From assembly GCA_020444165.1 (NCBI GenBank), contig JAHLLK010000004.1:62001-126000 (forward strand): a DNA stretch of 64,000 nucleotides. The letters are read 5' to 3'. Made by a program: the position numbers and the translations under genes. A model generated the notes under the pieces. That model had not been told where the DNA came from. It saw nothing but the letters and a program-made list of their open reading frames with translations, and did not search any database. Of this stretch, positions 1 to 64,000 are shown piece by piece. This DNA comes from Deltaproteobacteria bacterium (GTDB lineage Bacteria > Desulfobacterota > Desulfarculia > Desulfarculales > Desulfarculaceae). Every line of letters begins with the position of its first letter. Within the stretch, counting starts at the first letter, position 1.

Positions 1-371
1 CGCACCCGGGTGGCGGTCTGGGTGGCCAGCTCCCGGAGCAGGTTCAAGGACGGAAAATGGTGGACGCTGAAGTCATGAGCCTTGGCCGGGTCCACTTGGG
101 ACACGGTCAACTCGGCCAACTCGCCGGGCGCCAGATCCGGAGGGTCGGCGGCGTCCACCAGGATCAATAGCCGGGGCCGGGTGGGGGAGAGCAGGAGGTC
201 GAACAGGAGATCGCGGATGCCGGTGCCCACGTCGGCGGCATGGACCTCGTCCGGGAGCTGGTGGTGCGTGAGTAGGTGCTCAATTACGGCCGGACCGAAG
301 CCGTCGTCGCCCAAGAGGGTGTTGCCACAGCCCAGGATCTGGATCGGCTTGGAAGTGAGTTGCTGGTACAT
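1..371 (-). CDS. Hydrogenase maturation protease, HycI/HyaD type (3' end beyond the window)
   Basis: This gene enters from the left edge; the visible 123 codons are the N-terminal part. Reading the minus strand from the ATG at 371 gives a protein starting MYQQLTSKPIQILGCGNTLL and continuing with GDDGFGPAVIEHL, the glycine-rich start and first metal-binding acidic residue of the hydrogenase maturation endopeptidases. A second family block, LILVDAADPP, and a conserved histidine region near FSVHHF follow. These enzymes clip the C-terminus of the large subunit of [NiFe] hydrogenases after nickel insertion, in the cytoplasm. No Shine-Dalgarno sequence is clear in front of 371; a promoter-like sequence lies about 75-105 bases upstream. 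The hydrogenase subunits would be expected beyond the left edge. Family assignment is solid; the partner hydrogenase cannot be told. Confidence 0.85.
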   Translation of the reverse strand, partial: MYQQLTSKPIQILGCGNTLLGDDGFGPAVIEHLLTHHQLPDEVHAADVGTGIRDLLFDLLLSPTRPRLLILVDAADPPDLAPGELAELTVSQVDPAKAHDFSVHHFPSLNLLRELATQTATRV

Positions 372-437
372 GAGAGCCCGTCGCGGCCCTGGGCCGAACT
401 GAGGTTGTGCTCTTTGTGCTGTCTGTGCCCCCTTCCG

Positions 438-474
438 ATCAAATATTGATAGTACAAGTGAATTTGTTTGTCAA
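438..474 (-). promoter_or_regulatory. Promoter of the hydrogenase maturation protease gene with an overlapping palindrome
   Basis: On the minus strand TTGACA (474-469) is followed after exactly 17 bases by TATCAA (451-446), a good sigma-70 pair in an AT-rich stretch between lipA and the protease gene. A perfect 13-base palindrome, ATCAAATATTGAT (438-450), overlaps the -10 element and could be a repressor site. Its half-sites are those of FNR/CRP sites but in the opposite order, so I do not assign a regulator. Confidence 0.45.
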
Positions 475-592
475 CCCTTCGCCGACCTCCCGATACAAAG
501 AATTGGCGGTGAATTAAGGTATTAAGTTACTATTATTTCTGAAGGTTATAGGAACCGGCTCCCCGCGGGCCGTCCTTGGCGGGAACCCGTGG

Positions 593-1474
593 TCAGACCA
601 ATTTTTTCCCGGCCGTAGCCGCGGCCTGCCACAGTGCATGGGCTTGGTAGGAACTTCGCACAAGTGGCCCGCTGGCCACGGCCCGGAAACCCAGGGCCAG
701 GGCCTCCTCCCGCCAGGCCGCGAACTCGGCCGGGGGGAGGTGCCGGGCCACGGGCAAATGCTCCGGGGAGGGGGCCAGGTATTGGCCCAGGGTGAGGAGT
801 CCGCAGCCCGCGGCCAGGAGGTCGCCCAGCACCTGACGCACCTCGTCCGGACGCTCGCCCAGGCCCAGCATGAGCCCGGACTTGATCCCTCCGCCCGGGG
901 CCTGGGCCGCCCGGGCCAACAGCTCCAGGGAGCGGCCGTAGTCGGCCCCGGGCCGGGCCCGGGCATAGAGCCGGGGCACGGTCTCCAGGTTGTGGTTCAA
1001 CACCGCGGGCCGGGCGGCCAGCACGGTGGCCAGGCAATCGGCCCGGCCGCCCAAGTCGGAGATCAGGACCTCCAGGCCGGTGGCGGGACAGGCTTCCCGC
1101 ACCGCGGCCAGGGTGCGGGCCACCTGCCCGGCCCCGTGGTCGGGCAAATCGTCCCGGGTCACCATGGTGAGTACGCAATAGGTCAGGCCCATGGCCGCCA
1201 CCGCCCGGGCCACCCGGGCCGGCTCGGCCGGGTCGGGCGGGGACGGTGCGCCCTGGCGCACCGCGCAGAAGCGGCAGGCCCGGGTGCAGGTGGGGCCCAG
1301 GAGCAGGAAGGTGGAGGTGCCGGCGGCGAAACACTCGCCCCGGTTGGGGCAATGGGCCTCGCGGCACACGGTGTGGAGCCCCAGGCCGCGGTGCAGCTCC
1401 TCCAGGCCGCGCACCCGCCCGGCCGGCGGCAGGCGGTGTTTGAGCCAGGGCGGTTTGGGCTGACGGGGGGGCAT
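593..1474 (-). CDS. lipA: Lipoyl synthase
   Basis: LipA inserts two sulfurs into protein-bound octanoyl groups to make the lipoyl cofactor of 2-oxoacid dehydrogenases and the glycine cleavage system. The 293-residue protein shows both iron-sulfur sites. The LipA-specific auxiliary cluster ligands are C37, C42 and C48 (CREAHCPNRGEC). The radical SAM cluster is C63-x3-C67-x2-C70 (CTRACRFC). VLTMVTRDDLPDHGA is the family's conserved RDDLPDGGA block with a small change, and RSSYQA near the C-terminus carries the arginine-serine motif that binds the auxiliary cluster. The ATG at 1474 follows GGGAGA at a suitable distance. No lipB or lplA is next to it. Length and motifs fit the family; the assignment is firm. 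Confidence 0.95.
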   Translation of the reverse strand: MPPRQPKPPWLKHRLPPAGRVRGLEELHRGLGLHTVCREAHCPNRGECFAAGTSTFLLLGPTCTRACRFCAVRQGAPSPPDPAEPARVARAVAAMGLTYCVLTMVTRDDLPDHGAGQVARTLAAVREACPATGLEVLISDLGGRADCLATVLAARPAVLNHNLETVPRLYARARPGADYGRSLELLARAAQAPGGGIKSGLMLGLGERPDEVRQVLGDLLAAGCGLLTLGQYLAPSPEHLPVARHLPPAEFAAWREEALALGFRAVASGPLVRSSYQAHALWQAAATAGKKLV

Positions 1475-1582
1475 GGTCTCTCCCGGTTTCGGGCCGACCG
1501 GGGCTATCTCCCCGGCCGCGGGCTGGGATCATGTTAGCACTTCCCACCCTCCCCCGCCGGGGCAAAGCCCGGGCCCCAGCCC

Positions 1583-1687
1583 TTGACAAACCGGTTAACT
1601 TCCGGCGACGTCTTGGCGACCCTATTGATTTTTCTAGCTAAGTCGCGGAATATGCCCACAAGGCACCGGCCACGGGCCGGCCTTGTG
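1583..1687 (+). promoter_or_regulatory. Leader with -35-like boxes and an inverted repeat before the acyltransferase gene
   Basis: TTGACA occurs at 1583-1588 but has no good -10 element 17 bases on. A weaker pair, TTGGCG (1613-1618) and TAGCTA (1635-1640) with 16 bases between, is an alternative. At 1657-1687 there is a 31-base inverted repeat with outer arms CACAAGG/CCTTGTG and inner arms CCGGCC/GGCCGG around a 3-base loop, with a 2-base bulge. It would fold in the 5' untranslated region. It has no T-tract, so it is not an obvious terminator. Confidence 0.35.
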
Positions 1688-1734
1688 TTGGGCGGCGGAT
1701 GGCGGGTAGAATTGAACTATCAGAGGGGTCGCTT

Positions 1735-3573
1735 ATGGTCATGGAATCCGATCCGCGCGTGTTCAAGATCGAGTTCACACCCCCGTCACCAATTTTCCGG
1801 GGCGCTTACCGTCTGGCGGCCGGCGCCCTGGAGCGCGCCTTTCTGTTGCGGCGCCTGGACCAGGTGCACGCGGCCGCCCGCAGCGCGGCGAGCCTCTCCG
1901 AGTTCCTGGCCAAGAGCCTGGCGCTGTTGGGCGTGGAGGTGGAGGCGTCTCCCGCCACCCTGAGCCGCATCCCCGCCAAGGGCCCGGTGGTGGTGGTGGC
2001 CAACCACCCCTTCGGCGCCCTGGAGGGCGTCATCCTGGCCCGCCTCCTCTTGCAGGTGCGCCCCGACGTGAAGGTCATGGCCAACTACCTGTTGGGCCGC
2101 ATCCCCGAACTCCGGGACCTCTTTGTTTTCGTGGACCCCTTTGACTCCAGCCGCTCGGTGGAGCACAACCTCCGGCCCCTGCGGGAATCCATCCGCTGGG
2201 TCAAGGAAGGCGGGCTGTTGGCCGTGTTCCCGGCCGGCGAGGTGGCCCACCTGAACCACCGCAACGGCATCATCAGCGATCCGCCGTGGAACCCGGTGGT
2301 GGCCCGCATCGCCCTCAAGGGCGGGGCCAGCGTGGTGCCGGTGTACTTCCCCGGGCAAAACAGCCACCTGTTCCACACCATGGGGCTCTTGCACCCCCGG
2401 CTGCGCACCGCGCTCCTGCCGCGGGAGCTGTTTAACAAGCGGGGCCGCATCGTCACCCCCCAGGTGGGCGGCCCCATCCCCCCGGCCCGCCTGGAGCGCT
2501 TTGCCAACCACCAGGACCTGACCTCCTACCTGCGCTGGCGGACCTATCTGCTAAAAGAGACCTCGCCCCGGTCCGGCCTCTTCCGGAGCCGCCGCCACCG
2601 GAGCCAGGCCCCGCACAGCGGGCCCGAACCCCTGGCCCCGCCCGAGAGCCCCACCCGCCTGGCCCAGGAGATCGCGGCCCTGCCGCCCCGGCAAATCCTC
2701 ACCCGGCACGGCGAGTTCCTGGTGTTCTACGCCCACGCTCCCCAGATTCCCTTCCTGTTGCCGGAAATCGGCCGCCTCCGGGAGTTCACCTTCCGCCAGG
2801 TGGGCGAGGGCACCGGCCGGGCCCGGGATTTGGACCATTTTGACGACTATTACGTGCACCTGTGCCTGTGGGATCAACAAGCCCAGCGCCTGGTGGGCTC
2901 CTACCGTCTGGGCCTGGCCGACCGCATCATCGCGGAGCACGGGGTGGAAGGGCTCTACACCGCCACCCTGTTCCGCTTTCACAAGGATTTCTTCCGCCAC
3001 ATCTCCCCGGCCCTGGAGTTGGGGCGCTCCTTTGTGCAGCCCGACTACCAGCGCTCCTACGCGGGGCTCATGCTCCTGTGGAAGGGCATCGGCCAGTTCA
3101 TCCTGCAGGAGCCCCGCTACCGCTTCATCTTCGGGCCGGTGAGCATCAGCAACGACTATCACCGGGTTTCGCGGCAACTGGTGGTCGAGTTCCTGCAAAA
3201 CCAGGCTCCCTCTCCCCTGGCCAAGCTGGTCACCCCCCGGAACCCGGTGCGCTTCGGGCCTTCCAAGGGCCTGGGCTACCGGCGCTTCCTGGCCAACCTC
3301 AGCAGCATCGACGAGGTGTCGGAGATCATCGCCGACCTGGAGGGGCCGGGGCGGGGCGCGCCGATCCTGGTCAAGCAGTACCTCAAGCTGGCCGCCCGCT
3401 GCCTGACCCAGAACCTCGACCCGGACTTCGGCGACGTGTTGGACTGCCTGTTGGTCTCGGACCTCCTGGAAGTGGACGCCCGGACCATGACCCGCTACCT
3501 GGGCCCCGCGGGCAAGGAGGCCTTCCTGGCCCACCACCAGGGCCGGGGCCACCGGGTTTCCCGCTCCGGCTGA
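1735..3573 (+). CDS. OlsF-like bifunctional acyltransferase (PlsC-type domain plus GNAT N-acyltransferase domain)
   Basis: The 612-residue protein has two acyltransferase domains. Residues about 20-280 form a PlsC-type lysophospholipid/lyso-lipid O-acyltransferase with NHPFGALEG (catalytic H91, with E97 where many members have D) and FPAGEVAHL. Residues about 310-600 form an OlsB/hemolysin-like GNAT N-acyltransferase with HGEFLVFYAHAP, DYYVHLCLWD and LELGRSFVQPDYQ. This O- then N-acyltransferase order is that of OlsF, which makes ornithine lipids. The role here is inferred from that architecture; other N-acyl amino-acid lipids are possible. I chose the ATG at 1735 because AGAGGGG (1723-1728) sits 6-7 bases before it; an in-frame ATG at 1699 lacks such a site. 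The protein is cytoplasmic or peripheral to the membrane. The next two genes also concern the envelope. Confidence 0.7.
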   Translation: MVMESDPRVFKIEFTPPSPIFRGAYRLAAGALERAFLLRRLDQVHAAARSAASLSEFLAKSLALLGVEVEASPATLSRIPAKGPVVVVANHPFGALEGVILARLLLQVRPDVKVMANYLLGRIPELRDLFVFVDPFDSSRSVEHNLRPLRESIRWVKEGGLLAVFPAGEVAHLNHRNGIISDPPWNPVVARIALKGGASVVPVYFPGQNSHLFHTMGLLHPRLRTALLPRELFNKRGRIVTPQVGGPIPPARLERFANHQDLTSYLRWRTYLLKETSPRSGLFRSRRHRSQAPHSGPEPLAPPESPTRLAQEIAALPPRQILTRHGEFLVFYAHAPQIPFLLPEIGRLREFTFRQVGEGTGRARDLDHFDDYYVHLCLWDQQAQRLVGSYRLGLADRIIAEHGVEGLYTATLFRFHKDFFRHISPALELGRSFVQPDYQRSYAGLMLLWKGIGQFILQEPRYRFIFGPVSISNDYHRVSRQLVVEFLQNQAPSPLAKLVTPRNPVRFGPSKGLGYRRFLANLSSIDEVSEIIADLEGPGRGAPILVKQYLKLAARCLTQNLDPDFGDVLDCLLVSDLLEVDARTMTRYLGPAGKEAFLAHHQGRGHRVSRSG

Positions 3574-3584
3574 GCCTCCCGCCG

Positions 3585-3609
3585 GCCGCCCCGGGCCTCA
3601 CGGGGCGGC
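3585..3609 (+). terminator. GC-rich hairpin after the acyltransferase gene
   Basis: GCCGCCCCG and CGGGGCGGC form a perfect 9-bp stem around a 7-base loop, 12 bases after the stop codon. No T-tract follows, so termination would not be classically intrinsic; it may instead protect the transcript end. Confidence 0.35.
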
Positions 3610-3722
3610 GCTGGCTTGCTCCTCGCCAAAGAGTTATAATATCCAAGCAGTAAGCTGTGACCCAGGGCGCGGCGCCGGCCCGGCCGCGCCTATTCCCGCG
3701 CTTGCTCCCCCCCTTGAGGGTT

Positions 3723-5372
3723 ATGAACGAATTCTTCATGCAGCTCTTCCGGGATTTCTCGGCCGACCCCCTCTTGCAGGGGATCGTGGCGGCTTTGGCC
3801 ACCTTCATTCTGGAAGACCCCACCACCGTGGGCTGCGGCCTTTTGGTGGCCCAGGGGGTCATGAGCTTCCAGGCCGCCTTCCTGGGCCTTTCCCTGGGCA
3901 TCGCCGGCGGCGATTTCGGGCTCTATCTCCTGGGCCGTCTGGCCCAGCCCCTGGCCGTATCCCTGGGTCTGGTGGACCTGGAGCGCCTGGAGAACGCCGG
4001 GTCCTGGCTGAATCGCAACCTGGTGTGGGCCGTGGTGGTCACCCGCTTCGTGCCGGGCATGCGCCTGCCCACCTACACCACGGCCGGGGTCCTGAAGGTG
4101 AACCCCTGGAAGTTCCTGGCCACCGCGGTGGCCGCCTCCCTGGTGTGGACTTTCCTCCTCCTGCACCTGACCATGCAGCTCCAGGAAAAGGTGCTGGAGC
4201 ACCTGGGCGCGTGGCAATGGCCCCTGGGCCTGGGGCTCATCGGGGCCCTGGCCGGAGGGCAATGGCTGCTGGCCCGCCGCCGCCGGGCGGCCTCCGGCGC
4301 CGCGCCCCGGCCGCCGGCCGTGTCGGCTTTCGAACTGTGGCCGCCCTGGCTCTTTTACCTGCCGGTGGGGGGGTACTACCTCTGGCTGGCCCTGCGCTTC
4401 CGGGGACTGCTCTTGCCCACCGCGGCCAATCCCGCCATCTACGCCGGCGGTTGGATCCTGGAGTCCAAGTCCCAGATCCTCTCCCTGGTGCCCCCGGCCC
4501 AGGCCGCCTGGGTGGCGCCCCACGTGGTGTACCAGGTGCCGGACCCGCCGCCGCCGCCCGCGGACCTGGCCGAAGCGGCTTGGGCCGCGGCGCGGGGCGC
4601 CGGGCTGGACCTGCCCCTGGTGGCCAAGCCGGACATCGGCCAGCGGGGAGCCGGGGTGCGCCGCCTGTGGAGCCGGGGCGACTTGGCGGCCTATTTGGCC
4701 GCCTTCCCTCCCGGCGAGGGGGTGATCCTACAGAAGCTGGTGGAAATGCCCCAGGAGGCCGGGATTCTCTACTTCCGCCGCCCGGGCCAAGCCGCCGGCG
4801 AGATATTCTCCCTGACCCTGAAGCATTTCCCCACGGTCACGGGCGACGGGGTCCACTCCCTGCGGGAGCTGATCGAGGCTGACCGCCGGGCCCGCCTCCT
4901 GACCAAGGTCTACTTTGCCCGCCACCGGGCCCGGCTGGACGAGGTGGTGCCCGCGGGAGAGGAGTTCCCCCTGGTGTTCGCGGGCAACCACTGCCAGGGC
5001 GCGGTGTTCGAGGACGGCCGCCGGCTCATCACCCCGGCCCTGACCGCCCGGGTGGACGCCCTGGCCCGCGCCCTGCCCGGGTTCTCTTTCGGCCGCTTCG
5101 ATGTGCGCTTCGCGGACCAGGAGGAGTTGCAGCGGGGAAGGGGTTTCGTGATCGTGGAGATCAACGGGGCCAGCGCCGAGGCCACCCACATCTGGGACGC
5201 CCGGACCCGGCTGGCCCAGGCCTATGGCACTCTGTTCCGCCAGTTCCGCGTCTTGTTCGAGATCGGCGCGGCCAACCGCCGGGCGGGCCACCGCCCCCTG
5301 GGCCTCGCCCAGGCCTGGCGGGACCTCTGGGCCTACCGGCGGAAGGCCAAGGCCTATCCCCCCACCGAGTGA
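3723..5372 (+). CDS. DedA/VTT membrane protein fused to an ATP-grasp domain
   Basis: The N-terminal half (about residues 10-190) is a DedA/VTT-family membrane domain with its acidic and arginine motifs: ILEDPTT, GGDFGLYLLGR and TRFVPGMRLPTYTTAG. DedA proteins act in lipid flipping and membrane homeostasis. A further hydrophobic segment near FYLPVGGYYLWLAL leads into the C-terminal half (about 275-540), which has ATP-grasp features: VAKPDIGQRGAGV (about 299), FGRFDVRF (about 456) and VEINGAS (about 478), resembling D-Ala-D-Ala-ligase-like carboxylate-amine ligases. The cytoplasmic ligase would thus be tied to the membrane; substrate unknown. The ATG at 3723 precedes the DedA homology directly; a GTG at 3657 in the same frame would add 22 residues unlike the family and lacks a clear ribosome site. 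A perfect TATAAT lies at 3635-3640. Confidence 0.7.
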   Translation: MNEFFMQLFRDFSADPLLQGIVAALATFILEDPTTVGCGLLVAQGVMSFQAAFLGLSLGIAGGDFGLYLLGRLAQPLAVSLGLVDLERLENAGSWLNRNLVWAVVVTRFVPGMRLPTYTTAGVLKVNPWKFLATAVAASLVWTFLLLHLTMQLQEKVLEHLGAWQWPLGLGLIGALAGGQWLLARRRRAASGAAPRPPAVSAFELWPPWLFYLPVGGYYLWLALRFRGLLLPTAANPAIYAGGWILESKSQILSLVPPAQAAWVAPHVVYQVPDPPPPPADLAEAAWAAARGAGLDLPLVAKPDIGQRGAGVRRLWSRGDLAAYLAAFPPGEGVILQKLVEMPQEAGILYFRRPGQAAGEIFSLTLKHFPTVTGDGVHSLRELIEADRRARLLTKVYFARHRARLDEVVPAGEEFPLVFAGNHCQGAVFEDGRRLITPALTARVDALARALPGFSFGRFDVRFADQEELQRGRGFVIVEINGASAEATHIWDARTRLAQAYGTLFRQFRVLFEIGAANRRAGHRPLGLAQAWRDLWAYRRKAKAYPPTE

Positions 5373-5441
5373 GGCGCTCCGCCGCGGCCTTTTTCGTATA
5401 ATATAAGTTATCCCTGGACCTGCCCGCGCGAAGGAGGAAGC

Positions 5442-6965
5442 GTGAGAGACGAGCCGGTTCTGGTCACCGGCGCCACGGGCTACGTGGGCGGCCGGTTGGT
5501 TCCCCGTCTGCTGGCGGCCGGGCACCGGGTGCGGGCCCTGGCCCGCTCCCTGGACAAGCTGGCCTGCCGGCCCTGGGCCCGCCACCCCCGGGTGGAGTTG
5601 GTCAAGGCCGACGTGTTGGATCTCGCCTCCCTGCACCGGGCCTGCCAGGGCTGCCGGGCGGCCTACTACCTGGTGCATTCCATGAACCCGGGGAACCGGG
5701 ACTTCGTCCGCACCGACCAGGCGGCCGCCCTGCACATGGCGGCCGCGGCCGAGATGTCCTCCCTGGAGCGCATCATCTACCTGGGAGGGCTGGCCCCGCA
5801 CGGGGCGGGGCTAAGCAAGCACCTGGCCTCCCGGGCCGAGGTGGGCCGCATCCTGGGGGCCGGGCGGGTGCCGGTCACCTGGCTGCGGGCGGCCATGCTT
5901 CTGGGCGCGGGCAGCGCCTCCTTTGAGCTGATGCGCTATTTGGTGGACCGCCTGCCCGTGCTCCTCACCCCCCGCTGGGTGCGCACCCGTTGCCAGCCCA
6001 TCGCCATCGAGAACGCCCTGGGCTACCTGGAAGGCTGTTTGGAGGACCCGCGCGTCCTGGGGCAGACCTTTGACATCGGCGGCCCCCAAATCATGACCTA
6101 CGCCCAAATGTTCCAGGTCTACGCCCGCTTGGCCGGGCTTCGGCCCCGGCTCATCGTGCCGGTGCCCCTGTTGAGCATCCGGCTCTCCGCCTTCTGGATC
6201 AGCCTCATCACCCCGGTGCCGGCCGCCCTGGCCCAGCCCCTGGCCGCCGGCCTCAAGAACGAGGTGATCGTCCAGAACCATCGCTTGGAGGAGATCGTCC
6301 CGCAGCGGTTGTTGCCGGTGGAGGAGGCCATCGCCCGGGCCCTGGACCGCATCGCCCAGGAAAAGGTGGAGACCTGCTGGCACGACGCCGGCGAGGTGAC
6401 GCCCCCGGAGTGGGTCTATTGCCAGGACGCCGCCTGGGCCGGCGGCACCATCCTGCAATCGGGCCACCGGGCCCGGGTCGCCGCCCGCCCCGCGGACCTC
6501 TGGCCCCTGGTGGCCCGGGTGGGGGGCGGCACGGGCTACTATTGGGGGGATTACCTCTGGCGGCTCAGGGGCGTGCTGGACAACCTGGCCGGCGGCGCGG
6601 GCCTCCGCCGGGGCCGACGCAACCCCCGGGAGTTGGGGCCGGGCGACGCCCTGGACTTCTGGCGGGTGCTGGAGGCCGATCCGCCCCGCCGCCTCGTGCT
6701 CCTGGCCGAAATGAAAATGCCCGGCCAGGCGGTGTTGGAGTTCCGCCTGGCGCCGGCCGGCGAGCGGGAGACCGAGGTCAGCCTCATCGCCCGCTTCCTG
6801 CCCCGGGGCCTGGCCGGAATCCCCTATTGGTACGCGCACCTGCCCGTGCACGCCGTGTTGTACAGGGGCATGCTGCGGGGCCTGGCCCAGGCCGCGGGCC
6901 GCCCCCTGACCGCCCCTCCCCGCTCCTTCGCGCCCACCGAGGGCGCAGCCTGCCGCTTCCAATAA
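5442..6965 (+). CDS. SDR-family NAD(P)-binding protein with C-terminal DUF2867 domain
   Basis: This 507-residue protein begins with a Rossmann fold of the atypical (extended) SDR type: VLVTGATGYVGGRLVPRLL holds the TGxxGxxG nucleotide motif, and YYLVHSM and YLGGLAPHG follow. From about residue 340 the sequence matches DUF2867, an SRPBCC-like lipid-binding fold (YYWGDYLWRLRGVLDNLAGG, GDALDFWRV, MPGQAVLEF, PYWYAHLPVHAVLYRGM). The pairing is common in bacteria but its substrate is not established; a role in lipid or quinone chemistry is plausible given the upstream acyltransferase and DedA genes. The start is a GTG at 5442 with a strong AAGGAGGA seven bases before it. A TATAAT-like sequence lies about 50 bases upstream. 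Confidence 0.8.
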   Translation: MRDEPVLVTGATGYVGGRLVPRLLAAGHRVRALARSLDKLACRPWARHPRVELVKADVLDLASLHRACQGCRAAYYLVHSMNPGNRDFVRTDQAAALHMAAAAEMSSLERIIYLGGLAPHGAGLSKHLASRAEVGRILGAGRVPVTWLRAAMLLGAGSASFELMRYLVDRLPVLLTPRWVRTRCQPIAIENALGYLEGCLEDPRVLGQTFDIGGPQIMTYAQMFQVYARLAGLRPRLIVPVPLLSIRLSAFWISLITPVPAALAQPLAAGLKNEVIVQNHRLEEIVPQRLLPVEEAIARALDRIAQEKVETCWHDAGEVTPPEWVYCQDAAWAGGTILQSGHRARVAARPADLWPLVARVGGGTGYYWGDYLWRLRGVLDNLAGGAGLRRGRRNPRELGPGDALDFWRVLEADPPRRLVLLAEMKMPGQAVLEFRLAPAGERETEVSLIARFLPRGLAGIPYWYAHLPVHAVLYRGMLRGLAQAAGRPLTAPPRSFAPTEGAACRFQ

Positions 6966-7290
6966 ACCGCTCTCCCCTCCGGCATCGCTGAGCAACGCCA
7001 CCGCTTCCTGGCCCTCCTTTTCCCGGCTTGGGGGTTTTTCCTCCTCCCCCAGGCAAATTGGGGCCAAACCCACCCCTGATAGGGGGAGGGCCTTCATTGT
7101 GGCAACCATCCCTTTTTACATATGCTTTGGCCAGGTTCGGAGTTTCAGGTCCGGATAACGCCGCGGGACGGCGGACCGGCCCCAGAGGCAGCAGACGATC
7201 CGCCGGGTGAGCAAGAGAGCCCGGCCAGCGTAACCCACAAAAGGGCGACTGGAGACCAGGCTCCCCCCGGAGCCGCCAAAGGAGGAAGAA
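6966..7290 (+). other. 325-base intergenic region with a promoter-like pair and a structured leader
   Basis: No gene is seen here. TTGTGG (near 7097) and TATGCT (near 7121) are separated by about 18 bases and could be a promoter for the TauE cluster. The following 170 bases can fold into two hairpins: GGTC/GACC with inner CGCCG/CGGCG (about 7151-7180), and GCCGGG/CCCGGC (about 7199-7222). I could not match the leader to a riboswitch class I know. The region ends in AAAGGAGG, the ribosome site of the next gene. Confidence 0.35.
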
Positions 7291-7584
7291 ATGCCCAAGC
7301 ATTGGAAGATTACCAGCGGCATCACCGCGGCGCTGTCCCTCATCCCCACCTGGGTGCTGGCAGCGGGCGACAAGGCCACCGAGATCATCGTGGTGGCCGA
7401 CACCCGCAAGCTGACCGGCATCATGGAATACATCGCCAATCTCTACAACGAAAACATGTGGCTCTTCGCCACCTGGGCCGTGGTCCTCACCACCCTGTTG
7501 GGCGTGGGGCTCGGCATCATCATGGACTTTTTCATGAAGCGCACCGGCATCGACCTCTCCAGCCGCGAGATCGTCGAGCATTAG
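7291..7584 (+). CDS. Small membrane protein, first gene of the TauE cluster
   Basis: This 97-residue protein of unknown function has a hydrophobic segment at residues about 8-25, which may be an N-terminal anchor or a signal peptide ending at WVLAAG. A clear transmembrane helix follows at about 55-80 (LFATWAVVLTTLLGVGLGII). The short polar C-terminus ends in SSREIVEH. AAAGGAGGAAGAA before the ATG is a strong ribosome site. It lies 37 bases before the TauE/SafE permease gene, so a partner or accessory role for that permease is likely but not shown. I recognise no named family. Confidence 0.7.
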   Translation: MPKHWKITSGITAALSLIPTWVLAAGDKATEIIVVADTRKLTGIMEYIANLYNENMWLFATWAVVLTTLLGVGLGIIMDFFMKRTGIDLSSREIVEH

Positions 7585-7621
7585 GCTGCAACCTTTCCAA
7601 TATCTATAGGGAGTTGGATCC

Positions 7622-8665
7622 ATGGAATGGTTATACATGTACATGCCCATCGCGGGCGTCGAGATCTTCTGGCCAGGCCTGGTGCTCATCGGTTTCGCGG
7701 TGGGGGTCATCGGCGGCTTCTTCGGCATGGGCGGCGCGTGGATGGTGACCCCCGGCCTCAACATCCTGGGCTTCCCCATGGCCTTCGCCATCGGCACCGA
7801 CATCGCCCACATCGCCGGCAAGTCCATGATCTCCACCATGCGGCACTCGAAGTTCGGCAACGTGGACTACAAGCTGGGCTTCATCATGCTCATCGGCACC
7901 ATGGTGGGCATCGAGTGCGGCGCCCAAATCGTCATGGCCTTGGAACGGATAGGCAAGGTGGGCCCGGTGGTGCGCTGGGTCTACGTGGTCTTCCTGGGCC
8001 TCATCGCCTTCATGGTCTTCTATGACTACGCCAAGGCGGTACGGAGCAACAAGCAGAAGAGCGACGATCCCAGCCACACCGGGGCCACCGGCGGCATCAA
8101 CTGGGCCCCCGCCCTGCACAAGATTCACATTCCCCCGATGATGCACTTCAAGGTGGCCGGCATCCATTGCTCGGCCTGGCTGCCCATCATCGTCAGCTTC
8201 GTCACCGGCGTGCTGGCCGGCTTCCTGGGCATCGGCGGCGGTCTGCTGCGCATGCCCGCCCTGGTCTACTTCATCGGCGTGCCTACCCACATCGCCGTGG
8301 GCACCGACCTCTTCGAGGTCATGATCTCCGGCTTGTACGGCGCCTTCACCTACAGCTTGAAGGGCCGCATCGAGCTGGTGGCCGTGTTCGTGATGCTCTG
8401 CGGCGCGGCCGTGGGCGCCCAGATCGGCACCGTGGCCACCAAGTACGCCAAGGGCTACGGCATCCGGGTCCTGTTCGGCTCCGCGGTGCTGGCCTGCATG
8501 GTCTCCATCATCCTGAAGCAGTTCAAGTACGATGCGCCCGCCACGGTGATCATCCTGGGGGCCATCAGCATCATCTGCCTCTACATCATCCAAATCATGG
8601 TCAAGGGCGCGGCCAACGAATTGGCCCAGAAGAAGGCCAGCCAGGGCGCCGGCGCGGCCCACTAG
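7622..8665 (+). CDS. TauE/SafE-family permease (sulfite/organosulfonate exporter type)
   Basis: This 347-residue polytopic membrane protein has the two inverted repeats of the TauE/SafE family. The first is marked by GGFFGMGGAWMVTPGL (about residue 33) and the second by GFLGIGGGLLRMPALVYFIG (about 200). Each is followed by a helix with an IGTD or VGTD motif (FAIGTDIAHIAGKSM; IAVGTDLFEVMISG). Members export sulfite, sulfoacetate or related anions, or take up sulfonates. In a presumed sulfate reducer a sulfur oxyanion is a reasonable guess, but the substrate is not readable from sequence. A soluble loop of about 45 residues separates the halves (near KAVRSNKQKSDDPSHTG). GGGAG lies before the ATG. 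Confidence 0.85.
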   Translation: MEWLYMYMPIAGVEIFWPGLVLIGFAVGVIGGFFGMGGAWMVTPGLNILGFPMAFAIGTDIAHIAGKSMISTMRHSKFGNVDYKLGFIMLIGTMVGIECGAQIVMALERIGKVGPVVRWVYVVFLGLIAFMVFYDYAKAVRSNKQKSDDPSHTGATGGINWAPALHKIHIPPMMHFKVAGIHCSAWLPIIVSFVTGVLAGFLGIGGGLLRMPALVYFIGVPTHIAVGTDLFEVMISGLYGAFTYSLKGRIELVAVFVMLCGAAVGAQIGTVATKYAKGYGIRVLFGSAVLACMVSIILKQFKYDAPATVIILGAISIICLYIIQIMVKGAANELAQKKASQGAGAAH

Positions 8666-8692
8666 GCGAAACGTGAAGGAAGGATAGGGAAC

Positions 8693-9010
8693 ATGATCAA
8701 GAAGCTCACGATCTGCCTGGCCGCCTTGGCCCTCCTGGCGGTCGGCGTGGGGGCCGCCTCCGCGGCCCAGGTATTCGAAGGCGTGTGCCAGAGCTACGAT
8801 GCGGCCGGCCAGGTGCTGGTGCTGAACAACACCCAGGCCGAGCTGAACAAGGTCTCCGATCCCCAAGTGACCTTTGACACTTCCACCGGCAAGGTGGGGC
8901 TCATCCCCGAAGCGGGCGACACCATCCGGGTGGCCTACAACCTGGTGGGCAACAAGTACATGGCGGTAAAGGTGATGAACGTCACCAAGCAGGACCTGAG
9001 AAAGAAGTAG
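8693..9010 (+). CDS. Small secreted protein of unknown function
   Basis: The 105-residue product starts with a clear Sec signal peptide (MIKKLTICLAALALLAVGVG, cleavage likely after ASA). The mature part of about 80 residues looks like a small beta-rich domain (VFEGVCQSYD, QVLVLNNTQAEL, VTFDTSTGKVGLIPEAGD, IRVAYN). It contains a single cysteine (C31). AGGAAGGATAGGG precedes the ATG. It lies 27 bases after the TauE permease gene and is probably co-transcribed; a periplasmic partner of the permease is one idea. I know no family name for it. Confidence 0.65.
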   Translation: MIKKLTICLAALALLAVGVGAASAAQVFEGVCQSYDAAGQVLVLNNTQAELNKVSDPQVTFDTSTGKVGLIPEAGDTIRVAYNLVGNKYMAVKVMNVTKQDLRKK

Positions 9011-9082
9011 GGCCTACACCCCAAGCCCCCTTCCCGGCCCGGCGGCCTCCCGGCCGGGAGGGGGGCCCTCCTGGAGGTTGAC

Positions 9083-9358
9083 ATGGATTTCAGACGCATG
9101 GCGATCCTGGCGATCATGGACGTGTTTCTCCTGGCCGAGCTGACCTTCTCCATCTGGCTGGCCCACTTCGACAGGTCCGAAATCGCCTGGACCTTCGTCA
9201 AGTCGTTCATCCCCTTGGTGACGGTCACCATCCTCGCCACCCGTTTCGCCATGAAGCGTTGGGCTCCCAGGCGCCCCCTGGCCGAGGGCGAGAAGCCTCT
9301 CCGCCCCTTCAGTCTGTTCGGCGCGCTGGAAAACCTGCCCACCCCGCGGCGCGACTAA
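9083..9358 (+). CDS. Small integral membrane protein of unknown function
   Basis: The 91-residue protein has two predicted helices, at residues about 7-26 (AILAIMDVFLLAELTFSIWL) and about 37-55 (TFVKSFIPLVTVTILATRF). A basic, proline-rich tail of about 35 residues follows. GGAGG sits six bases before the ATG. It lies between the secreted protein and the phosphotransferase of the TauE cluster and is probably part of the same transcript. A GC-rich inverted repeat lies in the 72-base gap before it. Confidence 0.6.
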   Translation: MDFRRMAILAIMDVFLLAELTFSIWLAHFDRSEIAWTFVKSFIPLVTVTILATRFAMKRWAPRRPLAEGEKPLRPFSLFGALENLPTPRRD

Positions 9359-9385
9359 CGGGCTAGGCCCAAAGGGAGTCCGGCC

Positions 9386-11980
9386 ATGGCCAGAAACATC
9401 TTCTCGTTTCTGAAGCGTCTGGGGCGCGAGGAGCCGGCCCGTCCCGGGCCCACCTTGGCGGACTTCAAGCTGAAGTTTCAGGAATTCAAGTATCTCTTGA
9501 GTTCCAACAACGAAGTTCTGGGCCTTATCGCCGATCTGGAGAACCGGGCCTCCGAGGGCGGCGAGCCGGGCCTGGACTATCTGCGCTCCCGTTACATCGC
9601 GGCCAGCGCCAAGGTCTACCGCATGATCCGGCATTTGAACCGCATCAGCGGAGACCGCTACCCCGGCCTGGAGCCGGCCTTCTCGGCCATCCAGATGAAG
9701 ATAGACGACATCCTGCACGAGGCCGGCGGGCCGCCCAGCCTGGTCTGTCCCCTGCATCAGGTGGACCCGGAGCTGACCCATCTCTGGGGCTCCAAGGGCG
9801 CCAACCTGGCCCGCATCGCCCGGGCGGGGCTGCCCATCGTGGACGGCGCCGTGGTGAGCACCCGGGCCTTCCGCCTGTTCATGAGCCAGACCGGACTGGG
9901 CGGACGCATCCGCCAGGCGGTGATGCTGTTGGAGGACGAATCGTTCCCCAGCCTGGACGCCATGAGCCGCGCGGTCATGGCCGAGGTGGCCGCGGCCGAG
10001 CTGCCCCCCGGCTTGCAGGAAGAGCTGACCATGACCGCCATGCGGCTTTTGGCCGGCCGGGGCGAGGGGACCGCGCTTTCCTTCCGCTCCAGCGCGGTGG
10101 GCGAGGACACCGACACCTCCTGCGCCGGGCTGTACCACAGCGAACTGGGGGTGCGGCCCGGGGAGGCGGCCTGGGCCTACCGTCAGGTGCTGGCCAGCCT
10201 CTACACCCATCAGGCCATTGTCTACCGCCGCCGCGGGCACCTCTCCGAAGAGGACGCGGAAATGGCCGTGGTGGTGCAACCGCTATTGGCGCCTCTGGCC
10301 AGCGGGGTGATGTACACCACCGACCCCCTGGGCGACGGCCGGGGCCTGCTCCTCATCAGCGCGGTGTACGGCCTGGGGCTGGGCCTGGTGGACGGCTCCC
10401 TGAACCCGGACACCTACGGCCTGGAACGGGCCGGCATCGTGCGCCTGGTGGAGAGCACCCCCGCGGCCAAGACCTTCCGCCTGGTGGGGGGAGCCGGCGG
10501 GGTGAGGGAAGAGCCCCTGCCCCCGGAGTTGGCCGCCCGCCCGGTCTTGACCGAGGACCAGGCCCAGGAGCTGGCCCTGCTGGGTGTCCGGCTGGAGCGG
10601 GAGCTGGGCGGTCCCCAGGATGTGGAATGGGCCCTGGATCATCACGGGCGCTTCTTCATCCTGCAATCCCGGCCCCTGCAACTGGTGGGGAGCCACACCC
10701 ACCAGGCGCTGGGAGCCACGCCTTCCGAGCCCCCCCTGATCACCGGCGGCCAGACCGCCCGGCCCGGGGCCGGCTCGGGCCCGGCCTTCCTCTGCGGCCC
10801 GGAAACCCAACTGGCCGATTTCCCTCCGGGCGGGGTGCTGGTGACCCGGCGCTCCTCGCCCTCCTATGCCGCGGTGTTGCACCAGGCGGCCGCGGTGGTC
10901 ACCGAGATCGGCGGCATCACCGGACACATGGCCTCCCTGGCCCGGGAATTCGGGGTGCCGGCCCTGGTGGGGGTGGAGGGCGCCCTGGCCGCCATCGGCG
11001 CGGGCCAGATGGTCACCGTGGACGCGGGAGGCCGCGCGGTGTACCCCGGCCGCCTCCCCGCGGTGTTGGCCGAGCGCCCGGCGGCCGCCCGGCCGGCCCG
11101 GCGCAGCACGCCGCTGGCCCGGCCCTGGCGCGAGGCCGCGGGCCTGATCACCAAGCTGAACCTCACCGACCCCCGGGCCGCCTCCTTTGCCGCGGCCAAC
11201 TGCCGGACCTTCCACGACCTCATCCGCTTCATGCACGAGATGAGCTTCAAGGAGATGTTTCTCCTGGGCGACTCGGCCGGCAAGGCCGCCGGCTCCCTGG
11301 CCCGGCGCTTCACGGCCAAGCTGCCCTTTGAGCTGTGGATCGTGGACCTGGGCGGCGGCTTGTCCCCCGCGGCCCGGGAATGCCTGGTGGAGCCGGGGGA
11401 AGTCTCCTCCGCGCCGGGCCAGGCCTTTTTCCGGGGCCTGTTGGACTCCCGGGTGGCCTGGGACCGGCCCCGGCCGGTGAGTTTCCGGGGCCTGGCCTCG
11501 GTGTTCAGCAGCTCCCTGTTGACCCCGCCCCAGGACGGCCAGGTGCGCTCCATGGGGGAAAAGGCCTACGCCATCCTCACCGGGGAATACCTGAACTTCA
11601 ACTGCCGGGTGGGCTACCACTTCACCGCGGTGGACAGCTTCTGCGGCCCGGAGCAGAACGACAACTACATCAGCTTCCGCTTCCACGGCGGCGCGGCCAC
11701 CAAGGACCGGCGCTCCCTCAGGGCCGAGCTGATCGAGCGCATCCTCACCCCCCTGGGCTTTGAGGTGGAACGGGTGGGGGACGTGGTGAGCGCTTTCCTG
11801 AAGAAGTACGAGGCCGGGCCCACCGCCCAGATCCTGGAGGAGATGGGACGGCTGATCCTGTTCACCCGCCAGATGGACATGCTCATGCACGACCGGCGCA
11901 TGGTGGACTGGCTGGCCCAGGCCTTTGCCGAGGGCAACTACAACCTGGCCTGCGAAATGAGCGAAGCGGCGAGATCATGA
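9386..11980 (+). CDS. PEP-synthase-like phosphotransferase lacking the PEP-binding barrel
   Basis: The 864-residue protein has four parts. Residues 1-125 are a helical N-terminal extension. Residues about 140-435 are a PEP/pyruvate-binding (ATP-grasp-type) domain (WGSKGANLARIARAGLPI, ALSFRSSAVGEDTDTSCAGL, VVVQPLLAPLASGVMYTTDP, DVEWALDHHGRFFILQSRPL). Residues about 480-555 are a swivelling phosphohistidine domain with GGITGHMASLAREFGVPALV, where H514 is the expected phosphorylated residue. The C-terminal 300 residues (with YHFTAVDSFCGPEQNDNYIS) do not resemble the TIM barrel of true PEP synthases. An ATP-dependent phosphohistidine is therefore likely, but PEP synthesis is doubtful. The gene overlaps the next one, a histidine kinase, by four bases (ATGA), which points to a signalling or regulatory role. 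Confidence 0.75.
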   Translation: MARNIFSFLKRLGREEPARPGPTLADFKLKFQEFKYLLSSNNEVLGLIADLENRASEGGEPGLDYLRSRYIAASAKVYRMIRHLNRISGDRYPGLEPAFSAIQMKIDDILHEAGGPPSLVCPLHQVDPELTHLWGSKGANLARIARAGLPIVDGAVVSTRAFRLFMSQTGLGGRIRQAVMLLEDESFPSLDAMSRAVMAEVAAAELPPGLQEELTMTAMRLLAGRGEGTALSFRSSAVGEDTDTSCAGLYHSELGVRPGEAAWAYRQVLASLYTHQAIVYRRRGHLSEEDAEMAVVVQPLLAPLASGVMYTTDPLGDGRGLLLISAVYGLGLGLVDGSLNPDTYGLERAGIVRLVESTPAAKTFRLVGGAGGVREEPLPPELAARPVLTEDQAQELALLGVRLERELGGPQDVEWALDHHGRFFILQSRPLQLVGSHTHQALGATPSEPPLITGGQTARPGAGSGPAFLCGPETQLADFPPGGVLVTRRSSPSYAAVLHQAAAVVTEIGGITGHMASLAREFGVPALVGVEGALAAIGAGQMVTVDAGGRAVYPGRLPAVLAERPAAARPARRSTPLARPWREAAGLITKLNLTDPRAASFAAANCRTFHDLIRFMHEMSFKEMFLLGDSAGKAAGSLARRFTAKLPFELWIVDLGGGLSPAARECLVEPGEVSSAPGQAFFRGLLDSRVAWDRPRPVSFRGLASVFSSSLLTPPQDGQVRSMGEKAYAILTGEYLNFNCRVGYHFTAVDSFCGPEQNDNYISFRFHGGAATKDRRSLRAELIERILTPLGFEVERVGDVVSAFLKKYEAGPTAQILEEMGRLILFTRQMDMLMHDRRMVDWLAQAFAEGNYNLACEMSEAARS

Positions 11981-13626
11981 GGCAAGCCTACAATAAGATC
12001 GCCACCCGCATGCTCCTGACCGCGCTGGCCGTGGCCCTGATCCCCCTTTACCTAATCGGCGGGGCCATCTATTTCTACTACACCTTCCTGCACCAGGAAA
12101 AAATCAAGGAAGAGCTGATGACCCTGGCCGCCAACCGGGCCGGGGCCATCGAGTTGTTTCTGGCTGAGCGCACCACCCTCTTGGAGGTGCTCACCCGCTC
12201 CCAGAAGATGGAAGACCTGGTGGTGCCCGGCGCCCTGGACAAGATGTTCACCCTGTTGAACCAGCGGAGCTGGTCCTTTGTGGACCTGGGGGTCATCGAC
12301 AGCTCGGGCGAGCAGGTGGCCTACGTGGGTCCCTACCCCCTGCAGCACAAGGACTACGCCAAGGCCCAGTGGTTCCAGGAGACCATGCTCCGGGGGGTGT
12401 ACGTCAGCGACGTCTTCCTGGGCTTTCGGGGGGTGCCCCACTTCGTGGTGGCGGTCAAGCGCAACCAGAACGGCGGGGCCTGGATCCTGCGGGCCACCAT
12501 CGACTCCGAGGTGTTCAACCGCCTGGTCCTGGGCGTGCAGCTCCGCCAGCAGGGCGACGCCTACATCGTCAACGCCCAGGGCGTCTACCAGACCCCGCCC
12601 CGCTTCGGGGGCAAGCTCCTGAGCCCCTCGGAAATCAACCTCCAGGCGGCCCCCCGCACCATCTCGGTGGAGCCGCGCCAGGCCCGGGACGGCCGGGAAC
12701 TCTTGTCGGCCTATGTCTGGCTGAGCCCCAAGAACTGGCTGTTGGTCATCGAGGAGGACCCCGACGAGGCCATGGGGCCCATGAGCCTGGCCCGGGATCT
12801 GGAGGTGGTGATCCTCCTGTTGGGCACCATCCTGGTGGCCGCGGCCGTGGCCTTTTTGGTGCGGATCATGATCGGGCAGCTCCAGTCCCAGGACCGGGAG
12901 CGGGCCGCCCTGGACGCCCAGTTGGCCCACTCGGCCCGCCTGGTCTCCCTGGGCCGCCTGGCCACGGGCATCGCCCACGAGATCAACAACCCCTTGGCCA
13001 TCATCAGCGAGAACGCGGGGCTCCTGGAAGACCTGATGGACGCGGAGTTCCTGGCCTCGCACCCCGATGGCGAGCTGTTCCAAAAGACCCTGAAGACCAT
13101 CCAGGACAGCGTGTTCCGGGCCCGGGAGGTCACCCATCGCATGCTGGGCTTTGGCCAGCGCATGGCCCCCAAGTTGACCGATCTCTCCGTCAATGAAGTG
13201 CTCAGGGAAGCCTTCTCCTTCCTGGAAAAGGAAGCCGCCCTGAACAATGTGCGGGTGCTTTTCAACCTGGATGAGAGCCTGCCCCGCATCCGGAGCGACA
13301 CTTCCCAGTTGCAGCAGGTTTTCCTGAATCTCTTGCAGAACGCCCTGGACGCCGTGACCAAGGACGGCGAGATCGCCTTGACCAGCCACCTGGTGGATGA
13401 TTATGTGGAGGTGACCGTGACCGACACCGGGCCCGGCATACCTCCCGAGCTGCAGGACCGGGTCTTTGACCCCTTCTACACCACCAAGGACCCCGGCAAG
13501 GGCACCGGGCTGGGCTTGTCCATCAGCCACTCCATCATGCAGAAGCTGGGCGGCGCCCTGAGCCTGGCCAGCCAACCGGGTCATGGCTGCACATTTACCG
13601 TAAAGATTCCCAAGAGCATGGGGTAG
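11977..13626 (+). CDS. Membrane sensor histidine kinase with extracytoplasmic Cache domain
   Basis: The 549-residue protein has a first membrane helix at about residues 13-34, a periplasmic dCache-type sensor of about 230 residues (SWSFVDLGVIDSSGEQVAYVG is typical), and a second helix at about 275-297. A HisKA domain follows with the phosphorylated H334 in GRLATGIAHEINNPLAIIS. The HATPase domain has an N-box (LQQVFLNLLQNALDAV), G1 (DTGPGIPPE), an F-box (VFDPFYTTKDPGKGTGLGLS) and a final G-box. Sequence around H334 places it with the NtrB-like (HPK4) kinases. Its ATG overlaps the stop of the upstream phosphotransferase gene, and the response regulator follows 19 bases after its stop. Ligand unknown. 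Confidence 0.9.
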   Translation: MRQAYNKIATRMLLTALAVALIPLYLIGGAIYFYYTFLHQEKIKEELMTLAANRAGAIELFLAERTTLLEVLTRSQKMEDLVVPGALDKMFTLLNQRSWSFVDLGVIDSSGEQVAYVGPYPLQHKDYAKAQWFQETMLRGVYVSDVFLGFRGVPHFVVAVKRNQNGGAWILRATIDSEVFNRLVLGVQLRQQGDAYIVNAQGVYQTPPRFGGKLLSPSEINLQAAPRTISVEPRQARDGRELLSAYVWLSPKNWLLVIEEDPDEAMGPMSLARDLEVVILLLGTILVAAAVAFLVRIMIGQLQSQDRERAALDAQLAHSARLVSLGRLATGIAHEINNPLAIISENAGLLEDLMDAEFLASHPDGELFQKTLKTIQDSVFRAREVTHRMLGFGQRMAPKLTDLSVNEVLREAFSFLEKEAALNNVRVLFNLDESLPRIRSDTSQLQQVFLNLLQNALDAVTKDGEIALTSHLVDDYVEVTVTDTGPGIPPELQDRVFDPFYTTKDPGKGTGLGLSISHSIMQKLGGALSLASQPGHGCTFTVKIPKSMG

Positions 13627-13645
13627 GGGCCCCGGGGAGCGCGGC

Positions 13646-14035
13646 ATGAAATATTCCTTCCAGGTGCTGGTGGTGGATGATGAACGCGATTTCCTGGAGC
13701 CCTTGGTGGTGCGGCTCTGCCGGCGCGGACTGCAGGCCCAGGGGGTGACCAGCGGCGAGGCTGCCTTGGCCCATTTGGCCGCCCAGCCGGTGGACGTGGT
13801 GGTTCTGGACGTGAAAATGCCCGGCATGGACGGCATTCAGGCGCTCCGGGAGATCAAGGCCCGTTACCCCGACGTGGAGGTGGTGATGCTCACCGGCCAC
13901 GCCTCGGTGGAAGCGGGCATGGAGGGCCTCAAGCTGGGGGCCTTTGACTACCTCATCAAGCCGGTGAAGATCGACAAGCTGGTGGAGATCCTGGAGCAGG
14001 CCTACGAGCGCCGCCAGGTGGTGCAGGAAGGATAG
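13646..14035 (+). CDS. Single-domain response regulator
   Basis: The 129-residue protein is a lone receiver domain. The acidic pocket is D11/D12, the phosphorylated residue D55 (VVVLDVKMPGMDG), the switch threonine T83 (VMLTGHAS) and the conserved lysine K105 (DYLIKPVK). It has no DNA-binding output domain, so it must act by protein contacts, possibly on the upstream phosphotransferase or another kinase. GGGGAG precedes the ATG by six bases. It is the last gene before a strong terminator and is very likely the partner of the kinase just upstream. Confidence 0.9.
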   Translation: MKYSFQVLVVDDERDFLEPLVVRLCRRGLQAQGVTSGEAALAHLAAQPVDVVVLDVKMPGMDGIQALREIKARYPDVEVVMLTGHASVEAGMEGLKLGAFDYLIKPVKIDKLVEILEQAYERRQVVQEG

Positions 14036-14086
14036 CCGCTCCGCTTCCCCGCTCTCCGCCTGGCCATTCCCTCCGCAAAATTCCGC

Positions 14087-14112
14087 GGCCGTCCGCCCGG
14101 ACGGCCTTTTCC
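14087..14112 (+). terminator. Intrinsic terminator of the TauE / two-component operon
   Basis: GGCCGTCCG and CGGACGGCC are perfect complements around a two-base centre (effective loop four) and are followed by TTTTCC. The hairpin starts 52 bases after the response regulator stop codon. Confidence 0.8.
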
Positions 14113-14196
14113 TGGCTCTGTCTTTCCGCTACTTTAAGGCCTACCGCCAGGGTTCGTCGCGGCCGCCCCCGGCCCGGGCCGGAGAAAGAGAGAGCC

Positions 14197-14793
14197 ATGC
14201 CGAAGCCGTCTTTGCTGGACCAGTACATGCCCGCCTGGCAGTTCGCCGAGCGGCACCACATCACCGTGCGGGCCGCGGCCCCCCGGGTCTACGCCGCCTT
14301 GGCCAACCTGGAAACCGGGGACTCCCGGCTGGTCAAGGCCCTGATGCGGCTGCGGGAGCTGCCCCGCCGCGGGCGGGAGCGCGTGCTCCGGGACCGCGGG
14401 GGCTCCACCCTGGAGGGCATGCACCAGGCCGGGTTCCTCTTGCTGGCCGAGGAGCCGCCCCGGGAGCTGGTCATGGGCGCGGCGGGCCGTTTCTGGCGGC
14501 CCACCCCGGAGTTGGCGCCCCTGGAGCCGGCCCAGTTCCCGGCCTTTGCCCGGCCGGGCTCGGCCAAGCTGGCCTTCAACTTCCTGGTCACCCCCCTGGG
14601 GCCCGGCCTCTGCCGCCTCTCCACCGAAACCCGGGTCGCCACTTTCGGCCCCGCGGCCCGGCGGAACTTCCGCCTTTATTGGCTCGTGATCCGGCCTTTC
14701 AGCGGCCTCATCCGCCGAATTTGGCTGGACCAGCTCCGGCGACGGGCCGAAGCGGCCCAGGGTCTGGGACCAGGCGATCGCTACTATGTTTAG
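14197..14793 (+). CDS. SRPBCC-fold-like protein of unknown function
   Basis: The 198-residue protein resembles hypothetical proteins with a START/SRPBCC-like fold. The N-terminus runs FAERHHITVRAAAPRVYAAL, which looks like the first strand and helix of such folds. The middle reads AGFLLLAEEPPRELVMGAAG, and the C-terminal part has CRLSTETRVATFGPAARRNF followed by FRLYWLVIRPFSGLIRR, a block seen in a family of bacterial hypotheticals. The function is unknown; a hydrophobic ligand is plausible. It is isolated between a terminator and the cobalamin promoter. A purine-rich GGAGAAAGAGAGAG precedes the ATG. Confidence 0.65.
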   Translation: MPKPSLLDQYMPAWQFAERHHITVRAAAPRVYAALANLETGDSRLVKALMRLRELPRRGRERVLRDRGGSTLEGMHQAGFLLLAEEPPRELVMGAAGRFWRPTPELAPLEPAQFPAFARPGSAKLAFNFLVTPLGPGLCRLSTETRVATFGPAARRNFRLYWLVIRPFSGLIRRIWLDQLRRRAEAAQGLGPGDRYYV

Positions 14794-14851
14794 TATTTTA
14801 CTAGGTTATTATCGCCTCGTCTAAATGATCGGCATTCCTATCAGCTTCTCA

Positions 14852-14880
14852 TTGACCCTGGTTTTGGTTTGTGCTATTAA
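14852..14880 (+). promoter_or_regulatory. Sigma-70 promoter of the cobalamin operon
   Basis: TTGACC (14852-14857), 17 bases and TATTAA (14875-14880) form a near-consensus sigma-70 promoter in an AT-rich stretch. The riboswitch begins about 10-15 bases after the -10 element, as expected if transcription starts near 14887. Confidence 0.7.
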
Positions 14881-14889
14881 ACTGAATAC

Positions 14890-15070
14890 CTCTACGGAGT
14901 GCGTTGGCGCCCACCAGGGCTTAATAGGGAAGACGGTGTCAAGCCGTCGCGGTCCCGCCGCTGTAACTGGGGACGAAACCCGCAATTACGTCACTGTCCC
15001 GGCTAGGAACGGGATGGGAAGGCGCGGGGAGTAGGATGATCCAGGAGCCAGAAGACCTGCCAATGTGCTG
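14890..15070 (+). ncRNA. Cobalamin (adenosylcobalamin-type) riboswitch
   Basis: The hallmark elements of the cobalamin aptamer are present in order. They are GGGAA then GTCAAGCCGTCGCGGTCC (14936 on), CCGCTGTAACTGGGGACG, GTCACTGTCC (the CACTG block), GGGAAGG, GAGTAGGATGATCCAGGAG, and the B12 box AGCCAGAAGACCTGCC at 15046-15061. A downstream hairpin with arms ACCTCGC (15076-15082) and GCGAGGT (15102-15108) is the likely regulatory P13/kissing-loop arm. Together with the terminator at 15134-15170 this predicts that cobalamin binding ends transcription before cbiK and the 13 genes behind it. Confidence 0.95.
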
Positions 15071-15133
15071 ACATAACCTCGCAGGCCCAGGGATAGGCTG
15101 GGCGAGGTCCCGGGTCGAAGAAACTGGGTGCAG

Positions 15134-15170
15134 ACCCCGGAAGCCAAGCGCTTCCGGGGTTTTTCTTTTT
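15134..15170 (+). terminator. Riboswitch-controlled intrinsic terminator
   Basis: ACCCCGGAAG (15134-15143) pairs perfectly with CTTCCGGGGT (15151-15160) around a seven-base loop, followed by a T-rich tail (TTTTCTTTTT). It lies between the cobalamin aptamer and cbiK and is the expression platform. Confidence 0.9.
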
Positions 15171-15211
15171 CCCGGGGAGGGATCACACTGTATGCAAAGG
15201 AGTGATTTCTC

Positions 15212-16108
15212 ATGACAAAACGGTTACGCTCGACTCTCGTGCTTCTCATACTCCTCCTGGTAATGGTCTGGGCCGTGCCGGTCCCCGCCGCCCCCCACGG
15301 CGGGAAGGCGCCGGAAAAGAGAGCCATCCTCCTGGTGACCTTCGGCACCTCGGTGCCCGAGGCCCAAAAGGTCTTCGCCGGCATCGAAAAGTACTTCCAA
15401 GAGGACTTCCGCGGGGTGGACATCTTCTGGGCCTACACCGCCGAAAAGATCCGCAAGAAGCTGGCCGCCCAGGGTCAGGAGCTCCTCTCCCCCGAGGAGG
15501 CTCTGGCCCGGCTCATGGCCCAGGGCTACACCAAGGTGGGGGTGCAGTCCCTGCACGTGATCCCCGGCGAGGAATACACGGACCTGGCCCGGGTGGTAGA
15601 CGGCTTCCGGAGCATGAGCCACCAGTTCCACCCCATCCTCAGCCCGCCGCTGTGCAACGGCTCCGCGGACCTGCTGAGAATCAGGGACATCCTCTTGGCC
15701 AACCTGCCCAAGGAGCGCCAGCCCGGCGAGGCCGTGCTCTACATGGGCCACGGCACCCCCCACGCCGCGGACATGGCCTACCCCGCCCTGGCCTACCTCC
15801 TGGAGCACAAGGATCCCCTGGTCTACGTGGCCACGGTGGAGGGCTACCCGGCCCTGGACGACGTGCTGCCCCTGTTGAAGGCAAAGGGAGTCAAGAAGGT
15901 GTGGCTCTTGCCCTTCATGACCGTGGCCGGCGACCACGCCCACAACGACATGGCCGGGCCGGAGCCGGATTCCTGGAAGTCCCTCCTGGCCGCCCAGGGC
16001 ATCGAGGCGGTGCCGGTGATGAAGGCCATCTCCGAGATCCCCGCCATCGTGGAGATCTGGGCCCAGCATCTGCAAAAGGCCGCCCCGGGCCTCTACGGCA
16101 GCCGGTAG
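15212..16108 (+). CDS. cbiK: Sirohydrochlorin cobaltochelatase CbiK with signal peptide (periplasmic type)
   Basis: CbiK inserts Co2+ into sirohydrochlorin, the entry step of the anaerobic cobalamin pathway. The catalytic trio is H180 (YMGHGTPH), E210 (ATVEGYP) and H242 (AGDHAHND). Its spacing of 30 and 32 residues is the same as between H145/E175/H207 of Salmonella CbiK and H154/E184/H216 of Desulfovibrio vulgaris CbiK(P). Residues 1-27 (MTKRLRSTLVLLILLLVMVW, then AVPVPAA) are a Sec signal peptide, so this is the exported form known from D. vulgaris. That form has been linked to metal or haem handling rather than B12 synthesis alone. AAAGGAG precedes the ATG. No signal-less second CbiK is in the window, so the source of cytoplasmic cobalt insertion is open. 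Confidence 0.92.
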   Translation: MTKRLRSTLVLLILLLVMVWAVPVPAAPHGGKAPEKRAILLVTFGTSVPEAQKVFAGIEKYFQEDFRGVDIFWAYTAEKIRKKLAAQGQELLSPEEALARLMAQGYTKVGVQSLHVIPGEEYTDLARVVDGFRSMSHQFHPILSPPLCNGSADLLRIRDILLANLPKERQPGEAVLYMGHGTPHAADMAYPALAYLLEHKDPLVYVATVEGYPALDDVLPLLKAKGVKKVWLLPFMTVAGDHAHNDMAGPEPDSWKSLLAAQGIEAVPVMKAISEIPAIVEIWAQHLQKAAPGLYGSR

Positions 16109-16121
16109 GAGAGACCAGCGC

Positions 16122-17168
16122 ATGCCGCCCAGCCCCCAAAAACGCTTCCGCCACCGCCTGTTGTTGGTGGGCTTGGGGGTGCTTTTGGCCTGCCTCATCG
16201 TAGGGGCCGCAGGGCTGGGCTTCATCCACATCACACCGGGCCAGGTATCCCGTATCATTGCTTGGCGCTTGGGGGCCAGCCCAGACCTGGTGGGCGGTCT
16301 GGACCCCCTGTTCCGGCAAGTGGTGTTGGAGGTGCGCCTGCCCCGCATCCTCACCGCGGCGGTGGTGGGCGGTGGCTTGGCCTTGGCGGGAGTGGTGTTC
16401 CAAGGCATTCTCCTGAACCCCCTGGCCGATCCCTTCACCCTGGGCGTGTCCTCGGGCGCGGCCTTTGGGGCGGCGGTGTCGTTGTGGCTGGGGCTGAACT
16501 TCCTGGGCCCCTACACCGTGGGCCTTTTGGCCTTTTTGGGCGCCGTAGTCACCCTGTTGGTGGTGCTGGCCCTCTCCACGGTGCGGGGCCAGACCTCCCC
16601 CAACCATCTGATCCTCTCCGGGGTCATCGTGGCGGCCATCCTCTCGGCCGGCATCAGCTTCATCAAATACCTGGCCGACGAGCAGGTCTCGGTGATCATC
16701 TTCTGGCTCATGGGCAGCTTCGTGTCCAAGACCTGGGTGGACCTGGGCCTCACCCTCGCCGTCACCAGCCTGGGTTTCCTGGTGTGCCTGTTCTACGCCC
16801 GGGACCTGAACATCCTGAGCCTGGGCAACCGCTCGGCCCAGGCCCTGGGGGTGGAGACCAAGAAGGTGCGCCTGACCCTTTTGATCACCGCCTCCCTGGT
16901 GAGCGCGGTGTGCGTGTCCGTATCGGGCATCATCGGGTTTGTGGGGCTGTTGATCCCCCACCTCATGCGCTTTCTGGTGGGGCCGGACAACCGGCTCCTG
17001 TTGCCGGCTTCGGCCCTGGCCGGGGCGCTGCTCCTCTTGGCGGCGGATACGGTCACCCGGGCCGCCCTGCCCCACGAGGTGCCCATCGGGGTCCTCACCG
17101 CGCTGATCGGCGGGCCGTTCTTCTGCTACGTGTTCCGCCTGAAGCAGTTGGGGAGGAGCCATGCCTGA
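16122..17168 (+). CDS. FecCD/BtuC-family ABC transporter permease
   Basis: The 348-residue integral membrane protein has about ten helices and the family signatures VRLPRILTAAVVGGGLALAG, NPLADPFTLGVSSGAAFGAA and GFVGLLIPHLMRFLVGPDNR (the cytoplasmic coupling loop that meets the ATPase). Family members import iron-siderophores, haem or cobalamin. Riboswitch control and the cbiK neighbour suggest a tetrapyrrole, corrinoid or metal chelate. It overlaps the ATPase gene by eight bases. The ATG follows GGTAGGAGAGACC. Confidence 0.88.
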   Translation: MPPSPQKRFRHRLLLVGLGVLLACLIVGAAGLGFIHITPGQVSRIIAWRLGASPDLVGGLDPLFRQVVLEVRLPRILTAAVVGGGLALAGVVFQGILLNPLADPFTLGVSSGAAFGAAVSLWLGLNFLGPYTVGLLAFLGAVVTLLVVLALSTVRGQTSPNHLILSGVIVAAILSAGISFIKYLADEQVSVIIFWLMGSFVSKTWVDLGLTLAVTSLGFLVCLFYARDLNILSLGNRSAQALGVETKKVRLTLLITASLVSAVCVSVSGIIGFVGLLIPHLMRFLVGPDNRLLLPASALAGALLLLAADTVTRAALPHEVPIGVLTALIGGPFFCYVFRLKQLGRSHA

Positions 17169-17955
17169 GACGGTGTACCAGACCGCGGGCCTCACGTTCG
17201 CCTACGACGGCGCGCCGGTGCTCTCCGGCCTGGACCTCACCATCCTGGCCGGCCGCTTCTACGGCATCGTGGGCCCCAACGGCTGCGGCAAGACCACCCT
17301 GTTGGACCTCTTGACCGGCGGCCACCGCCCCGCAGCCGGCTCCATCCGGCTGTGGAACCGGGAGCTGGGCTCCTATGCCAGCCCGGAGCTGGCCCGGCGG
17401 CTCTCCCTGGTGCCCCAGGAGTTCGCCATCAACTTCCCCTTCACCGTGTATGAGACCGTGCTCATGGGCCGCCACCCCCACATCCCCCGCTTCGCCTCCC
17501 CGGCCGCCCGGGATTTGGCCATGGTGGACGAAGCCCTGGACCTGGTGGAAATGAGCCATATGGCCGAGAAGCCGGTGACCGAGCTGTCGGGCGGCGAGAA
17601 GCAGCGGGTGGTGTTGGCCCGGGCCCTGGCCCAGGACGCGCCCTTGATGCTCCTGGACGAGCCCACCTCCAACCTGGACGTGAACCACTCCCTGGCCGTG
17701 CTCAGGGTGGTGGAGAGCCGGGTGCGGGCCGGGGCCACGGTGGTGGCGGTGATGCACGACCTGAACCTGGCCGCGGCCTTCTGCGACCACCTGGTGTTCA
17801 TGAAGGAGGGCCGGGTGCTCTCTTCCGGGCCCACCGGCGAAGTGCTGGACGGTGGTACCCTGGCCCAGGTGTTCGGGGTGGCCGCCCTGGTGCGCTGGGA
17901 CGAGTTCGCGGGCAGCCGGGTGGTGGTGTTCCGCAAGGAGGAGGGCCGGGCATGA
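17161..17955 (+). CDS. ABC transporter ATP-binding protein, BtuD/FecE type
   Basis: The 264-residue ATPase has Walker A GPNGCGKTT (about residues 39-47), the Q-loop near LVPQEFAINFP, the signature LSGGEKQRV, Walker B LMLLDEPTSNLD and the switch histidine in VMHDLNLAAAF. It energises the adjacent FecCD-type permease for uptake. Its start lies inside the end of the permease gene and its stop overlaps the ATG of the binding-protein gene (ATGA). The three proteins therefore form one transporter. Confidence 0.9.
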   Translation: MPETVYQTAGLTFAYDGAPVLSGLDLTILAGRFYGIVGPNGCGKTTLLDLLTGGHRPAAGSIRLWNRELGSYASPELARRLSLVPQEFAINFPFTVYETVLMGRHPHIPRFASPAARDLAMVDEALDLVEMSHMAEKPVTELSGGEKQRVVLARALAQDAPLMLLDEPTSNLDVNHSLAVLRVVESRVRAGATVVAVMHDLNLAAAFCDHLVFMKEGRVLSSGPTGEVLDGGTLAQVFGVAALVRWDEFAGSRVVVFRKEEGRA

Positions 17956-18875
17956 GAAGGCTGTTCGCGCTGCTCCTCTGCTTGGGCCTGTTGGCCGCGT
18001 CCGCTCCGGCCCGGGCCACGGATTTCGTGGACGACTCCGGCGAGGCGGTCACGGTGACCAAGCCCTACACCCGGGTCATCTCCCTGTACCCGGCCCACAC
18101 CGAGAACCTCCTGGCCCTGGGCTTGGGGCCGGAGCTGATCGGGGTGAGCCCCGGCGACGAGGAGGACGGCTCGGCCGGGGGCCGGCCGGTGTTCAGCTAC
18201 CGCGACGACCCGGAGCGCTTCCTGGCCGCCAAGCCGGACCTGGTCTTGATCCGGCCCATGATCGCCCAGGGCTATCCCCAGTTGGTGGCCCGGCTTCGGC
18301 AGTTCGGGGTGGCCGTGGTGTCCCTGCAGCCCCACAACCAGGGCGAGTTGTTCGAGTATTGGCGGCGGCTCGGCCGGCTCACCGGCCGCGAGGCCGAGGC
18401 CCGGGCCCTGGCGAAGCGATTCGCGGCCGAGAGCCAAGCCATCGCCCAGCAGGCGGCCCACATCCCCCCGGCCAAACGGCCCCGGGTGTTCTTCGAGGCC
18501 ATCCACCGCAAGATGAAGACCTTTGCCCCGGACTCCATGGCCATCTACGTACTGGAAACGGCCGGCGGGGTCAACGTGGCGGCCGACGCCACGGCGGTGC
18601 GCGGCACCAACATCGCCTCCTACGGCAAGGAGCGCATCCTGGCCAAGGGCCCGGAGATCGACGTGTACCTGGCCCAGACCGGGCCCATGAACCAGGTGAG
18701 CGTGCCGGAGATCCTGAACGAAAGCGGCTTCGCGGCCATCAAGGCCGTGCGGAACCACCGGGTCTACCTGGTGGAGGAGGCCCTGGTCTCCCGCCCCACC
18801 CCCCGGCTGCTCACGGGCATGCGCCTGATCCAAAGCTTCTTGTACCCGAAGTCGGCCCCGGAGCAAAAGCCGTGA
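17952..18875 (+). CDS. Periplasmic substrate-binding protein, BtuF/FecB type
   Basis: The 307-residue protein has a signal peptide (MRRLFALLLCLGLLAASAPA, then RA) and the class III (TroA-like) binding fold. TRVISLYPAHTENLLALGLG is the typical start of the first lobe, RFLAAKPDLVLIRPMI follows, and a long linker helix runs around residues 140-160. It should deliver ligand to the FecCD/BtuC permease upstream; cobalamin, a corrinoid precursor or haem are candidates. It shares the ATGA overlap with the ATPase gene, and its stop overlaps the GTG of cbiA (GTGA). No lipobox cysteine is seen, so it is soluble in the periplasm. Confidence 0.85.
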   Translation: MRRLFALLLCLGLLAASAPARATDFVDDSGEAVTVTKPYTRVISLYPAHTENLLALGLGPELIGVSPGDEEDGSAGGRPVFSYRDDPERFLAAKPDLVLIRPMIAQGYPQLVARLRQFGVAVVSLQPHNQGELFEYWRRLGRLTGREAEARALAKRFAAESQAIAQQAAHIPPAKRPRVFFEAIHRKMKTFAPDSMAIYVLETAGGVNVAADATAVRGTNIASYGKERILAKGPEIDVYLAQTGPMNQVSVPEILNESGFAAIKAVRNHRVYLVEEALVSRPTPRLLTGMRLIQSFLYPKSAPEQKP

Positions 18876-20257
18876 GGGCGGTGGTCATAGCGGGCCCCCA
18901 CAGCGGGGCGGGCAAGACCACGCTCAGCCTGGCCCTGATGGCCGCGGCCCGGCGGCGGGGGCTCACGGTGCAGGCCTTCAAGGTGGGGCCGGATTTCATC
19001 GACCCCGGGCACCACGCCCTGGCCACCAGCCGGCCCTCCCACAACCTGGACGGCTGGATGCTCTCCCGGGAGGAGAACCTGGCCATCTTCCAGCGCCAGG
19101 CCGCGGACGCGGATTTGGCCGTGGTGGAAGGGGTCATGGGGCTCTACGACGGCTTCCACGCCCAGGAGGAGACGGGCTCCACCGCCCAGATGGCCAAGTG
19201 GCTGGGCGCGCCGGTGCTCCTGGCCGTGGGGGCCCGGGCCATGGCCCGCAGCCTGGCCGCCCTGGCCCGGGGGTTTTACGCTTTTGACCCCGGCCTGTCT
19301 TGGGTGGGATTGGTGGCCAACCAGGTGGGCTCGGACAATCACCGGGAGATCCTGCGCTCGGCCATGGAACTGTGCCCGGAGCTGCCCTTCCTGGGCGGGC
19401 TGAAGCGGAACCCGTCCCTGGCCCTGGGCGAGCGGCACCTGGGCCTGGTCACCGCCGAGGACGGCGGCTATGGCGAGGCAGGTTTCCGTGCCCTGGCCGA
19501 CTGGCTGGAGGAAGGGCTCCCCTGGGAACGGCTGTGGGACGCCCTGCCCTCTTATCCCCTGGCCGCGGCCCCGGCGGACGCTACGCCGGTTCCGGCCCCC
19601 TCCGGCCGGCCGGTGCGCCTGGGGGTGGCCCGGGACCGCGCCTTCTGCTTCTACTACCAGGAGAACCTGCGCCGCCTGGCCGAGGCCGGGGCGGAGCTGG
19701 TGTTCTTCTCGCCGCTCACGGACCCGGCCCTGCCTCCTGATTTGGACGGCCTGTACTTCGGCGGCGGCTATCCCGAGCTGTTCGCGGCCGAGCTGGCGGC
19801 CAACGAGTCCCTGCGCCGGGAGGTAACGGCCCTGGGCCGGAGCGGCCGGCCGGTGTACGCCGAGTGCGGCGGCATGATGTACCTGGGCCAGGGGCTCTCC
19901 GATCTGGAGGGGCGCTCCTGGCCCATGACCGGGCTCCTGGACCTGGAAACCCGCATGCTCCGCCGGCTCAAATCCCTGGGTTACCGCGAGGTGAGCTTCC
20001 TGGCCGACACTCCCCTGGGGCCGGCGGGCGGGACCGCCCGGGGCCACGAGTTCCACTACTCCGAGATCGCCGACCCCGCCGCCGCCCTGGCCGGGGCCCA
20101 ACAGGTCTACCAGGCCCGGGGACGGCGCGGCGCGGAACCCGAAACCCTTGGTTTCAGGAAGGGCAACCTCCTGGCCAGCTACGTGCACCTGCACTTCGGC
20201 AGCAACCCCCGCCTGGCCCACGAGTTGGTGGACCGCTGCCGGCTTCATAAGGACTGA
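18872..20257 (+). CDS. cbiA: Cobyrinate a,c-diamide synthase
   Basis: CbiA amidates the a and c side chains of cobyrinate using ATP and glutamine. The 461-residue protein has an N-terminal dethiobiotin-synthetase-like domain with the P-loop GPHSGAGKTT at the very start, KVGPDFIDPGHH, and VVEGVMGLYDG. The C-terminal class I glutaminase has the nucleophile C332 in YAECGGMMYLGQ and a histidine in YVHLHFGSN. The GTG at 18872 gives the expected start directly before the P-loop and overlaps the previous stop; the reading frame stays open further upstream but without CbiA homology. The length fits the family. Confidence 0.93.
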   Translation: MRAVVIAGPHSGAGKTTLSLALMAAARRRGLTVQAFKVGPDFIDPGHHALATSRPSHNLDGWMLSREENLAIFQRQAADADLAVVEGVMGLYDGFHAQEETGSTAQMAKWLGAPVLLAVGARAMARSLAALARGFYAFDPGLSWVGLVANQVGSDNHREILRSAMELCPELPFLGGLKRNPSLALGERHLGLVTAEDGGYGEAGFRALADWLEEGLPWERLWDALPSYPLAAAPADATPVPAPSGRPVRLGVARDRAFCFYYQENLRRLAEAGAELVFFSPLTDPALPPDLDGLYFGGGYPELFAAELAANESLRREVTALGRSGRPVYAECGGMMYLGQGLSDLEGRSWPMTGLLDLETRMLRRLKSLGYREVSFLADTPLGPAGGTARGHEFHYSEIADPAAALAGAQQVYQARGRRGAEPETLGFRKGNLLASYVHLHFGSNPRLAHELVDRCRLHKD

Positions 20258-20260
20258 ATC

Positions 20261-20896
20261 ATGCAGGATTGGAACCTGGCTCCCCAGGACATAGAACGCC
20301 GCAGCATGGAGATCATCGACGAGGAGGCCCCGGCCCATGCCTGGCCGGCCCCGGTCTGGAGCATCATCCGGCGCATGATCCACACCACCGGCGACTTCAG
20401 TTGGGTGGACACGGTGCGGGTGCACCCCGCGGCCGTGGAGCAGGGCATGGCGGCCATCCGGGAGGGCCGCCCGATCTTCACCGACACCAACATGGCCCGG
20501 GCCGGCATTTCCCGGCGTTACCTGGCTCCGGGCAACTCGCCGGTGGAGTGCCTCATCAACACCCCCGAAGTGGCCGAGGCGGCCCAGCGGACCGGCACCA
20601 CCCGGGCGGTGGCCGCGGTGGACCTGGCCGTGGAGCGGCTGGCGGGCGGCATCTACGTGGTGGGCAACGCCCCCACGGCTCTTTTCCGTTTGTTGGAGCA
20701 TATGGACGCCGGCCGGGCGCAGCCCGCCCTGGTGGTGGGCCTGCCGGTGGGTTTTGTCAATGCAGCGGAGTCCAAGGAGGCCTTGAGCAAGAGCTCCTGG
20801 CCCTTTATCACGGCTCTGGGCCGCAAGGGCGGCTCAGCAGTGGCCGCCAGCGTGATCAACGCGCTGGCCAAACTTTGCGAGGAGGGCGACAAATGA
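20261..20896 (+). CDS. cbiC: Cobalt-precorrin-8 methylmutase
   Basis: CbiC moves the methyl group from C-11 to C-12, forming cobyrinate. The 211-residue protein carries the family blocks IERRSMEIIDEE, RRMIHTTGDF (with the conserved active-site histidine), FTDTNMARAGIS and VGLPVGFVNAAESKEAL. AAGGA lies eight bases before the ATG. Its stop overlaps the ATG of cbiL. Confidence 0.95.
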   Translation: MQDWNLAPQDIERRSMEIIDEEAPAHAWPAPVWSIIRRMIHTTGDFSWVDTVRVHPAAVEQGMAAIREGRPIFTDTNMARAGISRRYLAPGNSPVECLINTPEVAEAAQRTGTTRAVAAVDLAVERLAGGIYVVGNAPTALFRLLEHMDAGRAQPALVVGLPVGFVNAAESKEALSKSSWPFITALGRKGGSAVAASVINALAKLCEEGDK

Positions 20897-21621
20897 TGGC
20901 GGAAAGACAAAAAGGGACCCTTTTCGGGCTGGGCGTGGGCCCCGGCGACCCCAAACTCCTTACCGTGCGCGCCGTGGAGGTGCTGAAGCGGGTGGATGTG
21001 GTTTTTGCCGCGGGCTCCAGCAAAAACGAGTACAGCATGGCCTTCAACGTGGTGAAGGAATATTTGCCCGAGCACACCCAGGTGCGCCGGCTGAACTTCC
21101 CCATGACCCACGACGAGGAAAAGCTGGCCAGCGCCTGGCGGGAGAACGCCCGGGAGGTGCTGATCGAGCTGACCAATGGTCATGACGTGGCCTTCATCAC
21201 CATCGGCGATCCCCTGACCTACAGCACCTTTGGCTATCTCCTGAAGACGGTGCGCGAGCTGGAGCCCCAGACCAAGGTGGAAACCGTGCCCGGCATCACC
21301 GCCTATAACGCGGCGGCGGCGCGGCTGAACATGCCCTTGGTGGAGAGCAAGGAATCCTTGTTGGTGGTCAGCGGCGTGTGCGACCCCGGCGTGATCCCCA
21401 GCCTGGCCGCCACCGGCGACAACGTGGTGATCATGAAGACCTACCGCAACTACGACCAGATCATCGACAGCCTGGAGCAGCTGGACGTGCCGCGGAAGAC
21501 CTACTCCATTTCCATGTGCGGGCTGCCCGAGGAGAGGATCCGGGAAGACGCCACCACGCTCAGGGGCGAGAAAATGCCTTACCTCTCGCTGGTGTTGGTG
21601 AAGGGACCCAAGGAGGCTTAA
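20893..21621 (+). CDS. cbiL: Cobalt-precorrin-2 C20-methyltransferase
   Basis: This SAM-dependent class III methyltransferase methylates C-20 of cobalt-factor II/precorrin-2. The 242-residue protein shows GLGVGPGDPKLLTVRAVEVL (the SAM-binding glycine loop), DVAFITIGDPLTYSTFGYL and ETVPGITAYNAAAARLNMPL, which are typical of CbiL/CobI. The start ATG at 20893 (second ATG adjacent) overlaps the cbiC stop as ATGA. The reading frame is open far upstream over cbiC but only the part from 20893 is homologous. An AAGGAGG at the very end of this gene serves the next gene. Confidence 0.93.
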   Translation: MMAERQKGTLFGLGVGPGDPKLLTVRAVEVLKRVDVVFAAGSSKNEYSMAFNVVKEYLPEHTQVRRLNFPMTHDEEKLASAWRENAREVLIELTNGHDVAFITIGDPLTYSTFGYLLKTVRELEPQTKVETVPGITAYNAAAARLNMPLVESKESLLVVSGVCDPGVIPSLAATGDNVVIMKTYRNYDQIIDSLEQLDVPRKTYSISMCGLPEERIREDATTLRGEKMPYLSLVLVKGPKEA

Positions 21622-21622
21622 A

Positions 21623-22741
21623 CTGACCGCCACCACTGAACCTCTGGCCGCGGGCAGCGGCCCCGCCACGGTTGCGCCCGAGCCTCGGCGCGGCAGGCGG
21701 AAAAAGCCTTCCCCTGTGGTGTGGTACCTGGTGACGGCCCTATTGGTCGCCGGAGGGCTCTTTTACCTGAGTGGCCAAGGCAGCTTGGCCCATCTGTACG
21801 AAACGGGCAAGCTGTGGTCCCGTCTGGGCTGGCCCCTGGTGCGCACCCTCATGTACATCACCGGGGGATTGTTGGTGGGCCAGCTCATCGAGGGGATGGG
21901 TTGGACCGCCAAGCTGGGAGTGCTGGCCTGGCCCTTGATCCGCCAGGCCCGCCTGCCCAAGGAGGCGGGGGCTGCCTACACCGCCGCCTTCGCCTCGGGG
22001 GTCACGTCCAACGCCATGCTCTTTACCGCCTGGCAGGAGGGCAAGCTTACCCGTAAGGAACTGATTCTATCCAACATTCTTAACGCCGGCCTGCCGGCCT
22101 ATTTCCTGCACCTGCCCACCACTTTCTTTGTGGTCTACGCCCTGTTGCACCAGGTGGCCCTGATCTATTTCGGACTCACGCTCCTGGCCGCCTTCCTGCG
22201 CACTTTGGCCGTGGTGGTTTTGGGCCGGTTCATGTTTCCCGCCGATCGTCCCCAAGCCCCGCAGGCGGCGGTACGCACCCGGGAATGGAGAAAGGTACTG
22301 GCCGATACCGGGAAGAAGTTCTTTTCCCGCCTGCAGAGGCTTTTACTTATTATTTTACCAGTTTATCTGTTGGTATTCATTCTGGCCGAGCAAGGCTTTT
22401 TCAATTGGCTGGGCCAGGCCATGGCGGACCTGGTGGCCAGCAAGGCCCTGCCCTTGGAAACCATGAGCCTGGTCATCTTCGCGGTCATGGCCGAGTTTAC
22501 CAGCGGCTTCGCGGCCGCCGGGGCCTTGTTGCAGTCCGGCAGCCTGAGCATACCCCAGGTGGTCATAGCCCTGTTGATCGGCAACATGGTGGCCACCCCG
22601 GTGCGGGCCTTGCGGCATCAACTCCCCAACTACATGGGCATCTTCGCCCCGGGGCTGGGGACCAAGCTCCTCGGCCTGGGCCAGGCCACCCGGGTCGCGA
22701 GCGTGTTGTTGGTAACCCTCTTGTACGCCTGGTTGACCTGA
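21623..22741 (+). CDS. Nucleoside-recognition (Gate) domain membrane protein, probable CTG start
   Basis: This polytopic membrane protein resembles the Gate/nucleoside recognition family of YjiG and spore maturation proteins: VRTLMYITGGLLVGQLIEGM, AAYTAAFASGVTSNAMLFTA and a second half with VIFAVMAEFTSGFAAAGALL. About eight helices are predicted. The best ribosome site, a perfect AAGGAGG at 21610-21616, is six bases before an in-frame CTG at 21623. Starting there adds 31 residues with a basic stretch (RRGRRKK) just before the first helix, which fits a cytoplasmic N-terminus. The usual choice would be the GTG at 21716, which has no ribosome site. Function is unknown; its place amid cbi genes suggests transport linked to cobalamin synthesis. 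Confidence 0.7.
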   Translation: MTATTEPLAAGSGPATVAPEPRRGRRKKPSPVVWYLVTALLVAGGLFYLSGQGSLAHLYETGKLWSRLGWPLVRTLMYITGGLLVGQLIEGMGWTAKLGVLAWPLIRQARLPKEAGAAYTAAFASGVTSNAMLFTAWQEGKLTRKELILSNILNAGLPAYFLHLPTTFFVVYALLHQVALIYFGLTLLAAFLRTLAVVVLGRFMFPADRPQAPQAAVRTREWRKVLADTGKKFFSRLQRLLLIILPVYLLVFILAEQGFFNWLGQAMADLVASKALPLETMSLVIFAVMAEFTSGFAAAGALLQSGSLSIPQVVIALLIGNMVATPVRALRHQLPNYMGIFAPGLGTKLLGLGQATRVASVLLVTLLYAWLT

Positions 22742-22742
22742 T

Positions 22743-23861
22743 ATGGCCCGGGAAAACCTGCGTACCGGCTTCTCCACCGGCTCGGCCGCCGCCGCGGCGG
22801 CCCGAGCCGCCCTTCTAACCCTTTTGGAACCCGTGCCGCCGGTCGGGGTCTCCATACCCCTGCCCTCCGGCGAACGTTTGGAGATCGCCGTGGCCGCGGC
22901 CGAGCGGCTGGACCAGTCCACGGCCTGGGCCACGGTGATCAAGGACGGCGGCGACGACCCTGACGCCACCCACAAAGCCGCCATCACCGCCCGGGTGCGC
23001 CTGGCCGCGCCGGGCCCGGGCCACGGGTCCGGGGTTAAGCTGGCGGGCGGGCCCGGGGTGGGCCGCATCACCCGGCCGGGCCTGCCCCTGGCCGTGGGCG
23101 AGCCGGCCATCAACCCTGTGCCCCGGCAGATGATCGCCGCCGCCCTGGAGGAGGCCTGGCAGGCCGCCGGCCGGCCCGGAACCCCGGCGGTGGAGGTGGA
23201 GATATCCGTGGCCGACGGCGAGAAGATCGCCAAGCACACCCTGAACCCCCGGCTGGGCATCGTGGGCGGCATCTCCATCCTGGGCACCACCGGCCTGGTG
23301 AAGCCCTTCAGCCACGAGGCCTACACCGCCACCATTGACAGCGCGCTCAAGGTGGCCGCCGCGGCCGGGATCACGGAAATCGTGTTCACCACCGGCGGCA
23401 AGAGCGAGAAGCGGGCCATGGCGCTGCGGCCCGATCTGAACGAGCTGGCCTTTGTGCAGATCGCCGACTTCTTCGGCTACGCTTTCGAGCGGGCCGGGCA
23501 GGAAGGTTTTGCCCGCCTGGGCCTGGTCTCCTTCTTTGGCAAGGCCGTGAAGCAGGCCCAGGGCCTGGTCTACACCCACGCGCACAAGGCGCCCATGGAG
23601 CTGGATCCCCTGGCCGCCTGGCTGCGGGAAGCCGGCGCGGCCGAGGGCCTGGCCCGCCAGGTGCGGGGGGCCAACACGGCCCGCCACGCCCTGGAGATGC
23701 TCCGGGAAGCCGGGCGCCTGGACCTGGCCCGGGTGTGCGGGCCCCGCATGCTCACGGCCATGCGCGGCTTTGCCGGGCCCGGCCCCGCTCTGTGGGCCAT
23801 GATCCTGGATTACGACGGCGCGCTCCTTTTCGAGGGCCGCCAGGAAGGGGACCGGCCGTGA
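22743..23861 (+). CDS. cbiD: Cobalt-precorrin-5B C1-methyltransferase
   Basis: CbiD methylates C-1 during anaerobic corrin synthesis. The 372-residue protein starts with the family's RTGFSTGSAAAAAARAAL and continues with TVIKDGGDDPDATHKAAI, GVGRITRPGLPLAVGEPAIN and FTTGGKSEKRAMAL. Its ATG is one base after the preceding stop, and its own stop overlaps the GTG of the next gene. CbiD is a marker of the anaerobic route and has no counterpart in the aerobic CobG-type pathway. Confidence 0.95.
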   Translation: MARENLRTGFSTGSAAAAAARAALLTLLEPVPPVGVSIPLPSGERLEIAVAAAERLDQSTAWATVIKDGGDDPDATHKAAITARVRLAAPGPGHGSGVKLAGGPGVGRITRPGLPLAVGEPAINPVPRQMIAAALEEAWQAAGRPGTPAVEVEISVADGEKIAKHTLNPRLGIVGGISILGTTGLVKPFSHEAYTATIDSALKVAAAAGITEIVFTTGGKSEKRAMALRPDLNELAFVQIADFFGYAFERAGQEGFARLGLVSFFGKAVKQAQGLVYTHAHKAPMELDPLAAWLREAGAAEGLARQVRGANTARHALEMLREAGRLDLARVCGPRMLTAMRGFAGPGPALWAMILDYDGALLFEGRQEGDRP

Positions 23862-25081
23862 ACCTGGTGCGGGTGGTCGGTCTGGGCCTGGGGCCCCAGG
23901 ACCTCACTCCCCGGGCCCGGGAGGCCGTGGCCGCGGCCCAGGTCCTGGCCGGGGGACGCCGCCTGTTGGCCATGTTCCCGGACCACCCCGGCCGCCGGCT
24001 CACCCTGGCCGGCGGGGTGGACCCCTGGCTGGAACAGGTGGCCCAGGCCGCCGAGACCTCGGAAGTGGTGGTGCTGGCCTCGGGCGACCCGGGGTTTCAC
24101 GGCATTGCCCAGCGCCTGGCCCAGCGCCTGGGCCCGGACCACCTGGAGATCCTGCCCGGAATTTCCAGCGTGCAGGCGGCCTTCGCCCGCCTGAAGCTGC
24201 CCTGGCAGGACGCGGCCCTGGTGAGCCTGCACGGCCAGGAGGGCCAGGGCCTGTGGCCGGCCTTGGCCGCGCGGGATGTGGTGGCCGTGCTCACCGACCC
24301 CGCCCGCGACCCGGCCCATTTGGGGCGGCTGTTGGCGGAACGGGGCCAGGCGGCCTACTGGCGGCTGTGGGTCTGTGAAGACCTGGGCGCGCCCACGGAG
24401 CGGGTGCGGTCTTTCTCGCCGGACACGGCCGCCGCGGAAAAGTTCTCTCCCTTGAACCTGGTGGTCCTGGAACGCCTGGCCCGGCCGCGGCGGCTTACCC
24501 TGGCCGCGCCCGAGGAAGCCTACGTCCACCAGGCCGGGCTCATCACCAAGGCCGAGGTGCGGGCCGTGGCCCTGGGCCTTTTGGCCTTGGCCCCGGGGCA
24601 GACCTTGTGGGACCTGGGGGCCGGCTCCGGGGCGGTGGGCCTGGAGGCCGGGCTGCTCACCGCCGGCGGCCGGGTGCTGGCCGTGGAAAAGGACCCCGCG
24701 CGGCGGGAGCAGATCGCGGCCAACCGCCAGGCCCTGGGCGCGGGCCATCTGGAGATCGTGGCGGCCGAGCTGCCCGCGGGCCTGGCCGAGCTGCCCGCGC
24801 CGGACCGGGTGTTCGTGGGCGGCGGCGGGGACCAGCTCCCGGCCATCCTGGAGGTGGTGGGCCGCCGCCTGGCCCCGGGCGGGGTGGTGGTGGTCTCCCT
24901 GGTGAAGCTGGAATCCCTGGAAGCGGCGCGGCGGGCCCTGGCCCAGGCCGATATGGCCGCGGAGGTGGTCCAGTTGAATATCAGCCGCGCGGCCCCCTTG
25001 ACCGGGGGGATGTACTTGAAAGCCCTGAACCCGGTGTGGCTGGTCAGGGGGACAAAACCAACAGCAGGAGGCGAAGCATGA
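23858..25081 (+). CDS. cobL: Fused CbiE-CbiT precorrin-6Y/7 methyltransferase-decarboxylase (CobL-type)
   Basis: The 407-residue protein joins two enzymes. Residues 1 to about 205 form CbiE, a class III methyltransferase acting at C-5 (VGLGLGPQDLTPRAREAVAA, VLASGDPGFHGIAQRLAQRL, EILPGISSVQAAFARLKLPW). Residues about 215-407 form CbiT, a class I SAM enzyme that methylates C-15 and decarboxylates at C-12 (AGLITKAEVRAVALGLLAL, WDLGAGSGAVGLEAG near 253, RVFVGGGGDQL). The fusion is usually called CobL or CbiET. The GTG at 23858 overlaps the cbiD stop as GTGA, and the stop overlaps the cbiF ATG. Confidence 0.93.
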   Translation: MNLVRVVGLGLGPQDLTPRAREAVAAAQVLAGGRRLLAMFPDHPGRRLTLAGGVDPWLEQVAQAAETSEVVVLASGDPGFHGIAQRLAQRLGPDHLEILPGISSVQAAFARLKLPWQDAALVSLHGQEGQGLWPALAARDVVAVLTDPARDPAHLGRLLAERGQAAYWRLWVCEDLGAPTERVRSFSPDTAAAEKFSPLNLVVLERLARPRRLTLAAPEEAYVHQAGLITKAEVRAVALGLLALAPGQTLWDLGAGSGAVGLEAGLLTAGGRVLAVEKDPARREQIAANRQALGAGHLEIVAAELPAGLAELPAPDRVFVGGGGDQLPAILEVVGRRLAPGGVVVVSLVKLESLEAARRALAQADMAAEVVQLNISRAAPLTGGMYLKALNPVWLVRGTKPTAGGEA

Positions 25082-25869
25082 GCGGCCGCAAGGAAAACCC
25101 GGTGCTCTTCGTGGGGGCCGGGCCGGGCGATCCGGAGTTGATCACCGTGGCTGGCAAAAAGGCCCTGGAGCAAGCCGATCTGGTGGTCTACGCCGGGTCC
25201 CTGGTCAGCGCGGAGATGCTCACCTGGTGCCAGGCAGGGGTGGAGGCCATCGACTCCGCCGGGCTGAACCTGGACCAGATCGTGGGCCACCTCAGCCGCG
25301 GCTGGCAGGCCGGCCTTCGGGTGGTCCGCCTGCACACCGGCGATCCCAGCCTCTACGGGGCCATTGCCGAGCAGATGCGGCGGCTCACGCGGGAAGGCGT
25401 GCCCTACCGGGTGATCCCCGGGGTCACTGCGGCCTTTGCCGCCTCGGCCGCCCTGGGCCTGGAGTACACCCTGCCCGAGCTGTGCCAGACCCTGATCCTC
25501 ACCCGCGCCGCCGGGCGCACCCCCGTGCCCCCCGGCGAGGACCTGGCCTCCCTGGCCGCCCACGGGGCCAGTATGGCCATCTACCTCTCGGTGGGCCAGA
25601 GCCGTGCGGTCTCCGAGGTTCTGGCCGCGGCTTTCGGCCCCGACGCCCCGGTGGCCGTGGTGTACCGGGCCAGTTGGCCGGACCAGAAGGTGGTGTGGAC
25701 CACAGCCGCGCGCCTGGCCGACGACCTGGCCGCCCAGAGCGTCACCCGCCAGGCCCTGATCCTGGCCGGGCCCTCCGTGGCCGCCCTGGCCCGGGGCGAC
25801 GCGGCCGCGGAGTCCCAGCTCTACGACGCCGGATTCAGCCACGGCTACCGGCCGGCCGGGGCGGAGTAA
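25078..25869 (+). CDS. cbiF: Cobalt-precorrin-4 C11-methyltransferase
   Basis: CbiF methylates C-11 using SAM. The 263-residue protein has FVGAGPGDPELITVAGKKAL at the start, LHTGDPSLYGAIAEQM, VIPGVTAAFAASAALGLEYT and SVGQSRAVSEVLAAAFGPD. These distinguish the CbiF/CobM type within class III methyltransferases. GGAGG lies seven bases before the ATG at 25078, which overlaps the preceding stop as ATGA. A ribosome site for cbiG (GGCGGAG) is embedded in its last codons. Confidence 0.95.
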   Translation: MSGRKENPVLFVGAGPGDPELITVAGKKALEQADLVVYAGSLVSAEMLTWCQAGVEAIDSAGLNLDQIVGHLSRGWQAGLRVVRLHTGDPSLYGAIAEQMRRLTREGVPYRVIPGVTAAFAASAALGLEYTLPELCQTLILTRAAGRTPVPPGEDLASLAAHGASMAIYLSVGQSRAVSEVLAAAFGPDAPVAVVYRASWPDQKVVWTTAARLADDLAAQSVTRQALILAGPSVAALARGDAAAESQLYDAGFSHGYRPAGAE

Positions 25870-25874
25870 AAACC

Positions 25875-26942
25875 TTGCCTCACCCCCAGGGACAGGTGGC
25901 GGTCTACGCCCTCACCGCGGCGGGCGCCGAGTTGGCGCGCCGCCTGGCCCGGGCCCTGCCCGGGGCCAAGGTGTTTTTGCCCCACCGCCTGGCCCAGGCC
26001 GGCGAGGCCGGCTTCAGCAAGATATCCGAAGCCTTGTCCGAAAACTTTCCCCGGTTTCGCGGCCACGTGGCCATTGCGGCCACCGGCATCGTGGTGCGCG
26101 CCCTGGCGCCGCTCCTAGCCCACAAGGCCCTGGACCCCGGAGTGGTGGTGGTGGACCAGGCCGGCCAATTCGCCATCAGCCTCCTGGCCGGGCACCTGGG
26201 CGGGGCCAACGGCCTGGCCCGGCAGGTGGCCGGGCTCTTGGGCGGCCAGGCGGTGATCACCACGGCCACCGACGTGGCCGGCCTGCCCAGCCTGGAGATG
26301 GAGGCCCGGTCCCGGGGCCTGGGCCTGGAGAACTTGCCGGCCCTGGCCGGGGTGAGCCTGGCCGTGCTGGAAGGCCGCCCGGTCACCGTGCAGGACCCCG
26401 AGGGCTGGCTCTGGCCCTGGCTGGCCGAGCGCTGGCCCGGGGTGTTCCAGCTGGCGGCCGGGCCCCCGGCGCTGACCGAGGCCGGCGAGCCCCGGGTGCG
26501 GGTGGACTGGCGGGCCATGCCCGCGGCCGAGGGCGAGCTGGTGCTCCGCCCGCCCTGCCTGGCCGTGGGCCTGGGCTGCAACCGGGGCACGGACCAGGCC
26601 GAAATGGCCGAGCTTTTGGAAAAGGTGTTGAATAGTCATGGCTTCAGCCGGGCCTCCCTGGCCCGCTTGGCCAGCGCCGAGGTGAAACGGGACGAGCCGG
26701 GCCTCCTGGAATTGGCCCGGGGTCTGAACCTCCCCCTGGAGTTCTACTCGCCCGAGGAGCTGAAGCAAATCAAGGTGCCAAACCCCTCCACCACGGTGGA
26801 GAAACACGTGGGAACCCAAAGCGTATGCGAAGCAGCAGCACAACTGGCAGCCCGGGGGGGGCCCCTGGTGGTCCCCAAACACAAGACCCCCAACGTGACG
26901 GTGGCCGTGGCCCTGTTGCGGCCGGAGGCAAGCTCGCGGTAG
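25875..26942 (+). CDS. cbiG: Cobalt-precorrin-5A hydrolase
   Basis: CbiG opens the delta-lactone of cobalt-precorrin-5A and releases acetaldehyde, the ring-contraction step of the anaerobic route. The 355-residue protein has the three-part family layout. The N-terminal part has VYALTAAGAELARRLARALP and IAATGIVVRALAPLLAHKAL. The central part has VVVDQAGQFAISLLAGHLGG. The C-terminal CobE-like part has LAVGLGCNRGT, EVKRDEPGLLELARGLNL and VCEAAAQLAARGGPLVVPKH. I chose the TTG at 25875 because GGCGGAG ends eight bases before it; a GTG at 25896 is possible but would cut into the first strand. The stop TAG overlaps a GTG of the cbiH frame. Confidence 0.93.
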   Translation: MPHPQGQVAVYALTAAGAELARRLARALPGAKVFLPHRLAQAGEAGFSKISEALSENFPRFRGHVAIAATGIVVRALAPLLAHKALDPGVVVVDQAGQFAISLLAGHLGGANGLARQVAGLLGGQAVITTATDVAGLPSLEMEARSRGLGLENLPALAGVSLAVLEGRPVTVQDPEGWLWPWLAERWPGVFQLAAGPPALTEAGEPRVRVDWRAMPAAEGELVLRPPCLAVGLGCNRGTDQAEMAELLEKVLNSHGFSRASLARLASAEVKRDEPGLLELARGLNLPLEFYSPEELKQIKVPNPSTTVEKHVGTQSVCEAAAQLAARGGPLVVPKHKTPNVTVAVALLRPEASSR

Positions 26943-27727
26943 TGGGCCTGGGCCCGGGCCGCTCCGAAGGCCTGACCGAGGCGGCCCGCCGGGCCCTGAC
27001 CGAAGCCGAGGTGGTGGTGGGCTACAAGACCTACCTGGAGCAGGCCGCGCCCTTCCTGGAAGGCAAGGAAGTCGTGCGGAGCGGCATGACCGGCGAGCTG
27101 GAGCGCGCCTCCCAGGCCCTGGACCTGGCCCTGGCCGGCCGGAAGGTGGCCCTGATCTCCAGCGGCGACCCCGGCATCTACGCCATGGCCGGGGTGGTCT
27201 ACGAAGAAGTGCGCAACCGGGGCCTGAAGCTGGGCGCCGAGCCGGGTCACCTCTCCCTGGAGGTGGTGCCCGGGGTGCCGGCCGTGGCCGCCGCCGCCTC
27301 GCTGTTGGGCGCGCCCTTGACCCACGATTTCGCCTGCATCAGCCTCTCGGACCGGCTCACCCCCTGGAAGCTCATCGAGCGGCGCCTGGACGCGGCGGCA
27401 GGGGCGGACTTCGTCATCGCCCTGTACAACCCCAAGAGCCGGGGCCGCGACTGGCAGTACGCCCGGGCCCTGGAGCTGGTGGCCCAGCACCGCGCCTCGG
27501 ACACCCCCGTGGGCGTGGTGAACAAGGCCTATCGCGAGGGCCAGGAAGTGAGCCTCTGGGAGCTGTCCCAGGCGGCCGAGGCCCCGGTGGACATGCAGAC
27601 CCTGGTGATCATCGGCAACTCCTCCAGCTTTGCCTACGAAGGACGCATGATCACCCCCCGGGGCTACCTGGGCAAGTATGGCGAAGACTGGCAGGACACC
27701 AAGAAAAAGCGGAGCGCGGCCCGCTGA
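26825..27727 (+). CDS. cbiH: Cobalt-precorrin-3 C17-methyltransferase
   Basis: CbiH methylates C-17 and triggers ring contraction. Class III methyltransferase blocks are KLAVVGLGPGRSEGLTEAAR, LISSGDPGIYAMAGVVYEEV, EVVPGVPAVAAAASLLGAPL and CISLSDRLTPWKLIERRL, followed by IALYNPKSRGRDWQ and NKAYREGQ. The start is uncertain. The ATG at 26825 adds about 35 low-complexity residues and overlaps cbiG by 118 bases. A GTG at 26942 overlaps the cbiG stop but would remove the first beta-strand (KLAVV), which the family needs. A non-standard start between them is possible; GGAGG lies at about 26924-26928. The enzyme assignment is firm. Confidence 0.9.
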   Translation: MRSSSTTGSPGGAPGGPQTQDPQRDGGRGPVAAGGKLAVVGLGPGRSEGLTEAARRALTEAEVVVGYKTYLEQAAPFLEGKEVVRSGMTGELERASQALDLALAGRKVALISSGDPGIYAMAGVVYEEVRNRGLKLGAEPGHLSLEVVPGVPAVAAAASLLGAPLTHDFACISLSDRLTPWKLIERRLDAAAGADFVIALYNPKSRGRDWQYARALELVAQHRASDTPVGVVNKAYREGQEVSLWELSQAAEAPVDMQTLVIIGNSSSFAYEGRMITPRGYLGKYGEDWQDTKKKRSAAR

Positions 27728-27741
27728 CCCGGGAGGTTTTT

Positions 27742-29250
27742 GTGGCCCCCAAACCGAAGTACCGTCCCCTCATGGTGGTGGGCACCGGCTCGCACGTGGG
27801 CAAAAGCGTGTTGGTGGCCGGGCTGTGCCGCTATTTCCGCAACCAGGGACTGGACGTGGCCCCCTTCAAGGCCCAAAACATGGCCCTGAACTCCGGCATC
27901 ACGCCCGAAGGCCACGAAATCGGCCGGGCCCAAATCTCCCAGGCCGAGGCCGCGGGCCTCCCACCCCACGTGGACATGAACCCCATCCTGCTGAAACCCA
28001 CCAGCGACGTGGGCTCCCAGGTCATCCTCATGGGCAAGGTCCTGGGCAACTACCAGGGCACCGCCTACTACGCCCTGAAGCCCAAGCTGCTGCCCCAGGT
28101 CATGGACGCCTTCCACCGCTTGGAGGACCGCCACCAACTGGTGGTGCTGGAAGGCGCCGGCTCCTGCGCCGAGATGAACCTCAAGAAGGACGACCTGGTG
28201 AACATGTCCATGGCCCGGCGCGCCCACGCCAAGGTCCTCCTGGCCGCGGACATCGACGCCGGCGGAGTCTTCGGCCAGGTAGTGGGCAGCCTCGGCCTCC
28301 TCACCCCCACCGAAAAAGCCCTGGTGGCTGGGGTGATCGTCAACAAATTCCGGGGCGACCCGTCCCTGTTCACCAGCGGAGTCGATTTCCTGGAAAAGCG
28401 CACCAAGAAACCGGTCCTGGGCGTCCTGCCCTATTTCACCGACATCCGCCTGCCCCAGGAAGACGGGGTGGTGCTGGAGCGCAAAAAAGGCGGGCCCAGC
28501 GGCGGACGGGTGCGGGTCGGCGTGGTGCGGCTGTCGCGCATCAGCAACTTCACCGACGCCGACGCCCTGGCCGCCGAGGAGGGCGTGGAACTCCGCTGGG
28601 TCACCTCACCCCAGGAACTGGCCGGCCTCGACCTGGTCATCCTGCCCGGCACCAAGAACACCCTGGCCGCCCTGGCCGCCCTCAAGGACTCCGGCCTCTA
28701 CGATGGCCTCCAGGCCTTCCACCGCCTGGGCGGCAAGATCCTGGGCCTCTGCGGCGGGTACCAGCTCCTGGGCCGCATCATCGCCGACCCCCTGGGCGTG
28801 GAAGGCCCCCCAGCCACCGAACAGGGCCTCGGCCTCCTGGACATGGAAACCGTCATGGCCGGCGAAAAAACCACCACCCAGGTGGAAGCCCGCGCCCTGC
28901 CCGGCCTGCCCTTCCCCGCCCCCGGCCCCCTCTATGGCTACGAAATCCACATGGGCGTCAGCCATAGCCTCGGCCCCGACCGCCCCGCCTTCCAACTGGT
29001 CAAACGCCTCGACCAAACCGTGGACGTGCCCGACGGCCAAGTCAGCCCCGACGGCCGCGCCGTGGGCACCTACCTCCACGGCATCCTCGACAACGACCAC
29101 CTCCGCTCCGCCGTCCTGGCCTGGGCCGCCGGCTCCGGGGAATTCCCCGCCGGCGTCGACTACGCCGCCTTCAATGACCGCCAATACGACCTCCTGGCCG
29201 AACTCATGGGCCAAAACTTGAAGCTGGATGGTTTATTGGAGGCTATTTAA
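27742..29250 (+). CDS. cbiP: Cobyric acid synthase (glutamine-hydrolysing)
   Basis: CbiP/CobQ amidates the b, d, e and g side chains of cobyrinic acid a,c-diamide. The 502-residue protein has the P-loop-like VVGTGSHVGKSVLVAGLCRY, APFKAQNMALNSG, EIGRAQISQAEAAGLPPHVD and NPILLKPTSDVGSQVILMGK. The C-terminal glutaminase domain has C337 in GLCGGYQLLG and the histidine of GTYLHGILDN. The GTG start is preceded by GGGAGG at five bases. It is the last gene of the riboswitch-controlled operon. Over the last third (about 28,640-29,220) codon choice shifts from GAG/CTG to GAA/CTC. Confidence 0.95.
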   Translation: MAPKPKYRPLMVVGTGSHVGKSVLVAGLCRYFRNQGLDVAPFKAQNMALNSGITPEGHEIGRAQISQAEAAGLPPHVDMNPILLKPTSDVGSQVILMGKVLGNYQGTAYYALKPKLLPQVMDAFHRLEDRHQLVVLEGAGSCAEMNLKKDDLVNMSMARRAHAKVLLAADIDAGGVFGQVVGSLGLLTPTEKALVAGVIVNKFRGDPSLFTSGVDFLEKRTKKPVLGVLPYFTDIRLPQEDGVVLERKKGGPSGGRVRVGVVRLSRISNFTDADALAAEEGVELRWVTSPQELAGLDLVILPGTKNTLAALAALKDSGLYDGLQAFHRLGGKILGLCGGYQLLGRIIADPLGVEGPPATEQGLGLLDMETVMAGEKTTTQVEARALPGLPFPAPGPLYGYEIHMGVSHSLGPDRPAFQLVKRLDQTVDVPDGQVSPDGRAVGTYLHGILDNDHLRSAVLAWAAGSGEFPAGVDYAAFNDRQYDLLAELMGQNLKLDGLLEAI

Positions 29251-29261
29251 GATATTTTTTC

Positions 29262-29307
29262 GGGGGAAACCTTTTCCTTTTGAAGCCAAAAGGAAAAGGT
29301 TTCCCCC
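29262..29307. repeat. Perfect 21-bp-arm palindromic element (REP-like) between cbiP and cbiO
   Basis: Arm 29262-29282 (GGGGGAAACC, then TTTTCCTTTTG) is the exact reverse complement of arm 29287-29307, with a four-base loop AAGC. A partial copy of the inner motif (AAAAGGAAAAG) recurs at 29321-29331. The plus strand has TTTTTT before, not after, the hairpin and no T-run follows on either strand, so it does not look like a classical intrinsic terminator. It lies between convergent operons, where REP-type elements and bidirectional transcript ends are common. Confidence 0.7.
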
Positions 29308-29508
29308 CAAGCCCCCTTCCAAAAGGAAAAGCATATGGGGGTTAGATAAAGGCGGAACTGGGGCGGGAAGGCCCCGGCTCGGTTTGCATGAGGGACCTTG
29401 ACGACCCGCCACGCATTCCAGGATGACCTGGCTACCTACCTTTTTTCTAATTGCCGACAGCCCGGCTTCGGGAGCGCGGGAGCTGAGCCTGAATGACAGC
29501 CTTGCCCG

Positions 29509-30186
29509 CTATGCGAGCGGTGGCAACGCCGCCGCGGCCGGGGTGGTCAGATGACCGTCCTTGAGTTCGAGGACGGTGGCGCAGGTGCGGCGGAGGAACT
29601 CGCGGTCGTGGGAGACCATGGCCCAGGCGAGATCGGAGGAGAGAAGGGCTTCTTCCAGCTTGGCGGTGTGCTCCGGGTCCAGACCGGTGCTGGGCTCATC
29701 CAGGAGCAGGGCCTCGGGCCCCATGGCCAGGACGGCGGCCAGGGAGATGAGACGCTTCTCCCCGCCGGATAGCTGGTGGGTGAGGCGCTTCTCAAAGCCT
29801 TCCATGCCGAGCTGGGCCAGGACCTCGCTCACCGCGGCCAGGGCCTTTTCCCGGCCCCAGCCCAGGTTCAGGGGGCCGAAGGCGATGTCTTCGGCCACGG
29901 TGGGGCAAAAGAGCTGGTCGTCCGGGTCCTGAAACAGGAAACCGACCTTTTCGCGGAGGGGGCGGAAGTCTTTCTCGTGGCGGCAGGGCTGGCCCAGGCC
30001 CAGCACCCGGCCCGCCTGGGGCGCCAATAGCCCCATGGCGATGCGGAACATGGTGGATTTGCCAGCCCCGATGGGGCCCACCACGCCGAGGCGGTCGCCC
30101 CGGCTGAGCTGGAAGTCCAGGCCGTCCAATACGGGCTGGCGGGAGGGATAGGCAAAGGTCACTTTTTCCAGCCGGATCAGCTCCAC
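29509..30186 (-). CDS. cbiO: ECF transporter ATPase for cobalt/nickel (CbiO/NikO)
   Basis: The 225-residue ATPase has Walker A GPIGAGKST, a Q-loop QDPDDQLF typical of CbiO-like ECF ATPases, the signature LSGGEKRLIS, Walker B EALLLDEPSTGLD and the switch histidine VSHDREFL. It powers the metal importer with the CbiQ and CbiM proteins encoded upstream. The GTG at 30186 is chosen because GGAGG lies six bases before it; it starts inside the end of cbiQ. An in-frame TTG at 30189 is an alternative. The protein is slightly short for the family (often 240-280 residues) but complete in motifs. Confidence 0.92.
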   Translation of the reverse strand: MELIRLEKVTFAYPSRQPVLDGLDFQLSRGDRLGVVGPIGAGKSTMFRIAMGLLAPQAGRVLGLGQPCRHEKDFRPLREKVGFLFQDPDDQLFCPTVAEDIAFGPLNLGWGREKALAAVSEVLAQLGMEGFEKRLTHQLSGGEKRLISLAAVLAMGPEALLLDEPSTGLDPEHTAKLEEALLSSDLAWAMVSHDREFLRRTCATVLELKDGHLTTPAAAALPPLA

Positions 30187-30989
30187 CAAACTCCTCCCCA
30201 CTGCACCACGATGAGCACGGCCACGATGGCCGCCCAACTCCAAGAGAACAGGGTGTCGCTCCGCCGCCAATGGAAGTGGTCCAGGAGCCAGAAGGTGCCC
30301 TGGAAGCCCCGGCACAGCATGGCCTGGTACACCCGCTCGGCCCGCTCCAGGCTCCGCACCAGGAGCATGCCCACCAGCATGGCGTAGGTCCGGTAGGTGT
30401 GCAGGTTGGTGCCCGGGGCGAAGCAGCGCACCTTCATGGCCTGGCGCAGGCGGGTGTATTCGCCGTGCATCACGAATAGGTAGCGGTGGAACATGAGGAA
30501 CAGGCTTACCAGCTTGGCCGGTACTTTCAAGTGGGCCAGGGCGTGGAAAATCTCCGGGGCCGGGGTGGTGGACAAGAGCGTCAGGAGCACCAGGAAGATG
30601 GCGTTGGCCTTCAGGGTGATGAGCCCGGCCAGGGGCAGGCCCTGGGGGTTGGGGAGCAGGGAGAACCCCCCGCCGGTCCAGGTGAGCTGCCAGGGCAGGA
30701 AGATCCACAGGAAGGCCACGAACACGTTCACGGCCACGGCGCGGCGCAGGATGAGCCCCGGGGAAAGCCGGGCCGCCGCGGCCAGGCAGAGCCCCAGCCC
30801 CACCCCCAAGGCCGGGCCCAGGGGGTGAGGGGCCAGGGCGGTGACCAGGCTGAAGGCCGCCACGGCCACCACTTTGGCCCGAGGGTCCAAACGGGCCAAG
30901 GGCCCCCGGGCCACGGCTACGCCCTCCAGACTCAGCTTCTTGGGCCGGGTCTGGCGGACAGCCTTGCCTTCGGTCAAGGCGCGACTCAA
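30177..30989 (-). CDS. cbiQ: ECF transporter transmembrane (T) component CbiQ/NikQ
   Basis: The 270-residue membrane protein has the T-component pattern. LARLDPRAKVVAVAAFSLVT opens the first helix. The two coupling-helix motifs are close to the A-x-R-x-R-G type: HGEYTRLRQAMKVRC and RAERVYQAMLCRGFQG, the second ending in the CRG typical of CbiQ. The TTG at 30989 is preceded by GGAGG at six bases and overlaps the stop of the upstream gene as TTGA. An upstream ATG at 31049 would lie deep inside that gene. The stop overlaps the start region of cbiO. Confidence 0.9.
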   Translation of the reverse strand: MSRALTEGKAVRQTRPKKLSLEGVAVARGPLARLDPRAKVVAVAAFSLVTALAPHPLGPALGVGLGLCLAAAARLSPGLILRRAVAVNVFVAFLWIFLPWQLTWTGGGFSLLPNPQGLPLAGLITLKANAIFLVLLTLLSTTPAPEIFHALAHLKVPAKLVSLFLMFHRYLFVMHGEYTRLRQAMKVRCFAPGTNLHTYRTYAMLVGMLLVRSLERAERVYQAMLCRGFQGTFWLLDHFHWRRSDTLFSWSWAAIVAVLIVVQWGGVWWS

Positions 30990-31594
30990 CGCACTCCTCC
31001 TCGGCGGCCGCGGAAATACATGGCCGCCCCCAAGAGTCCCATGATCCAACCCAAGCCGCCCACCGCATCATGCAGGGTGATGTTGTCGTTGGCCTCGGCC
31101 AGCCGGGCGAGCTGGGCGGAGATGGGGGCCAATTTTTGATCCAAGACCCGGCCCAGGGTGGCGGCCAGGGCCGCGTCGCTGACCACGGCCGGGGCCGCCG
31201 CGGTGGCGGCCGGAGCCGGAGCCGCCGCGGTGGCTACGCTGCCGCCGGCTTCCCGACCCAGGTCCCGGGCGCTGAGGGTGAACTCGGCCTGGTGCCCCGC
31301 CCCGGCTTTCAAGACCAGCTTGAGGGGCGGCGGGGCGTCCGGGGGTTTGAGGGAAAATTTGCCTGTAGGGTCGGTCTTGACCGTGGTGGCCAGTTTGCCG
31401 CCCGCGTCATAGACCTCCACCGGGCAGTCCTGGGCTTTGCCGCCGCCGGGCATATAGGCCTCACCCTTGATGAGGCCGCCTTCCAAATAGGCGAATATTT
31501 TTACCCTGTGGGCCCAGGCCGGGACCGGCGCCCAAGAGAGCCAGGCGGACAGACCCAGGGTCAGGGCCAGAGACATGGTGAGGATACGTCGCAT
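30986..31594 (-). CDS. NikL-like accessory protein of the Ni/Co ECF transporter
   Basis: The 202-residue protein has a signal peptide (MRRILTMSLALTLGLSAWLS, cleavage after PAWA) leaving a mature N-terminal histidine (HRVKIFAYLEGG). A beta-sandwich domain of the carboxypeptidase-regulatory/CbiL type follows (GLIKGEAYMPGGGKAQDCPV, TDPTGKFSLKPPD, AGAGHQAEFTL). Then come an Ala-rich linker and a C-terminal membrane helix near residue 175-193. Proteins of this layout (NikL) replace NikN/CbiN in nikKMLQO operons. The gene sits between cbiM and cbiQ, exactly where NikL is expected. AAGGAG is five bases before the ATG. Confidence 0.8.
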   Translation of the reverse strand: MRRILTMSLALTLGLSAWLSWAPVPAWAHRVKIFAYLEGGLIKGEAYMPGGGKAQDCPVEVYDAGGKLATTVKTDPTGKFSLKPPDAPPPLKLVLKAGAGHQAEFTLSARDLGREAGGSVATAAAPAPAATAAAPAVVSDAALAATLGRVLDQKLAPISAQLARLAEANDNITLHDAVGGLGWIMGLLGAAMYFRGRRGGVR

Positions 31595-31613
31595 GAAACT
31601 CCTTCCCCCCTTA

Positions 31614-32219
31614 TCAGGAACCGGCCGTGAGGAGGCCGGGCTTGACCTGGCGTAAAAAACCCGCCGCCGCCGCGGTGATAAGGCCCTCCACGGCCGCGCC
31701 GGGCAGGCTGCTGAGCAGGAAGGCCCCGGCTGTGGTGGTGAACGTGGTGTCGCTCAAGACAAGGCTGGCCGCGGTGAGGATCGCCGCCAGGAGCACGGCC
31801 AGGGAGCCGGCCAGAAAACCGGCCACGATCACCGGGACCTTGCCGCCGTTCTTCAACAAGGGATGCAAGGCGTAATACAAGACCACCGCCGGCGCGGCCA
31901 TGGTGACGGTGTTGACGCCCAGCACGGTGAGACCGCCGAACTGGAACAGCACAGCCTGTAGGACCAGGCCCACGAAAATGGCGGGGAACGCGGCCCAGCC
32001 CAGGATGAGACCCATGAGGCCGTTCAAAACCAGGTGCACGGAACTGGGGCCCACCGGTACGTGGATCAGGCAGGCCACGAAGAACACGGCCGACAACAGG
32101 GCCACCTGGGGCAGGCGGTCATAGTCCATTTTCTTGAGCCCCACGGCAATTCCCGCCGCGGCCAGGGCGGCGCCGGCCCCCAGGACCGGCGCCGACAAGA
32201 CTCCCTCGGAGATATGCAT
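31614..32219 (-). CDS. cbiM: ECF transporter substrate-binding (S) component CbiM/NikM
   Basis: The 201-residue membrane protein begins MHISEGVLSAPVLGAG. The Met1-His2 start is the metal-binding terminus of CbiM/NikM, threaded into the protein in NikM structures. HVPVGPSSVHLVLNGL contains H62, matching the second conserved metal histidine. About six helices are predicted. It captures Ni2+ or Co2+; sequence alone does not settle which, but NikK- and NikL-like companions favour nickel, while the facing cobalamin operon would fit cobalt. GGCGGAG is six bases before the ATG. No fused NikN part is present. Confidence 0.92.
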   Translation of the reverse strand: MHISEGVLSAPVLGAGAALAAAGIAVGLKKMDYDRLPQVALLSAVFFVACLIHVPVGPSSVHLVLNGLMGLILGWAAFPAIFVGLVLQAVLFQFGGLTVLGVNTVTMAAPAVVLYYALHPLLKNGGKVPVIVAGFLAGSLAVLLAAILTAASLVLSDTTFTTTAGAFLLSSLPGAAVEGLITAAAAGFLRQVKPGLLTAGS

Positions 32220-32238
32220 GGTTTACTCCGCCCCTGGC

Positions 32239-33000
32239 TTAGTGGGCGTAAACCCAGATAACGCCGCCAACTTCCACTTCCTTGTCCTGTCCGTCATGCT
32301 TGATCTTGCGGTCCTCGTCGGTGTGCAGGGCCGAGAAACCCCACCAGCCGGCCCAGGGCATGGTCCAGGTGAACACACCGTCCGCGGTGGTCTTCACCAC
32401 CTGGGTGATGTGGGCCTCGGTGGGCGCGTGGCGCTCGGCCTTCTGGTTGTAGAACTCCACCTCCACCGCGCAGTCCGCCAGGGGCTTGCCGCGATAGAGC
32501 ACCCGGCCGGTGAAGCTGTTGCCGGCGTACAGGCCGTAGGGCCGGGTCAGGGGCACTATCTCCATCTTGAGGCCGACCGGTTGGTCCCAGCCTTCCTCGG
32601 CGCCCAGGGCGTCCACCACAGTCTTGGTGTAGTGGATGATGTAGAGGTCCTCGGCCGGTTCCCAATAGGGCTGGGGCTCCAGGTAGAAGATATAGTCACC
32701 GGGCTTTTTCACCGGGAACTTGACCTGCCAGGCCTGGTGACCGGCGATCTTGTGTTCCTCGAGCAGGGGCAAGAGGTCGGTCTTGACGCCGTCCACCATC
32801 ACGCCAGCCACCTGGGGCCGGACCAGATCCATGCCGATGCCCTCCTGGGGATGCCAGAACAGGAAGTCTACGGTCAGATCCCCAGGTTTGTCCAGGAGAT
32901 TGGTTTGGGGAATCAGCATGCCAAAGTGGGCGAAAGCCGGAGCCGCCCAGGCCAGGCAGAGCGCGCAAGTAAGAACCAGCACCAATTTTCCGCGAGTCAT
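32239..33000 (-). CDS. NikK-like DUF4198 periplasmic protein
   Basis: The 253-residue protein has a signal peptide ([20 protein letters not shown], then PAFA) and a mature start [10 protein letters not shown], the hallmark of DUF4198/NikK proteins, with histidine as first mature residue. The body is beta-rich ([61 protein letters not shown]). NikK proteins accompany nickel ECF importers and probably bind metal in the periplasm. It is the first gene of a K-M-L-Q-O operon. A strong AAGGAGA precedes the ATG. The leader upstream carries a terminator-like structure. Confidence 0.85.
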
Positions 33001-33041
33001 CCCTATTTCTCCTTTTTCCTTACGGCCGCCCTGCCCGGCTC

Positions 33042-33098
33042 AAAAAAATGGCCACGGGCGAAAAGCGCCGTATGCGCTGTTTCAGCCTTCGTGGCCAT
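33042..33098 (-). terminator. Terminator/attenuator in the leader of the Ni/Co importer operon
   Basis: On the minus strand ATGGCCACG pairs with CGTGGCCAT (plus-strand 33048-33056 and 33090-33098) around an inner stem (GCGC/GCGC, GGC/GCC), directly followed by seven T's (33048-33042). It lies between a promoter-like sequence at 33182-33210 and the ATG at 33000. It could therefore end transcripts from the upstream chemoreceptor gene, act as an attenuator, or both. Confidence 0.7.
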
Positions 33099-33131
33099 GA
33101 CTTGGATTATGTTTTCAGGCTTGGAGCAAGT

Positions 33132-33151
33132 GGGGCGGGCGGACCCGCCCC
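33132..33151 (-). other. Perfect GC-rich hairpin in the same leader
   Basis: GGGGCGGG and CCCGCCCC pair perfectly around a four-base loop. No T-tract follows on either strand. It lies between the promoter-like pair and the attenuator and may be part of a folded leader RNA. Confidence 0.5.
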
Positions 33152-33181
33152 GGAGCGGCCTTCAGGCTCGCGGTGCTTGTT

Positions 33182-33210
33182 AATATGGTTCCGGAGCCCA
33201 GACCTGTCAA
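33182..33210 (-). promoter_or_regulatory. Promoter of the Ni/Co importer operon
   Basis: On the minus strand TTGACA (33210-33205) and CATATT (33187-33182) are 17 bases apart; TATTAA (33185-33180) is an alternative -10. The -35 box overlaps the stop codon of the chemoreceptor gene. Transcription would begin about 175 bases before the ATG at 33000. Confidence 0.5.
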
Positions 33211-34673
33211 GTAGATATTGTGGGCAAGAGCCGCCGCTCCGAAGCGGCCGAGGCCGTCAGCTGCACCGCCGCCGCCCGGCCCGCGCCGTCCATGAGCCGG
33301 GCCAGCTCGGAGACCAACTCCAGGAGCCCGCTGGCCTGGTCGGCCAACTGATGGCTGGCTGCCGCGGACTCTTCGGAGTTGGCCGCCACGGACTGGGTCA
33401 CCTGGTCTATATCGGTCACCGCCTGGGCGATGTATTGCACGCTCTGGGACTGCTCCCGGCTGGCCGCCGCGATCTCGCGCACCAGGGCGGCCAGTTGGTC
33501 CGCGGACTCGCGCACTTGGCGGAACTCCTGGTCAGCCCCGGCCACCAGGGTCACGCCCTGGCGGATCTGGTTCAGGTTCTCCTCGATGAGGGACTGGGTG
33601 TTGCGGGCGGCCTCGGCAGCCCGGAGCGCCAGGTTGCGGACCTCGCCGGCCACCACCGCGAAGCCGGCCCCGGCCTCGCCGGCCCGGGCCGCCTCCACCG
33701 CGGCGTTCAGAGACAAGAGGTTGGTTTGAAAGGATATCTCGTCGATGGTCCTGACGATGGTGGCGGTCTGGGCGCTGGTCTGGCTCACCTGATCCATGGA
33801 GGCCCGGAGGCGCTGCATGGAAGTTTCGGCCAGGTCCATGGCCTGGGTCACCCGGGTCACCACCCCTTCGGCCGCCACCGCGTTATCGGTGTTGCTCTGG
33901 CTTTGGGATCCCATCTGCTCCAGGGAAGCCGAGGTTTGCTCCAGGGCCGCGGCCTGGCGGGAGGCGCCCTCGGCCAGGGACTGGCTGGCGTTGGCCACTT
34001 GGCCGGCCGCGGCGGAAACCTCCCCGGCCCCCACATCCAATCCGTCGATGACCGCGCTCAAAGAGCGGGTGATCGCCTTGGTGAGGCCCCAGGCCAGGAG
34101 CAAGCCCAAGGACAGGCAGAGCCCGGCGGCCAGGTAGGACAACAGACGCACGGTGGTGATTTCCCGGCCCAGGGTGTCCCGCTCGGCCTTGGCCATCTCC
34201 TGGGTGGCCTTGATCGCCGCCCGGGCCTCCTGGACCATGTCCTTGTCCGCCGCCTCCAGGTTGGCCTGGAGCCCGGGGTTGGCGGACTCTCGCCACAGGC
34301 GCTGGGCGGTGTCCACGTAATGGTGGAAGGACTCGCGGTACTTCTGGATGCCGGTGGTGAGAGCCTCCAGGCTTTTCCGGCCCTCGGCCGTGTCCCGGAG
34401 AGCGGTCAGCCCCATGGCCAAGCCGTTCATCTGTCCCACCAGCTTGTCCACCCGGCCGATGTACTCCTTGTCACGGCGCAGAATGAAGTTTTTCTCGTGC
34501 CGGCGGGCGTCGAGGATCAGTTTCTCCAAGGTGTCGGCTTGCACCGTCCGGGCCGTGCGCGACTCCACGCGGGAAAGCGCGAACCAGCCCAGCCCGGCCA
34601 CCAAAAGCATCAAGACGAGCACCACGGCGAATCCGCCGTACAGCTTGGTTTTCAGGTTGACGTGGACCCCCAT
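33207..34673 (-). CDS. Methyl-accepting chemotaxis protein with helical (HBM-like) sensor
   Basis: The 488-residue chemoreceptor has a membrane helix at about residues 10-32. A periplasmic helical sensor domain of about 150 residues carries [16 protein letters not shown], typical of helical bimodular (HBM) or 4HB sensors. A second helix at about 172-195 is followed by a short linker rather than a clear HAMP, then a signalling domain with the hairpin tip [20 protein letters not shown] and [20 protein letters not shown]. Of two nearby ATGs I chose the one at 34673, six bases after GGGGGAGG. Ligand unknown; HBM sensors often bind organic acids. No che genes are in the window. Confidence 0.9.
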
Positions 34674-34708
34674 GGCCATCCTCCCCCTATGACGTTGCCC
34701 CGCTGCCG

Positions 34709-34753
34709 CCGGATTCCGGACCACGGACGTTGGGGTGCACTCCGGGAATCCGG
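34709..34753. repeat. Inverted repeat upstream of the chemoreceptor gene
   Basis: CCGGATTCCGGA (34709-34720) and TCCGGGAATCCGG (34741-34753) are inverted copies with one extra base, 20 bases apart, in the 285-base gap before the chemoreceptor. They could be an operator or a folded leader. No convincing -35/-10 pair was found in this gap. Confidence 0.35.
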
Positions 34754-34842
34754 CCTATTTTGGATTTGGTTCAGCCTAATGGAACCGCTGCCAGGGGGAA
34801 ATGAGCAGGGGACTTCATTTGGGAAGGGAAATGCTTTCAAAA

Positions 34843-34868
34843 GGTGGACGCCCCCCGGGCGGGGCGCC
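34843..34868 (-). terminator. Possible terminator of the TetR-RND-PII-like operon
   Basis: On the minus strand a GC-rich hairpin (CGCCCC/GGGGCG around a four- to six-base loop) is followed after six bases by a short T-run (CCTTTTG). It lies about 90 bases after the stop of the PG0541-type gene. The T-run is short and offset. Confidence 0.35.
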
Positions 34869-34958
34869 GGGAGCGGACCCCGCCGGGGCCAAGCCCCGGG
34901 GGGTGGGGCCGGACCAGCGGCCCGGGGGAAATATCGCCGGAGCGGGAACGCCGGCCGC

Positions 34959-35249
34959 TCAGCTCATCTCCACCACGGGCCAGGCGAAGATGCGGAGCGC
35001 GTCGATGCCGGACTCGGTCCGCAGGCTGGTCAAAAGTGTGTGCAGGCGTGAGGTGAGGTCCCGGTCCACGGCCACCATGAGGCAGCAGTTGTAACCGGGC
35101 CAAACCGGGGTGTCCAGCCGGGGGCCGCTGGCGCTGCCTTGGCCCAGCACCCGGTTCCATTTGGTGAAGCCCGCCACCCCGGCCAGCTCCAACACCTCGA
35201 TCACTTCCGCGTCCAACACCGCGTCATAGGCGATGAAAAGCATGTTCAC
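34959..35249 (-). CDS. PG0541-family PII-like protein associated with an RND transporter
   Basis: The 96-residue protein matches the small 'transporter-associated' family often encoded just after RND pumps: MLFIAYDAVLDAEVIEVLEL, FTKWNRVLGQGSASGPRLDT, PVWPGYNCCLMVAVD. These proteins have a ferredoxin-like PII/DUF3240 fold and are thought to form trimers that sense or bind a small ligand, perhaps metal, to modulate the pump. Its ATG at 35249 overlaps the stop of the RND gene as ATGA, so the two are translationally coupled. A second ATG two codons on is an alternative start. Confidence 0.8.
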   Translation of the reverse strand: MNMLFIAYDAVLDAEVIEVLELAGVAGFTKWNRVLGQGSASGPRLDTPVWPGYNCCLMVAVDRDLTSRLHTLLTSLRTESGIDALRIFAWPVVEMS

Positions 35250-38200
35250 GCCGCGGCCCTCCTTTGCCTTCTGCTCTCCAGGGTATAGTAAACCACGGGA
35301 ATCAGCACCAAGGTCACCAGGCTGGAGATGCTGAGCCCGCCCAGAATGGTGATGCCCAAGGGGTTCCAGGTCTCCGCGCCTTGGGCGCGGCTCACCGCCA
35401 TGGGCAGCATGCCGAAAAAGGTGGTGAGGGTGGTCATGAGCACCGGGCGCAAGCGGTCGCGTCCCGCTTGCACCACCGCCTCCCGGAGCGGCACCCCGCG
35501 GAGCCCCAGGAGCCGGGTGTAGTCCAAGAGTACGATGGCGTTGTTCACCACAATGCCCAAGAGCATGATCACTCCCATGAAGGTGATGACCCCCAGGGTG
35601 ACCCCGGTGAGCCGGAAGGCCCAGATCACCCCCACGAAGGCAAAAGGCACCGCGAACATGATGATCAGGGGATCGCGGAAGTTGCCGAACAGGGCGGCCA
35701 TGACCATGTAGGTCAACAGGATGCCCAGGGCCAACAGGATGCCCAGGTCCCGGAAGGCCTTGTCCTGCTCCTCCACGTCACCGCCAAAGGCCAGGGTCAC
35801 CCCCGGCGGGAGGTTCAGGCCGTCCATGACCCGCTCCAGGGCCTGGCGAGCCTGGCCCAGGGAGATGCCGTCCAGGGCGGCCTCCACCCGCACCACCTTT
35901 TGCAGGTTCTTGCGCTCCACCTCGATGGGCCCCCGCTGTTCGGACACCTGGGCCACGTCCCCCAGCCGGAGCCGGCGGCCGTCCGAGGTGAACACGGGGA
36001 CTTGCAGGAGCTGGTCCAGGCGGTCCTTGTCCGCGTCAGAAAAGCGGGTGAAGATGTCGTAGTTGTCCCCGCCGTCCCGGAATTCGCTGGTCTTGTAGCC
36101 GTAGAGGTAGTTGCGGACCTGCTGGGCCACCACCCCCACGGGAAGCCTCAGGAGCGAGGCCTTGTCCCGGTCCACCTCCACCCAGATTTCCGGCCGGGGG
36201 TCCTTCTGGCTCACGGTCACATCGGCCAGGCCGGGCACCTGCCGGGCGCCCGCGGCCAGGCGGGCGGCCACGTCCCGGTTGTCCTCCAGGTCGGCGCCCT
36301 GCACCTCCACCACCAGGGGCTTGGCCCCGGTGCCGCTCAGGATGGAGCTGACCGGGTCCACGGCCAAAACCCGGAGCTGGGTGATGCCCGGCACGCGCTG
36401 GATGCGCTCCCGGAGGAGCCCGGCGATGGCCGTGGCCGAGCGCTCGCGCAATGCGGGGTCCACCAGCTTGAAGCCCAGGGAGGCGGCGTTGGGGCTCTCG
36501 TCAAAACCCAAGGCCACGCCGATGCCTTCCTCGGACTGGCCGCACCAGGCATAGAGGCTGCGGAACTCCGCGGGCCGCACCACCCCCATGACGTCGGCCA
36601 CCACCCGCTCCACCACCTTCTTGGTTTCCTCCACCCGGGTCCCTTCCTCCAGGCGGAAGTCCACGCTCACGTCGCCCGAGTCCTGCTCGGGCATGAACGA
36701 AGTGGAGAGGAAAGGCGCCATGCTCACGGCCGAAAGCAGGGCCGCCCCGGCCAACGCCGCCACCAGCCAGCGCCGCTCCAGGCTCCAGGCCAACAGCCGG
36801 GCGTAGCCCTCGTCCAGGCCGGTGAAAAGATGCTCGGCCGCCGCGGCCAGGCGGCCCGGCGGGGCCGGCGGCGCTGCCGCTCCCCCGGAGGCGGGCGCTT
36901 TGCCCCGCAGCCAGCGGGAGGCCAGCATGGGGGTCATGGACAGGGCGGTGAACAGGCTGGCCCCCAGGGTGACCGCGATCACGAAGGCGAGCTGCTTGAA
37001 GATCACCCCCACCAGGCCGGTGAGGAACACCATGGGCAGGAACACCACCACGGTGGTGGCGGTGCTGGCCACGATGGCCAGGCCCATTTCCTGGGCCCCC
37101 AACACCGCGGCCACCCCGGGGCGGCCGCCCCGCTCCAAATGGCGCACGATGTTCTCCAGCACCACGATGCCGTTGTCCACCACCATGCCGCAGGCAATGG
37201 CCAGGGACATGAGCGACACCAGATTCACGCTGTAGCCGTTCAGCTGCATGAGGATGAAGGCGATGAGCAGGGAAAAGGGGATGGTCAGGGCGATGATCAC
37301 GGAGCTCTTGACTCGCCGGAGGAAGATCCAGGTGACGAGGGTGACCAGCGCGATGCCGGCCAAGAGGGAGAACCTGAGGTTGGCCACGGCCGAGAGGATG
37401 TTCTCGGCGTTGTCCATCACCACCTGGATCTTCACGTCACCGGGCAAGCTATGGGACAGCTTGGCCAGACGCTCCCGCACCTCTTCCACCACGGCCACGG
37501 TGTTCCGGCCGCTCTGCTTTTGCAACAGCAGCACCACCGCCGGCCGGCGGCCGGACCAGGCCAGGAGCTCCTCCGGCTCAAAGGCGTCGGCCACCTGGGC
37601 CACCTCACCCAGGCGCACCGGCCGGCCCTGGTGGGAGCCGATGACCGTCCGGCTCATCTCCCCGGCCGAGGCGTAGCGGCCCGGCACCCGCACGTAGTAC
37701 TCCAGGGGCCCCACCTTGGCCGCTCCGGCCGGCAGGTTCAGGTTCTGGGCGGCCAGGACCCGGTTCACCTGCTCCAGGCTGAGGCCGAAGCCCTCCAGGC
37801 GGGCCCGGTCGAAGTACACGTTGATGCGCCGCCGCAGCCCGCCGTAGATGAGGATGGCCCCCACCCCGGGCACCCGGCGCAGCTCATCGGCGATGACCTT
37901 GTCCGCCAGGCGGTAGAGCCGGGGCCAGTTTTCCCGGGCGGTCACGGTGAGGAACATCACCGGCGCGGTGGCCGAGCTGAACTTGTAGAGCACCGGGGTC
38001 TCGGCGTCGTCGGGCAATTTGCGCCGGGCCAGCTCCAGCCGGTCGCGCAGGTCGTTGGTGGCGTTGGCCAGGTCGGTGCCCCAGTCGAAGCGGCAGGAGA
38101 CCACCGAGAGGTTGTCCACGCTCTTGGAGGTGAGGGTGTCCAGGTTGTTCACCCCGTTGACCTGGTCCTCGATGCGCTGGGTGACCTCGCTCTCCACGTC

Positions 38201-38371
38201 CGAGGCGCTGGCCCCGGGCCAGGTGGTGAGGATGCTGACCACCGGCGGCTCGATCTCGGGGAACAGGTCCACCGGCAAAAGAGCCAGGGAGAAGCAGCCC
38301 AGCAGGATGACCGCCAGGAACAGCATCAGGGCCGCCACGGGCTGACGGACGGAAAATTCCGCTAGGCGCAT
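35246..38371 (-). CDS. RND efflux pump inner-membrane permease (AcrB/HAE1-like)
   Basis: The 1,041-residue protein has the AcrB architecture: FSVRQPVAALMLFLAVILLG as first helix, two large periplasmic loops, and twelve helices in two repeats. WPGASASDVESEVTQRIEDQ is a family signature. In helix 4 the proton-relay pair reads VVDNGIVVLENI, with Asn in the second position, as in one subfamily of RND pumps. In the C-terminal repeat, GVIMLLGIVVNNAIVLLDYT and MTTLTTFFGMLPMA are typical. The ATG at 38371 shares one base with the stop of the adaptor gene. The substrate (drug, solvent or metal) is not readable. It is transcribed with its TetR regulator and adaptor, without an outer-membrane factor. 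Confidence 0.92.
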   Translation of the reverse strand: MRLAEFSVRQPVAALMLFLAVILLGCFSLALLPVDLFPEIEPPVVSILTTWPGASASDVESEVTQRIEDQVNGVNNLDTLTSKSVDNLSVVSCRFDWGTDLANATNDLRDRLELARRKLPDDAETPVLYKFSSATAPVMFLTVTARENWPRLYRLADKVIADELRRVPGVGAILIYGGLRRRINVYFDRARLEGFGLSLEQVNRVLAAQNLNLPAGAAKVGPLEYYVRVPGRYASAGEMSRTVIGSHQGRPVRLGEVAQVADAFEPEELLAWSGRRPAVVLLLQKQSGRNTVAVVEEVRERLAKLSHSLPGDVKIQVVMDNAENILSAVANLRFSLLAGIALVTLVTWIFLRRVKSSVIIALTIPFSLLIAFILMQLNGYSVNLVSLMSLAIACGMVVDNGIVVLENIVRHLERGGRPGVAAVLGAQEMGLAIVASTATTVVVFLPMVFLTGLVGVIFKQLAFVIAVTLGASLFTALSMTPMLASRWLRGKAPASGGAAAPPAPPGRLAAAAEHLFTGLDEGYARLLAWSLERRWLVAALAGAALLSAVSMAPFLSTSFMPEQDSGDVSVDFRLEEGTRVEETKKVVERVVADVMGVVRPAEFRSLYAWCGQSEEGIGVALGFDESPNAASLGFKLVDPALRERSATAIAGLLRERIQRVPGITQLRVLAVDPVSSILSGTGAKPLVVEVQGADLEDNRDVAARLAAGARQVPGLADVTVSQKDPRPEIWVEVDRDKASLLRLPVGVVAQQVRNYLYGYKTSEFRDGGDNYDIFTRFSDADKDRLDQLLQVPVFTSDGRRLRLGDVAQVSEQRGPIEVERKNLQKVVRVEAALDGISLGQARQALERVMDGLNLPPGVTLAFGGDVEEQDKAFRDLGILLALGILLTYMVMAALFGNFRDPLIIMFAVPFAFVGVIWAFRLTGVTLGVITFMGVIMLLGIVVNNAIVLLDYTRLLGLRGVPLREAVVQAGRDRLRPVLMTTLTTFFGMLPMAVSRAQGAETWNPLGITILGGLSISSLVTLVLIPVVYYTLESRRQRRAAA

Positions 38372-39561
38372 CAGCCTTCCTCCGGGGCCCGGGGGGTGGC
38401 GGCCGGCTCCACCTTGACCGACGCCCCCTCCTGGAGCCGTCCCAAGCCGCGTTCCACCACCATTTGCCCCGGGGTCAGCCCCTCCAAGACTTCGCGCCAG
38501 GGGCCCTGGGTGTCGCCGGGCCTGACGTTCACCTGGCGGGCCCGGCCCTTCTCCACCACGAACACATACCACACTCCGGTGCCCGGCAGGCGCTCCACCG
38601 CGCCCCGGGGCACGGCCAGGCCGGTGCGGCTACCCAAGCTCAAGCGGGTGTGGGCGTACATGCCGGAACGCAGGGCCAGGTCGGGATTGTCCACCATAAT
38701 TTCCAGCTCGGCGCTCCGGGTGGCCGCCTCCAGGCAGGGGCTCACCGCGCTGACCCGGGCCGGGAACACCCGGCCGGGGTAGGCGTCCACCTGCACCTCC
38801 ACCCGCAGGCCAGGGCGCACCCGAGGGTAATCGCGCTCGCCCACGGTGCTGATTATCTTGACCGGGTTTTCCTGGGTGATTTGGAACATCGGATCCTTGT
38901 CGCTGGACAGGGAGCCGGGGTCCTGAAAGCGGCGGCTGACAAAGCCGGTCAGGGGGGCCAAGAGCACGTGATCGGCCTCGACGATGCGGGCCGCGAGGAG
39001 GGCGGCCTGGGCCTCCTGCACCCGGGCCGCGGCCAGGTCCACGGCGGCCACGGCGGCCCGGTGCTGGGCCTCTGTGTGCTCCAACTGCTGGGGCGGCACC
39101 GCCCGGGTGTGGGCCAGGCGCCGGATGCGGGCCAAATCCTTGACCAGCACCTCCAGGTTGGCCGCCGCCGATTCCCGGGAGGCCCGGGCCTGGGCCAGGG
39201 CGGCGGTCAGCTGGGCCAGCTGGGCCGCGATGGTGGCCGGGTCCAAGCGGGCCAGGACCTGGCCGCGGGTCACCCGGTCGCCTCGCTCCACCAGGATCTC
39301 CCGGATCTCCTGACCCTTGATCTTGGGGATCAACAGCACCTGGTTGGCGGGCTTCACCTCGGCGCTCTGCTCCAGGACCACCGGGAATTCGCGCGAACTC
39401 ACCGCCGCCACCCGCACCGGGACCTCTTCCGGCGCCACTGGGGCCTGGTTTTCCCCATGCCAGAGGAAGAACAAGTTCAGCCCGCTGACGGCCAAGAGCC
39501 CCAACACCATCAGGGATCCCCAAAAGACTCCGCTCGGCCGTGGCTTGGCCGGGTTGCGCAT
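38371..39561 (-). CDS. RND periplasmic adaptor (HlyD/AcrA-type membrane fusion protein)
   Basis: The 396-residue protein has an N-terminal anchor helix (about residues 12-33) and a lipoyl/barrel-sandwich half-motif (VKPANQVLLIPKIKGQEIRE, LVERGDRVTRGQVLARLDPA). A coiled-coil hairpin (about 100-170; QLTAALAQARASRESAAANL) follows, then the second lipoyl half (DHVLLAPLTGFVSRRF) and beta-barrel and membrane-proximal domains. It bridges the RND pump to an outer-membrane channel encoded elsewhere. GGGGAG precedes the ATG; the gene follows the TetR gene by two bases. Confidence 0.9.
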   Translation of the reverse strand: MRNPAKPRPSGVFWGSLMVLGLLAVSGLNLFFLWHGENQAPVAPEEVPVRVAAVSSREFPVVLEQSAEVKPANQVLLIPKIKGQEIREILVERGDRVTRGQVLARLDPATIAAQLAQLTAALAQARASRESAAANLEVLVKDLARIRRLAHTRAVPPQQLEHTEAQHRAAVAAVDLAAARVQEAQAALLAARIVEADHVLLAPLTGFVSRRFQDPGSLSSDKDPMFQITQENPVKIISTVGERDYPRVRPGLRVEVQVDAYPGRVFPARVSAVSPCLEAATRSAELEIMVDNPDLALRSGMYAHTRLSLGSRTGLAVPRGAVERLPGTGVWYVFVVEKGRARQVNVRPGDTQGPWREVLEGLTPGQMVVERGLGRLQEGASVKVEPAATPRAPEEG

Positions 39562-39563
39562 GG

Positions 39564-40214
39564 CTATGCTCCCCGGGGTTCAGAAACCAACAAACCAGCC
39601 AGATATATCTCCGCCGTCTGGCGGTTGATCTGGTTGACGTCCACCTCGCGGGGGGTCAGGGCAGCGTTCAGGAAGATGCCGTACAACAGGGAGACCAGGC
39701 CCACCGCGGCCACCGCAGGGTCCACGGGGCGGAAAAGCCCCGCGGCGATGCCCTGGGCCACGATGTCCTCGGCCACTGCCCGGCCCCGGCGCTGCGTAGC
39801 CTGAATCTCACGCTGCAGCACTTGCAGGCGGTGGCTTTCCAGGAACAGCTCCAAGGCCCCCTGGCCGGGTTCGCCCTCGCCTTCCTGGAAATAGGGGACC
39901 ATCTCCCGATCAAAGGCCTCGCAAAAGGCCAGGTATTTTTCCGGCGCGGGCAGGTCCAGGTCCTCCACTTCTTCCAGGCGCTGTTGCAGGGAGCGCAGCT
40001 GCGTCCGCACCACCTCTTTCATGAGGCTACGCTTGTCCTTAAAGTGGAAATAGAGCCCCCCCTTGGTCAGACCGGCCCGGGCGGCCACGTCGTCCATGCG
40101 GGTGCGTTCGTAGCCCCGGATGGAAAAGAGATGGTGGGCGGCCTCCAGGATGGCCTGGCGCCGGACGTCTTCGGGGAGCTTCTGGCGGCGGGGTTTGGCG
40201 GCTTTGACGGGCAT
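39564..40214 (-). CDS. TetR/AcrR-family repressor of the first RND operon
   Basis: The 216-residue protein has an N-terminal TetR HTH (DVRRQAILEAAHHLFSIRGY, ERTRMDDVAARAGLTKGGLY, FHFKDKRSLMKEVV) and an all-helical ligand domain (DREMVPYFQEGEGEPGQGAL and onward). The ATG at 40214 follows GGAGG by seven bases. It is the first gene of its operon, ahead of the adaptor and pump, and palindromes lie inside its promoter, so autorepression relieved by a pump substrate is the likely logic. Confidence 0.92.
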   Translation of the reverse strand: MPVKAAKPRRQKLPEDVRRQAILEAAHHLFSIRGYERTRMDDVAARAGLTKGGLYFHFKDKRSLMKEVVRTQLRSLQQRLEEVEDLDLPAPEKYLAFCEAFDREMVPYFQEGEGEPGQGALELFLESHRLQVLQREIQATQRRGRAVAEDIVAQGIAAGLFRPVDPAVAAVGLVSLLYGIFLNAALTPREVDVNQINRQTAEIYLAGLLVSEPRGA

Positions 40215-40233
40215 GGCGTCACCTCCCACCTTA

Positions 40234-40261
40234 ATAATACCGACTGGTAGGTATCAGTCAA
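40234..40261 (-). promoter_or_regulatory. Promoter with embedded TetR-type operator
   Basis: On the minus strand TTGACT (40261-40256) and TATTAT (40239-40234) are 16 bases apart. The spacer and -10 box contain two interleaved inverted repeats: ATACC (40237-40241)/GGTAT (40250-40254) and GACTG (40242-40246)/CAGTC (40255-40259), both with 8-base gaps and offset by five bases. Binding there would block RNA polymerase. Confidence 0.7.
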
Positions 40262-40333
40262 TCAGCGAAGAATCTATTATTGATTTTAACCTAATTACAG
40301 GATGTTATGGAACGGGGTTTCCGGTAGGACGGC

Positions 40334-40657
40334 TCAGGAACCAGGCCCCATTTTGAGCCCCACAATGCCGGCCACGATGAGGCCCAGGCAGAACAGACGC
40401 CAGGGCAAAACCGGCTCGCCCAAGAGGATCATGCCCATCACCGCGGTGCCGGCCGCGCCGATCCCGGTCCATACGGCGTAGGCCGTGCCCACGGCCAGAT
40501 CGCGGAGCGCCCAGGAGAGGAGGAGCACCGAGGCGGCCATGGCCCCCACGGTCAGGAGGCTGGGACCCAGGCGGGTGAAGCCGTGAGACGATTTCAGGGC
40601 CAGGGCCCACACCACCTCGCAGAGCCCGGCCACCACCAGGATGAGCCAGGAAGACAT
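40334..40657 (-). CDS. sugE: SMR-family exporter, Gdx/SugE type (guanidinium exporter)
   Basis: The 107-residue protein has four helices. It closely follows SugE/Gdx: [20 protein letters not shown], with the essential E14, then [20 protein letters not shown], and ends [10 protein letters not shown]. Gdx proteins export guanidinium in exchange for protons; other SMR subtypes export quaternary ammonium drugs. I see no guanidine riboswitch in the 56-base leader, only a GGCGCC/GGCGCC hairpin, so control is probably through the upstream gene's transcript. The ATG lies 56 bases after the phosphatase gene stop. Confidence 0.88.
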
Positions 40658-40713
40658 GCTTTATCCCACTTTCGGGGCGGCGGCGCCCGGCTGGCGCCCA
40701 CCGGGCCAAAGGC

Positions 40714-42633
40714 CTACATGCGGCGGGTGAAGAACAGCAGGGTCAGGTCGTCGAAGGCCTCCTCGGGCCCGGTGAACTCCTTGTGATAGTCCCGGAGTTC
40801 CTTGAGCACGTCCGGCGCGGCCTTGGGCGGCTCCAGGTCCAGCCACTCCCTGACCCGCTCCAGGCCGAACATCTCGCCCGCGGGATTCACCGCCTCGTCC
40901 AGGCCGTCGGTGAAAACCAGAATCTCGTCGCCCACGCCCAGCTCCAGCTCGCCCTGCTCCAGCTCCACCCCGTCCATGATGCCCAGGGCCATGCCCATGG
41001 TCTGGGGCATCTGGCTGGTCTGGCCGCCGGCCGGGCGCAAGAGCGGCGGGGGATGGCCCGCGTTGGCAAAGGTCAGCTTGCCGTTGTCCAGGTCATACAC
41101 CCCATAGAACATGGTGACGAACATGCACATCTCGTTGTCCGGCAAGAGCTGGGCGTTGACCTCGGCCAAGACCGTGGCCGGGTCGGGGTAGTGGCTGGCC
41201 GCGTTCTTCACCAGGGTGCGGGCCACGGTCATGAACAGGGCCGCGGGGATTCCCTTGCCCGAGACGTCGCCCACCACCAGGGCCAGCCGGCGCTCATCCA
41301 GCATGAAGAAGTCGTAGAAATCGCCGCCCACCTCCCGAGCCGGCACCGTGGTGGCGAAAAGGTCGAACTGGGGGGCATGGGGGAAGGCCGGATAGGTCCG
41401 GGGCAGAATGGACATCTGGATCTGCCGGGCCATGTCCAGCTCGCTCTCGATGCGCTCCTTGGCCGCGGTGGTGGTGGTCAGCTCCCCGATATAACGTTGG
41501 AGGTCATCCACCATGCCGTTGAAGGCCTGGGCCAGATCTCCCACCTCGTCCCCGGGGCGCACCCCCTCCACCTTGGTCCCCAGATCGCCGGAAGCCAGGC
41601 GGGAAGCCCCCAAGGCCAGGCGTTTCAGGGGACGGGTGAGGCCCAGGACCAACAGCCACACCACCCCCACCAGGGCGGCCAAACCGAACACCGCGGTGAG
41701 ACCCTGCTTCTTGGCCAGGCTCCAGGCCGGGGCCAGGATCTCCTCCTCGGGCTCCACCACTCCCAGGCTCCAGCCCATGCCCTTGACCGGGGCATAGGCC
41801 AGCCAGATACGGCGGGGGTCCAGCCAGCTTTGCAGCACTTCCACCCCGGAGCCGCCCCGGAGCATGCGCTTGCCCAAGGAACGGAGATCCGGGCGGCTCA
41901 GCCCCTCGGCCAGGGAGAACAGGCTTTCGCGCATCACCCAGTCCGGCTTGGGCGCGGCCAGAAAGGTGCCCCGGGCGGTCACCAGGAAGGGCCAGCCTTC
42001 CCGGCTCACCGCCAGGCTCTGCACCTGGCGGCCCAGCTTGTCCAGGGCCACGTCCACGGTAATGACCCCCAGCACCTGGCCATCCCGGATCATGGGCACC
42101 GAGTAAGTGGTCATGATGATGTTGCCGCCGCCCTCGTCAAAGTAGGGCTCGCTCCATTGGGGTTGCCCGGTGAGGGCCGGCACCTGGTACCAGTCGGCCA
42201 GGAGGTAGTTGTCGTAGTTCTCGGCCAGATCCAGGGTCTTGATGCCCTGGTTGGAGCGGTAGGCATAGGGGCAGGTCTTCTGGCCCGGGGCGCAGAGCAC
42301 GCCGGGAGCAAAGGCCGCGGCCATGCCGAAGATGTCCTTCTTGTCCCCCACCATACGGACCAGCATGCGGCGGGCCGTGTCGGCCGAGTCTGGCAGGCCG
42401 TTCTCCCAAAACAGGGCCAGGTCGGCGGCCGGCTGGGAGACCTGCACCAGATTGCGGGAAAGGCTGGTGGCTTGGGCCTGGGCCAGTTGGAACATCTGCT
42501 CCTGCGTGGCGGTCAAGAGCGCTTCGCGGCTTTCCAAAAAGCTGTAGCTGGCCAGAATGCCGGAAATGACCGCCACCCCGGCGGCCATGAGCAGCACGAA
42601 ACGGCTCCGCAAACCGAGAACATGCGGCCTCAC
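40714..42633 (-). CDS. Membrane SpoIIE/PP2C-type serine phosphatase with dCache sensor and HAMP
   Basis: The 639-residue protein has a membrane helix at about residues 12-32 and a periplasmic dCache sensor (WYQVPALTGQPQWSEPYFDE, VPMIRDGQVLGVITVDVALD). A second helix at about 310-330 is followed by HAMP (LGASRLASGDLGTKVEG). The C-terminal RsbU/SpoIIE phosphatase (about 420-635) has metal-binding aspartates in REVGGDFYDFF, LVVGDVSGKGIPAALFM, LVFTDGLDEAV and FDDLTLLFF. Such phosphatases usually act on anti-sigma-factor antagonists. No STAS or anti-sigma gene is adjacent. Its ATG overlaps the stop of the solute-binding protein gene (ATGA), so the two probably work together. Confidence 0.9.
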   Translation of the reverse strand: MRPHVLGLRSRFVLLMAAGVAVISGILASYSFLESREALLTATQEQMFQLAQAQATSLSRNLVQVSQPAADLALFWENGLPDSADTARRMLVRMVGDKKDIFGMAAAFAPGVLCAPGQKTCPYAYRSNQGIKTLDLAENYDNYLLADWYQVPALTGQPQWSEPYFDEGGGNIIMTTYSVPMIRDGQVLGVITVDVALDKLGRQVQSLAVSREGWPFLVTARGTFLAAPKPDWVMRESLFSLAEGLSRPDLRSLGKRMLRGGSGVEVLQSWLDPRRIWLAYAPVKGMGWSLGVVEPEEEILAPAWSLAKKQGLTAVFGLAALVGVVWLLVLGLTRPLKRLALGASRLASGDLGTKVEGVRPGDEVGDLAQAFNGMVDDLQRYIGELTTTTAAKERIESELDMARQIQMSILPRTYPAFPHAPQFDLFATTVPAREVGGDFYDFFMLDERRLALVVGDVSGKGIPAALFMTVARTLVKNAASHYPDPATVLAEVNAQLLPDNEMCMFVTMFYGVYDLDNGKLTFANAGHPPPLLRPAGGQTSQMPQTMGMALGIMDGVELEQGELELGVGDEILVFTDGLDEAVNPAGEMFGLERVREWLDLEPPKAAPDVLKELRDYHKEFTGPEEAFDDLTLLFFTRRM

Positions 42634-43667
42634 GGCTTTTTCCTCCAGGCCTCGCTCAAAAGCGTGTCCGTGTTGACTTGCCAGTGGATCAAGCCCTGTT
42701 GCCGGAGCGCCATCTCCACCCGGCGGACGGTCTCCGGGGTCAGGCGGCCCAGTTCCTCCCGGCTCACCCCGCTGGTCATCAGCTCCTGCATGGTGCGGAG
42801 CATCCAGCGCTGGTGAGGCGCGTTGCTGGCCAGCCGGGCCTGGTCCACCCGCTTCATCACCGCGGCCAGGGCCTCGTCCGGGCGGTCAAAGGAAAGGCGC
42901 CAGCCGTCCAGGGTGGCCTGGGTAAAGCGCCGGCACAGCTCCGGCCGTTTGCTCCAATTGTCCTCGGTGGTGTAAAGGCCGTCCTCGGGGAAGTTGAAAC
43001 CCAGCTCGGCCAGGTCGAAGATCACCACGTCGTCCAGGTCCAGACCGGACTGGTAGAGTTGGTGCAGTTCGTTGTAGCGCATGGCCGAGGCCGCGGACAC
43101 CGCCCGGTCCAGGAACAAAGCCATGCCCGCCCCTTGGCGAATCTCCTTTATCTGGATGTTTGCCTTGCGGAACAGACCTTTGGCCGCCAGGGAGATATGC
43201 GCGTCCCAGAGGCTCACCCGCCGTCCGGCCAATTCGGAGATCCGGGTGATGTCCTCGTCCGCGTGGGCCACCAGGAGCATGGCCGAGCGTTGCAGCAGTT
43301 GGGCCAAATTAACCACCTTGCCGCCCGAGTCGCAGGTGGTCAGCGCGTCGGTGAGCCAGGTCAGGGCAAAGTCGCATTTGCCCTCTTGCAGTTCGCCAAG
43401 GGGGGAGATGCCGGGCCCACTCGGCTTGACTTCCACTTCCAGACCGTATTGCCGGTAGATGCCCGCGTCCTGGGCCAGGTAGATCCCGGCGAACTGGGCC
43501 TGATGCCGCCACAAAAGCCGCAGCACCACCCGGTCCAGGGCCGCGGCCGGGGCGGCCGGAGCCAGGAGGAGGGTGGGGAGCGCCAGCAGGAACAGCGCCC
43601 TGGCCCAGATCCGGGTCGGGAAACCGCGGAAGGTCGAGCCGCGCAGAAAATGCGGGATGAAGGGCAA
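42630..43667 (-). CDS. NMT1/THI5-like solute-binding protein without ABC partners
   Basis: The 345-residue protein has an N-terminal export signal (hydrophobic residues about 22-45, cleavage near PAAALD) and the NMT1/SsuA-like type II binding fold: LLWRHQAQFAGIYLAQDAGI, YGLEVEVKPSGPGISPLGEL, CDFALTWLTDALT and LAGRRVSLWDAHISLAAKGL. Relatives bind pyrimidine precursors, sulfonates or similar compounds for ABC import. Here there are no permease or ATPase genes nearby. Instead the gene overlaps a membrane phosphatase by four bases, so it may be a ligand receptor for signalling. The TTG at 43667 is preceded by GAGGAG at five bases. Confidence 0.8.
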   Translation of the reverse strand: MPFIPHFLRGSTFRGFPTRIWARALFLLALPTLLLAPAAPAAALDRVVLRLLWRHQAQFAGIYLAQDAGIYRQYGLEVEVKPSGPGISPLGELQEGKCDFALTWLTDALTTCDSGGKVVNLAQLLQRSAMLLVAHADEDITRISELAGRRVSLWDAHISLAAKGLFRKANIQIKEIRQGAGMALFLDRAVSAASAMRYNELHQLYQSGLDLDDVVIFDLAELGFNFPEDGLYTTEDNWSKRPELCRRFTQATLDGWRLSFDRPDEALAAVMKRVDQARLASNAPHQRWMLRTMQELMTSGVSREELGRLTPETVRRVEMALRQQGLIHWQVNTDTLLSEAWRKKP

Positions 43668-43879
43668 GCAGGCTCCTCTTCTGGGGCGGGGAGAGCGGCC
43701 GGGCGGCGGGGGGGGTCCGGGGCCTTGCCGTCCCGTCTCGCGGCAACATAACCACTAAGCCGGCTGCGGTTCAAGGTTTTTATGGAGTTGTGGGGCGGGA
43801 ATGGTTCCGGCCGCGGGTGGCGGGGGCGGCCTGAGGAAGCGGCTTGGGGCGGTCCGGCCCCGCCCGCCAGGGTCGGGGC

Positions 43880-44323
43880 TCAGCGGTTGTACATCTTCTT
43901 CCAGGGCTCGCGCAGCTTCTTCTGGTAGTCCCGCACCGCGGCCTTCAGGGTGGCCACGGCCAACACCGCGCAGTGGTGGTGATCCTTGGGCAGGCCGCCC
44001 AGGGCCTCGGAGAGCTCTTCCGGGGTCACGGCCACGGCCGCGGCCACCTCGCGGCCCTTGATCAGCTCGGTGAGCGCACTGCCGCAGGCCACGGTGTAGA
44101 GGCAGCCTTCGGGCATGTAGCGGGCGTCCACGATGCGCTCCTCCCGCACCCGGAGATACAGCTCGATGTAGTCGCCGCAGGTGCCTTTGGGGCAGGCGTA
44201 GCCGTCGGGCTGGGGCAGGAGGCCTACGTTGGTCGGGGTCAGGGCGTGGTTGAAGAACTCCTCGCCCAAGCCGGCGTCCATGGCCTCGTTGATGAACTCA
44301 CCGCTTTCCTGCTGACGCGCCAT
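43880..44323 (-). CDS. NifU/IscU-like iron-sulfur cluster scaffold
   Basis: The 147-residue protein is a NifU-N/IscU-type scaffold. It has conserved cysteines in PKGTCGDYIELYLRV, EGCLYTVACGSALTELIKG and DHHHCAVLAVATLKAAVRDY, and an aspartate directly after the first cysteine-glycine. The histidine run DHHHC before the last cysteine is longer than usual. It holds nascent Fe-S clusters in the cytoplasm; no IscS is adjacent. I chose the ATG at 44323 (start MARQQESGEF); an ATG 16 codons upstream has no ribosome site. Related small scaffolds occur in many anaerobes. Confidence 0.85.
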   Translation of the reverse strand: MARQQESGEFINEAMDAGLGEEFFNHALTPTNVGLLPQPDGYACPKGTCGDYIELYLRVREERIVDARYMPEGCLYTVACGSALTELIKGREVAAAVAVTPEELSEALGGLPKDHHHCAVLAVATLKAAVRDYQKKLREPWKKMYNR

Positions 44324-44452
44324 GCCCTCGTGCTCCCGATTACCTTGTTTGTTCCACGCCTTCGGCATTACTGGGGGAATATAACGGCCCCGGGAGGCTT
44401 TGGCAACCCCGGCCGTGGGCCGCAGCCTGGCGGGTGATAACCATCCTGTCAC

Positions 44453-44489
44453 TTGACATTCGAACAGTCGTTTGATACAAACGTTCGAA
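44453..44489 (+). promoter_or_regulatory. Promoter -35 box and palindromic operator of the second RND operon
   Basis: TTGACA (44453-44458) is followed by a symmetric array: TTCGAA (44459-44464), CGTTTG (44469-44474), ATA, CAAACG (44478-44483), TTCGAA (44484-44489). The inner arms CGTTTG/CAAACG form a perfect palindrome around three bases and are flanked by the self-complementary TTCGAA on both sides. TACAAA at 44476-44481 lies 17 bases after the -35 box. It is just upstream of the TetR gene and is the likely operator. Confidence 0.7.
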
Positions 44490-44505
44490 CTTGGAGGTGA
44501 CCACC

Positions 44506-45168
44506 ATGGACCAAGGCCCCGGCCAGACAACTTGCCCGACGTCCGACCCCACCCAGGAAAGGATCCTGGACGAGGCGGAGCTGTTGTTCGCCTGTCAGGG
44601 TTTTCACGGGGTGAGCGTGCGGGCCATCACCAAGGCCGCCGGGTGCCACCTCTCCGCGGTGAACTACCACTTCGGCAGCAAGGAGAACCTCTACCTGGAG
44701 GTGTTCCGCTGCCGCTGGGTGCCCCGGGGCAAAAAGCTGTTGGGGATGCTGCAGCAGATGGATGCCCAGCCCACGGTCACGGTGCAGGAGGTGGTGGGAG
44801 CCCTGGCCTTTTTCCTCTTCTCCCACCATATGGAGCAGGAACAGCGCCTCCGGCACCAAGGCCTGATGTCCAAGGAGCTGGATCATCCCGGTCCGGCCCT
44901 GGAGCTGGTGGTGAACGAAGTCATCCGGCCCCACGTGGAGTTGGCGGCCAGGCTTTTGAGCCGGGCCATGCCCGACTACCCGGAGCCCGAGCGCCTGAAG
45001 CTCTGCGTGTTCAGCATCCTGGCCCAGGCCTTGTTCTTCCGGCACGGCTCACCCATTGTTTCCAAGGTCCTGGGTGTGGATTACGACTCCGCCTTCGCCT
45101 CCCTGCTCACGCGGCACATAACGGACTTCTGCCTCCATGGTTTGACCAATTCGGGAGACCCGTCATGA
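44506..45168 (+). CDS. TetR-family repressor with CerR-like C-terminal domain
   Basis: The 220-residue protein has a TetR HTH (ERILDEAELLFACQGFHGVS, VRAITKAAGCHLSAVNYHFG, SKENLYLEVF) and a CerR/DUF1956-type ligand domain (HHMEQEQRLRHQGLMSKELD, VNEVIRPHVELAARLL). The ATG at 44506 is six bases after GGAGGTG; a TTG at 44491 in the same frame would overlap that site. It opens a TetR-OMF-adaptor-RND operon and its stop overlaps the ATG of the OMF gene. A palindromic array stands directly upstream. Confidence 0.92.
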   Translation: MDQGPGQTTCPTSDPTQERILDEAELLFACQGFHGVSVRAITKAAGCHLSAVNYHFGSKENLYLEVFRCRWVPRGKKLLGMLQQMDAQPTVTVQEVVGALAFFLFSHHMEQEQRLRHQGLMSKELDHPGPALELVVNEVIRPHVELAARLLSRAMPDYPEPERLKLCVFSILAQALFFRHGSPIVSKVLGVDYDSAFASLLTRHITDFCLHGLTNSGDPS

Positions 45169-46634
45169 GCTTCCTCCGCCGCCGGGCCGTGCTGCTGCTA
45201 TTGAGCGCTGTCGGCCTCCTGACCATCTCCGGCTGCCTCAAGGTCGGCCCCGACTTTCAGACGCCGCCCGCGCCGGACCAGGTGCCGGCCCAGTTCCAGG
45301 GCCGGAACCCGGCCCCCGGCCAGCTGGTGACCACGGACCGCTGGTGGGAGTCCTTTGGCGATCCCGAGCTGAACCGCCTGGTGGAGGAGGCGCTCAAACG
45401 CAACCTCGACCTGGCCTCGGCCGACGCCCGGGTCCTGGAGCTTCTGGCCAACTTTGGCCAGGCCCGGGCCGAGCGCTTCCCCCAGATCAACCTGACCCCC
45501 TCGGCCAAGAAGCAGCGCCAGGCCCTGGGCACCATCACCCCGGTGCCCCAGGACCTGTCCATGGAGACCGAGAGCTACAACCTCTCGGTGGCGGCCAGCT
45601 TCGAGGTGGACCTGTGGGGCCGCCTGGCCCGCACCGAGGAGGCGGCCCGGGCCGACCTGGCCCAGGCCTGGGAAACCCGGCGCACCGTGGCCCAGACCAC
45701 GGCCGCCCGGGTGGTCACCAGCTACCTCACCATCGAGGCCCTGGAGCGCCGCCTGGGCGTGGCCGCCCAGAGCCTGGACGCCACCCGCCAGAGCCTGGAC
45801 CGGGTGGAGGGCCGCTACCGCCGGGGCCTGGTGAGTGTGCTGGACCTGTACCAGGCCCGCCGCTCCCTGGAGGAGGCCAAGTCCAAGATCCCCTCGCTCC
45901 GGCAGGAGCTGGCCCAGGAGCAGCAGCGCCTGGGCATCCTCCTGGGGCGCTACCCCAAGACCTCGCCTCCCCGGAGCCAACCCGCGGACTACTTCCCCGA
46001 TCTCCCGCCGGTGCCGGCCGGCCTGCCCTCGGAGCTGTTGTTGCGGCGGCCGGACGTGGCCGCGGCCCAGGCCAGCCTGGAGGCCCTGAACGCCCGCATC
46101 GGCGCGGCCAAGGCGGCCCGCTTCCCCACCCTGACCCTCACCGGCTCCTGGGGCTATGTGAGCGACGGTCTGGAGAGCCTGATCCGGCCGGAGAACGAGC
46201 TGTGGAACCTCACCGCCGGGCTGGTGGCGCCCATCTTTGACGCGGGCTTGCGCAAATCCCGCCAGGACGCGGCCGAGGCCCGCTATCAGCAGGGCCTGGC
46301 CTCCTGGGCCACCACGGTGCTCACCGCCTTCAGCGAGGTGGAAGGGGCCTTGGTGGTCCGACAGCAGCAGATGGCGCGCCGCGAGCTGGTGCAACGGGCC
46401 CTCACCGAAGCCATCTCCACCCAGCGTTCCGCCGAGGAGCGCTACAACCGCGGCCTGGTGGAGTACATCTCCGTCCTGGACGCCTTGTCCACCCGCTATC
46501 GGCTGGCGGACGAACTGGTGCTGAACGAACTGGCCATCTTGACCAACCGGGTGAGCCTCTACCGCGCTTTGGGCGGGGGATGGGGCGCTCCCCAAGACTC
46601 TCTGGCCGCCAACAACCCGGGTGTGAAGCCATGA
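45165..46634 (+). CDS. Outer-membrane efflux channel lipoprotein (NodT/OprM family)
   Basis: The 489-residue protein has a lipoprotein signal (LLTISGC lipobox; Cys near residue 25) followed by KVGPDFQTPPAPDQVPAQFQ, the standard start of NodT-type outer-membrane factors. The TolC-like repeats appear as WWESFGDPELNRLVEEALKR and LRRPDVAAAQASLEALNARI. It provides the outer-membrane channel for the adaptor and RND pump that follow. The ATG at 45165 overlaps the TetR stop (ATGA); the stop overlaps the adaptor ATG. It might also serve the first RND operon, which lacks its own channel. Confidence 0.92.
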   Translation: MSFLRRRAVLLLLSAVGLLTISGCLKVGPDFQTPPAPDQVPAQFQGRNPAPGQLVTTDRWWESFGDPELNRLVEEALKRNLDLASADARVLELLANFGQARAERFPQINLTPSAKKQRQALGTITPVPQDLSMETESYNLSVAASFEVDLWGRLARTEEAARADLAQAWETRRTVAQTTAARVVTSYLTIEALERRLGVAAQSLDATRQSLDRVEGRYRRGLVSVLDLYQARRSLEEAKSKIPSLRQELAQEQQRLGILLGRYPKTSPPRSQPADYFPDLPPVPAGLPSELLLRRPDVAAAQASLEALNARIGAAKAARFPTLTLTGSWGYVSDGLESLIRPENELWNLTAGLVAPIFDAGLRKSRQDAAEARYQQGLASWATTVLTAFSEVEGALVVRQQQMARRELVQRALTEAISTQRSAEERYNRGLVEYISVLDALSTRYRLADELVLNELAILTNRVSLYRALGGGWGAPQDSLAANNPGVKP

Positions 46635-47920
46635 AAAAGAAAAGCCGTTTCTTCTTGCATACCCTCGTGGCCCTCTCTCTCCTGGCCGTGGGGGCGGCGG
46701 TCTTGGTGATCCTGGTGCTCAGCCGGCCGCCGGCCGCCAAGCAAACCCCCCACAAGCAGATTCCCCTGGTGCGGGTCTTCCCGGCCAAGCACGAAGAGGT
46801 GCGGATCATCGTGGAGGGCGAGGGCACGGTGACCCCGGTGCAGGAAAGCTCCCTGGCCACCCAGGTGAGCGGCCGGGTGGAGTTCATCTCCCCGGCCCTG
46901 GTGGACGGCGGCGCCTTCAAGGCCGGCGATGTCCTGGTCCGGGTGGATCAAAAGGACTACCGCCTGGCCGTGACCCTGGCCCAGTCCGGGGTCAAGGAGG
47001 CCGAGACCAAGCTGCAGTTGGCCCAGGAGGAAACCGCCGCGGCCAAGGATGAGTGGGCCCGCCTTTACCGGGGCGAGAAGGGCAGCGGCGGCCCGCCCCC
47101 GCCCCTGGTGGCCCGGCTGCCCCAGCTGGAGCAGTCCCTGGCCGCCCTGGAAGCGGCCAAAGCCAAGCTGTCCCAGGCCGAATTGGACCTGTATCGCACC
47201 GAGATCCGGGCTCCCTATGACGGCCAGGTGGATGAGAAGCAGGTGGACGTGGGCCAGTACATCCGCTCCGGGGACAAGGTGGCCAAGATCTTCGCCACCG
47301 CCGCCGCCGAGGTCCGGGTGCCCCTGGAGAACCGGGATCTGGCCTGGATCGACGTACCAGGCTTCACCAGCCGGAATGACGACGGCTCCCAGGCCGAGGT
47401 CACGGCCGACCTGGCCGGCCACGAGGAGTTCTGGCCGGGCCGGGTGTTGCGGGCCGAGTCCACGGTGGACGTGACCACCCGCCTGGTGCCGGTGGTGGTC
47501 CGGGTGGAAAAGCCCTACGCCACCCGCCCGCCCCTGGCCATGGGCCTTTTTGTCAAGGTCCGCATCCAGGGGCACGTGCTCAAGGGCGCCAACCTGCTGC
47601 CCCGCGACGCCTTGCGGCCGGACAATATCGTATGGGTGGCCGACGCCCAGGGCATCCTGCATTTCACCCCGGTGAAGGTGGCCCGCCTGGCCGGTGACAA
47701 GGTGGTGATCCAGCCCGGCCTGCCCGACGGCTCCCAGGTGGTCCTGACCCCCCTGAAGGCGGTCACCGACGGCATGCAGGTGAAGGTGGCCCCGCAGGAC
47801 GCCCCGGGCAGCGCGCCTTTGGAACCGGACGCGACGGCCGCGCCCCCGGCTGTGGCCCCGGCCAAACCCGCGGCTCCGGGCGGCCCGGCCGGCCCGGACA
47901 AGGGAGATAGCCGCTCATGA
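46631..47920 (+). CDS. RND periplasmic adaptor (HlyD/AcrA type)
   Basis: The 429-residue protein has an N-terminal anchor (about residues 7-32) and lipoyl half-motifs (ESSLATQVSGRVEFISPALV, GGAFKAGDVLVRVDQKDY; and EIRAPYDGQVDEKQVDVGQY). A coiled-coil hairpin spans about 110-190, followed by beta-barrel and membrane-proximal domains. The last 35 residues are Ala/Pro-rich and probably disordered. Its ATG overlaps the OMF stop and its stop overlaps the pump ATG, so all three parts of the pump are translationally coupled. Confidence 0.92.
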   Translation: MKKKSRFFLHTLVALSLLAVGAAVLVILVLSRPPAAKQTPHKQIPLVRVFPAKHEEVRIIVEGEGTVTPVQESSLATQVSGRVEFISPALVDGGAFKAGDVLVRVDQKDYRLAVTLAQSGVKEAETKLQLAQEETAAAKDEWARLYRGEKGSGGPPPPLVARLPQLEQSLAALEAAKAKLSQAELDLYRTEIRAPYDGQVDEKQVDVGQYIRSGDKVAKIFATAAAEVRVPLENRDLAWIDVPGFTSRNDDGSQAEVTADLAGHEEFWPGRVLRAESTVDVTTRLVPVVVRVEKPYATRPPLAMGLFVKVRIQGHVLKGANLLPRDALRPDNIVWVADAQGILHFTPVKVARLAGDKVVIQPGLPDGSQVVLTPLKAVTDGMQVKVAPQDAPGSAPLEPDATAAPPAVAPAKPAAPGGPAGPDKGDSRS

Positions 47921-50900
47921 ACAAGCTCATCGAATGGTTCGCCGGCAACCACGTGGCGGCCAACCTGTTGATGCTTTTCTTCGTCCTGGCCGGCATCGTC
48001 TCCGCGCTCACCATCAAGCTGGAGATCTTCCCGGAGTTCACCCTGGAAACCATCACGGTGAGCGTGGAATACCGCGGCGCCTCGCCCTCGGAGGTGGAGG
48101 AAGGCATCCTCCGCCAGATCGAGGACAAGGTGGCCGGCCTGGCCGGCATCCGGCGCATCGACTCCGTGGCCCGTGAGGGCGTGGGGGTGGTGACCATCGA
48201 AGTCATGTCCGGCTGGGACGTGCAGAAGCTCCTGGATGAAGTCAAAAGCGAGGTGGACCGCCTCACCAACCTGCCCGAGCAGGCCGAGCAGCCGATCGTC
48301 CGCCAGATCACCCGCCGTTCCATGGTGCTGTGGCTGGCCATCTACGGCGACGCGCCGGAGTCCACCCTGAAGCATCTGGCCCAGAAGGCCCGCGACGATC
48401 TCACCAACCAGCCCGGCATCACCGTGGCCGAGCTGTTCGGGGTCAGGGAGGGCGAGATCCACATCGAGATCTCCGAACACACGCTCCGGCGCTACGGGCT
48501 CACCCTGAACCAGGTGGCCGAAAAGGTGGGGCGCTCCAGCCTGGACCTGCCGGCCGGCAGCGTCAAGACCGCCGGCGGGGAGATCCTGGTGCGGGCCAAG
48601 GGCAAGAAGTACCGGGCCGCCGAGTACCGCGACGTGCCCATCGTCACCCGCAACGACGGCAGCACGGTGACCTTGGGCCAGATCGCCCGGCTCATCGACG
48701 GCTACCGGGACGACCTGGACCTGAAGGCGCGCTTCAACAACAAGCCCGCCGCGCTGATCCAGGTGTTCCGGGTGGCGGACCAGAACGCCCTCACCGTGGC
48801 GGCCGAGACCAAGGCCTACGCCGAGGAGCTGGCGCGCGACTTGCCCCACGGGGTGCACGTGGACTTCTTCGGGGACCGTTCCCGGGTGCTCAAGGACCGC
48901 ATGAACCTGCTGCTCCGCAACATGTTCATGGGCCTGGTCCTGGTTATCATCACCCTGGGGCTGTTTTTGAACGCCCGCCTGGCCTTCTGGGTCACCCTGG
49001 GCATCCCCATCTCCTTCCTGGCCAGCTTGTGGTTCCTGCCCATGGCGGACGTGTCCATCAACATGATCTCCCTGTTCGCCTTCATCATGGTCTTGGGCAT
49101 CGTGGTGGACGACGCCATCGTGGTGGGGGAGCACGTCTTCTACCTCCGGGAGAAGGGCTTCCCGCCCCTCAAGGCGGCGGTGGAAGGCACCACGGCCATC
49201 GGCTCCCCGGTCATCTTCAGCGTGCTCACCACGGTCGCCGCCTTTGCCCCCCTCTTGTTGGCCGGCGGCACCATGGGCAAGATCATGAAGAACATCCCCA
49301 CCGTGGTGATCCTGGTGTTGTTGGCTTCCCTGGTGGAGTGTCTGTTGATCCTGCCCTCCCATTTGTCCGGCTCCAAGTTCCGGCCGCCCAAGGAAAGCGG
49401 GAAAAAGGAGAAGATCACCGCCCGCTGGCTCACCAACTTCGTGCATGGGCCCTACCGCCGCCTCTTGGACCTGTGCCTCCGCTGGCGCTACGCCACGGTG
49501 GCCGCGGGCCTGGCCTTGTTGCTTGCCGCGGTGGGCCTGGTGGCCGGCGGCTACATCAAGTTCACCCTGTTCCCCAAGGTGGAGGGGGACGTGTTGACGG
49601 TCAACCTGACCATGCCCGCCGGCACGCCGCTGGAGCGCACCGAGAACGCGGTCGCCTTCCTGGAAAAAACCGTGCGCGAGGTGCTGGCCGACGAGGACGC
49701 CAAGCGCCCGGCCGGGGCGCCGCCTCTGCTGAAGAGCAGCATAGCCTTGTTGGGCCTGCAGAGCGGCCAGGGCCACGGGGCCGCAACCAGCGGGGACTCG
49801 GGCGGCCACGTGGCCCAGATGTTCGTGGAAATCCTGCCCGGCGAAGAACGGGACGTGAGTTCCGGCAAGCTGGTGAACGAGTGGCGGAAGCGGGTGGGCC
49901 AGATTCCCGACGCGGAGAACATCTCCTTTTCGGGTGAGCTGTTCAGCACCAGTAACCCCATCGAGGTGCATCTCTCGGCCCCCAATGAGGACCAGCTCAA
50001 GCTGGCGGCCCAGGAGCTCAAGGACCGCTTGAACAGCTACGCCGGAGTGTTCGATGTCTCGGACAGCTTCCTGCCCGGCAAGATGGAGATGCAGCTGGAG
50101 CTGAAGCCCACCGCCCGGGCCCTGGGGCTCACCCTGGCCGACCTGGCCAACCAGGTGCGCGCCGCCTTTTACGGGGCCGAGGCCCTCCGGTTGCAGCGCG
50201 ACCAGGACGAGGTGCGGGTATTGGTGCGCTACCCCGAAAAGGAGCGCCAGTCCCTGGGCCGGGTGGAGGACATGCGCATCCGCACCCCCGGGGGCGACGA
50301 GGTGCCGTTCTCCCAGGTGGCCCAGGTGCACATGACCCAGGGCTACACCTCCATCGACCGGGCTCAGCGCCGCCGGGTCATGAAGGTTTTCGCCGACGTG
50401 GACCCCACCGTGGCCAATTCCAACGAGGTGCGGCGCTGGCTCACCACCACGGTCCTGCCCGAAGTGGCCCGGAACCACCCGGACCTGCGCTACACCATGG
50501 AGGGTGAAGGCCGCGACGAACAGGAGTCCCTCCGGGACGTGGGAGAAGGCTTTGTCCTGGCCCTGTTCATGATTTACGCCCTGTTGGCCATTCCCTTCCG
50601 TTCCTTCAGCCAGCCCCTCATCGTCATGTCGGCCATCCCCTTCGGCGTCGTGGGGGCCCTGTTCGGGCACTTGATCATGGGTCTGGACGCCAGCCTGTTG
50701 AGCCTGTTCGGCGTGGTGGGCCTGGCCGGCGTGGTGGTCAACGACTCCCTGGTCTTGATCCACGCGGCCAACGCCATCCAGGTTAACGAAAACCTGAGCC
50801 CGGATCAGGCCATCCGGGAGGCCGGACCCTTGCGCTTCCGGGCCATCATCCTGACCTCGGTCACCACCTTTGCCGGCCTGATCCCCATCATCACCGAACG

Positions 50901-51093
50901 GAGCCTGCAGGCCCAGTTCCTCATCCCCATGGCGGTGAGCCTGGGCTTCGGCGTACTGTTCGCCACGGGCATCACCCTCATCCTGGTGCCGGCCGGCTAT
51001 CTGATCCTCTACGATATCCACAACCTGGGCACCCGGATCAAGGCCCGGCTCTTCCCCGGCAGCGCCCGCGCCGAGGAGCATCACTCTTCCTGA
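47917..51093 (+). CDS. RND efflux pump inner-membrane permease
   Basis: The 1,058-residue protein shows the RND pattern: FAGNHVAANLLMLFFVLAGI in the first helix, VEYRGASPSEVEEGILRQIE, FPKVEGDVLTVNLTMPAGTP, and twelve helices in two repeats. Helix 4 carries the intact proton-relay aspartates in GIVVDDAIVVGEHVFYLREK, unlike the VDN of the pump at 35246-38371. AGTPLERT and the C-terminal helices (FGVVGLAGVVVNDSLVLIHA) place it in a group of HAE1-like pumps common in Desulfobacterota. It is the last gene of its operon. Substrate unknown. Confidence 0.93.
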   Translation: MNKLIEWFAGNHVAANLLMLFFVLAGIVSALTIKLEIFPEFTLETITVSVEYRGASPSEVEEGILRQIEDKVAGLAGIRRIDSVAREGVGVVTIEVMSGWDVQKLLDEVKSEVDRLTNLPEQAEQPIVRQITRRSMVLWLAIYGDAPESTLKHLAQKARDDLTNQPGITVAELFGVREGEIHIEISEHTLRRYGLTLNQVAEKVGRSSLDLPAGSVKTAGGEILVRAKGKKYRAAEYRDVPIVTRNDGSTVTLGQIARLIDGYRDDLDLKARFNNKPAALIQVFRVADQNALTVAAETKAYAEELARDLPHGVHVDFFGDRSRVLKDRMNLLLRNMFMGLVLVIITLGLFLNARLAFWVTLGIPISFLASLWFLPMADVSINMISLFAFIMVLGIVVDDAIVVGEHVFYLREKGFPPLKAAVEGTTAIGSPVIFSVLTTVAAFAPLLLAGGTMGKIMKNIPTVVILVLLASLVECLLILPSHLSGSKFRPPKESGKKEKITARWLTNFVHGPYRRLLDLCLRWRYATVAAGLALLLAAVGLVAGGYIKFTLFPKVEGDVLTVNLTMPAGTPLERTENAVAFLEKTVREVLADEDAKRPAGAPPLLKSSIALLGLQSGQGHGAATSGDSGGHVAQMFVEILPGEERDVSSGKLVNEWRKRVGQIPDAENISFSGELFSTSNPIEVHLSAPNEDQLKLAAQELKDRLNSYAGVFDVSDSFLPGKMEMQLELKPTARALGLTLADLANQVRAAFYGAEALRLQRDQDEVRVLVRYPEKERQSLGRVEDMRIRTPGGDEVPFSQVAQVHMTQGYTSIDRAQRRRVMKVFADVDPTVANSNEVRRWLTTTVLPEVARNHPDLRYTMEGEGRDEQESLRDVGEGFVLALFMIYALLAIPFRSFSQPLIVMSAIPFGVVGALFGHLIMGLDASLLSLFGVVGLAGVVVNDSLVLIHAANAIQVNENLSPDQAIREAGPLRFRAIILTSVTTFAGLIPIITERSLQAQFLIPMAVSLGFGVLFATGITLILVPAGYLILYDIHNLGTRIKARLFPGSARAEEHHSS

Positions 51094-51099
51094 TTCCCC

Positions 51100-51135
51100 C
51101 CGGAGTTCCGCGCCCGCCCGGGCGCGGAACTCCGG
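51100..51135 (+). terminator. Long perfect hairpin after the second RND operon
   Basis: Two 17-base arms (CCGGAGTTCCGCGCCCG, 51100-51116; CGGGCGCGGAACTCCGG, 51119-51135) are exact complements two bases apart, six bases after the stop codon. There is no T-tract. It probably marks or protects the transcript end. Confidence 0.5.
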
Positions 51136-51252
51136 CACCCTCTTCCCCGCGAGGCCAGCCCCACCCCGGCAAAGCTCTGGCGGAACCCCCATCAAATAAG
51201 CTATATTTTAGCTGCCATCGCCCCAGCCCTTTCCACCCTTGCAGCAGCGCCC

Positions 51253-53064
51253 ATGTATTCCAGCGATCCCCAGATTCTGCGGAGCCTTTTTGACAGCCTG
51301 CCGCTGCCGGTTTTCGTGCTGGACCGGAGCCACCAGATCGTGTTGTGGAACAAGGCCTGCGAGATCTACACCGGGTTTGTCGCCAGCGAGATGGAAGGCA
51401 CCCGCCGCCAGTGGGAGCCCTTCTATGCGGCGCCGCGACCGGTGTTGGCCGACCTGCTCCTGGAGGACCACTCCGACGCGGAGGTGATCGGCCATTACGA
51501 CCGGGGGGTGGTGCGCCCCTATTCCCCCTTGCCTGGGGCCTGGATAGCCACCGACTTCTTTCCGTCTCTGGGCGGCCAGGAGCGGCATGTCCAGTTCTTG
51601 GCCGTGCCGGTGCGCCACCAGGACGGGGAGATGTGTTGCGTGGTGGAGACCCTGCAGGACGTTTCCCAGGAGACCGAGATCAGCCAGGCCTTGGTGGGCT
51701 CCCTGGAGCGCTACCGGCAGCTCTTCGAACAGGTGGCCGACGGAGTGGCCGTGCTCCAAGGGGGCCAGCTGGTGGAGGCCAATCCCGCCCTGGCCACCTT
51801 GTTCGGCTTCAGCTCGCCGGCCGAGATGCGCGCCTTGGCCAGCCTGGACCTGGTGGCCCCGGCCAGCCACCGCTTGGCCCGGGAGTTTTTGGAGCAGCCC
51901 TGGGAAAACAGGCCGCCGCGGACCGCCTATGAACTCTGCTGCCTGAAGAAGAGCGGCCGGGAGTTCTGGGTGCGGGGTCACGCGGCCGCCATTTCCTGGG
52001 AGGGGCGCGCCGCCTTGTTGTTCACCCTGCGCGACATCACCGCGCAAAAAAACCAAGAGGATTCCCTCCGGCGGGAAGCCGACGACTTGCGGGATGAGAA
52101 CCGGCAGTTGCGCACCTCGTTGGGCGACCGCTACCGCCTGGAGGGCATCGTGGGCCGCAGCCGGGCCATGCACCAGGTCTTCCGGCTGATCCTGCGGGCC
52201 GCGGCCTCCGAGGCCCCGGCCGTGGTGTTGGGGGAGTCCGGCACCGGCAAGGAGCTGGCGGCCCGGGCCATCCACCGTCTGAGCCGGCGGCGGGAGAAGG
52301 AGTTCGTGCCGGTGAACTGCGGGGCCATCCCGGAGACCCTCTTGGAAAGCGAGTTTTTCGGGCATAAGAAAGGCGCCTTCACCGGGGCGCACATCGACAA
52401 GCACGGCTACCTGGACCTGGCCCACCAAGGCACCTTGTTCCTGGATGAAGTGGGCGAGATTCCCCTCAGCATGCAGGTGAAGCTCCTCCGGGTGCTGGAC
52501 ACCGGGGAGTTCACCCCCCTGGGCAGCAACCGGAGCCAGCGGGCCGATCTGCGCATCATCGCCGCCACCAACCGCAACCTGGAAGAGATGGTGCGGGACG
52601 GCCGCATGCGGGCTGATTTCTACTACCGCTTGAGCGTGATCCCGATCAAGTTGCCGCCCCTCCGGGAACGCCAGGAAGACATTCCGCTTTTGGTGGAGCA
52701 TTTCCTGCGCCAGGCCTACGCCACGGGCGGCGCTCCAGTGCTCTCGCCAGCCGAGCAGGCCAGCCTGGCCGCCCACGACTGGCCTGGCAACGTGCGGGAG
52801 CTGCAGAACGTGCTGCACCGTTTCCAGAGCCTCGGCCGGCTGGATTTCCCCGGGTTCGGGGGCAAAAGCGAAACTACCCGCCGGAGCGAATCCGCTGACT
52901 CCGGGCCGGACCGGGAGTTGGCGCCGGCCCTGAACCGCTTGGAAAAGGCCCTGATGCTGGCCTCCCTGGAGAGAAACCACTGGAATCGGCAGGCCACGGC
53001 CCGCGAGTTGGCCATATCCCGCAAGACCTTGTACCTGAAGATGAAGCATCACGGGTTAACTTAA
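51253..53064 (+). CDS. Sigma-54-dependent enhancer-binding protein with PAS sensors
   Basis: The 603-residue activator starts with two PAS domains (about residues 8-140, LFDSLPLPVFVLDRSHQIVL; and about 150-275, RYRQLFEQVADGVAVLQGGQ). A coiled linker follows, then a sigma-54 AAA+ domain with Walker A GESGTGKE (327-334), the sigma-54-contacting GAFTGA (374-379), Walker B GTLFLDEVGE and the R-finger region LRERQEDIPLL. The C-terminus is a Fis-type HTH (RQATARELAISRKTLYLKMK). There is no receiver domain, so activity is controlled by a PAS ligand or redox signal. Three palindromes and a sigma-54 promoter lie just downstream, making the next operon its probable target. No strong ribosome site precedes the ATG. 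Confidence 0.93.
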   Translation: MYSSDPQILRSLFDSLPLPVFVLDRSHQIVLWNKACEIYTGFVASEMEGTRRQWEPFYAAPRPVLADLLLEDHSDAEVIGHYDRGVVRPYSPLPGAWIATDFFPSLGGQERHVQFLAVPVRHQDGEMCCVVETLQDVSQETEISQALVGSLERYRQLFEQVADGVAVLQGGQLVEANPALATLFGFSSPAEMRALASLDLVAPASHRLAREFLEQPWENRPPRTAYELCCLKKSGREFWVRGHAAAISWEGRAALLFTLRDITAQKNQEDSLRREADDLRDENRQLRTSLGDRYRLEGIVGRSRAMHQVFRLILRAAASEAPAVVLGESGTGKELAARAIHRLSRRREKEFVPVNCGAIPETLLESEFFGHKKGAFTGAHIDKHGYLDLAHQGTLFLDEVGEIPLSMQVKLLRVLDTGEFTPLGSNRSQRADLRIIAATNRNLEEMVRDGRMRADFYYRLSVIPIKLPPLRERQEDIPLLVEHFLRQAYATGGAPVLSPAEQASLAAHDWPGNVRELQNVLHRFQSLGRLDFPGFGGKSETTRRSESADSGPDRELAPALNRLEKALMLASLERNHWNRQATARELAISRKTLYLKMKHHGLT

Positions 53065-53089
53065 ACCCGTTTTGGGTAAATTTTTACCC
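53051..53089. promoter_or_regulatory. Two adjacent palindromes, candidate enhancer (UAS) sites
   Basis: Site 1 is ACGGGTTAACTTAAACCCGT (53051-53070; arms of seven bases), overlapping the end of the activator gene. Site 2 is GGGTAAATTTTTACCC (53074-53089; arms of seven). Both have cores of 16 bases with GGGT and ACCC ends, and their centres are 21 bp apart, two helical turns. Site 1 followed by TTTT could alternatively be a weak intrinsic terminator. Confidence 0.6.
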
Positions 53090-53349
53090 GTTAACACTTT
53101 TTTTACATAATATAAACGTTTTAGTTAATTCTAGTTGAAATTTTCAAGCGCCTGACGGGTAAATAATTGCCCAAATTCCTCCTCCCTGCGGCGATATTCC
53201 TTACTCCTCCCCCAGCCTTCGCCAACCCTCTCCCCTGTGGATAGTTATAAATATTATGTCGAATTAATCGCGTGTTACGCGGGCTCGTTTTGGGGTCGCC
53301 ACCTGCTCCCCCTTTTCCCCGGGGCCTCGGGGAGCCCTTTATCCGGCCC
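53090..53349 (+). other. Intergenic region between UAS-like sites and the sigma-54 promoter
   Basis: No gene is seen. 53090-53150 is strongly AT-rich (TTTTTTTACATAATATAAACG and following), unlike the surroundings, and could be a bend or an IHF-binding stretch, though no clear IHF consensus was found. The rest, up to 53349, is of ordinary composition and shows no further obvious motifs. Confidence 0.4.
53157..53172. promoter_or_regulatory. Third palindrome, candidate enhancer (UAS) site
   Basis: GGGTAAATAATTGCCC is a 16-base imperfect palindrome (GGGTAA/TTGCCC) that shares its left half with site 2. Its centre is 83 bp (about eight turns) from that of site 2 and about 190 bp before the sigma-54 promoter, a usual distance for enhancer sites. 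Confidence 0.55.
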
Positions 53350-53365
53350 TGGCATAGGGATTGCA
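53350..53365 (+). promoter_or_regulatory. Sigma-54 (-24/-12) promoter
   Basis: TGGCATAGGGATTGCA matches the consensus TGGCAC-N5-TTGCA at all but one of the conserved positions, with exact GG-N10-GC spacing. It points to the response regulator gene, whose ATG is 100 bases on. Confidence 0.75.
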
Positions 53366-53464
53366 AATCCCCAGACAACTCTTTGGTCCCGCGCGGAGCG
53401 CCCGCTTGCTCCGCCCGAGCCTGGCCGCCTGCCCGACCGCGGCGGTGTGACGCCCGGAGAAGTC

Positions 53465-53848
53465 ATGCATATCTTGGTGGTGGAAGACGAAAAGGCCACG
53501 GCGGATCTCCTTCTGGAATGCCTGCAAGCTTGGGGGCATGACGCGGTTTGCGCAGGCGATGGCGCGGCCGCCAAGCAGATGCTCAGCCGCGGGACAGGCT
53601 TCGACTTGCTGCTGCTGGATCTTTTTTTACCGGATGGCCTGGGGCACCACATGTTGCCCGCCTTCCGGGCCCTGCAACCGGAACTTCCCGTGGTCACCAT
53701 GACCGGCTCCAACACCCGCGAGTTGGAGCTTCAGGTGCGCCAGCAGGGCATCCTGTACTACATGTCCAAACCGTTCGAATTGATGGAACTCAAGCGCCTA
53801 CTGGATCATGTGGGACGGAATTCCGCCCTGGCGGCCAGCGACGTCTGA
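53465..53848 (+). CDS. Single-domain response regulator
   Basis: The 127-residue receiver domain has the acidic pair E7/D8, the phospho-acceptor D52 (LLLLDLFLPDGLG), T80 (TMTGSN) and K102 (YYMSKPFE). It has no output domain, so it may act as a CheY-like or phosphotransfer protein. GGAGA precedes the ATG. The gene is first after the sigma-54 promoter and lies 69 bases before a chemoreceptor gene. The frame is open upstream to 53237 but that part is non-coding in character. Confidence 0.88.
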   Translation: MHILVVEDEKATADLLLECLQAWGHDAVCAGDGAAAKQMLSRGTGFDLLLLDLFLPDGLGHHMLPAFRALQPELPVVTMTGSNTRELELQVRQQGILYYMSKPFELMELKRLLDHVGRNSALAASDV

Positions 53849-53917
53849 CCGCGCCCGCGCCCAATTCGAGCTATTTTCAGCCGGCCTGCTGGGGCGGTCC
53901 GGTAAAGGGAAAACACC

Positions 53918-55759
53918 ATGCGATTGACCTTGCAAAAGAAACTGGTTGTGGGGGGGTTGGTGCTGGTCCTGGCGCCCATCCTTGTTTTGGGTTGGTTTGC
54001 CTATGAAATGTCCTCGGAGGCCCTGACCCAACTGGCCCAGGAGAGCACGGTGGTCAAGGCCCGCGGCCTGGCCAATATGACGGACAGCCTGGTGCGCGAG
54101 GAGCTGAAGGTGGCCAGCGGGCTGGCCATGGGCAACACCACCCAGACGGCGGCGCAAAAGGTGGCCCAGGCGGGCCCGGAAGGGGCCGCGGCCGAGATCG
54201 CCGCCCTGGACCGCAAGCTGACCGCCTTCCGCGAGAGCCAGGGCACGGATTATGAAAACATCATGGCCCTGGACCGAAAGGGCCGGGTGTTCAGCGACGC
54301 GGCCGGCGGCAAGAGCAAGGGCCTGGACCTGAGCCAGCGGGCCTACTTCCAAAAGGCCATTCAGGGCCAGGCCTCGGTCGCGGAGGTGGTGATTTCCAAG
54401 CTCAGCGGCCGGCCGGTGGCCATCATCGCCACGCCCATCCCAGGCGCCCGCGGACTGGCCACCGGCGCCCTGGTCCTCGCTTTGGAGCTGGCAGACCTGA
54501 ACCAAAAGATCACCAGCGCCACCACCGGCCAGACCGGCTACGCCACCCTGCAAACAGCCGAAGGCGACGTGATCGCCCATCCCAAGCAGGAGTTCATCAT
54601 GAAGCTCAACATGAAGAAAGTGCCCGGGATGGAGAAGATCGCGGCCGCCGCGATGAACGGCCAGATCGGGGTGGAGGAGTACGACTTCAAGGGGGTGCAC
54701 AAGATCGCCGGCTTCGCCCCGGTCCCGGCCAACGGCTGGGTGGTCATGGCCATCCAGAACCAGGACGAGTTCCTGTCCGGCGTCTATCATCTCCGCAACG
54801 GGGTGGGCCTCATCGCTACGGTGTCCGCCGCCCTGGTGCTGCTCCTGGTCATCCTCTTCGCCCGGAGCATCACCCGTCCCATCAACCGGGTGGTCAGCGG
54901 CCTGGCCCAAGCCTCGGAGCAGGTCTCCGCGGCCTCCAGCCAGGTGGCGGCCAGCAGCCAGCAACTGGCCCAAGGCTCCAGCGAGCAGGCCGCGGCCCTG
55001 GAGGAGACCTCCGCGGCCTTGGAGGAGCTGAGCGCCATGACCCGCCAAAACGCGGACAACGCCGCCCAGGCCGACCGACTGAGCCGGCAGGCCGGCCAGG
55101 TGGTGGAAGAAGCCGCCCAGGTGACCCAGCAGTTGCAGGATTCCATGCAGTCCCTGTCCCAAGCCAGTCAGGAAACTTTCAAGATCATCAAGAGCATTGA
55201 CGAGATTGCCTTCCAGACCAATCTCTTGGCCCTGAACGCCGCGGTGGAGGCGGCCCGGGCCGGAGAAGCGGGCGCGGGCTTTGCCGTGGTGGCCGAGGAG
55301 GTGCGGAGCCTGGCGCTCAGGGCGGCGGAAGCAGCCAAGTCCACCTCTGATCTTATCGAAAGCACGGTGCAAGGCATCGGCCAGGGCGGCAACCTGGCCC
55401 AGCAGACGCAAACAGCCTTCGGCCACATGGCCGAAACCACCGAGCAGCTCACCGTTCTGATCGCCGAGATCGCCGCCGCCTCGGGGGAGCAGACCCAAGG
55501 TCTGACCTCCATCAGCCGCGCCGTGGAAGAGATGGACCAGGTGACCCAAACCGCGGCTTCCAGTGCGGAAGAAACCGCGGCCGCTTCCCAGGAAATGGCC
55601 GGTCAAGCCGCGAGCATGCACGGTTTCGTGGGCGACCTGGAGCGGGTGGTGCAGGGCGGCGGACGTCACCGGGAGGAGAATGACTTCCTCGGCGGCCAGT
55701 CCCTCCCAGAGGCCGAGCCCTGGCGGCAGCCCCGGCTGCTGCCCCGCCGCCAGGCCTGA
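53918..55759 (+). CDS. Methyl-accepting chemotaxis protein with dCache sensor
   Basis: The 613-residue receptor has a first membrane helix at about residues 9-30 and a periplasmic dCache domain ([60 protein letters not shown]). A second helix lies at about 292-312, followed by HAMP and the signalling domain with tip [20 protein letters not shown]. The helical array has a long Ser/Ala-rich segment ([20 protein letters not shown]). The short basic C-terminus lacks a CheR/CheB pentapeptide. dCache domains bind amino acids, organic acids or quaternary amines. Its operon is led by the response regulator and the sigma-54 promoter. Confidence 0.92.
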
Positions 55760-55770
55760 GCCGGGCCTGG

Positions 55771-55812
55771 AAAAAACCAGGGCCTCCCGCGCCAGCGGGG
55801 GGCCCTGGTTAT
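55771..55812. terminator. Bidirectional intrinsic terminator between convergent genes
   Basis: CCAGGGCC (55777-55784) pairs with GGCCCTGG (55801-55808), with an inner CCC/GGG pairing. On the minus strand the hairpin is followed by six T's (complement of 55776-55771), serving the methyltransferase gene. On the plus strand it is followed by TTATT, serving the chemoreceptor gene. Confidence 0.85.
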
Positions 55813-55825
55813 TGGCGAGGCAGAG

Positions 55826-56887
55826 TTAGCGCCAGTTTTCCCGGGCCAGGCGGCTGACCGCTCCGGTCAGGTCCAGGATGCGCCGGGCCTTTTCCGCGTT
55901 GAGGGAGCCCATGCCGCAGGCCGGGGTCACCAGGGCTTGGTCGGCCAGGGTCTGGCGGTCGAAGCCTTTGGCCGCCAGTTCGTTCAAGAGGGCCTCGAGG
56001 CCTTGCCACAACCCTGCGGCGGTCTCGTCACCCCGGAAATTGTCCGTGGGCACCGCGCCCCAAGCCACGGCCCCGCCCCGGGCAAAGAGCTGGGCCAGGG
56101 CCTCGGGATAGAGCAGCAGGTGCCGGCCGTAGCCGGCCGAGTCCAGATTCAGCACGTCTGCGCCGGCCTCGATCAACAACCCCCAGTCGGTATTGCCGCA
56201 GCAGTGCACCCCGATCACCACCTCGGGGGCCCGGCTGGTCAGCTCCTCGAAGCTGGCCGCGAGGAGCCCCAGCACGGTCTCCCGGTTCACCGGGGTGAAG
56301 GCGCTGCCGTAGCCTGAGAGATAGGGCTCGTCAAAGAAGATCATCAGCGGCCGGCCCAGGGGGGCCATTTGGGCCGCCTGGGCCGCGGCGGCGGCGCCCA
56401 GGCCCCGGGCCACGGCCTCGGCCAGCTCATCGTCAAAGACCAGCGCCTTGCCGTCCCGGCCCGTCACCGCCGCGGCCAGGGTCAGGGGCCCGGTGACGTG
56501 GCCCTTGACCCAGGGATACGCGCCGGCCGGCGCCCGGCCCACGGTCTGCAAAAAGGCGTGGAACCCCGCCGCCTCTGCCTCGCCCAGGCCAAAGGTGGTC
56601 AGGTCTTCCCCCAACAGGCGCTCGTAAAAGGCGGCCAGGGCCTCCTCCCGGGACAGGTCCGGGTGGGCCAGGACCTCCCGGCGGCCGGGGTCGGCGGTCA
56701 GGACCGGGTAGCAGGCCGGGGCGTACTGCAGATTCATGTCCTCCAAGGGGGACCGGGCCGGCAACTGCGGCCAATAGGGCATCTCGGGCAGACGCTCCAG
56801 CACGTCGGACACGGCTTGGCCGACCTCCAGATGGGGCAGGCTGCCGATGCCCGTGGCCGTGAAATGAGGCTTGAAATCCTTAGGCAC
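55826..56887 (-). CDS. MetE-like 'core' methionine synthase / UROD-superfamily methyltransferase
   Basis: The 353-residue protein resembles the C-terminal catalytic half of MetE and related UROD-fold zinc methyltransferases. It has TGIGSLPH at the start, FFDEPYLS (E187), IGVHCCGNTDW with the H-x-C zinc ligands H228 and C230, and TPACGMGSL with the third ligand C324. The folate-binding N-terminal half of full MetE is absent. Short proteins of this kind in anaerobes (core MetE) take the methyl group from a corrinoid protein, which would fit the cobalamin genes here; that function is inferred. The GTG at 56887 lies inside the end of efp (8-base overlap). Confidence 0.75.
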   Translation of the reverse strand: MPKDFKPHFTATGIGSLPHLEVGQAVSDVLERLPEMPYWPQLPARSPLEDMNLQYAPACYPVLTADPGRREVLAHPDLSREEALAAFYERLLGEDLTTFGLGEAEAAGFHAFLQTVGRAPAGAYPWVKGHVTGPLTLAAAVTGRDGKALVFDDELAEAVARGLGAAAAAQAAQMAPLGRPLMIFFDEPYLSGYGSAFTPVNRETVLGLLAASFEELTSRAPEVVIGVHCCGNTDWGLLIEAGADVLNLDSAGYGRHLLLYPEALAQLFARGGAVAWGAVPTDNFRGDETAAGLWQGLEALLNELAAKGFDRQTLADQALVTPACGMGSLNAEKARRILDLTGAVSRLARENWR

Positions 56888-57437
56888 GTTCCAGATAATC
56901 TCCGGTTCGGGTGTCGATCTTCAGCACGTCGCCTTCCTCGATGAACAGGGGCACCTGCACTACCAGGCCGGTCTCCAGGGTGGCGGGTTTGGTGGCGCCG
57001 GTGGCGGTGTCGCCCCGCATGCCCGGCTCGGTGTGGGTCACCTCCAGGTCCACGGTGATGGGCAGTTCCACCCCGATGGGCCGGCCCTGGAAGTACAGCA
57101 CCTGCAGGTCGATGTTGGGCTTGAAATAGTCCACCGCGCTGCCCAGGTGGTCGGCGGCCACGAACACCTGGTCATAGGTGTCGGTGTCCATGAACACGTA
57201 CTGGTCGCCTTCCTGGTAGAGGTACTGCATGTTCTTCTGCTCCAGGTCGGGCTTGTCCACCTTGGCCCCGGAACGGAAGGTCTGCTCCAACACCTGGCCG
57301 GTCTCCAGGTTCTTCAGCTTGGTGCGCACAAAGGCGCCGCCCTTGCCGGGCTTGACATGCTGGTATTCCACGATCACATAGGGCTTGCCCTCGATCTCCA
57401 CTTTCAAGCCCTTGCGAAAATCCGCCGTACTATACAT
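56880..57437 (-). CDS. efp: Elongation factor P
   Basis: EF-P relieves ribosome stalling at proline stretches. The 185-residue length and the three beta-barrel domains fit: MYSTADFRKGLKVEIEGKPY, KPGKGGAFVRTKLKNLETGQ with K32 at the tip of the loop that is modified in many species, GQVLEQTFRSG, and the C-terminal signature TGLVVQVPLFIEEGDVLKID. No epmA/epmB or other modification genes are adjacent. The ribosome site is weak (AGGTAGG). The gene overlaps the following methyltransferase gene by eight bases. Confidence 0.97.
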   Translation of the reverse strand: MYSTADFRKGLKVEIEGKPYVIVEYQHVKPGKGGAFVRTKLKNLETGQVLEQTFRSGAKVDKPDLEQKNMQYLYQEGDQYVFMDTDTYDQVFVAADHLGSAVDYFKPNIDLQVLYFQGRPIGVELPITVDLEVTHTEPGMRGDTATGATKPATLETGLVVQVPLFIEEGDVLKIDTRTGDYLERA

Positions 57438-57494
57438 AGAGTAGCCTACCTGTTGACTGAATGGGAAAAGGATAACCGATAATCGGGGTTGAGG

Positions 57495-58256
57495 TCACTC
57501 GCGGGCGGCCCGCCGGCGCGCGGCCCGCTCCAAGCTGCCCAGCCGCCGGGCCAGGTGGGCCTCCCGTGGGGAGACCCGGGGCCGGGGAGCCTCCGGAACC
57601 GCGGCCGGCGGAACGGCCGGGGCCACGGCCGGCTCCGGGGCGGGTGGTTTGGCCGCCGGCGGGGGAGCCGGCTCCGGCTGGGCGGCTTCCGCCCGGGCCG
57701 GGGGCACGCCGGCCAGCTCCTGCAACTGGGCCAGGCGCTTGATCAAGGCGTCGTCCCGGGGGCGCTCCCGGGAAAGCTTGTCGTAGATGCCCAAGGCCTG
57801 CCGGTAATGACCTTGGGAGGCGTAGACCTCGGCCAGGGTGGCCGTGGCCTGGGGGTCCTCGCCAAAATCGTCCTCGGGCTGCAGGGACAGGGACAGGGCC
57901 AAGGCCCGGGCCTGGTCCGCCTCGTGGCGGCGGCCGTCCTGGTCCAGGAGCCGGGCCATGCTCTCGAAGACCCCGGCGTGCTTGCGGAGCTGGTCCGCCG
58001 CGGTGTGCAGGTGGAAAAGGGCCTGCGCGGTGCGGCCCTGCTCCTCCAGCACCTGGGCCAAGAGATGCCGGGCGGCGATGTCGTCGGTGTTCACGACCAA
58101 CAGCCGCTCCAGCACCTGGGCGGCCTCGTCCTGGCGGCCCAGGCCGTAGTAGACCCGGGCCAGCTTCAGGGCCATGCGGGAGCCGGGGTTGTCAGCCACC
58201 CAGGCTTCCAGGATCATCAGCTCCGGAGAGCCGTTCTTGCCCCCCTCGGTGCTCAC
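57495..58256 (-). CDS. Tetratricopeptide-repeat protein
   Basis: The 253-residue protein has about four TPR-like helix pairs between residues 15 and 165 (MALKLARVYYGLGRQDEAAQ, ARHLLAQVLEEQGRTAQALF, TATLAEVYASQGHYRQALGI). A proline/alanine-rich, probably disordered stretch (about 175-225) and a basic C-terminal helix (RRLGSLERAARRRAARE) follow. It has no signal peptide. The GTG at 58256 overlaps the stop of the FtsB-like gene, so both are translated together. It is presumably a scaffold linked to division or envelope assembly; the partner is unknown. Confidence 0.8.
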   Translation of the reverse strand: MSTEGGKNGSPELMILEAWVADNPGSRMALKLARVYYGLGRQDEAAQVLERLLVVNTDDIAARHLLAQVLEEQGRTAQALFHLHTAADQLRKHAGVFESMARLLDQDGRRHEADQARALALSLSLQPEDDFGEDPQATATLAEVYASQGHYRQALGIYDKLSRERPRDDALIKRLAQLQELAGVPPARAEAAQPEPAPPPAAKPPAPEPAVAPAVPPAAVPEAPRPRVSPREAHLARRLGSLERAARRRAARE

Positions 58257-58555
58257 CGCTTCTCTTTCCCGGCCTGGGGCGCCGCCTCGTAAACCACTTC
58301 GTCGGGCCGCACCAGGTTCATCTCCCGGCGGCAGGCCTGCTCCAGGGCCTGGGGGTCGTCCCGGAGCCGCTCCGCCTGGCGGTAGAGGCCCTGGTTGACC
58401 GCGTCCAGTTCCAGATTGGCCTGGCGGACCTGCACCAGCTCCTGGTGGGCCCGCCGTAGCGTGCTGTAGCCGCGGTGCACGGCAAAAAGGCAGGCCAAGG
58501 CCAATACCCCCGCCAAAAGGAGCCACCAAGGGCTGCGTTTTTGGGGTTCGGCCAA
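58253..58555 (-). CDS. ftsB: FtsB/DivIC-like septum formation protein
   Basis: The 100-residue protein has a short cytoplasmic N-terminus, one membrane helix (WWLLLAGVLALACLFAVHRG) and a coiled coil (LRRAHQELVQVRQANLELDA and onward). The C-terminal part, DPQALEQACRREMNLVRPDE, matches the FtsB/DivIC consensus ending in REELGLVRPGE. These proteins form the FtsQBL complex at the division site. The TTG start at 58555 is preceded by GGAGG at five bases. The gene overlaps the TPR gene (GTGA). Confidence 0.82.
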   Translation of the reverse strand: MAEPQKRSPWWLLLAGVLALACLFAVHRGYSTLRRAHQELVQVRQANLELDAVNQGLYRQAERLRDDPQALEQACRREMNLVRPDEVVYEAAPQAGKEKR

Positions 58556-58577
58556 GGCAACCTCCAGGAGAAGGCCG

Positions 58578-59747
58578 TTAACTCAGGGGGTTACTATAAT
58601 ATGAACCGCCGCGGGGGTCAAGGGGCCAGGGCCGGCCCACCAGCCCCCGGACCAAGGCCGCCCACACCCCCGTGGGCTGCACCGCGCCCCGGAGGATGTC
58701 CCAGCCCAGTTCCAGGCCGCCGGGATGCCGCCGGGCCAGGCCCTGGAACAGGGTTGGCCAGCCGAAAGTCAGCCAGGCCAGCCTCGCGGCGTGGGCATGG
58801 TCCCGCCACAGGGTGTCCGCGAGTTCCGCGGGATAACGTTCCGGATTGCCGGCCAAAATGGCCCGCGCGGCCAGGCGGCCGGAGTACACGGCCGGGGCGA
58901 TGCCTTCGCCCAGGAAGGGATCGGCCAGCCCGGCCGCGTCGCCCACCACCAGGGCGCGGCCCCGCTGCACCACCCCCCGGCGGCCCGGCGGGCAGGGAAT
59001 CAGGGCGCCCCGCACCCGGCCCGGCTGCCCCAGGCCGTGGCGGGCCAAAAAACGGGCATAGGGCCGGTGGAGCCCCTGGGGCAGGGCCCCCCGGCGGCCG
59101 GTCCGCCCGGCCAGGCCCAGGTTCAGGGTGTCCCCCCGGCCAAAGGCCCAGCCATAGCCGCCCGGGGCGGAGCCCAACTCGATCAGCGCGGCCCCGGCCA
59201 GCAGCCCGGCCAGCCGGCCGGGGAGCGGACGCTCCTCCACCAGGGCCGCGAACACGTGCCCGGTGCGCCCCAGGCCCAGGTCCCGACCCACCCGGCCGAG
59301 CGCCCCGTCCGCGCCCACCAGCCAAGCGGCCTGCCAAGTGCCCCGGTCGGTCGCCACCCGGAAGCTCCCGGTCTGGGACGTCACCCGGGTCACCTTGGCC
59401 TGGCGGATTTCCGCGCCGGCCTGGGCGGCCCGTTCGGCCAGCCAAGCGTCCAGACGGGGCCGCTGCACGAACCAGGCCGCGGGCTCCCCGGCCCGGGAGC
59501 AGAGCGGCTCCTGCCCCGGGGCGGTGAGCCATAGAGTCTCCACCGGCCAGGCGGTGAGCCAGGCCGGCGGGTCCAGAAAGCCCAGGGCCTCCACTCCCCG
59601 CCGGGAAAGGCACCCGCCGCAGGGTTTTTCCCGGCCGAGGCGCGCCTCCAAGACCAGGACCCGCGCCCCGGCCCGGGCCAGTTCCACCGCCGCCGCCGCG
59701 CCAGCCGGGCCCAGCCCCACCACCATCACCGAAAAATCCGCCTTCAA
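58578..59747 (-). CDS. FAD-dependent oxidoreductase, geranylgeranyl reductase family
   Basis: The 389-residue flavoprotein has the dinucleotide motif VMVVGLGPAGAAAAVELARA, EARLGREKPCGGCLSRRGVE (the PCGG motif of geranylgeranyl reductases), VGADGALGRVGRDLG and RALVVGDAAGLADPFLGEGI with the FAD-binding GD. Members saturate isoprenoid chains of lipids or quinones, or act on other polyprenyl substrates; here menaquinone or a membrane lipid is plausible. The TTG at 59747 gives the expected short lead into the Rossmann strand, with GAGG eight bases before. Upstream in-frame starts to 59816 would add an unconserved arginine-rich piece. Confidence 0.82.
   Translation of the reverse strand: MKADFSVMVVGLGPAGAAAAVELARAGARVLVLEARLGREKPCGGCLSRRGVEALGFLDPPAWLTAWPVETLWLTAPGQEPLCSRAGEPAAWFVQRPRLDAWLAERAAQAGAEIRQAKVTRVTSQTGSFRVATDRGTWQAAWLVGADGALGRVGRDLGLGRTGHVFAALVEERPLPGRLAGLLAGAALIELGSAPGGYGWAFGRGDTLNLGLAGRTGRRGALPQGLHRPYARFLARHGLGQPGRVRGALIPCPPGRRGVVQRGRALVVGDAAGLADPFLGEGIAPAVYSGRLAARAILAGNPERYPAELADTLWRDHAHAARLAWLTFGWPTLFQGLARRHPGGLELGWDILRGAVQPTGVWAALVRGLVGRPWPLDPRGGSYYSNPLS
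58593..58621 (-). promoter_or_regulatory. Sigma-70 promoter of the FtsB-TPR operon inside the 3' end of the flavoprotein gene
   Basis: On the minus strand TTGACC (58621-58616), 17 bases and TATAGT (58598-58593) make a near-consensus promoter. It lies in the last codons of the upstream gene, about 38 bases before the FtsB TTG start. Confidence 0.6.
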
Positions 59748-59898
59748 CCGCCCGACCTCACTCCAAATCGCTGTCCCTGGGCCCTCGCTGGGCCTCTCCC
59801 CAGAGTTTCCGCGCAACCTTTGCGCCCGGCCCCCGGGTATGGTAATAACCCCTCACCTTTTAACGCGCTTGAAACCCTTTGGGCGAGAAAAAATCCCC

Positions 59899-61164
59899 AT
59901 GAGCACCCCCCGCCTGCTTTACGCCGACGAAAACGGCAACATCTACGACCATCCCGAGTTGGGCCTGGCCGGTTCCGCGGCCGGCCGCTGGGAGCCGGTG
60001 GACGAACGGGACTGCATCCCCCTGCCCGAGGGCAGCGAGATGTTCCTCCTGCCCGGCCGCCTGCCGGTGGGGGTGAACGCCAAGGGCGACTTCGAGGTCA
60101 TGGACCAGGATCTCCTGGAGCCGGACCAGACCGTGACCGCGGTGGCCGCCTTCATGGCCCCGGCCCACACCGCCACCCTCTGGGCCGCCTATCATACCCA
60201 GCCCGGCGCCCCCACCCTGCCGCTCTTTGCCTATGCCGCGGTGGGCTTCGCCCGGGGAGAGTTCGTGGTCACCGGGCTCCGGGTGGATCCCCTGCCCCGC
60301 CAGGACGCCGCCCGCTTCCCGACCCAGGAGGTCATCGCCTCCTCGGCCAAGCGGCTGTTGCGCAAGTATCAACACAACCGCCTGTGGCAGCACCTGGGCA
60401 ACTGCGCCCTGACCTACGGCTGCCCCGCGGCCAAGAACCTGATGATCGGCCGCTGGGAAGCGCCCCTGCCCACCAGCCCGGCCTGCAACGCCTCCTGCCT
60501 GGGCTGCCTCTCCTCCCAGCCGGACTGCCGGTTCCCGGCCACCCAGGACCGCATCGCCTTCGTGCCCGAGCCGGCCGAGGTGGCCGAGGTGGCCCTGCAC
60601 CACTTTGCCAACCAGCGTGACCCCCTGGTGAGCTTCGGCCAGGGCTGCGAGGGCGAGCCGCTGTTGCAGGAAGACCTGTTGGCCGAGGCCATCCACCTGA
60701 TCCGCCAAAAGGAGCCCACGGGCACCATCAACCTGAACACCAACGGCAGCAAGCCCGCGGCCGTGGCCCGGCTCATGCGCGAGGGGCTCACCTCCATCCG
60801 GGTGTCGGTGAACAGCCTCTTGCCCGCCCGCCACCAGGCCTATTACCAGCCCAAGGGCTGGAGCCTGGACGACGCGGTGGAGTCCATCCGCCAGGTCAAG
60901 CGGGCCGGTGGCCGGGCCTCCATAAACCTCCTGACCCTGCCCGGGGTCACGGACCAGCCCGAGGAAGCGGAGGCCCTGTACCGGCTCATCGCGGACACCC
61001 GCCTGGATTTGATCCAGTGGCGGAACCTGAACATCGATCCCGAGGTGTATCTGGACGAGCTGCACATCGCCCCGCCCCAGGAGCGCCTGGGCATCCCCCA
61101 GCTCATGGCCGAGGTGAAGAAGCGCTACCCCTGGGTGCGGCACGGTTATTTCAACCTCAAGTGA
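59899..61164 (+). CDS. Radical SAM protein of unknown function
   Basis: The 421-residue protein carries a canonical C-x3-C-x2-C cluster motif at C196, C200 and C203 (CNASCLGC), but only after a 195-residue N-terminal domain. GQGCEGEPLL (matching the GGEP motif position), TINLNTNGSKPAAVARLM and TSIRVSVNSLLPARHQAYYQ show the radical SAM half-barrel. Further cysteines C169, C175 and C210 flank the motif and might bind a second cluster. The N-terminal domain reads YADENGNIYDHPELGLAGSA and resembles nothing I can name. It is divergent from the flavoprotein gene. The ribosome site is weak (GGGCGAG). No peptide substrate gene is seen nearby. Confidence 0.8.
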   Translation: MSTPRLLYADENGNIYDHPELGLAGSAAGRWEPVDERDCIPLPEGSEMFLLPGRLPVGVNAKGDFEVMDQDLLEPDQTVTAVAAFMAPAHTATLWAAYHTQPGAPTLPLFAYAAVGFARGEFVVTGLRVDPLPRQDAARFPTQEVIASSAKRLLRKYQHNRLWQHLGNCALTYGCPAAKNLMIGRWEAPLPTSPACNASCLGCLSSQPDCRFPATQDRIAFVPEPAEVAEVALHHFANQRDPLVSFGQGCEGEPLLQEDLLAEAIHLIRQKEPTGTINLNTNGSKPAAVARLMREGLTSIRVSVNSLLPARHQAYYQPKGWSLDDAVESIRQVKRAGGRASINLLTLPGVTDQPEEAEALYRLIADTRLDLIQWRNLNIDPEVYLDELHIAPPQERLGIPQLMAEVKKRYPWVRHGYFNLK

Positions 61165-61265
61165 GCTTCCCGGGCGCCGTCCCTGGGGGGTCGGCGCCGG
61201 CGCGGATGCCGGGGCCCGCCACCTTCCCCGCCCCGGGGCGCCGTGCCTTCGCTCCAACTAAAATC
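61165..61265. other. Convergent 3' region of the radical SAM and mfd genes
   Basis: This 101-base GC-rich gap holds several short inverted repeats (GGCGCC copies and CCCCGCCCCGGGG) but no hairpin with a T-run on either strand. Both transcripts end here. Confidence 0.3.
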
Positions 61266-64000
61266 TCAGTTCGCGCCGGCTCCCAGCTCGTGCAGGAAAT
61301 TCCGCGCCGCGGCCAAGGGGGATTCCCCCTGGCCCAAGCGCACGTGAATCCTGCCCTCGGGGAACACCTTCACCCCCCGCCGGGGATCCTGGGCGATTTG
61401 CATCAGCCGCGCCATGTCCAGGTGGTGGGACTCGCCAAAGTGGGCGGTCAAGGACCCCGCGGCCAAGTCCAGGCGGTGGGCCCCCAACTGCCGCAGCAGC
61501 CGCTTCAGGTCCACGGCGTCCAGGAGGTTCCGCACCGGGGCCGGAGCCGGGCCGAAGCGGTCGGCCAGCTCGCGGCCGATCTGCTCCAGGTCTTCGGCCT
61601 GCCGCACGGCCGAGAGCCGGCGGTACACCCCCAGGCGCACCTCGGCGTCGGGCACGTAGTCCTCGGGAAGCTGGGCGGCCAGGGCCAGGTTCAGCTCCGG
61701 CTCGGGCCCCTCGGGCGGGGCCTCGCCCTTCAGCCGCGCGATGGCCTCCTCCAGCATGGCCAGATACAGCTCATAGCCCACCTCGGCGGCCACCCCGGAC
61801 TGGGCCTCGCCCAAGAGGTTGCCCGCCCCCCGGATCTCCAGATCGTGCATGGCGATGGCGAACCCCGCCCCCAGGCTGGTGAAGTCCATCAGGGCCTTCA
61901 AGCGCTTCTTGGCGTCTCGGGACAGCGCGGTTTCGGACTTGATGAAGAGATAGGCATAGGCCCGCTGGTTGCTGCGGCCCACCCGGCCCCGGAGCTGGTA
62001 GATCTGGCTGAGGCCCAGCTTGTCGGCGTTGTTGATAACGATGGTGTTGGCGCTGGGGATGTCCAGGCCGGATTCGATGATGGTGGTGGCCACCAACACA
62101 TCCAGCTCCCGGCGCACAAAGGCCAGCATCACCCGCTCCAGGGACTTTTCCGAGAGCTGGCCGTGGGCCACGCCCACCCGGGCCTGGGGGGCCAGGGCTT
62201 TGATCATGGCCGCCATCTTGCCGATGTCCTGCACCCGGTTGTGCACGAAGAACACCTGCCCACCCCGCCGCAGTTCCCGTTCGATGGCCTCCTTGACGCT
62301 CTGGGGACTGAAGGTGGACATGTAGGTCTTGATGGCCATGCGGTCCTCGGGCGGGGTGTTGATCACCGAGAGGTCCCGGATGCCCGAGAGGCTGAGCTGC
62401 ATGGTGCGGGGGATGGGCGTGGCGGTGAGGGTGAGCACGTCCACCAAGCGGCGGAGTTGCTTCAGTTTCTCCTTGTCCCGCACTCCGAAGCGCTGCTCTT
62501 CGTCCACCACCAGGAGCCCCAGGTTGGCGAAGACCACGTCCTGGGACAGGAGGCGGTGGGTGCCGATGAGGATGTCCACCCCGCCCTTGGCCAGGGCGGC
62601 CAGCACCTTTTTCTGCTGGGCCGCGGTCTTGAAACGGGACAGCGAGTCCACCACCAGGGGCGTGTCCTTCAGGCGCTCCAAAAAGGTCTGGAAATGCTGC
62701 TCGGCCAGGACGGTGGTAGGCACCAGCACCGCCACCTGCCGGCCCTGGCTGGCCACCAGGAAGGCGGCGCGCAGAGCCACTTCGGTCTTGCCAAAGCCCA
62801 CGTCGCCGCAGACCAGGCGGTCCATGGGCCGGGGGGAGGTGAGGTCCTCGATGACCTCGCTGATGGAGCGGGCCTGGTCCGGGGTCTCCGAGTAGGGGAA
62901 GCCCAGCTCGAACTCCCGGTAGGCGCGGTCCGGGGCGTGGTAAACGTGGCCCTTGTGCACCCGGCGGGTGGCGTACAGCTCCACCAGGTCCTGGGCGATC
63001 TCCTCCACCGCCTTCTTGACGCGGCCCTTGGTGCGGGCCCAGACCTTGCCGCCCAGCCGGTCCAGGCTGGGCTTGGCGTCACCCGGGCCGCGGTACTTGG
63101 TGATGAGGCCCATGCGATCGGCCGGCAGGTAGAGCCGGTCGCCGCCGTGGTACACGATTTCCAGGAAATCGCTCTCGGCCGGACCCACGGCCATGGACTT
63201 GAGGCCCAAATACTGGCCCACCCCGTGGTCCACGTGCACCACCAGATCGCCGGGGACCAAGTCGTCCAGGGCGGCCAGCATGGCCGAAAGCTTGGGGGGA
63301 GCCTTTTGGCGCACCACTCGGGGGGCGCCGAACACCTCGTCCTCGGTGACCAGGCACAACGGCAGGTCAGCCGGGGCAAAGCCGTGCAACAGCCCGCCCA
63401 CCAACAGGGTGAGGCGGCCGTCGGCCGGCGGCGGCCAGGTCTGCCGGGCGCTGGCGGCCACCGCGGCCGGGATCTCCCGCTCGGCGAACAGCTCGGTGAG
63501 GCGGTCTATTTGGGAGCGGGAGCGGCAGACCAACACCGTGGCCCGGCCCTCCTCGGCCCGCTCGGCCACCCAGGCCAGGAAGGCGGTGAGCACCGAGCCC
63601 TTGCCCCCGGCCCGGGCCAGGTCCTGGTACAGGCCCGACCAGGAGTCGGCCTGCAGGCGCACCCAGCCGCTTTCCTCCCACCCCTGGGGAGAGAGGGCCA
63701 GGGCCCGGAAGGCCAGGCGCGGCCCGTCCGCCAGCCGGAGCCTGATCTGGTCCGGGGTGCGGCGCTGATAGGGGGGCGCCAGCACGATGCGCCCCTGATC
63801 CCGGGCCGCCTCGAACTCAGCCGCCAACTCCTTGGCCTCGGTCCGCAAAAGCTCCTCGGTCTCGGCCGGTTCCAACAGCACCCGGCGGCAGCCCACGGGC
63901 AGATAGGAGAACAGGTCCGCCGCCTGGGCCGAGTATAAGGAAAGCAGCGACTCCAGACCGGGGAACACCACCCGGCGCTCCATCTGCTCGGTCAGTTCGG
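61266..64000 (-). CDS. mfd: Transcription-repair coupling factor Mfd (5' end beyond the window)
   Basis: Mfd removes RNA polymerase stalled at DNA damage and recruits UvrA. The visible 911 codons cover the region from the end of the UvrB-like part to the C-terminus. The RNA-polymerase-interacting domain has DLVVHVDHGVGQYLGLKSMA. The translocase has Walker A GDVGFGKTEVAL, the DEEQ box VVDEEQRFGV, LTATPIPRTMQLSLSGIRDL and QLRGRVGRSNQRAYAYL. The C-terminal domain has YRRLSAVRQAEDLEQIGREL and ends LHELGAGAN. The frame stays open through the right edge; the first visible ATG (63983) is internal, so about the first 250 residues are missing from view. Confidence 0.95.
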   Translation of the reverse strand, partial: ELTEQMERRVVFPGLESLLSLYSAQAADLFSYLPVGCRRVLLEPAETEELLRTEAKELAAEFEAARDQGRIVLAPPYQRRTPDQIRLRLADGPRLAFRALALSPQGWEESGWVRLQADSWSGLYQDLARAGGKGSVLTAFLAWVAERAEEGRATVLVCRSRSQIDRLTELFAEREIPAAVAASARQTWPPPADGRLTLLVGGLLHGFAPADLPLCLVTEDEVFGAPRVVRQKAPPKLSAMLAALDDLVPGDLVVHVDHGVGQYLGLKSMAVGPAESDFLEIVYHGGDRLYLPADRMGLITKYRGPGDAKPSLDRLGGKVWARTKGRVKKAVEEIAQDLVELYATRRVHKGHVYHAPDRAYREFELGFPYSETPDQARSISEVIEDLTSPRPMDRLVCGDVGFGKTEVALRAAFLVASQGRQVAVLVPTTVLAEQHFQTFLERLKDTPLVVDSLSRFKTAAQQKKVLAALAKGGVDILIGTHRLLSQDVVFANLGLLVVDEEQRFGVRDKEKLKQLRRLVDVLTLTATPIPRTMQLSLSGIRDLSVINTPPEDRMAIKTYMSTFSPQSVKEAIERELRRGGQVFFVHNRVQDIGKMAAMIKALAPQARVGVAHGQLSEKSLERVMLAFVRRELDVLVATTIIESGLDIPSANTIVINNADKLGLSQIYQLRGRVGRSNQRAYAYLFIKSETALSRDAKKRLKALMDFTSLGAGFAIAMHDLEIRGAGNLLGEAQSGVAAEVGYELYLAMLEEAIARLKGEAPPEGPEPELNLALAAQLPEDYVPDAEVRLGVYRRLSAVRQAEDLEQIGRELADRFGPAPAPVRNLLDAVDLKRLLRQLGAHRLDLAAGSLTAHFGESHHLDMARLMQIAQDPRRGVKVFPEGRIHVRLGQGESPLAAARNFLHELGAGAN

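What the first reader, a model, noticed from the sequence alone, without database searches (positions are those of the whole stretch)
51253..55759. Self-contained sigma-54 circuit: PAS enhancer-binding protein, three palindromes, sigma-54 promoter, response regulator and chemoreceptor
An activator with GAFTGA and no receiver domain is followed directly by repeated palindromes and a near-perfect -24/-12 promoter that reads into a response regulator and a dCache chemoreceptor. All parts of an inducible signalling module lie in 4.5 kb. Sigma-54 control of a receiver-chemoreceptor pair by a PAS-sensing activator suggests that a metabolic or redox cue sets the expression of a specific taxis pathway. 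I know of no described system with this exact layout.
Basis: partly seen in the sequence, partly recalled or inferred. Interest (0 to 1): 0.72.

Follow-up and report, generated by a model that had tools for sequence, protein, structure and literature searches.

The report
Local sigma-54 switch for a chemoreceptor
A PAS-domain activator gene sits beside repeated DNA palindromes and a sigma-54 promoter that lead into a receiver gene and a chemoreceptor gene: a self-contained on-switch whose layout is common in this bacterial group, but whose chemoreceptor target is unusual and points to a wider set of sigma-54-linked chemotaxis-like operons.

Summary
An enhancer-binding protein (EBP; PAS_4-PAS-AAA+-HTH_8, no receiver; 51253-53064) is followed by three similar 16-bp palindromes (53053-53172; 0 of 1000 shuffles give three) and the only strong -24/-12 site in the window (53350), which reads into a complete single-domain receiver (53465-53848) and a dCache chemoreceptor (53918-55759).

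The layout is not new: in one class relative 12 of 28 EBP genes have a same-strand sigma-54 site 110-249 bp after the stop. The cassette is not conserved: three EBP relatives have other neighbours, and the window module sits at a synteny breakpoint.

Their first gene encodes an orphan ~130-aa protein, predicted CheY-like fold, no phospho-acceptor aspartate. That family occurs in 49 of 395 sampled phylum genomes. Of 60 such genes examined, 36 lie within 700 bp behind an EBP gene, all 36 EBPs in one 100/100 branch; sigma-54 sites are enriched (17/60 vs 6/483). The window is a variant: a true receiver in that slot, and an EBP from another branch. Signal, DNA binding and function are inferred.

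The parts
51253..53064 (+). one-component sigma-54 enhancer-binding protein, PAS_4-PAS-AAA+(GAFTGA)-HTH_8, 603 aa
   Evidence: Pfam and NCBIfam; alignment with relatives; branch of 10 PAS-type EBPs at 100/100
53053..53068 (.). palindrome 1, overlaps the EBP stop codon; candidate upstream activating sequence
53074..53089 (.). palindrome 2; candidate upstream activating sequence (may also help terminate the EBP transcript)
53157..53172 (.). palindrome 3; candidate upstream activating sequence
53350..53365 (+). -24/-12 sigma-54 promoter TGGCATAGGGATTGCA; transcript start expected near 53376 (inference)
   Evidence: only site of 6/7 or better on either strand of the window
53465..53848 (+). single-domain response regulator, 127 aa, D52 and conserved Thr and Lys present
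   Evidence: PF00072; alignment A5
53918..55759 (+). dCache_1 methyl-accepting chemoreceptor, 613 aa
   Evidence: Pfam; class relatives up to 48%
55775..55810 (+). terminator-like hairpin between the MCP gene and the convergent MetE/URO-D-like gene
   Evidence: -37.1 kcal/mol, z -3.98

Best explanation
This is a locally wired, signal-dependent sigma-54 switch for one chemoreceptor. The PAS_4-PAS part of the EBP senses an unknown intracellular cue. The active EBP binds the three palindromes just behind its own gene, forms an AAA+ ring and remodels sigma-54 polymerase at 53350. One transcript then makes a receiver and a dCache chemoreceptor, so the cell adds this receptor and its receiver to its taxis or chemosensory array only when the cue is present. 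Shown here by computation: domains, palindromes, promoter, gene order, and recurrence of 'sigma-54 site - small (beta-alpha)5 protein - related chemoreceptor' in some relatives. Inferred: DNA binding by this EBP, sigma-54 use, co-transcription, the cue, and that the receiver works with this receptor. The window version looks like a re-wired variant of a wider Desulfobacterota theme in which another EBP branch precedes operons that start with an orphan CheY-like-fold protein.
For: EBP domains; three spaced palindromes, 0 of 1000 shuffles; one strong -24/-12 site. The arrangement is frequent: 12 of 28 EBPs of G022 have a same-strand site 110-249 bp downstream, 0 of 28 on the other strand. EBP relative L098 has two exact GGACGTTTTTGTCC dyads 71 bp apart behind its stop codon, then TGGCACGCATGTTGCC, then TRAP transporter genes. 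The two best MCP matches in the class, L168 (48%) and L169 (46%), lie behind sigma-54 sites (7 and 6 of 7) and a small first gene; L168 also has a receiver-type EBP upstream. No Rfam match in 52900-54100.
Against: Gene order is not conserved. At E<=1e-40 only 1 of 63 class genomes has this EBP N-terminus, and that genome has no MCP match at E<=1e-15. Relatives L001 and L002 show no sigma-54 site of 5/7 or better behind the EBP. Of 30 MCP-relative loci only 3 (L168, L169, L195) have the small first gene, and none has a single-domain receiver beside the MCP within the 1.5-kb flanks. A weak sigma-70-like match lies at 53083-53111. The window's own genome is not held, so CheA, flagella and rpoN could not be checked.
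Confidence: 0.78

Rival explanations
1. The palindromes are mainly an autoregulatory operator or a transcription terminator of the EBP gene, and the sigma-54 promoter is served by another EBP.
For: Palindrome 1 overlaps the EBP stop codon; palindromes 1 and 2 fold as RNA hairpins (-16.9 kcal/mol, z -3.33) followed by a T run; the scan calls 53065-53077 terminator-like.
Against: Palindrome 3 lies 67 bp beyond palindrome 2, belongs to the same family in near-integral helical register and has no T run behind it. Repeated dyads with a sigma-54 site also follow the EBP of relative L098. In G022 the sigma-54 sites behind EBPs are on the same strand only.
Confidence: 0.12
2. The receiver-MCP operon is expressed from a sigma-70 promoter and the sigma-54-like site is chance.
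For: One sigma-70-like match at 53083-53111 (0.3 expected in the 5 kb scanned).
Against: The sigma-54 site is the only one of 6/7 or better on either strand and lies in the right strand and gap; such sites occur upstream of only 6 of 483 control frames from relatives.
Confidence: 0.05
3. The receiver is not a taxis output but part of another two-component pathway (or a phosphate sink) that merely shares the operon with the MCP.
For: No CheY model is among the 25 best of 83 NCBIfam matches; the top ones are TorS and NtrC. In class genomes its best matches lie mostly in frames of larger proteins. Of 28 database hits, besides itself two single-domain proteins are closest (P0102 52%, P0103 48%, the latter named NtrC family by its source); most others carry an OmpR-type DNA-binding domain.
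Against: In some relatives the same slot in front of related MCPs is filled by another (beta-alpha)5 protein, which suggests a receptor-linked role for the slot.
Confidence: 0.4

Closest known systems
EBP-adjacent sigma-54 regulons of Desulfovibrio vulgaris (Kazakov et al. 2015, PMC4641369; sections 5, 6, 7 and 13 read)
   Same: One-component PAS-type EBPs; EBP genes often co-localised with their target promoters; sequence-specific UASs, one described as an AT-rich palindrome; most regulons of 1-4 operons.
   Different: Two chemotaxis operons are counted but no regulator is given for them in Table 2; chemotaxis is among the functions of promoters without a predicted UAS; Table 1 gives chemotaxis as the function of no EBP. 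Gene identities behind the locus tags were not checked.
Response-regulator target map of D. vulgaris (Rajeev et al. 2011, PMC3333781; passages seen)
   Same: A figure legend lists 'MCP' among the gene abbreviations of mapped sigma-54 and other targets, so an MCP lies in at least one drawn region.
   Different: Regulators there are receiver-type; the figure is not held, so which regulator and whether the MCP is a direct target is unknown to me.
EBP locus of Desulfocarbo indianensis (G178, L198; name taken from protein P0084 and the shared contig length of 152,422 bases)
   Same: EBP - palindrome - sigma-54 site - ~130-aa (beta-alpha)5 protein - dCache MCP whose first 321 residues are 48% identical to the window's.
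   Different: EBP has a receiver domain and belongs to another branch; first gene lacks a phospho-acceptor Asp; a PAS hybrid kinase follows the MCP.
EBP relative L098/L128 (class genome G431)
   Same: PAS_4-PAS EBP (38% over the N-terminal 300 residues), repeated dyads behind the stop codon, -24/-12 site TGGCACGCATGTTGCC.
   Different: Dyad sequence differs (GGAC-N6-GTCC) and the target is a TRAP transporter: DctP, then DctQ-DctM (Pfam).

Membership tests
one-component sigma-54 enhancer-binding protein | AAA+ sigma-54 interaction domain with GAFTGA | tested here: met
   PF00158 7.7e-68; GAFTGA in the sequence
one-component sigma-54 enhancer-binding protein | sensory N-terminus without receiver; Fis-type HTH at the C-terminus | tested here: met
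   PAS_4, PAS, HTH_8; no PF00072 at E<=0.001
one-component sigma-54 enhancer-binding protein | binds UAS DNA and hydrolyses ATP to open sigma-54 complexes | not testable with these tools
   needs purified protein
sigma-54 promoter | GG-N10-GC core in TGGCAY-N5-TTGCW | tested here: met
   TGGCATAGGGATTGCA, 7 of 7
single-domain response regulator | receiver fold with acidic pair, phospho-acceptor Asp, conserved Thr and Lys | tested here: met
   PF00072 over 3-112; alignment A5
chemotaxis CheY | phosphorylated by CheA, acts on the flagellar motor | not testable with these tools
   no CheY model among the 25 best NCBIfam matches shown, which does not exclude it
dCache methyl-accepting chemoreceptor | dCache_1 sensor plus MCPsignal domain | tested here: met
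orphan A4 family (CheY-like-fold first gene) | match to the A4 profile | tested here: not met
   no window frame of 60 aa or more matches A4 at E<=10; the window receiver only occupies the same slot
EBP branch linked to A4 genes | falls in the branch that holds all 36 A4-linked EBPs | tested here: not met
   window EBP lies in a separate 10-row branch, 100/100
A4 family as receiver domains | receiver fold and homology | tested here: inconclusive
   predicted (beta-alpha)5, pLDDT 88.8; receivers make up most of the best PDB matches but type II dehydroquinases and arginine decarboxylase domains score alike; profile comparison with nine receiver proteins: probability 1.5%

The most novel reading that the evidence does not exclude
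Desulfobacterota hold a recurrent regulatory unit that I found described nowhere in my searches: one EBP branch activates sigma-54 operons that open with an orphan ~130-aa CheY-like-fold protein without phospho-acceptor (family A4) and continue into chemoreceptors, CheW or other signalling genes. The first-gene product would tune or adapt the co-expressed receptor, so a cell installs receptors together with their own modulator on demand. The window module is a re-wired variant: a true receiver takes the modulator slot and a PAS-sensing EBP from another branch replaces the usual activator.
Probability: 0.4. Interest if true: 0.66.

Novelty: new variant of a known kind. Interest (0 to 1): 0.45.

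Why it matters
Chemoreceptor genes are usually treated as constitutive or tied to the flagellar cascade (general knowledge, recalled). Here a receptor gene carries its own signal-dependent sigma-54 switch, and some related receptors in the class lie behind sigma-54 sites, a different EBP branch and a small (beta-alpha)5 protein as first gene. That makes it testable whether these bacteria install taxis receptors in response to internal cues, and what a CheY-like-fold partner without a phospho-acceptor does for a receptor.

Tried and rejected
Rejected: that the cassette is an old conserved unit. Four relatives (L129, L131, L132, L135) have the efflux operon directly followed by the radical-SAM...EF-P block and no module; in the window that block is inverted and the module sits at the junction. 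Rejected: a known RNA between the genes (no Rfam match at E<=1). Rejected: that the window receiver belongs to the A4 family. Not supported: sequence homology of A4 to receivers. Looked for and not found: a single-domain receiver next to any of 30 MCP-relative loci (receiver matches there were only two frames of about 450 aa, beside L175 and L183). Not followed: a heme reading of PAS2, which matches DosP only weakly (E 3e-4). Ligand of the dCache domain left open; best solved relatives are MCP sensors at E about 1e-4. Greedy ORF calling chose wrong-strand frames in some high-G+C loci (for example L170, L180), so neighbours listed there were not counted; the profile search replaces it. Literature: searches gave no listed title or abstract that describes an EBP controlling a receiver-chemoreceptor pair, or the A4 family. 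Of the listed papers I read sections 5, 6, 7 and 13 of PMC4641369 and saw passages of PMC3333781 and PMC3162934; for the rest listings only.
Full report
What is there. The stretch encodes a 603-aa EBP (PAS_4, PAS, AAA+ with GAFTGA, HTH_8, no receiver), a 127-aa single-domain receiver with D52 and the conserved Thr and Lys, and a 613-aa dCache_1 chemoreceptor, all on the + strand. Between EBP and receiver lie three 16-bp palindromes at 53053, 53074 and 53157 (spacing 21 and 83 bp) and one -24/-12 site at 53350. In 1000 dinucleotide shuffles of 53040-53464 no shuffle gave three similar palindromes (0 copies in 113, 1 in 883, 2 in 4); the site scores 7 of 7 and is the only one of 6 or more on either strand of the 64 kb. 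By the looser test (one mismatch allowed) one match in 64 kb is fewer than chance gives (3.3). A strong hairpin follows the MCP gene. No Rfam family matches 52900-54100.

Who it belongs to. EF-P of the window is 77-81% identical to nine genomes, all found in one class (list). The window's own genome is not held.

Conservation. Among the 80 database hits (7,998 candidates scored) none besides the protein itself exceeds 42% identity over the EBP N-terminus. In 63 class genomes a hit at E<=1e-40 occurs in one (G431/L098, 38%); weaker hits lie mostly in frames of 600-1100 aa. Of the 80 loci only L001 and L002 carry an AAA+ domain in the same frame as the N-terminal match; with L098 that makes three EBP relatives with readable neighbourhoods. 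L098 has two exact GGACGTTTTTGTCC copies (3276, 3347) behind the stop codon, then TGGCACGCATGTTGCC, then DctP and DctQ-DctM genes. L002 has one palindrome across the stop codon and no site of 5/7 or better, before an AMP-binding (acetyl-CoA-synthetase-like) gene. L001 has neither. So the activator family can keep its layout while dyad and target change, but does so in only one of three. The window palindromes are significant in the shuffle test; for the other loci the same test gives no strong support (L098: pair test 196 of 500 shuffles as good, because its dyads fail the 16-bp palindrome measure; L002 80 of 500 for the single palindrome), and the L098 claim rests on the exact repeat. Around the module, L129, L131, L132 and L135 show efflux operon - radical SAM - GGR - FtsB-like - EF-P - MetE-like without the module; in the window the block is inverted and the module sits at the efflux/MetE-like junction.

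The layout is ordinary. Of 28 PF00158 genes in G022, 12 have a same-strand sigma-54 site (6/7 or better) within about 1 kb behind the stop codon, all at 110-249 bp, and 0 of 28 have one on the opposite strand. EBP-target co-localisation is described for D. vulgaris (PMC4641369).

The target is less ordinary. Matches to the MCP sensor part occur in 12 of 63 class genomes at E<=1e-15; the best two are 48% (L168, G178) and 46% (L169, G125). L168 reads: receiver-type EBP, TGGCATATTTGTTGCT, a ~130-aa protein, MCP, PAS hybrid kinase. L169 and the weaker relative L195 (27%) have the same site - small protein - MCP order, and in the longer G443 contig an EBP lies upstream of the L195 gene (L200). But only these 3 of 30 MCP-relative loci have the small gene; the third-best match (42%, G096) is not among them. 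The small proteins have no Pfam family over its cut-off and form a profile family (A4; 20 database proteins; alignment). AlphaFold2 gives a confident (beta-alpha)5 model (pLDDT 88.8); receivers make up most of the best PDB matches, but type II dehydroquinases and arginine decarboxylase domains score alike; profile comparison with nine receiver proteins gives no support (probability 1.5%). I see no conserved Asp at the end of strand 3.

Survey of A4. 49 of 395 phylum genomes (at most 10 candidates per genome scored, so a lower bound) and 13 of 63 class genomes match at E<=1e-8: 68 places plus 14 further ones, 82 in all. I fetched 60 of the 82, mostly the best-scoring. Of 60, 36 have a same-strand EBP frame ending 189-691 bp upstream (29 with a detected receiver; small genes in the gap were not excluded), 23 have an MCP-signal, dCache or CheW frame within 3.5 kb downstream, and 17 have a sigma-54 site of 6/7 or better within 450 bp upstream; 11 have both EBP and site. 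Controls: 6 of 713 long frames, 6 of 483 longest non-overlapping frames (Fisher p 3.6e-13; at 5/7 or better 22 of 60 against 29 of 483). The rows are related, so p is optimistic, and the control frames are not verified genes. 43 of 60 show no strong site and 24 of 60 no EBP. Ten next-genes were put to Pfam (two in loci already counted above): five match MCPsignal (two over the cut-off), two 4HB_MCP_1 under the cut-off, one is CheA-like, one a hybrid kinase, one a kinase-EBP fusion. Others, such as L297 and L315, have unrelated-looking neighbours.

Tree. In a tree of 74 EBPs all 36 A4-linked EBPs lie in one 39-row branch (100/100), together with three G022 EBPs that have no A4 match in the 1 kb behind them; one of these (L255) is followed by a sigma-54 site and a CheW-domain frame. 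The window EBP lies in another branch of 10 PAS-type EBPs (100/100). The bootstrap had not fully settled.

Reading. The window module is most likely a genuine local sigma-54 switch for a chemoreceptor and a receiver, built from a PAS-type EBP and a receptor whose two nearest class relatives lie behind sigma-54 sites with another small first gene. The cue, binding, transcription and signalling role remain inferred.

Noticed in passing
window 55826-61164: The MetE-like - EF-P - FtsB-like - GGR - radical SAM block is inverted relative to the efflux operon compared with L129, L131, L132 and L135; the module marks one breakpoint.
   Followed up: partly
L280-L338 and L200 (60 loci): Orphan A4 family: ~130-aa predicted CheY-like fold without phospho-acceptor, often behind one EBP branch and before chemotaxis-like genes.
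   Followed up: partly
window 33210-34754: A second MCP-signal frame on the - strand.
   Followed up: no
window 11764-14032: A histidine-kinase-like frame (11764-13623) overlapping a receiver frame (13604-14032), + strand.
   Followed up: no
L254: A receiver-type EBP of G022 followed by overlapping palindromes and a CheW frame.
   Followed up: no
L290, L293, L303, L306, L326: Proteins of about 570-640 aa downstream of A4 genes that match MCPsignal, three of the five below its cut-off; possibly divergent receptor-like proteins.
   Followed up: no
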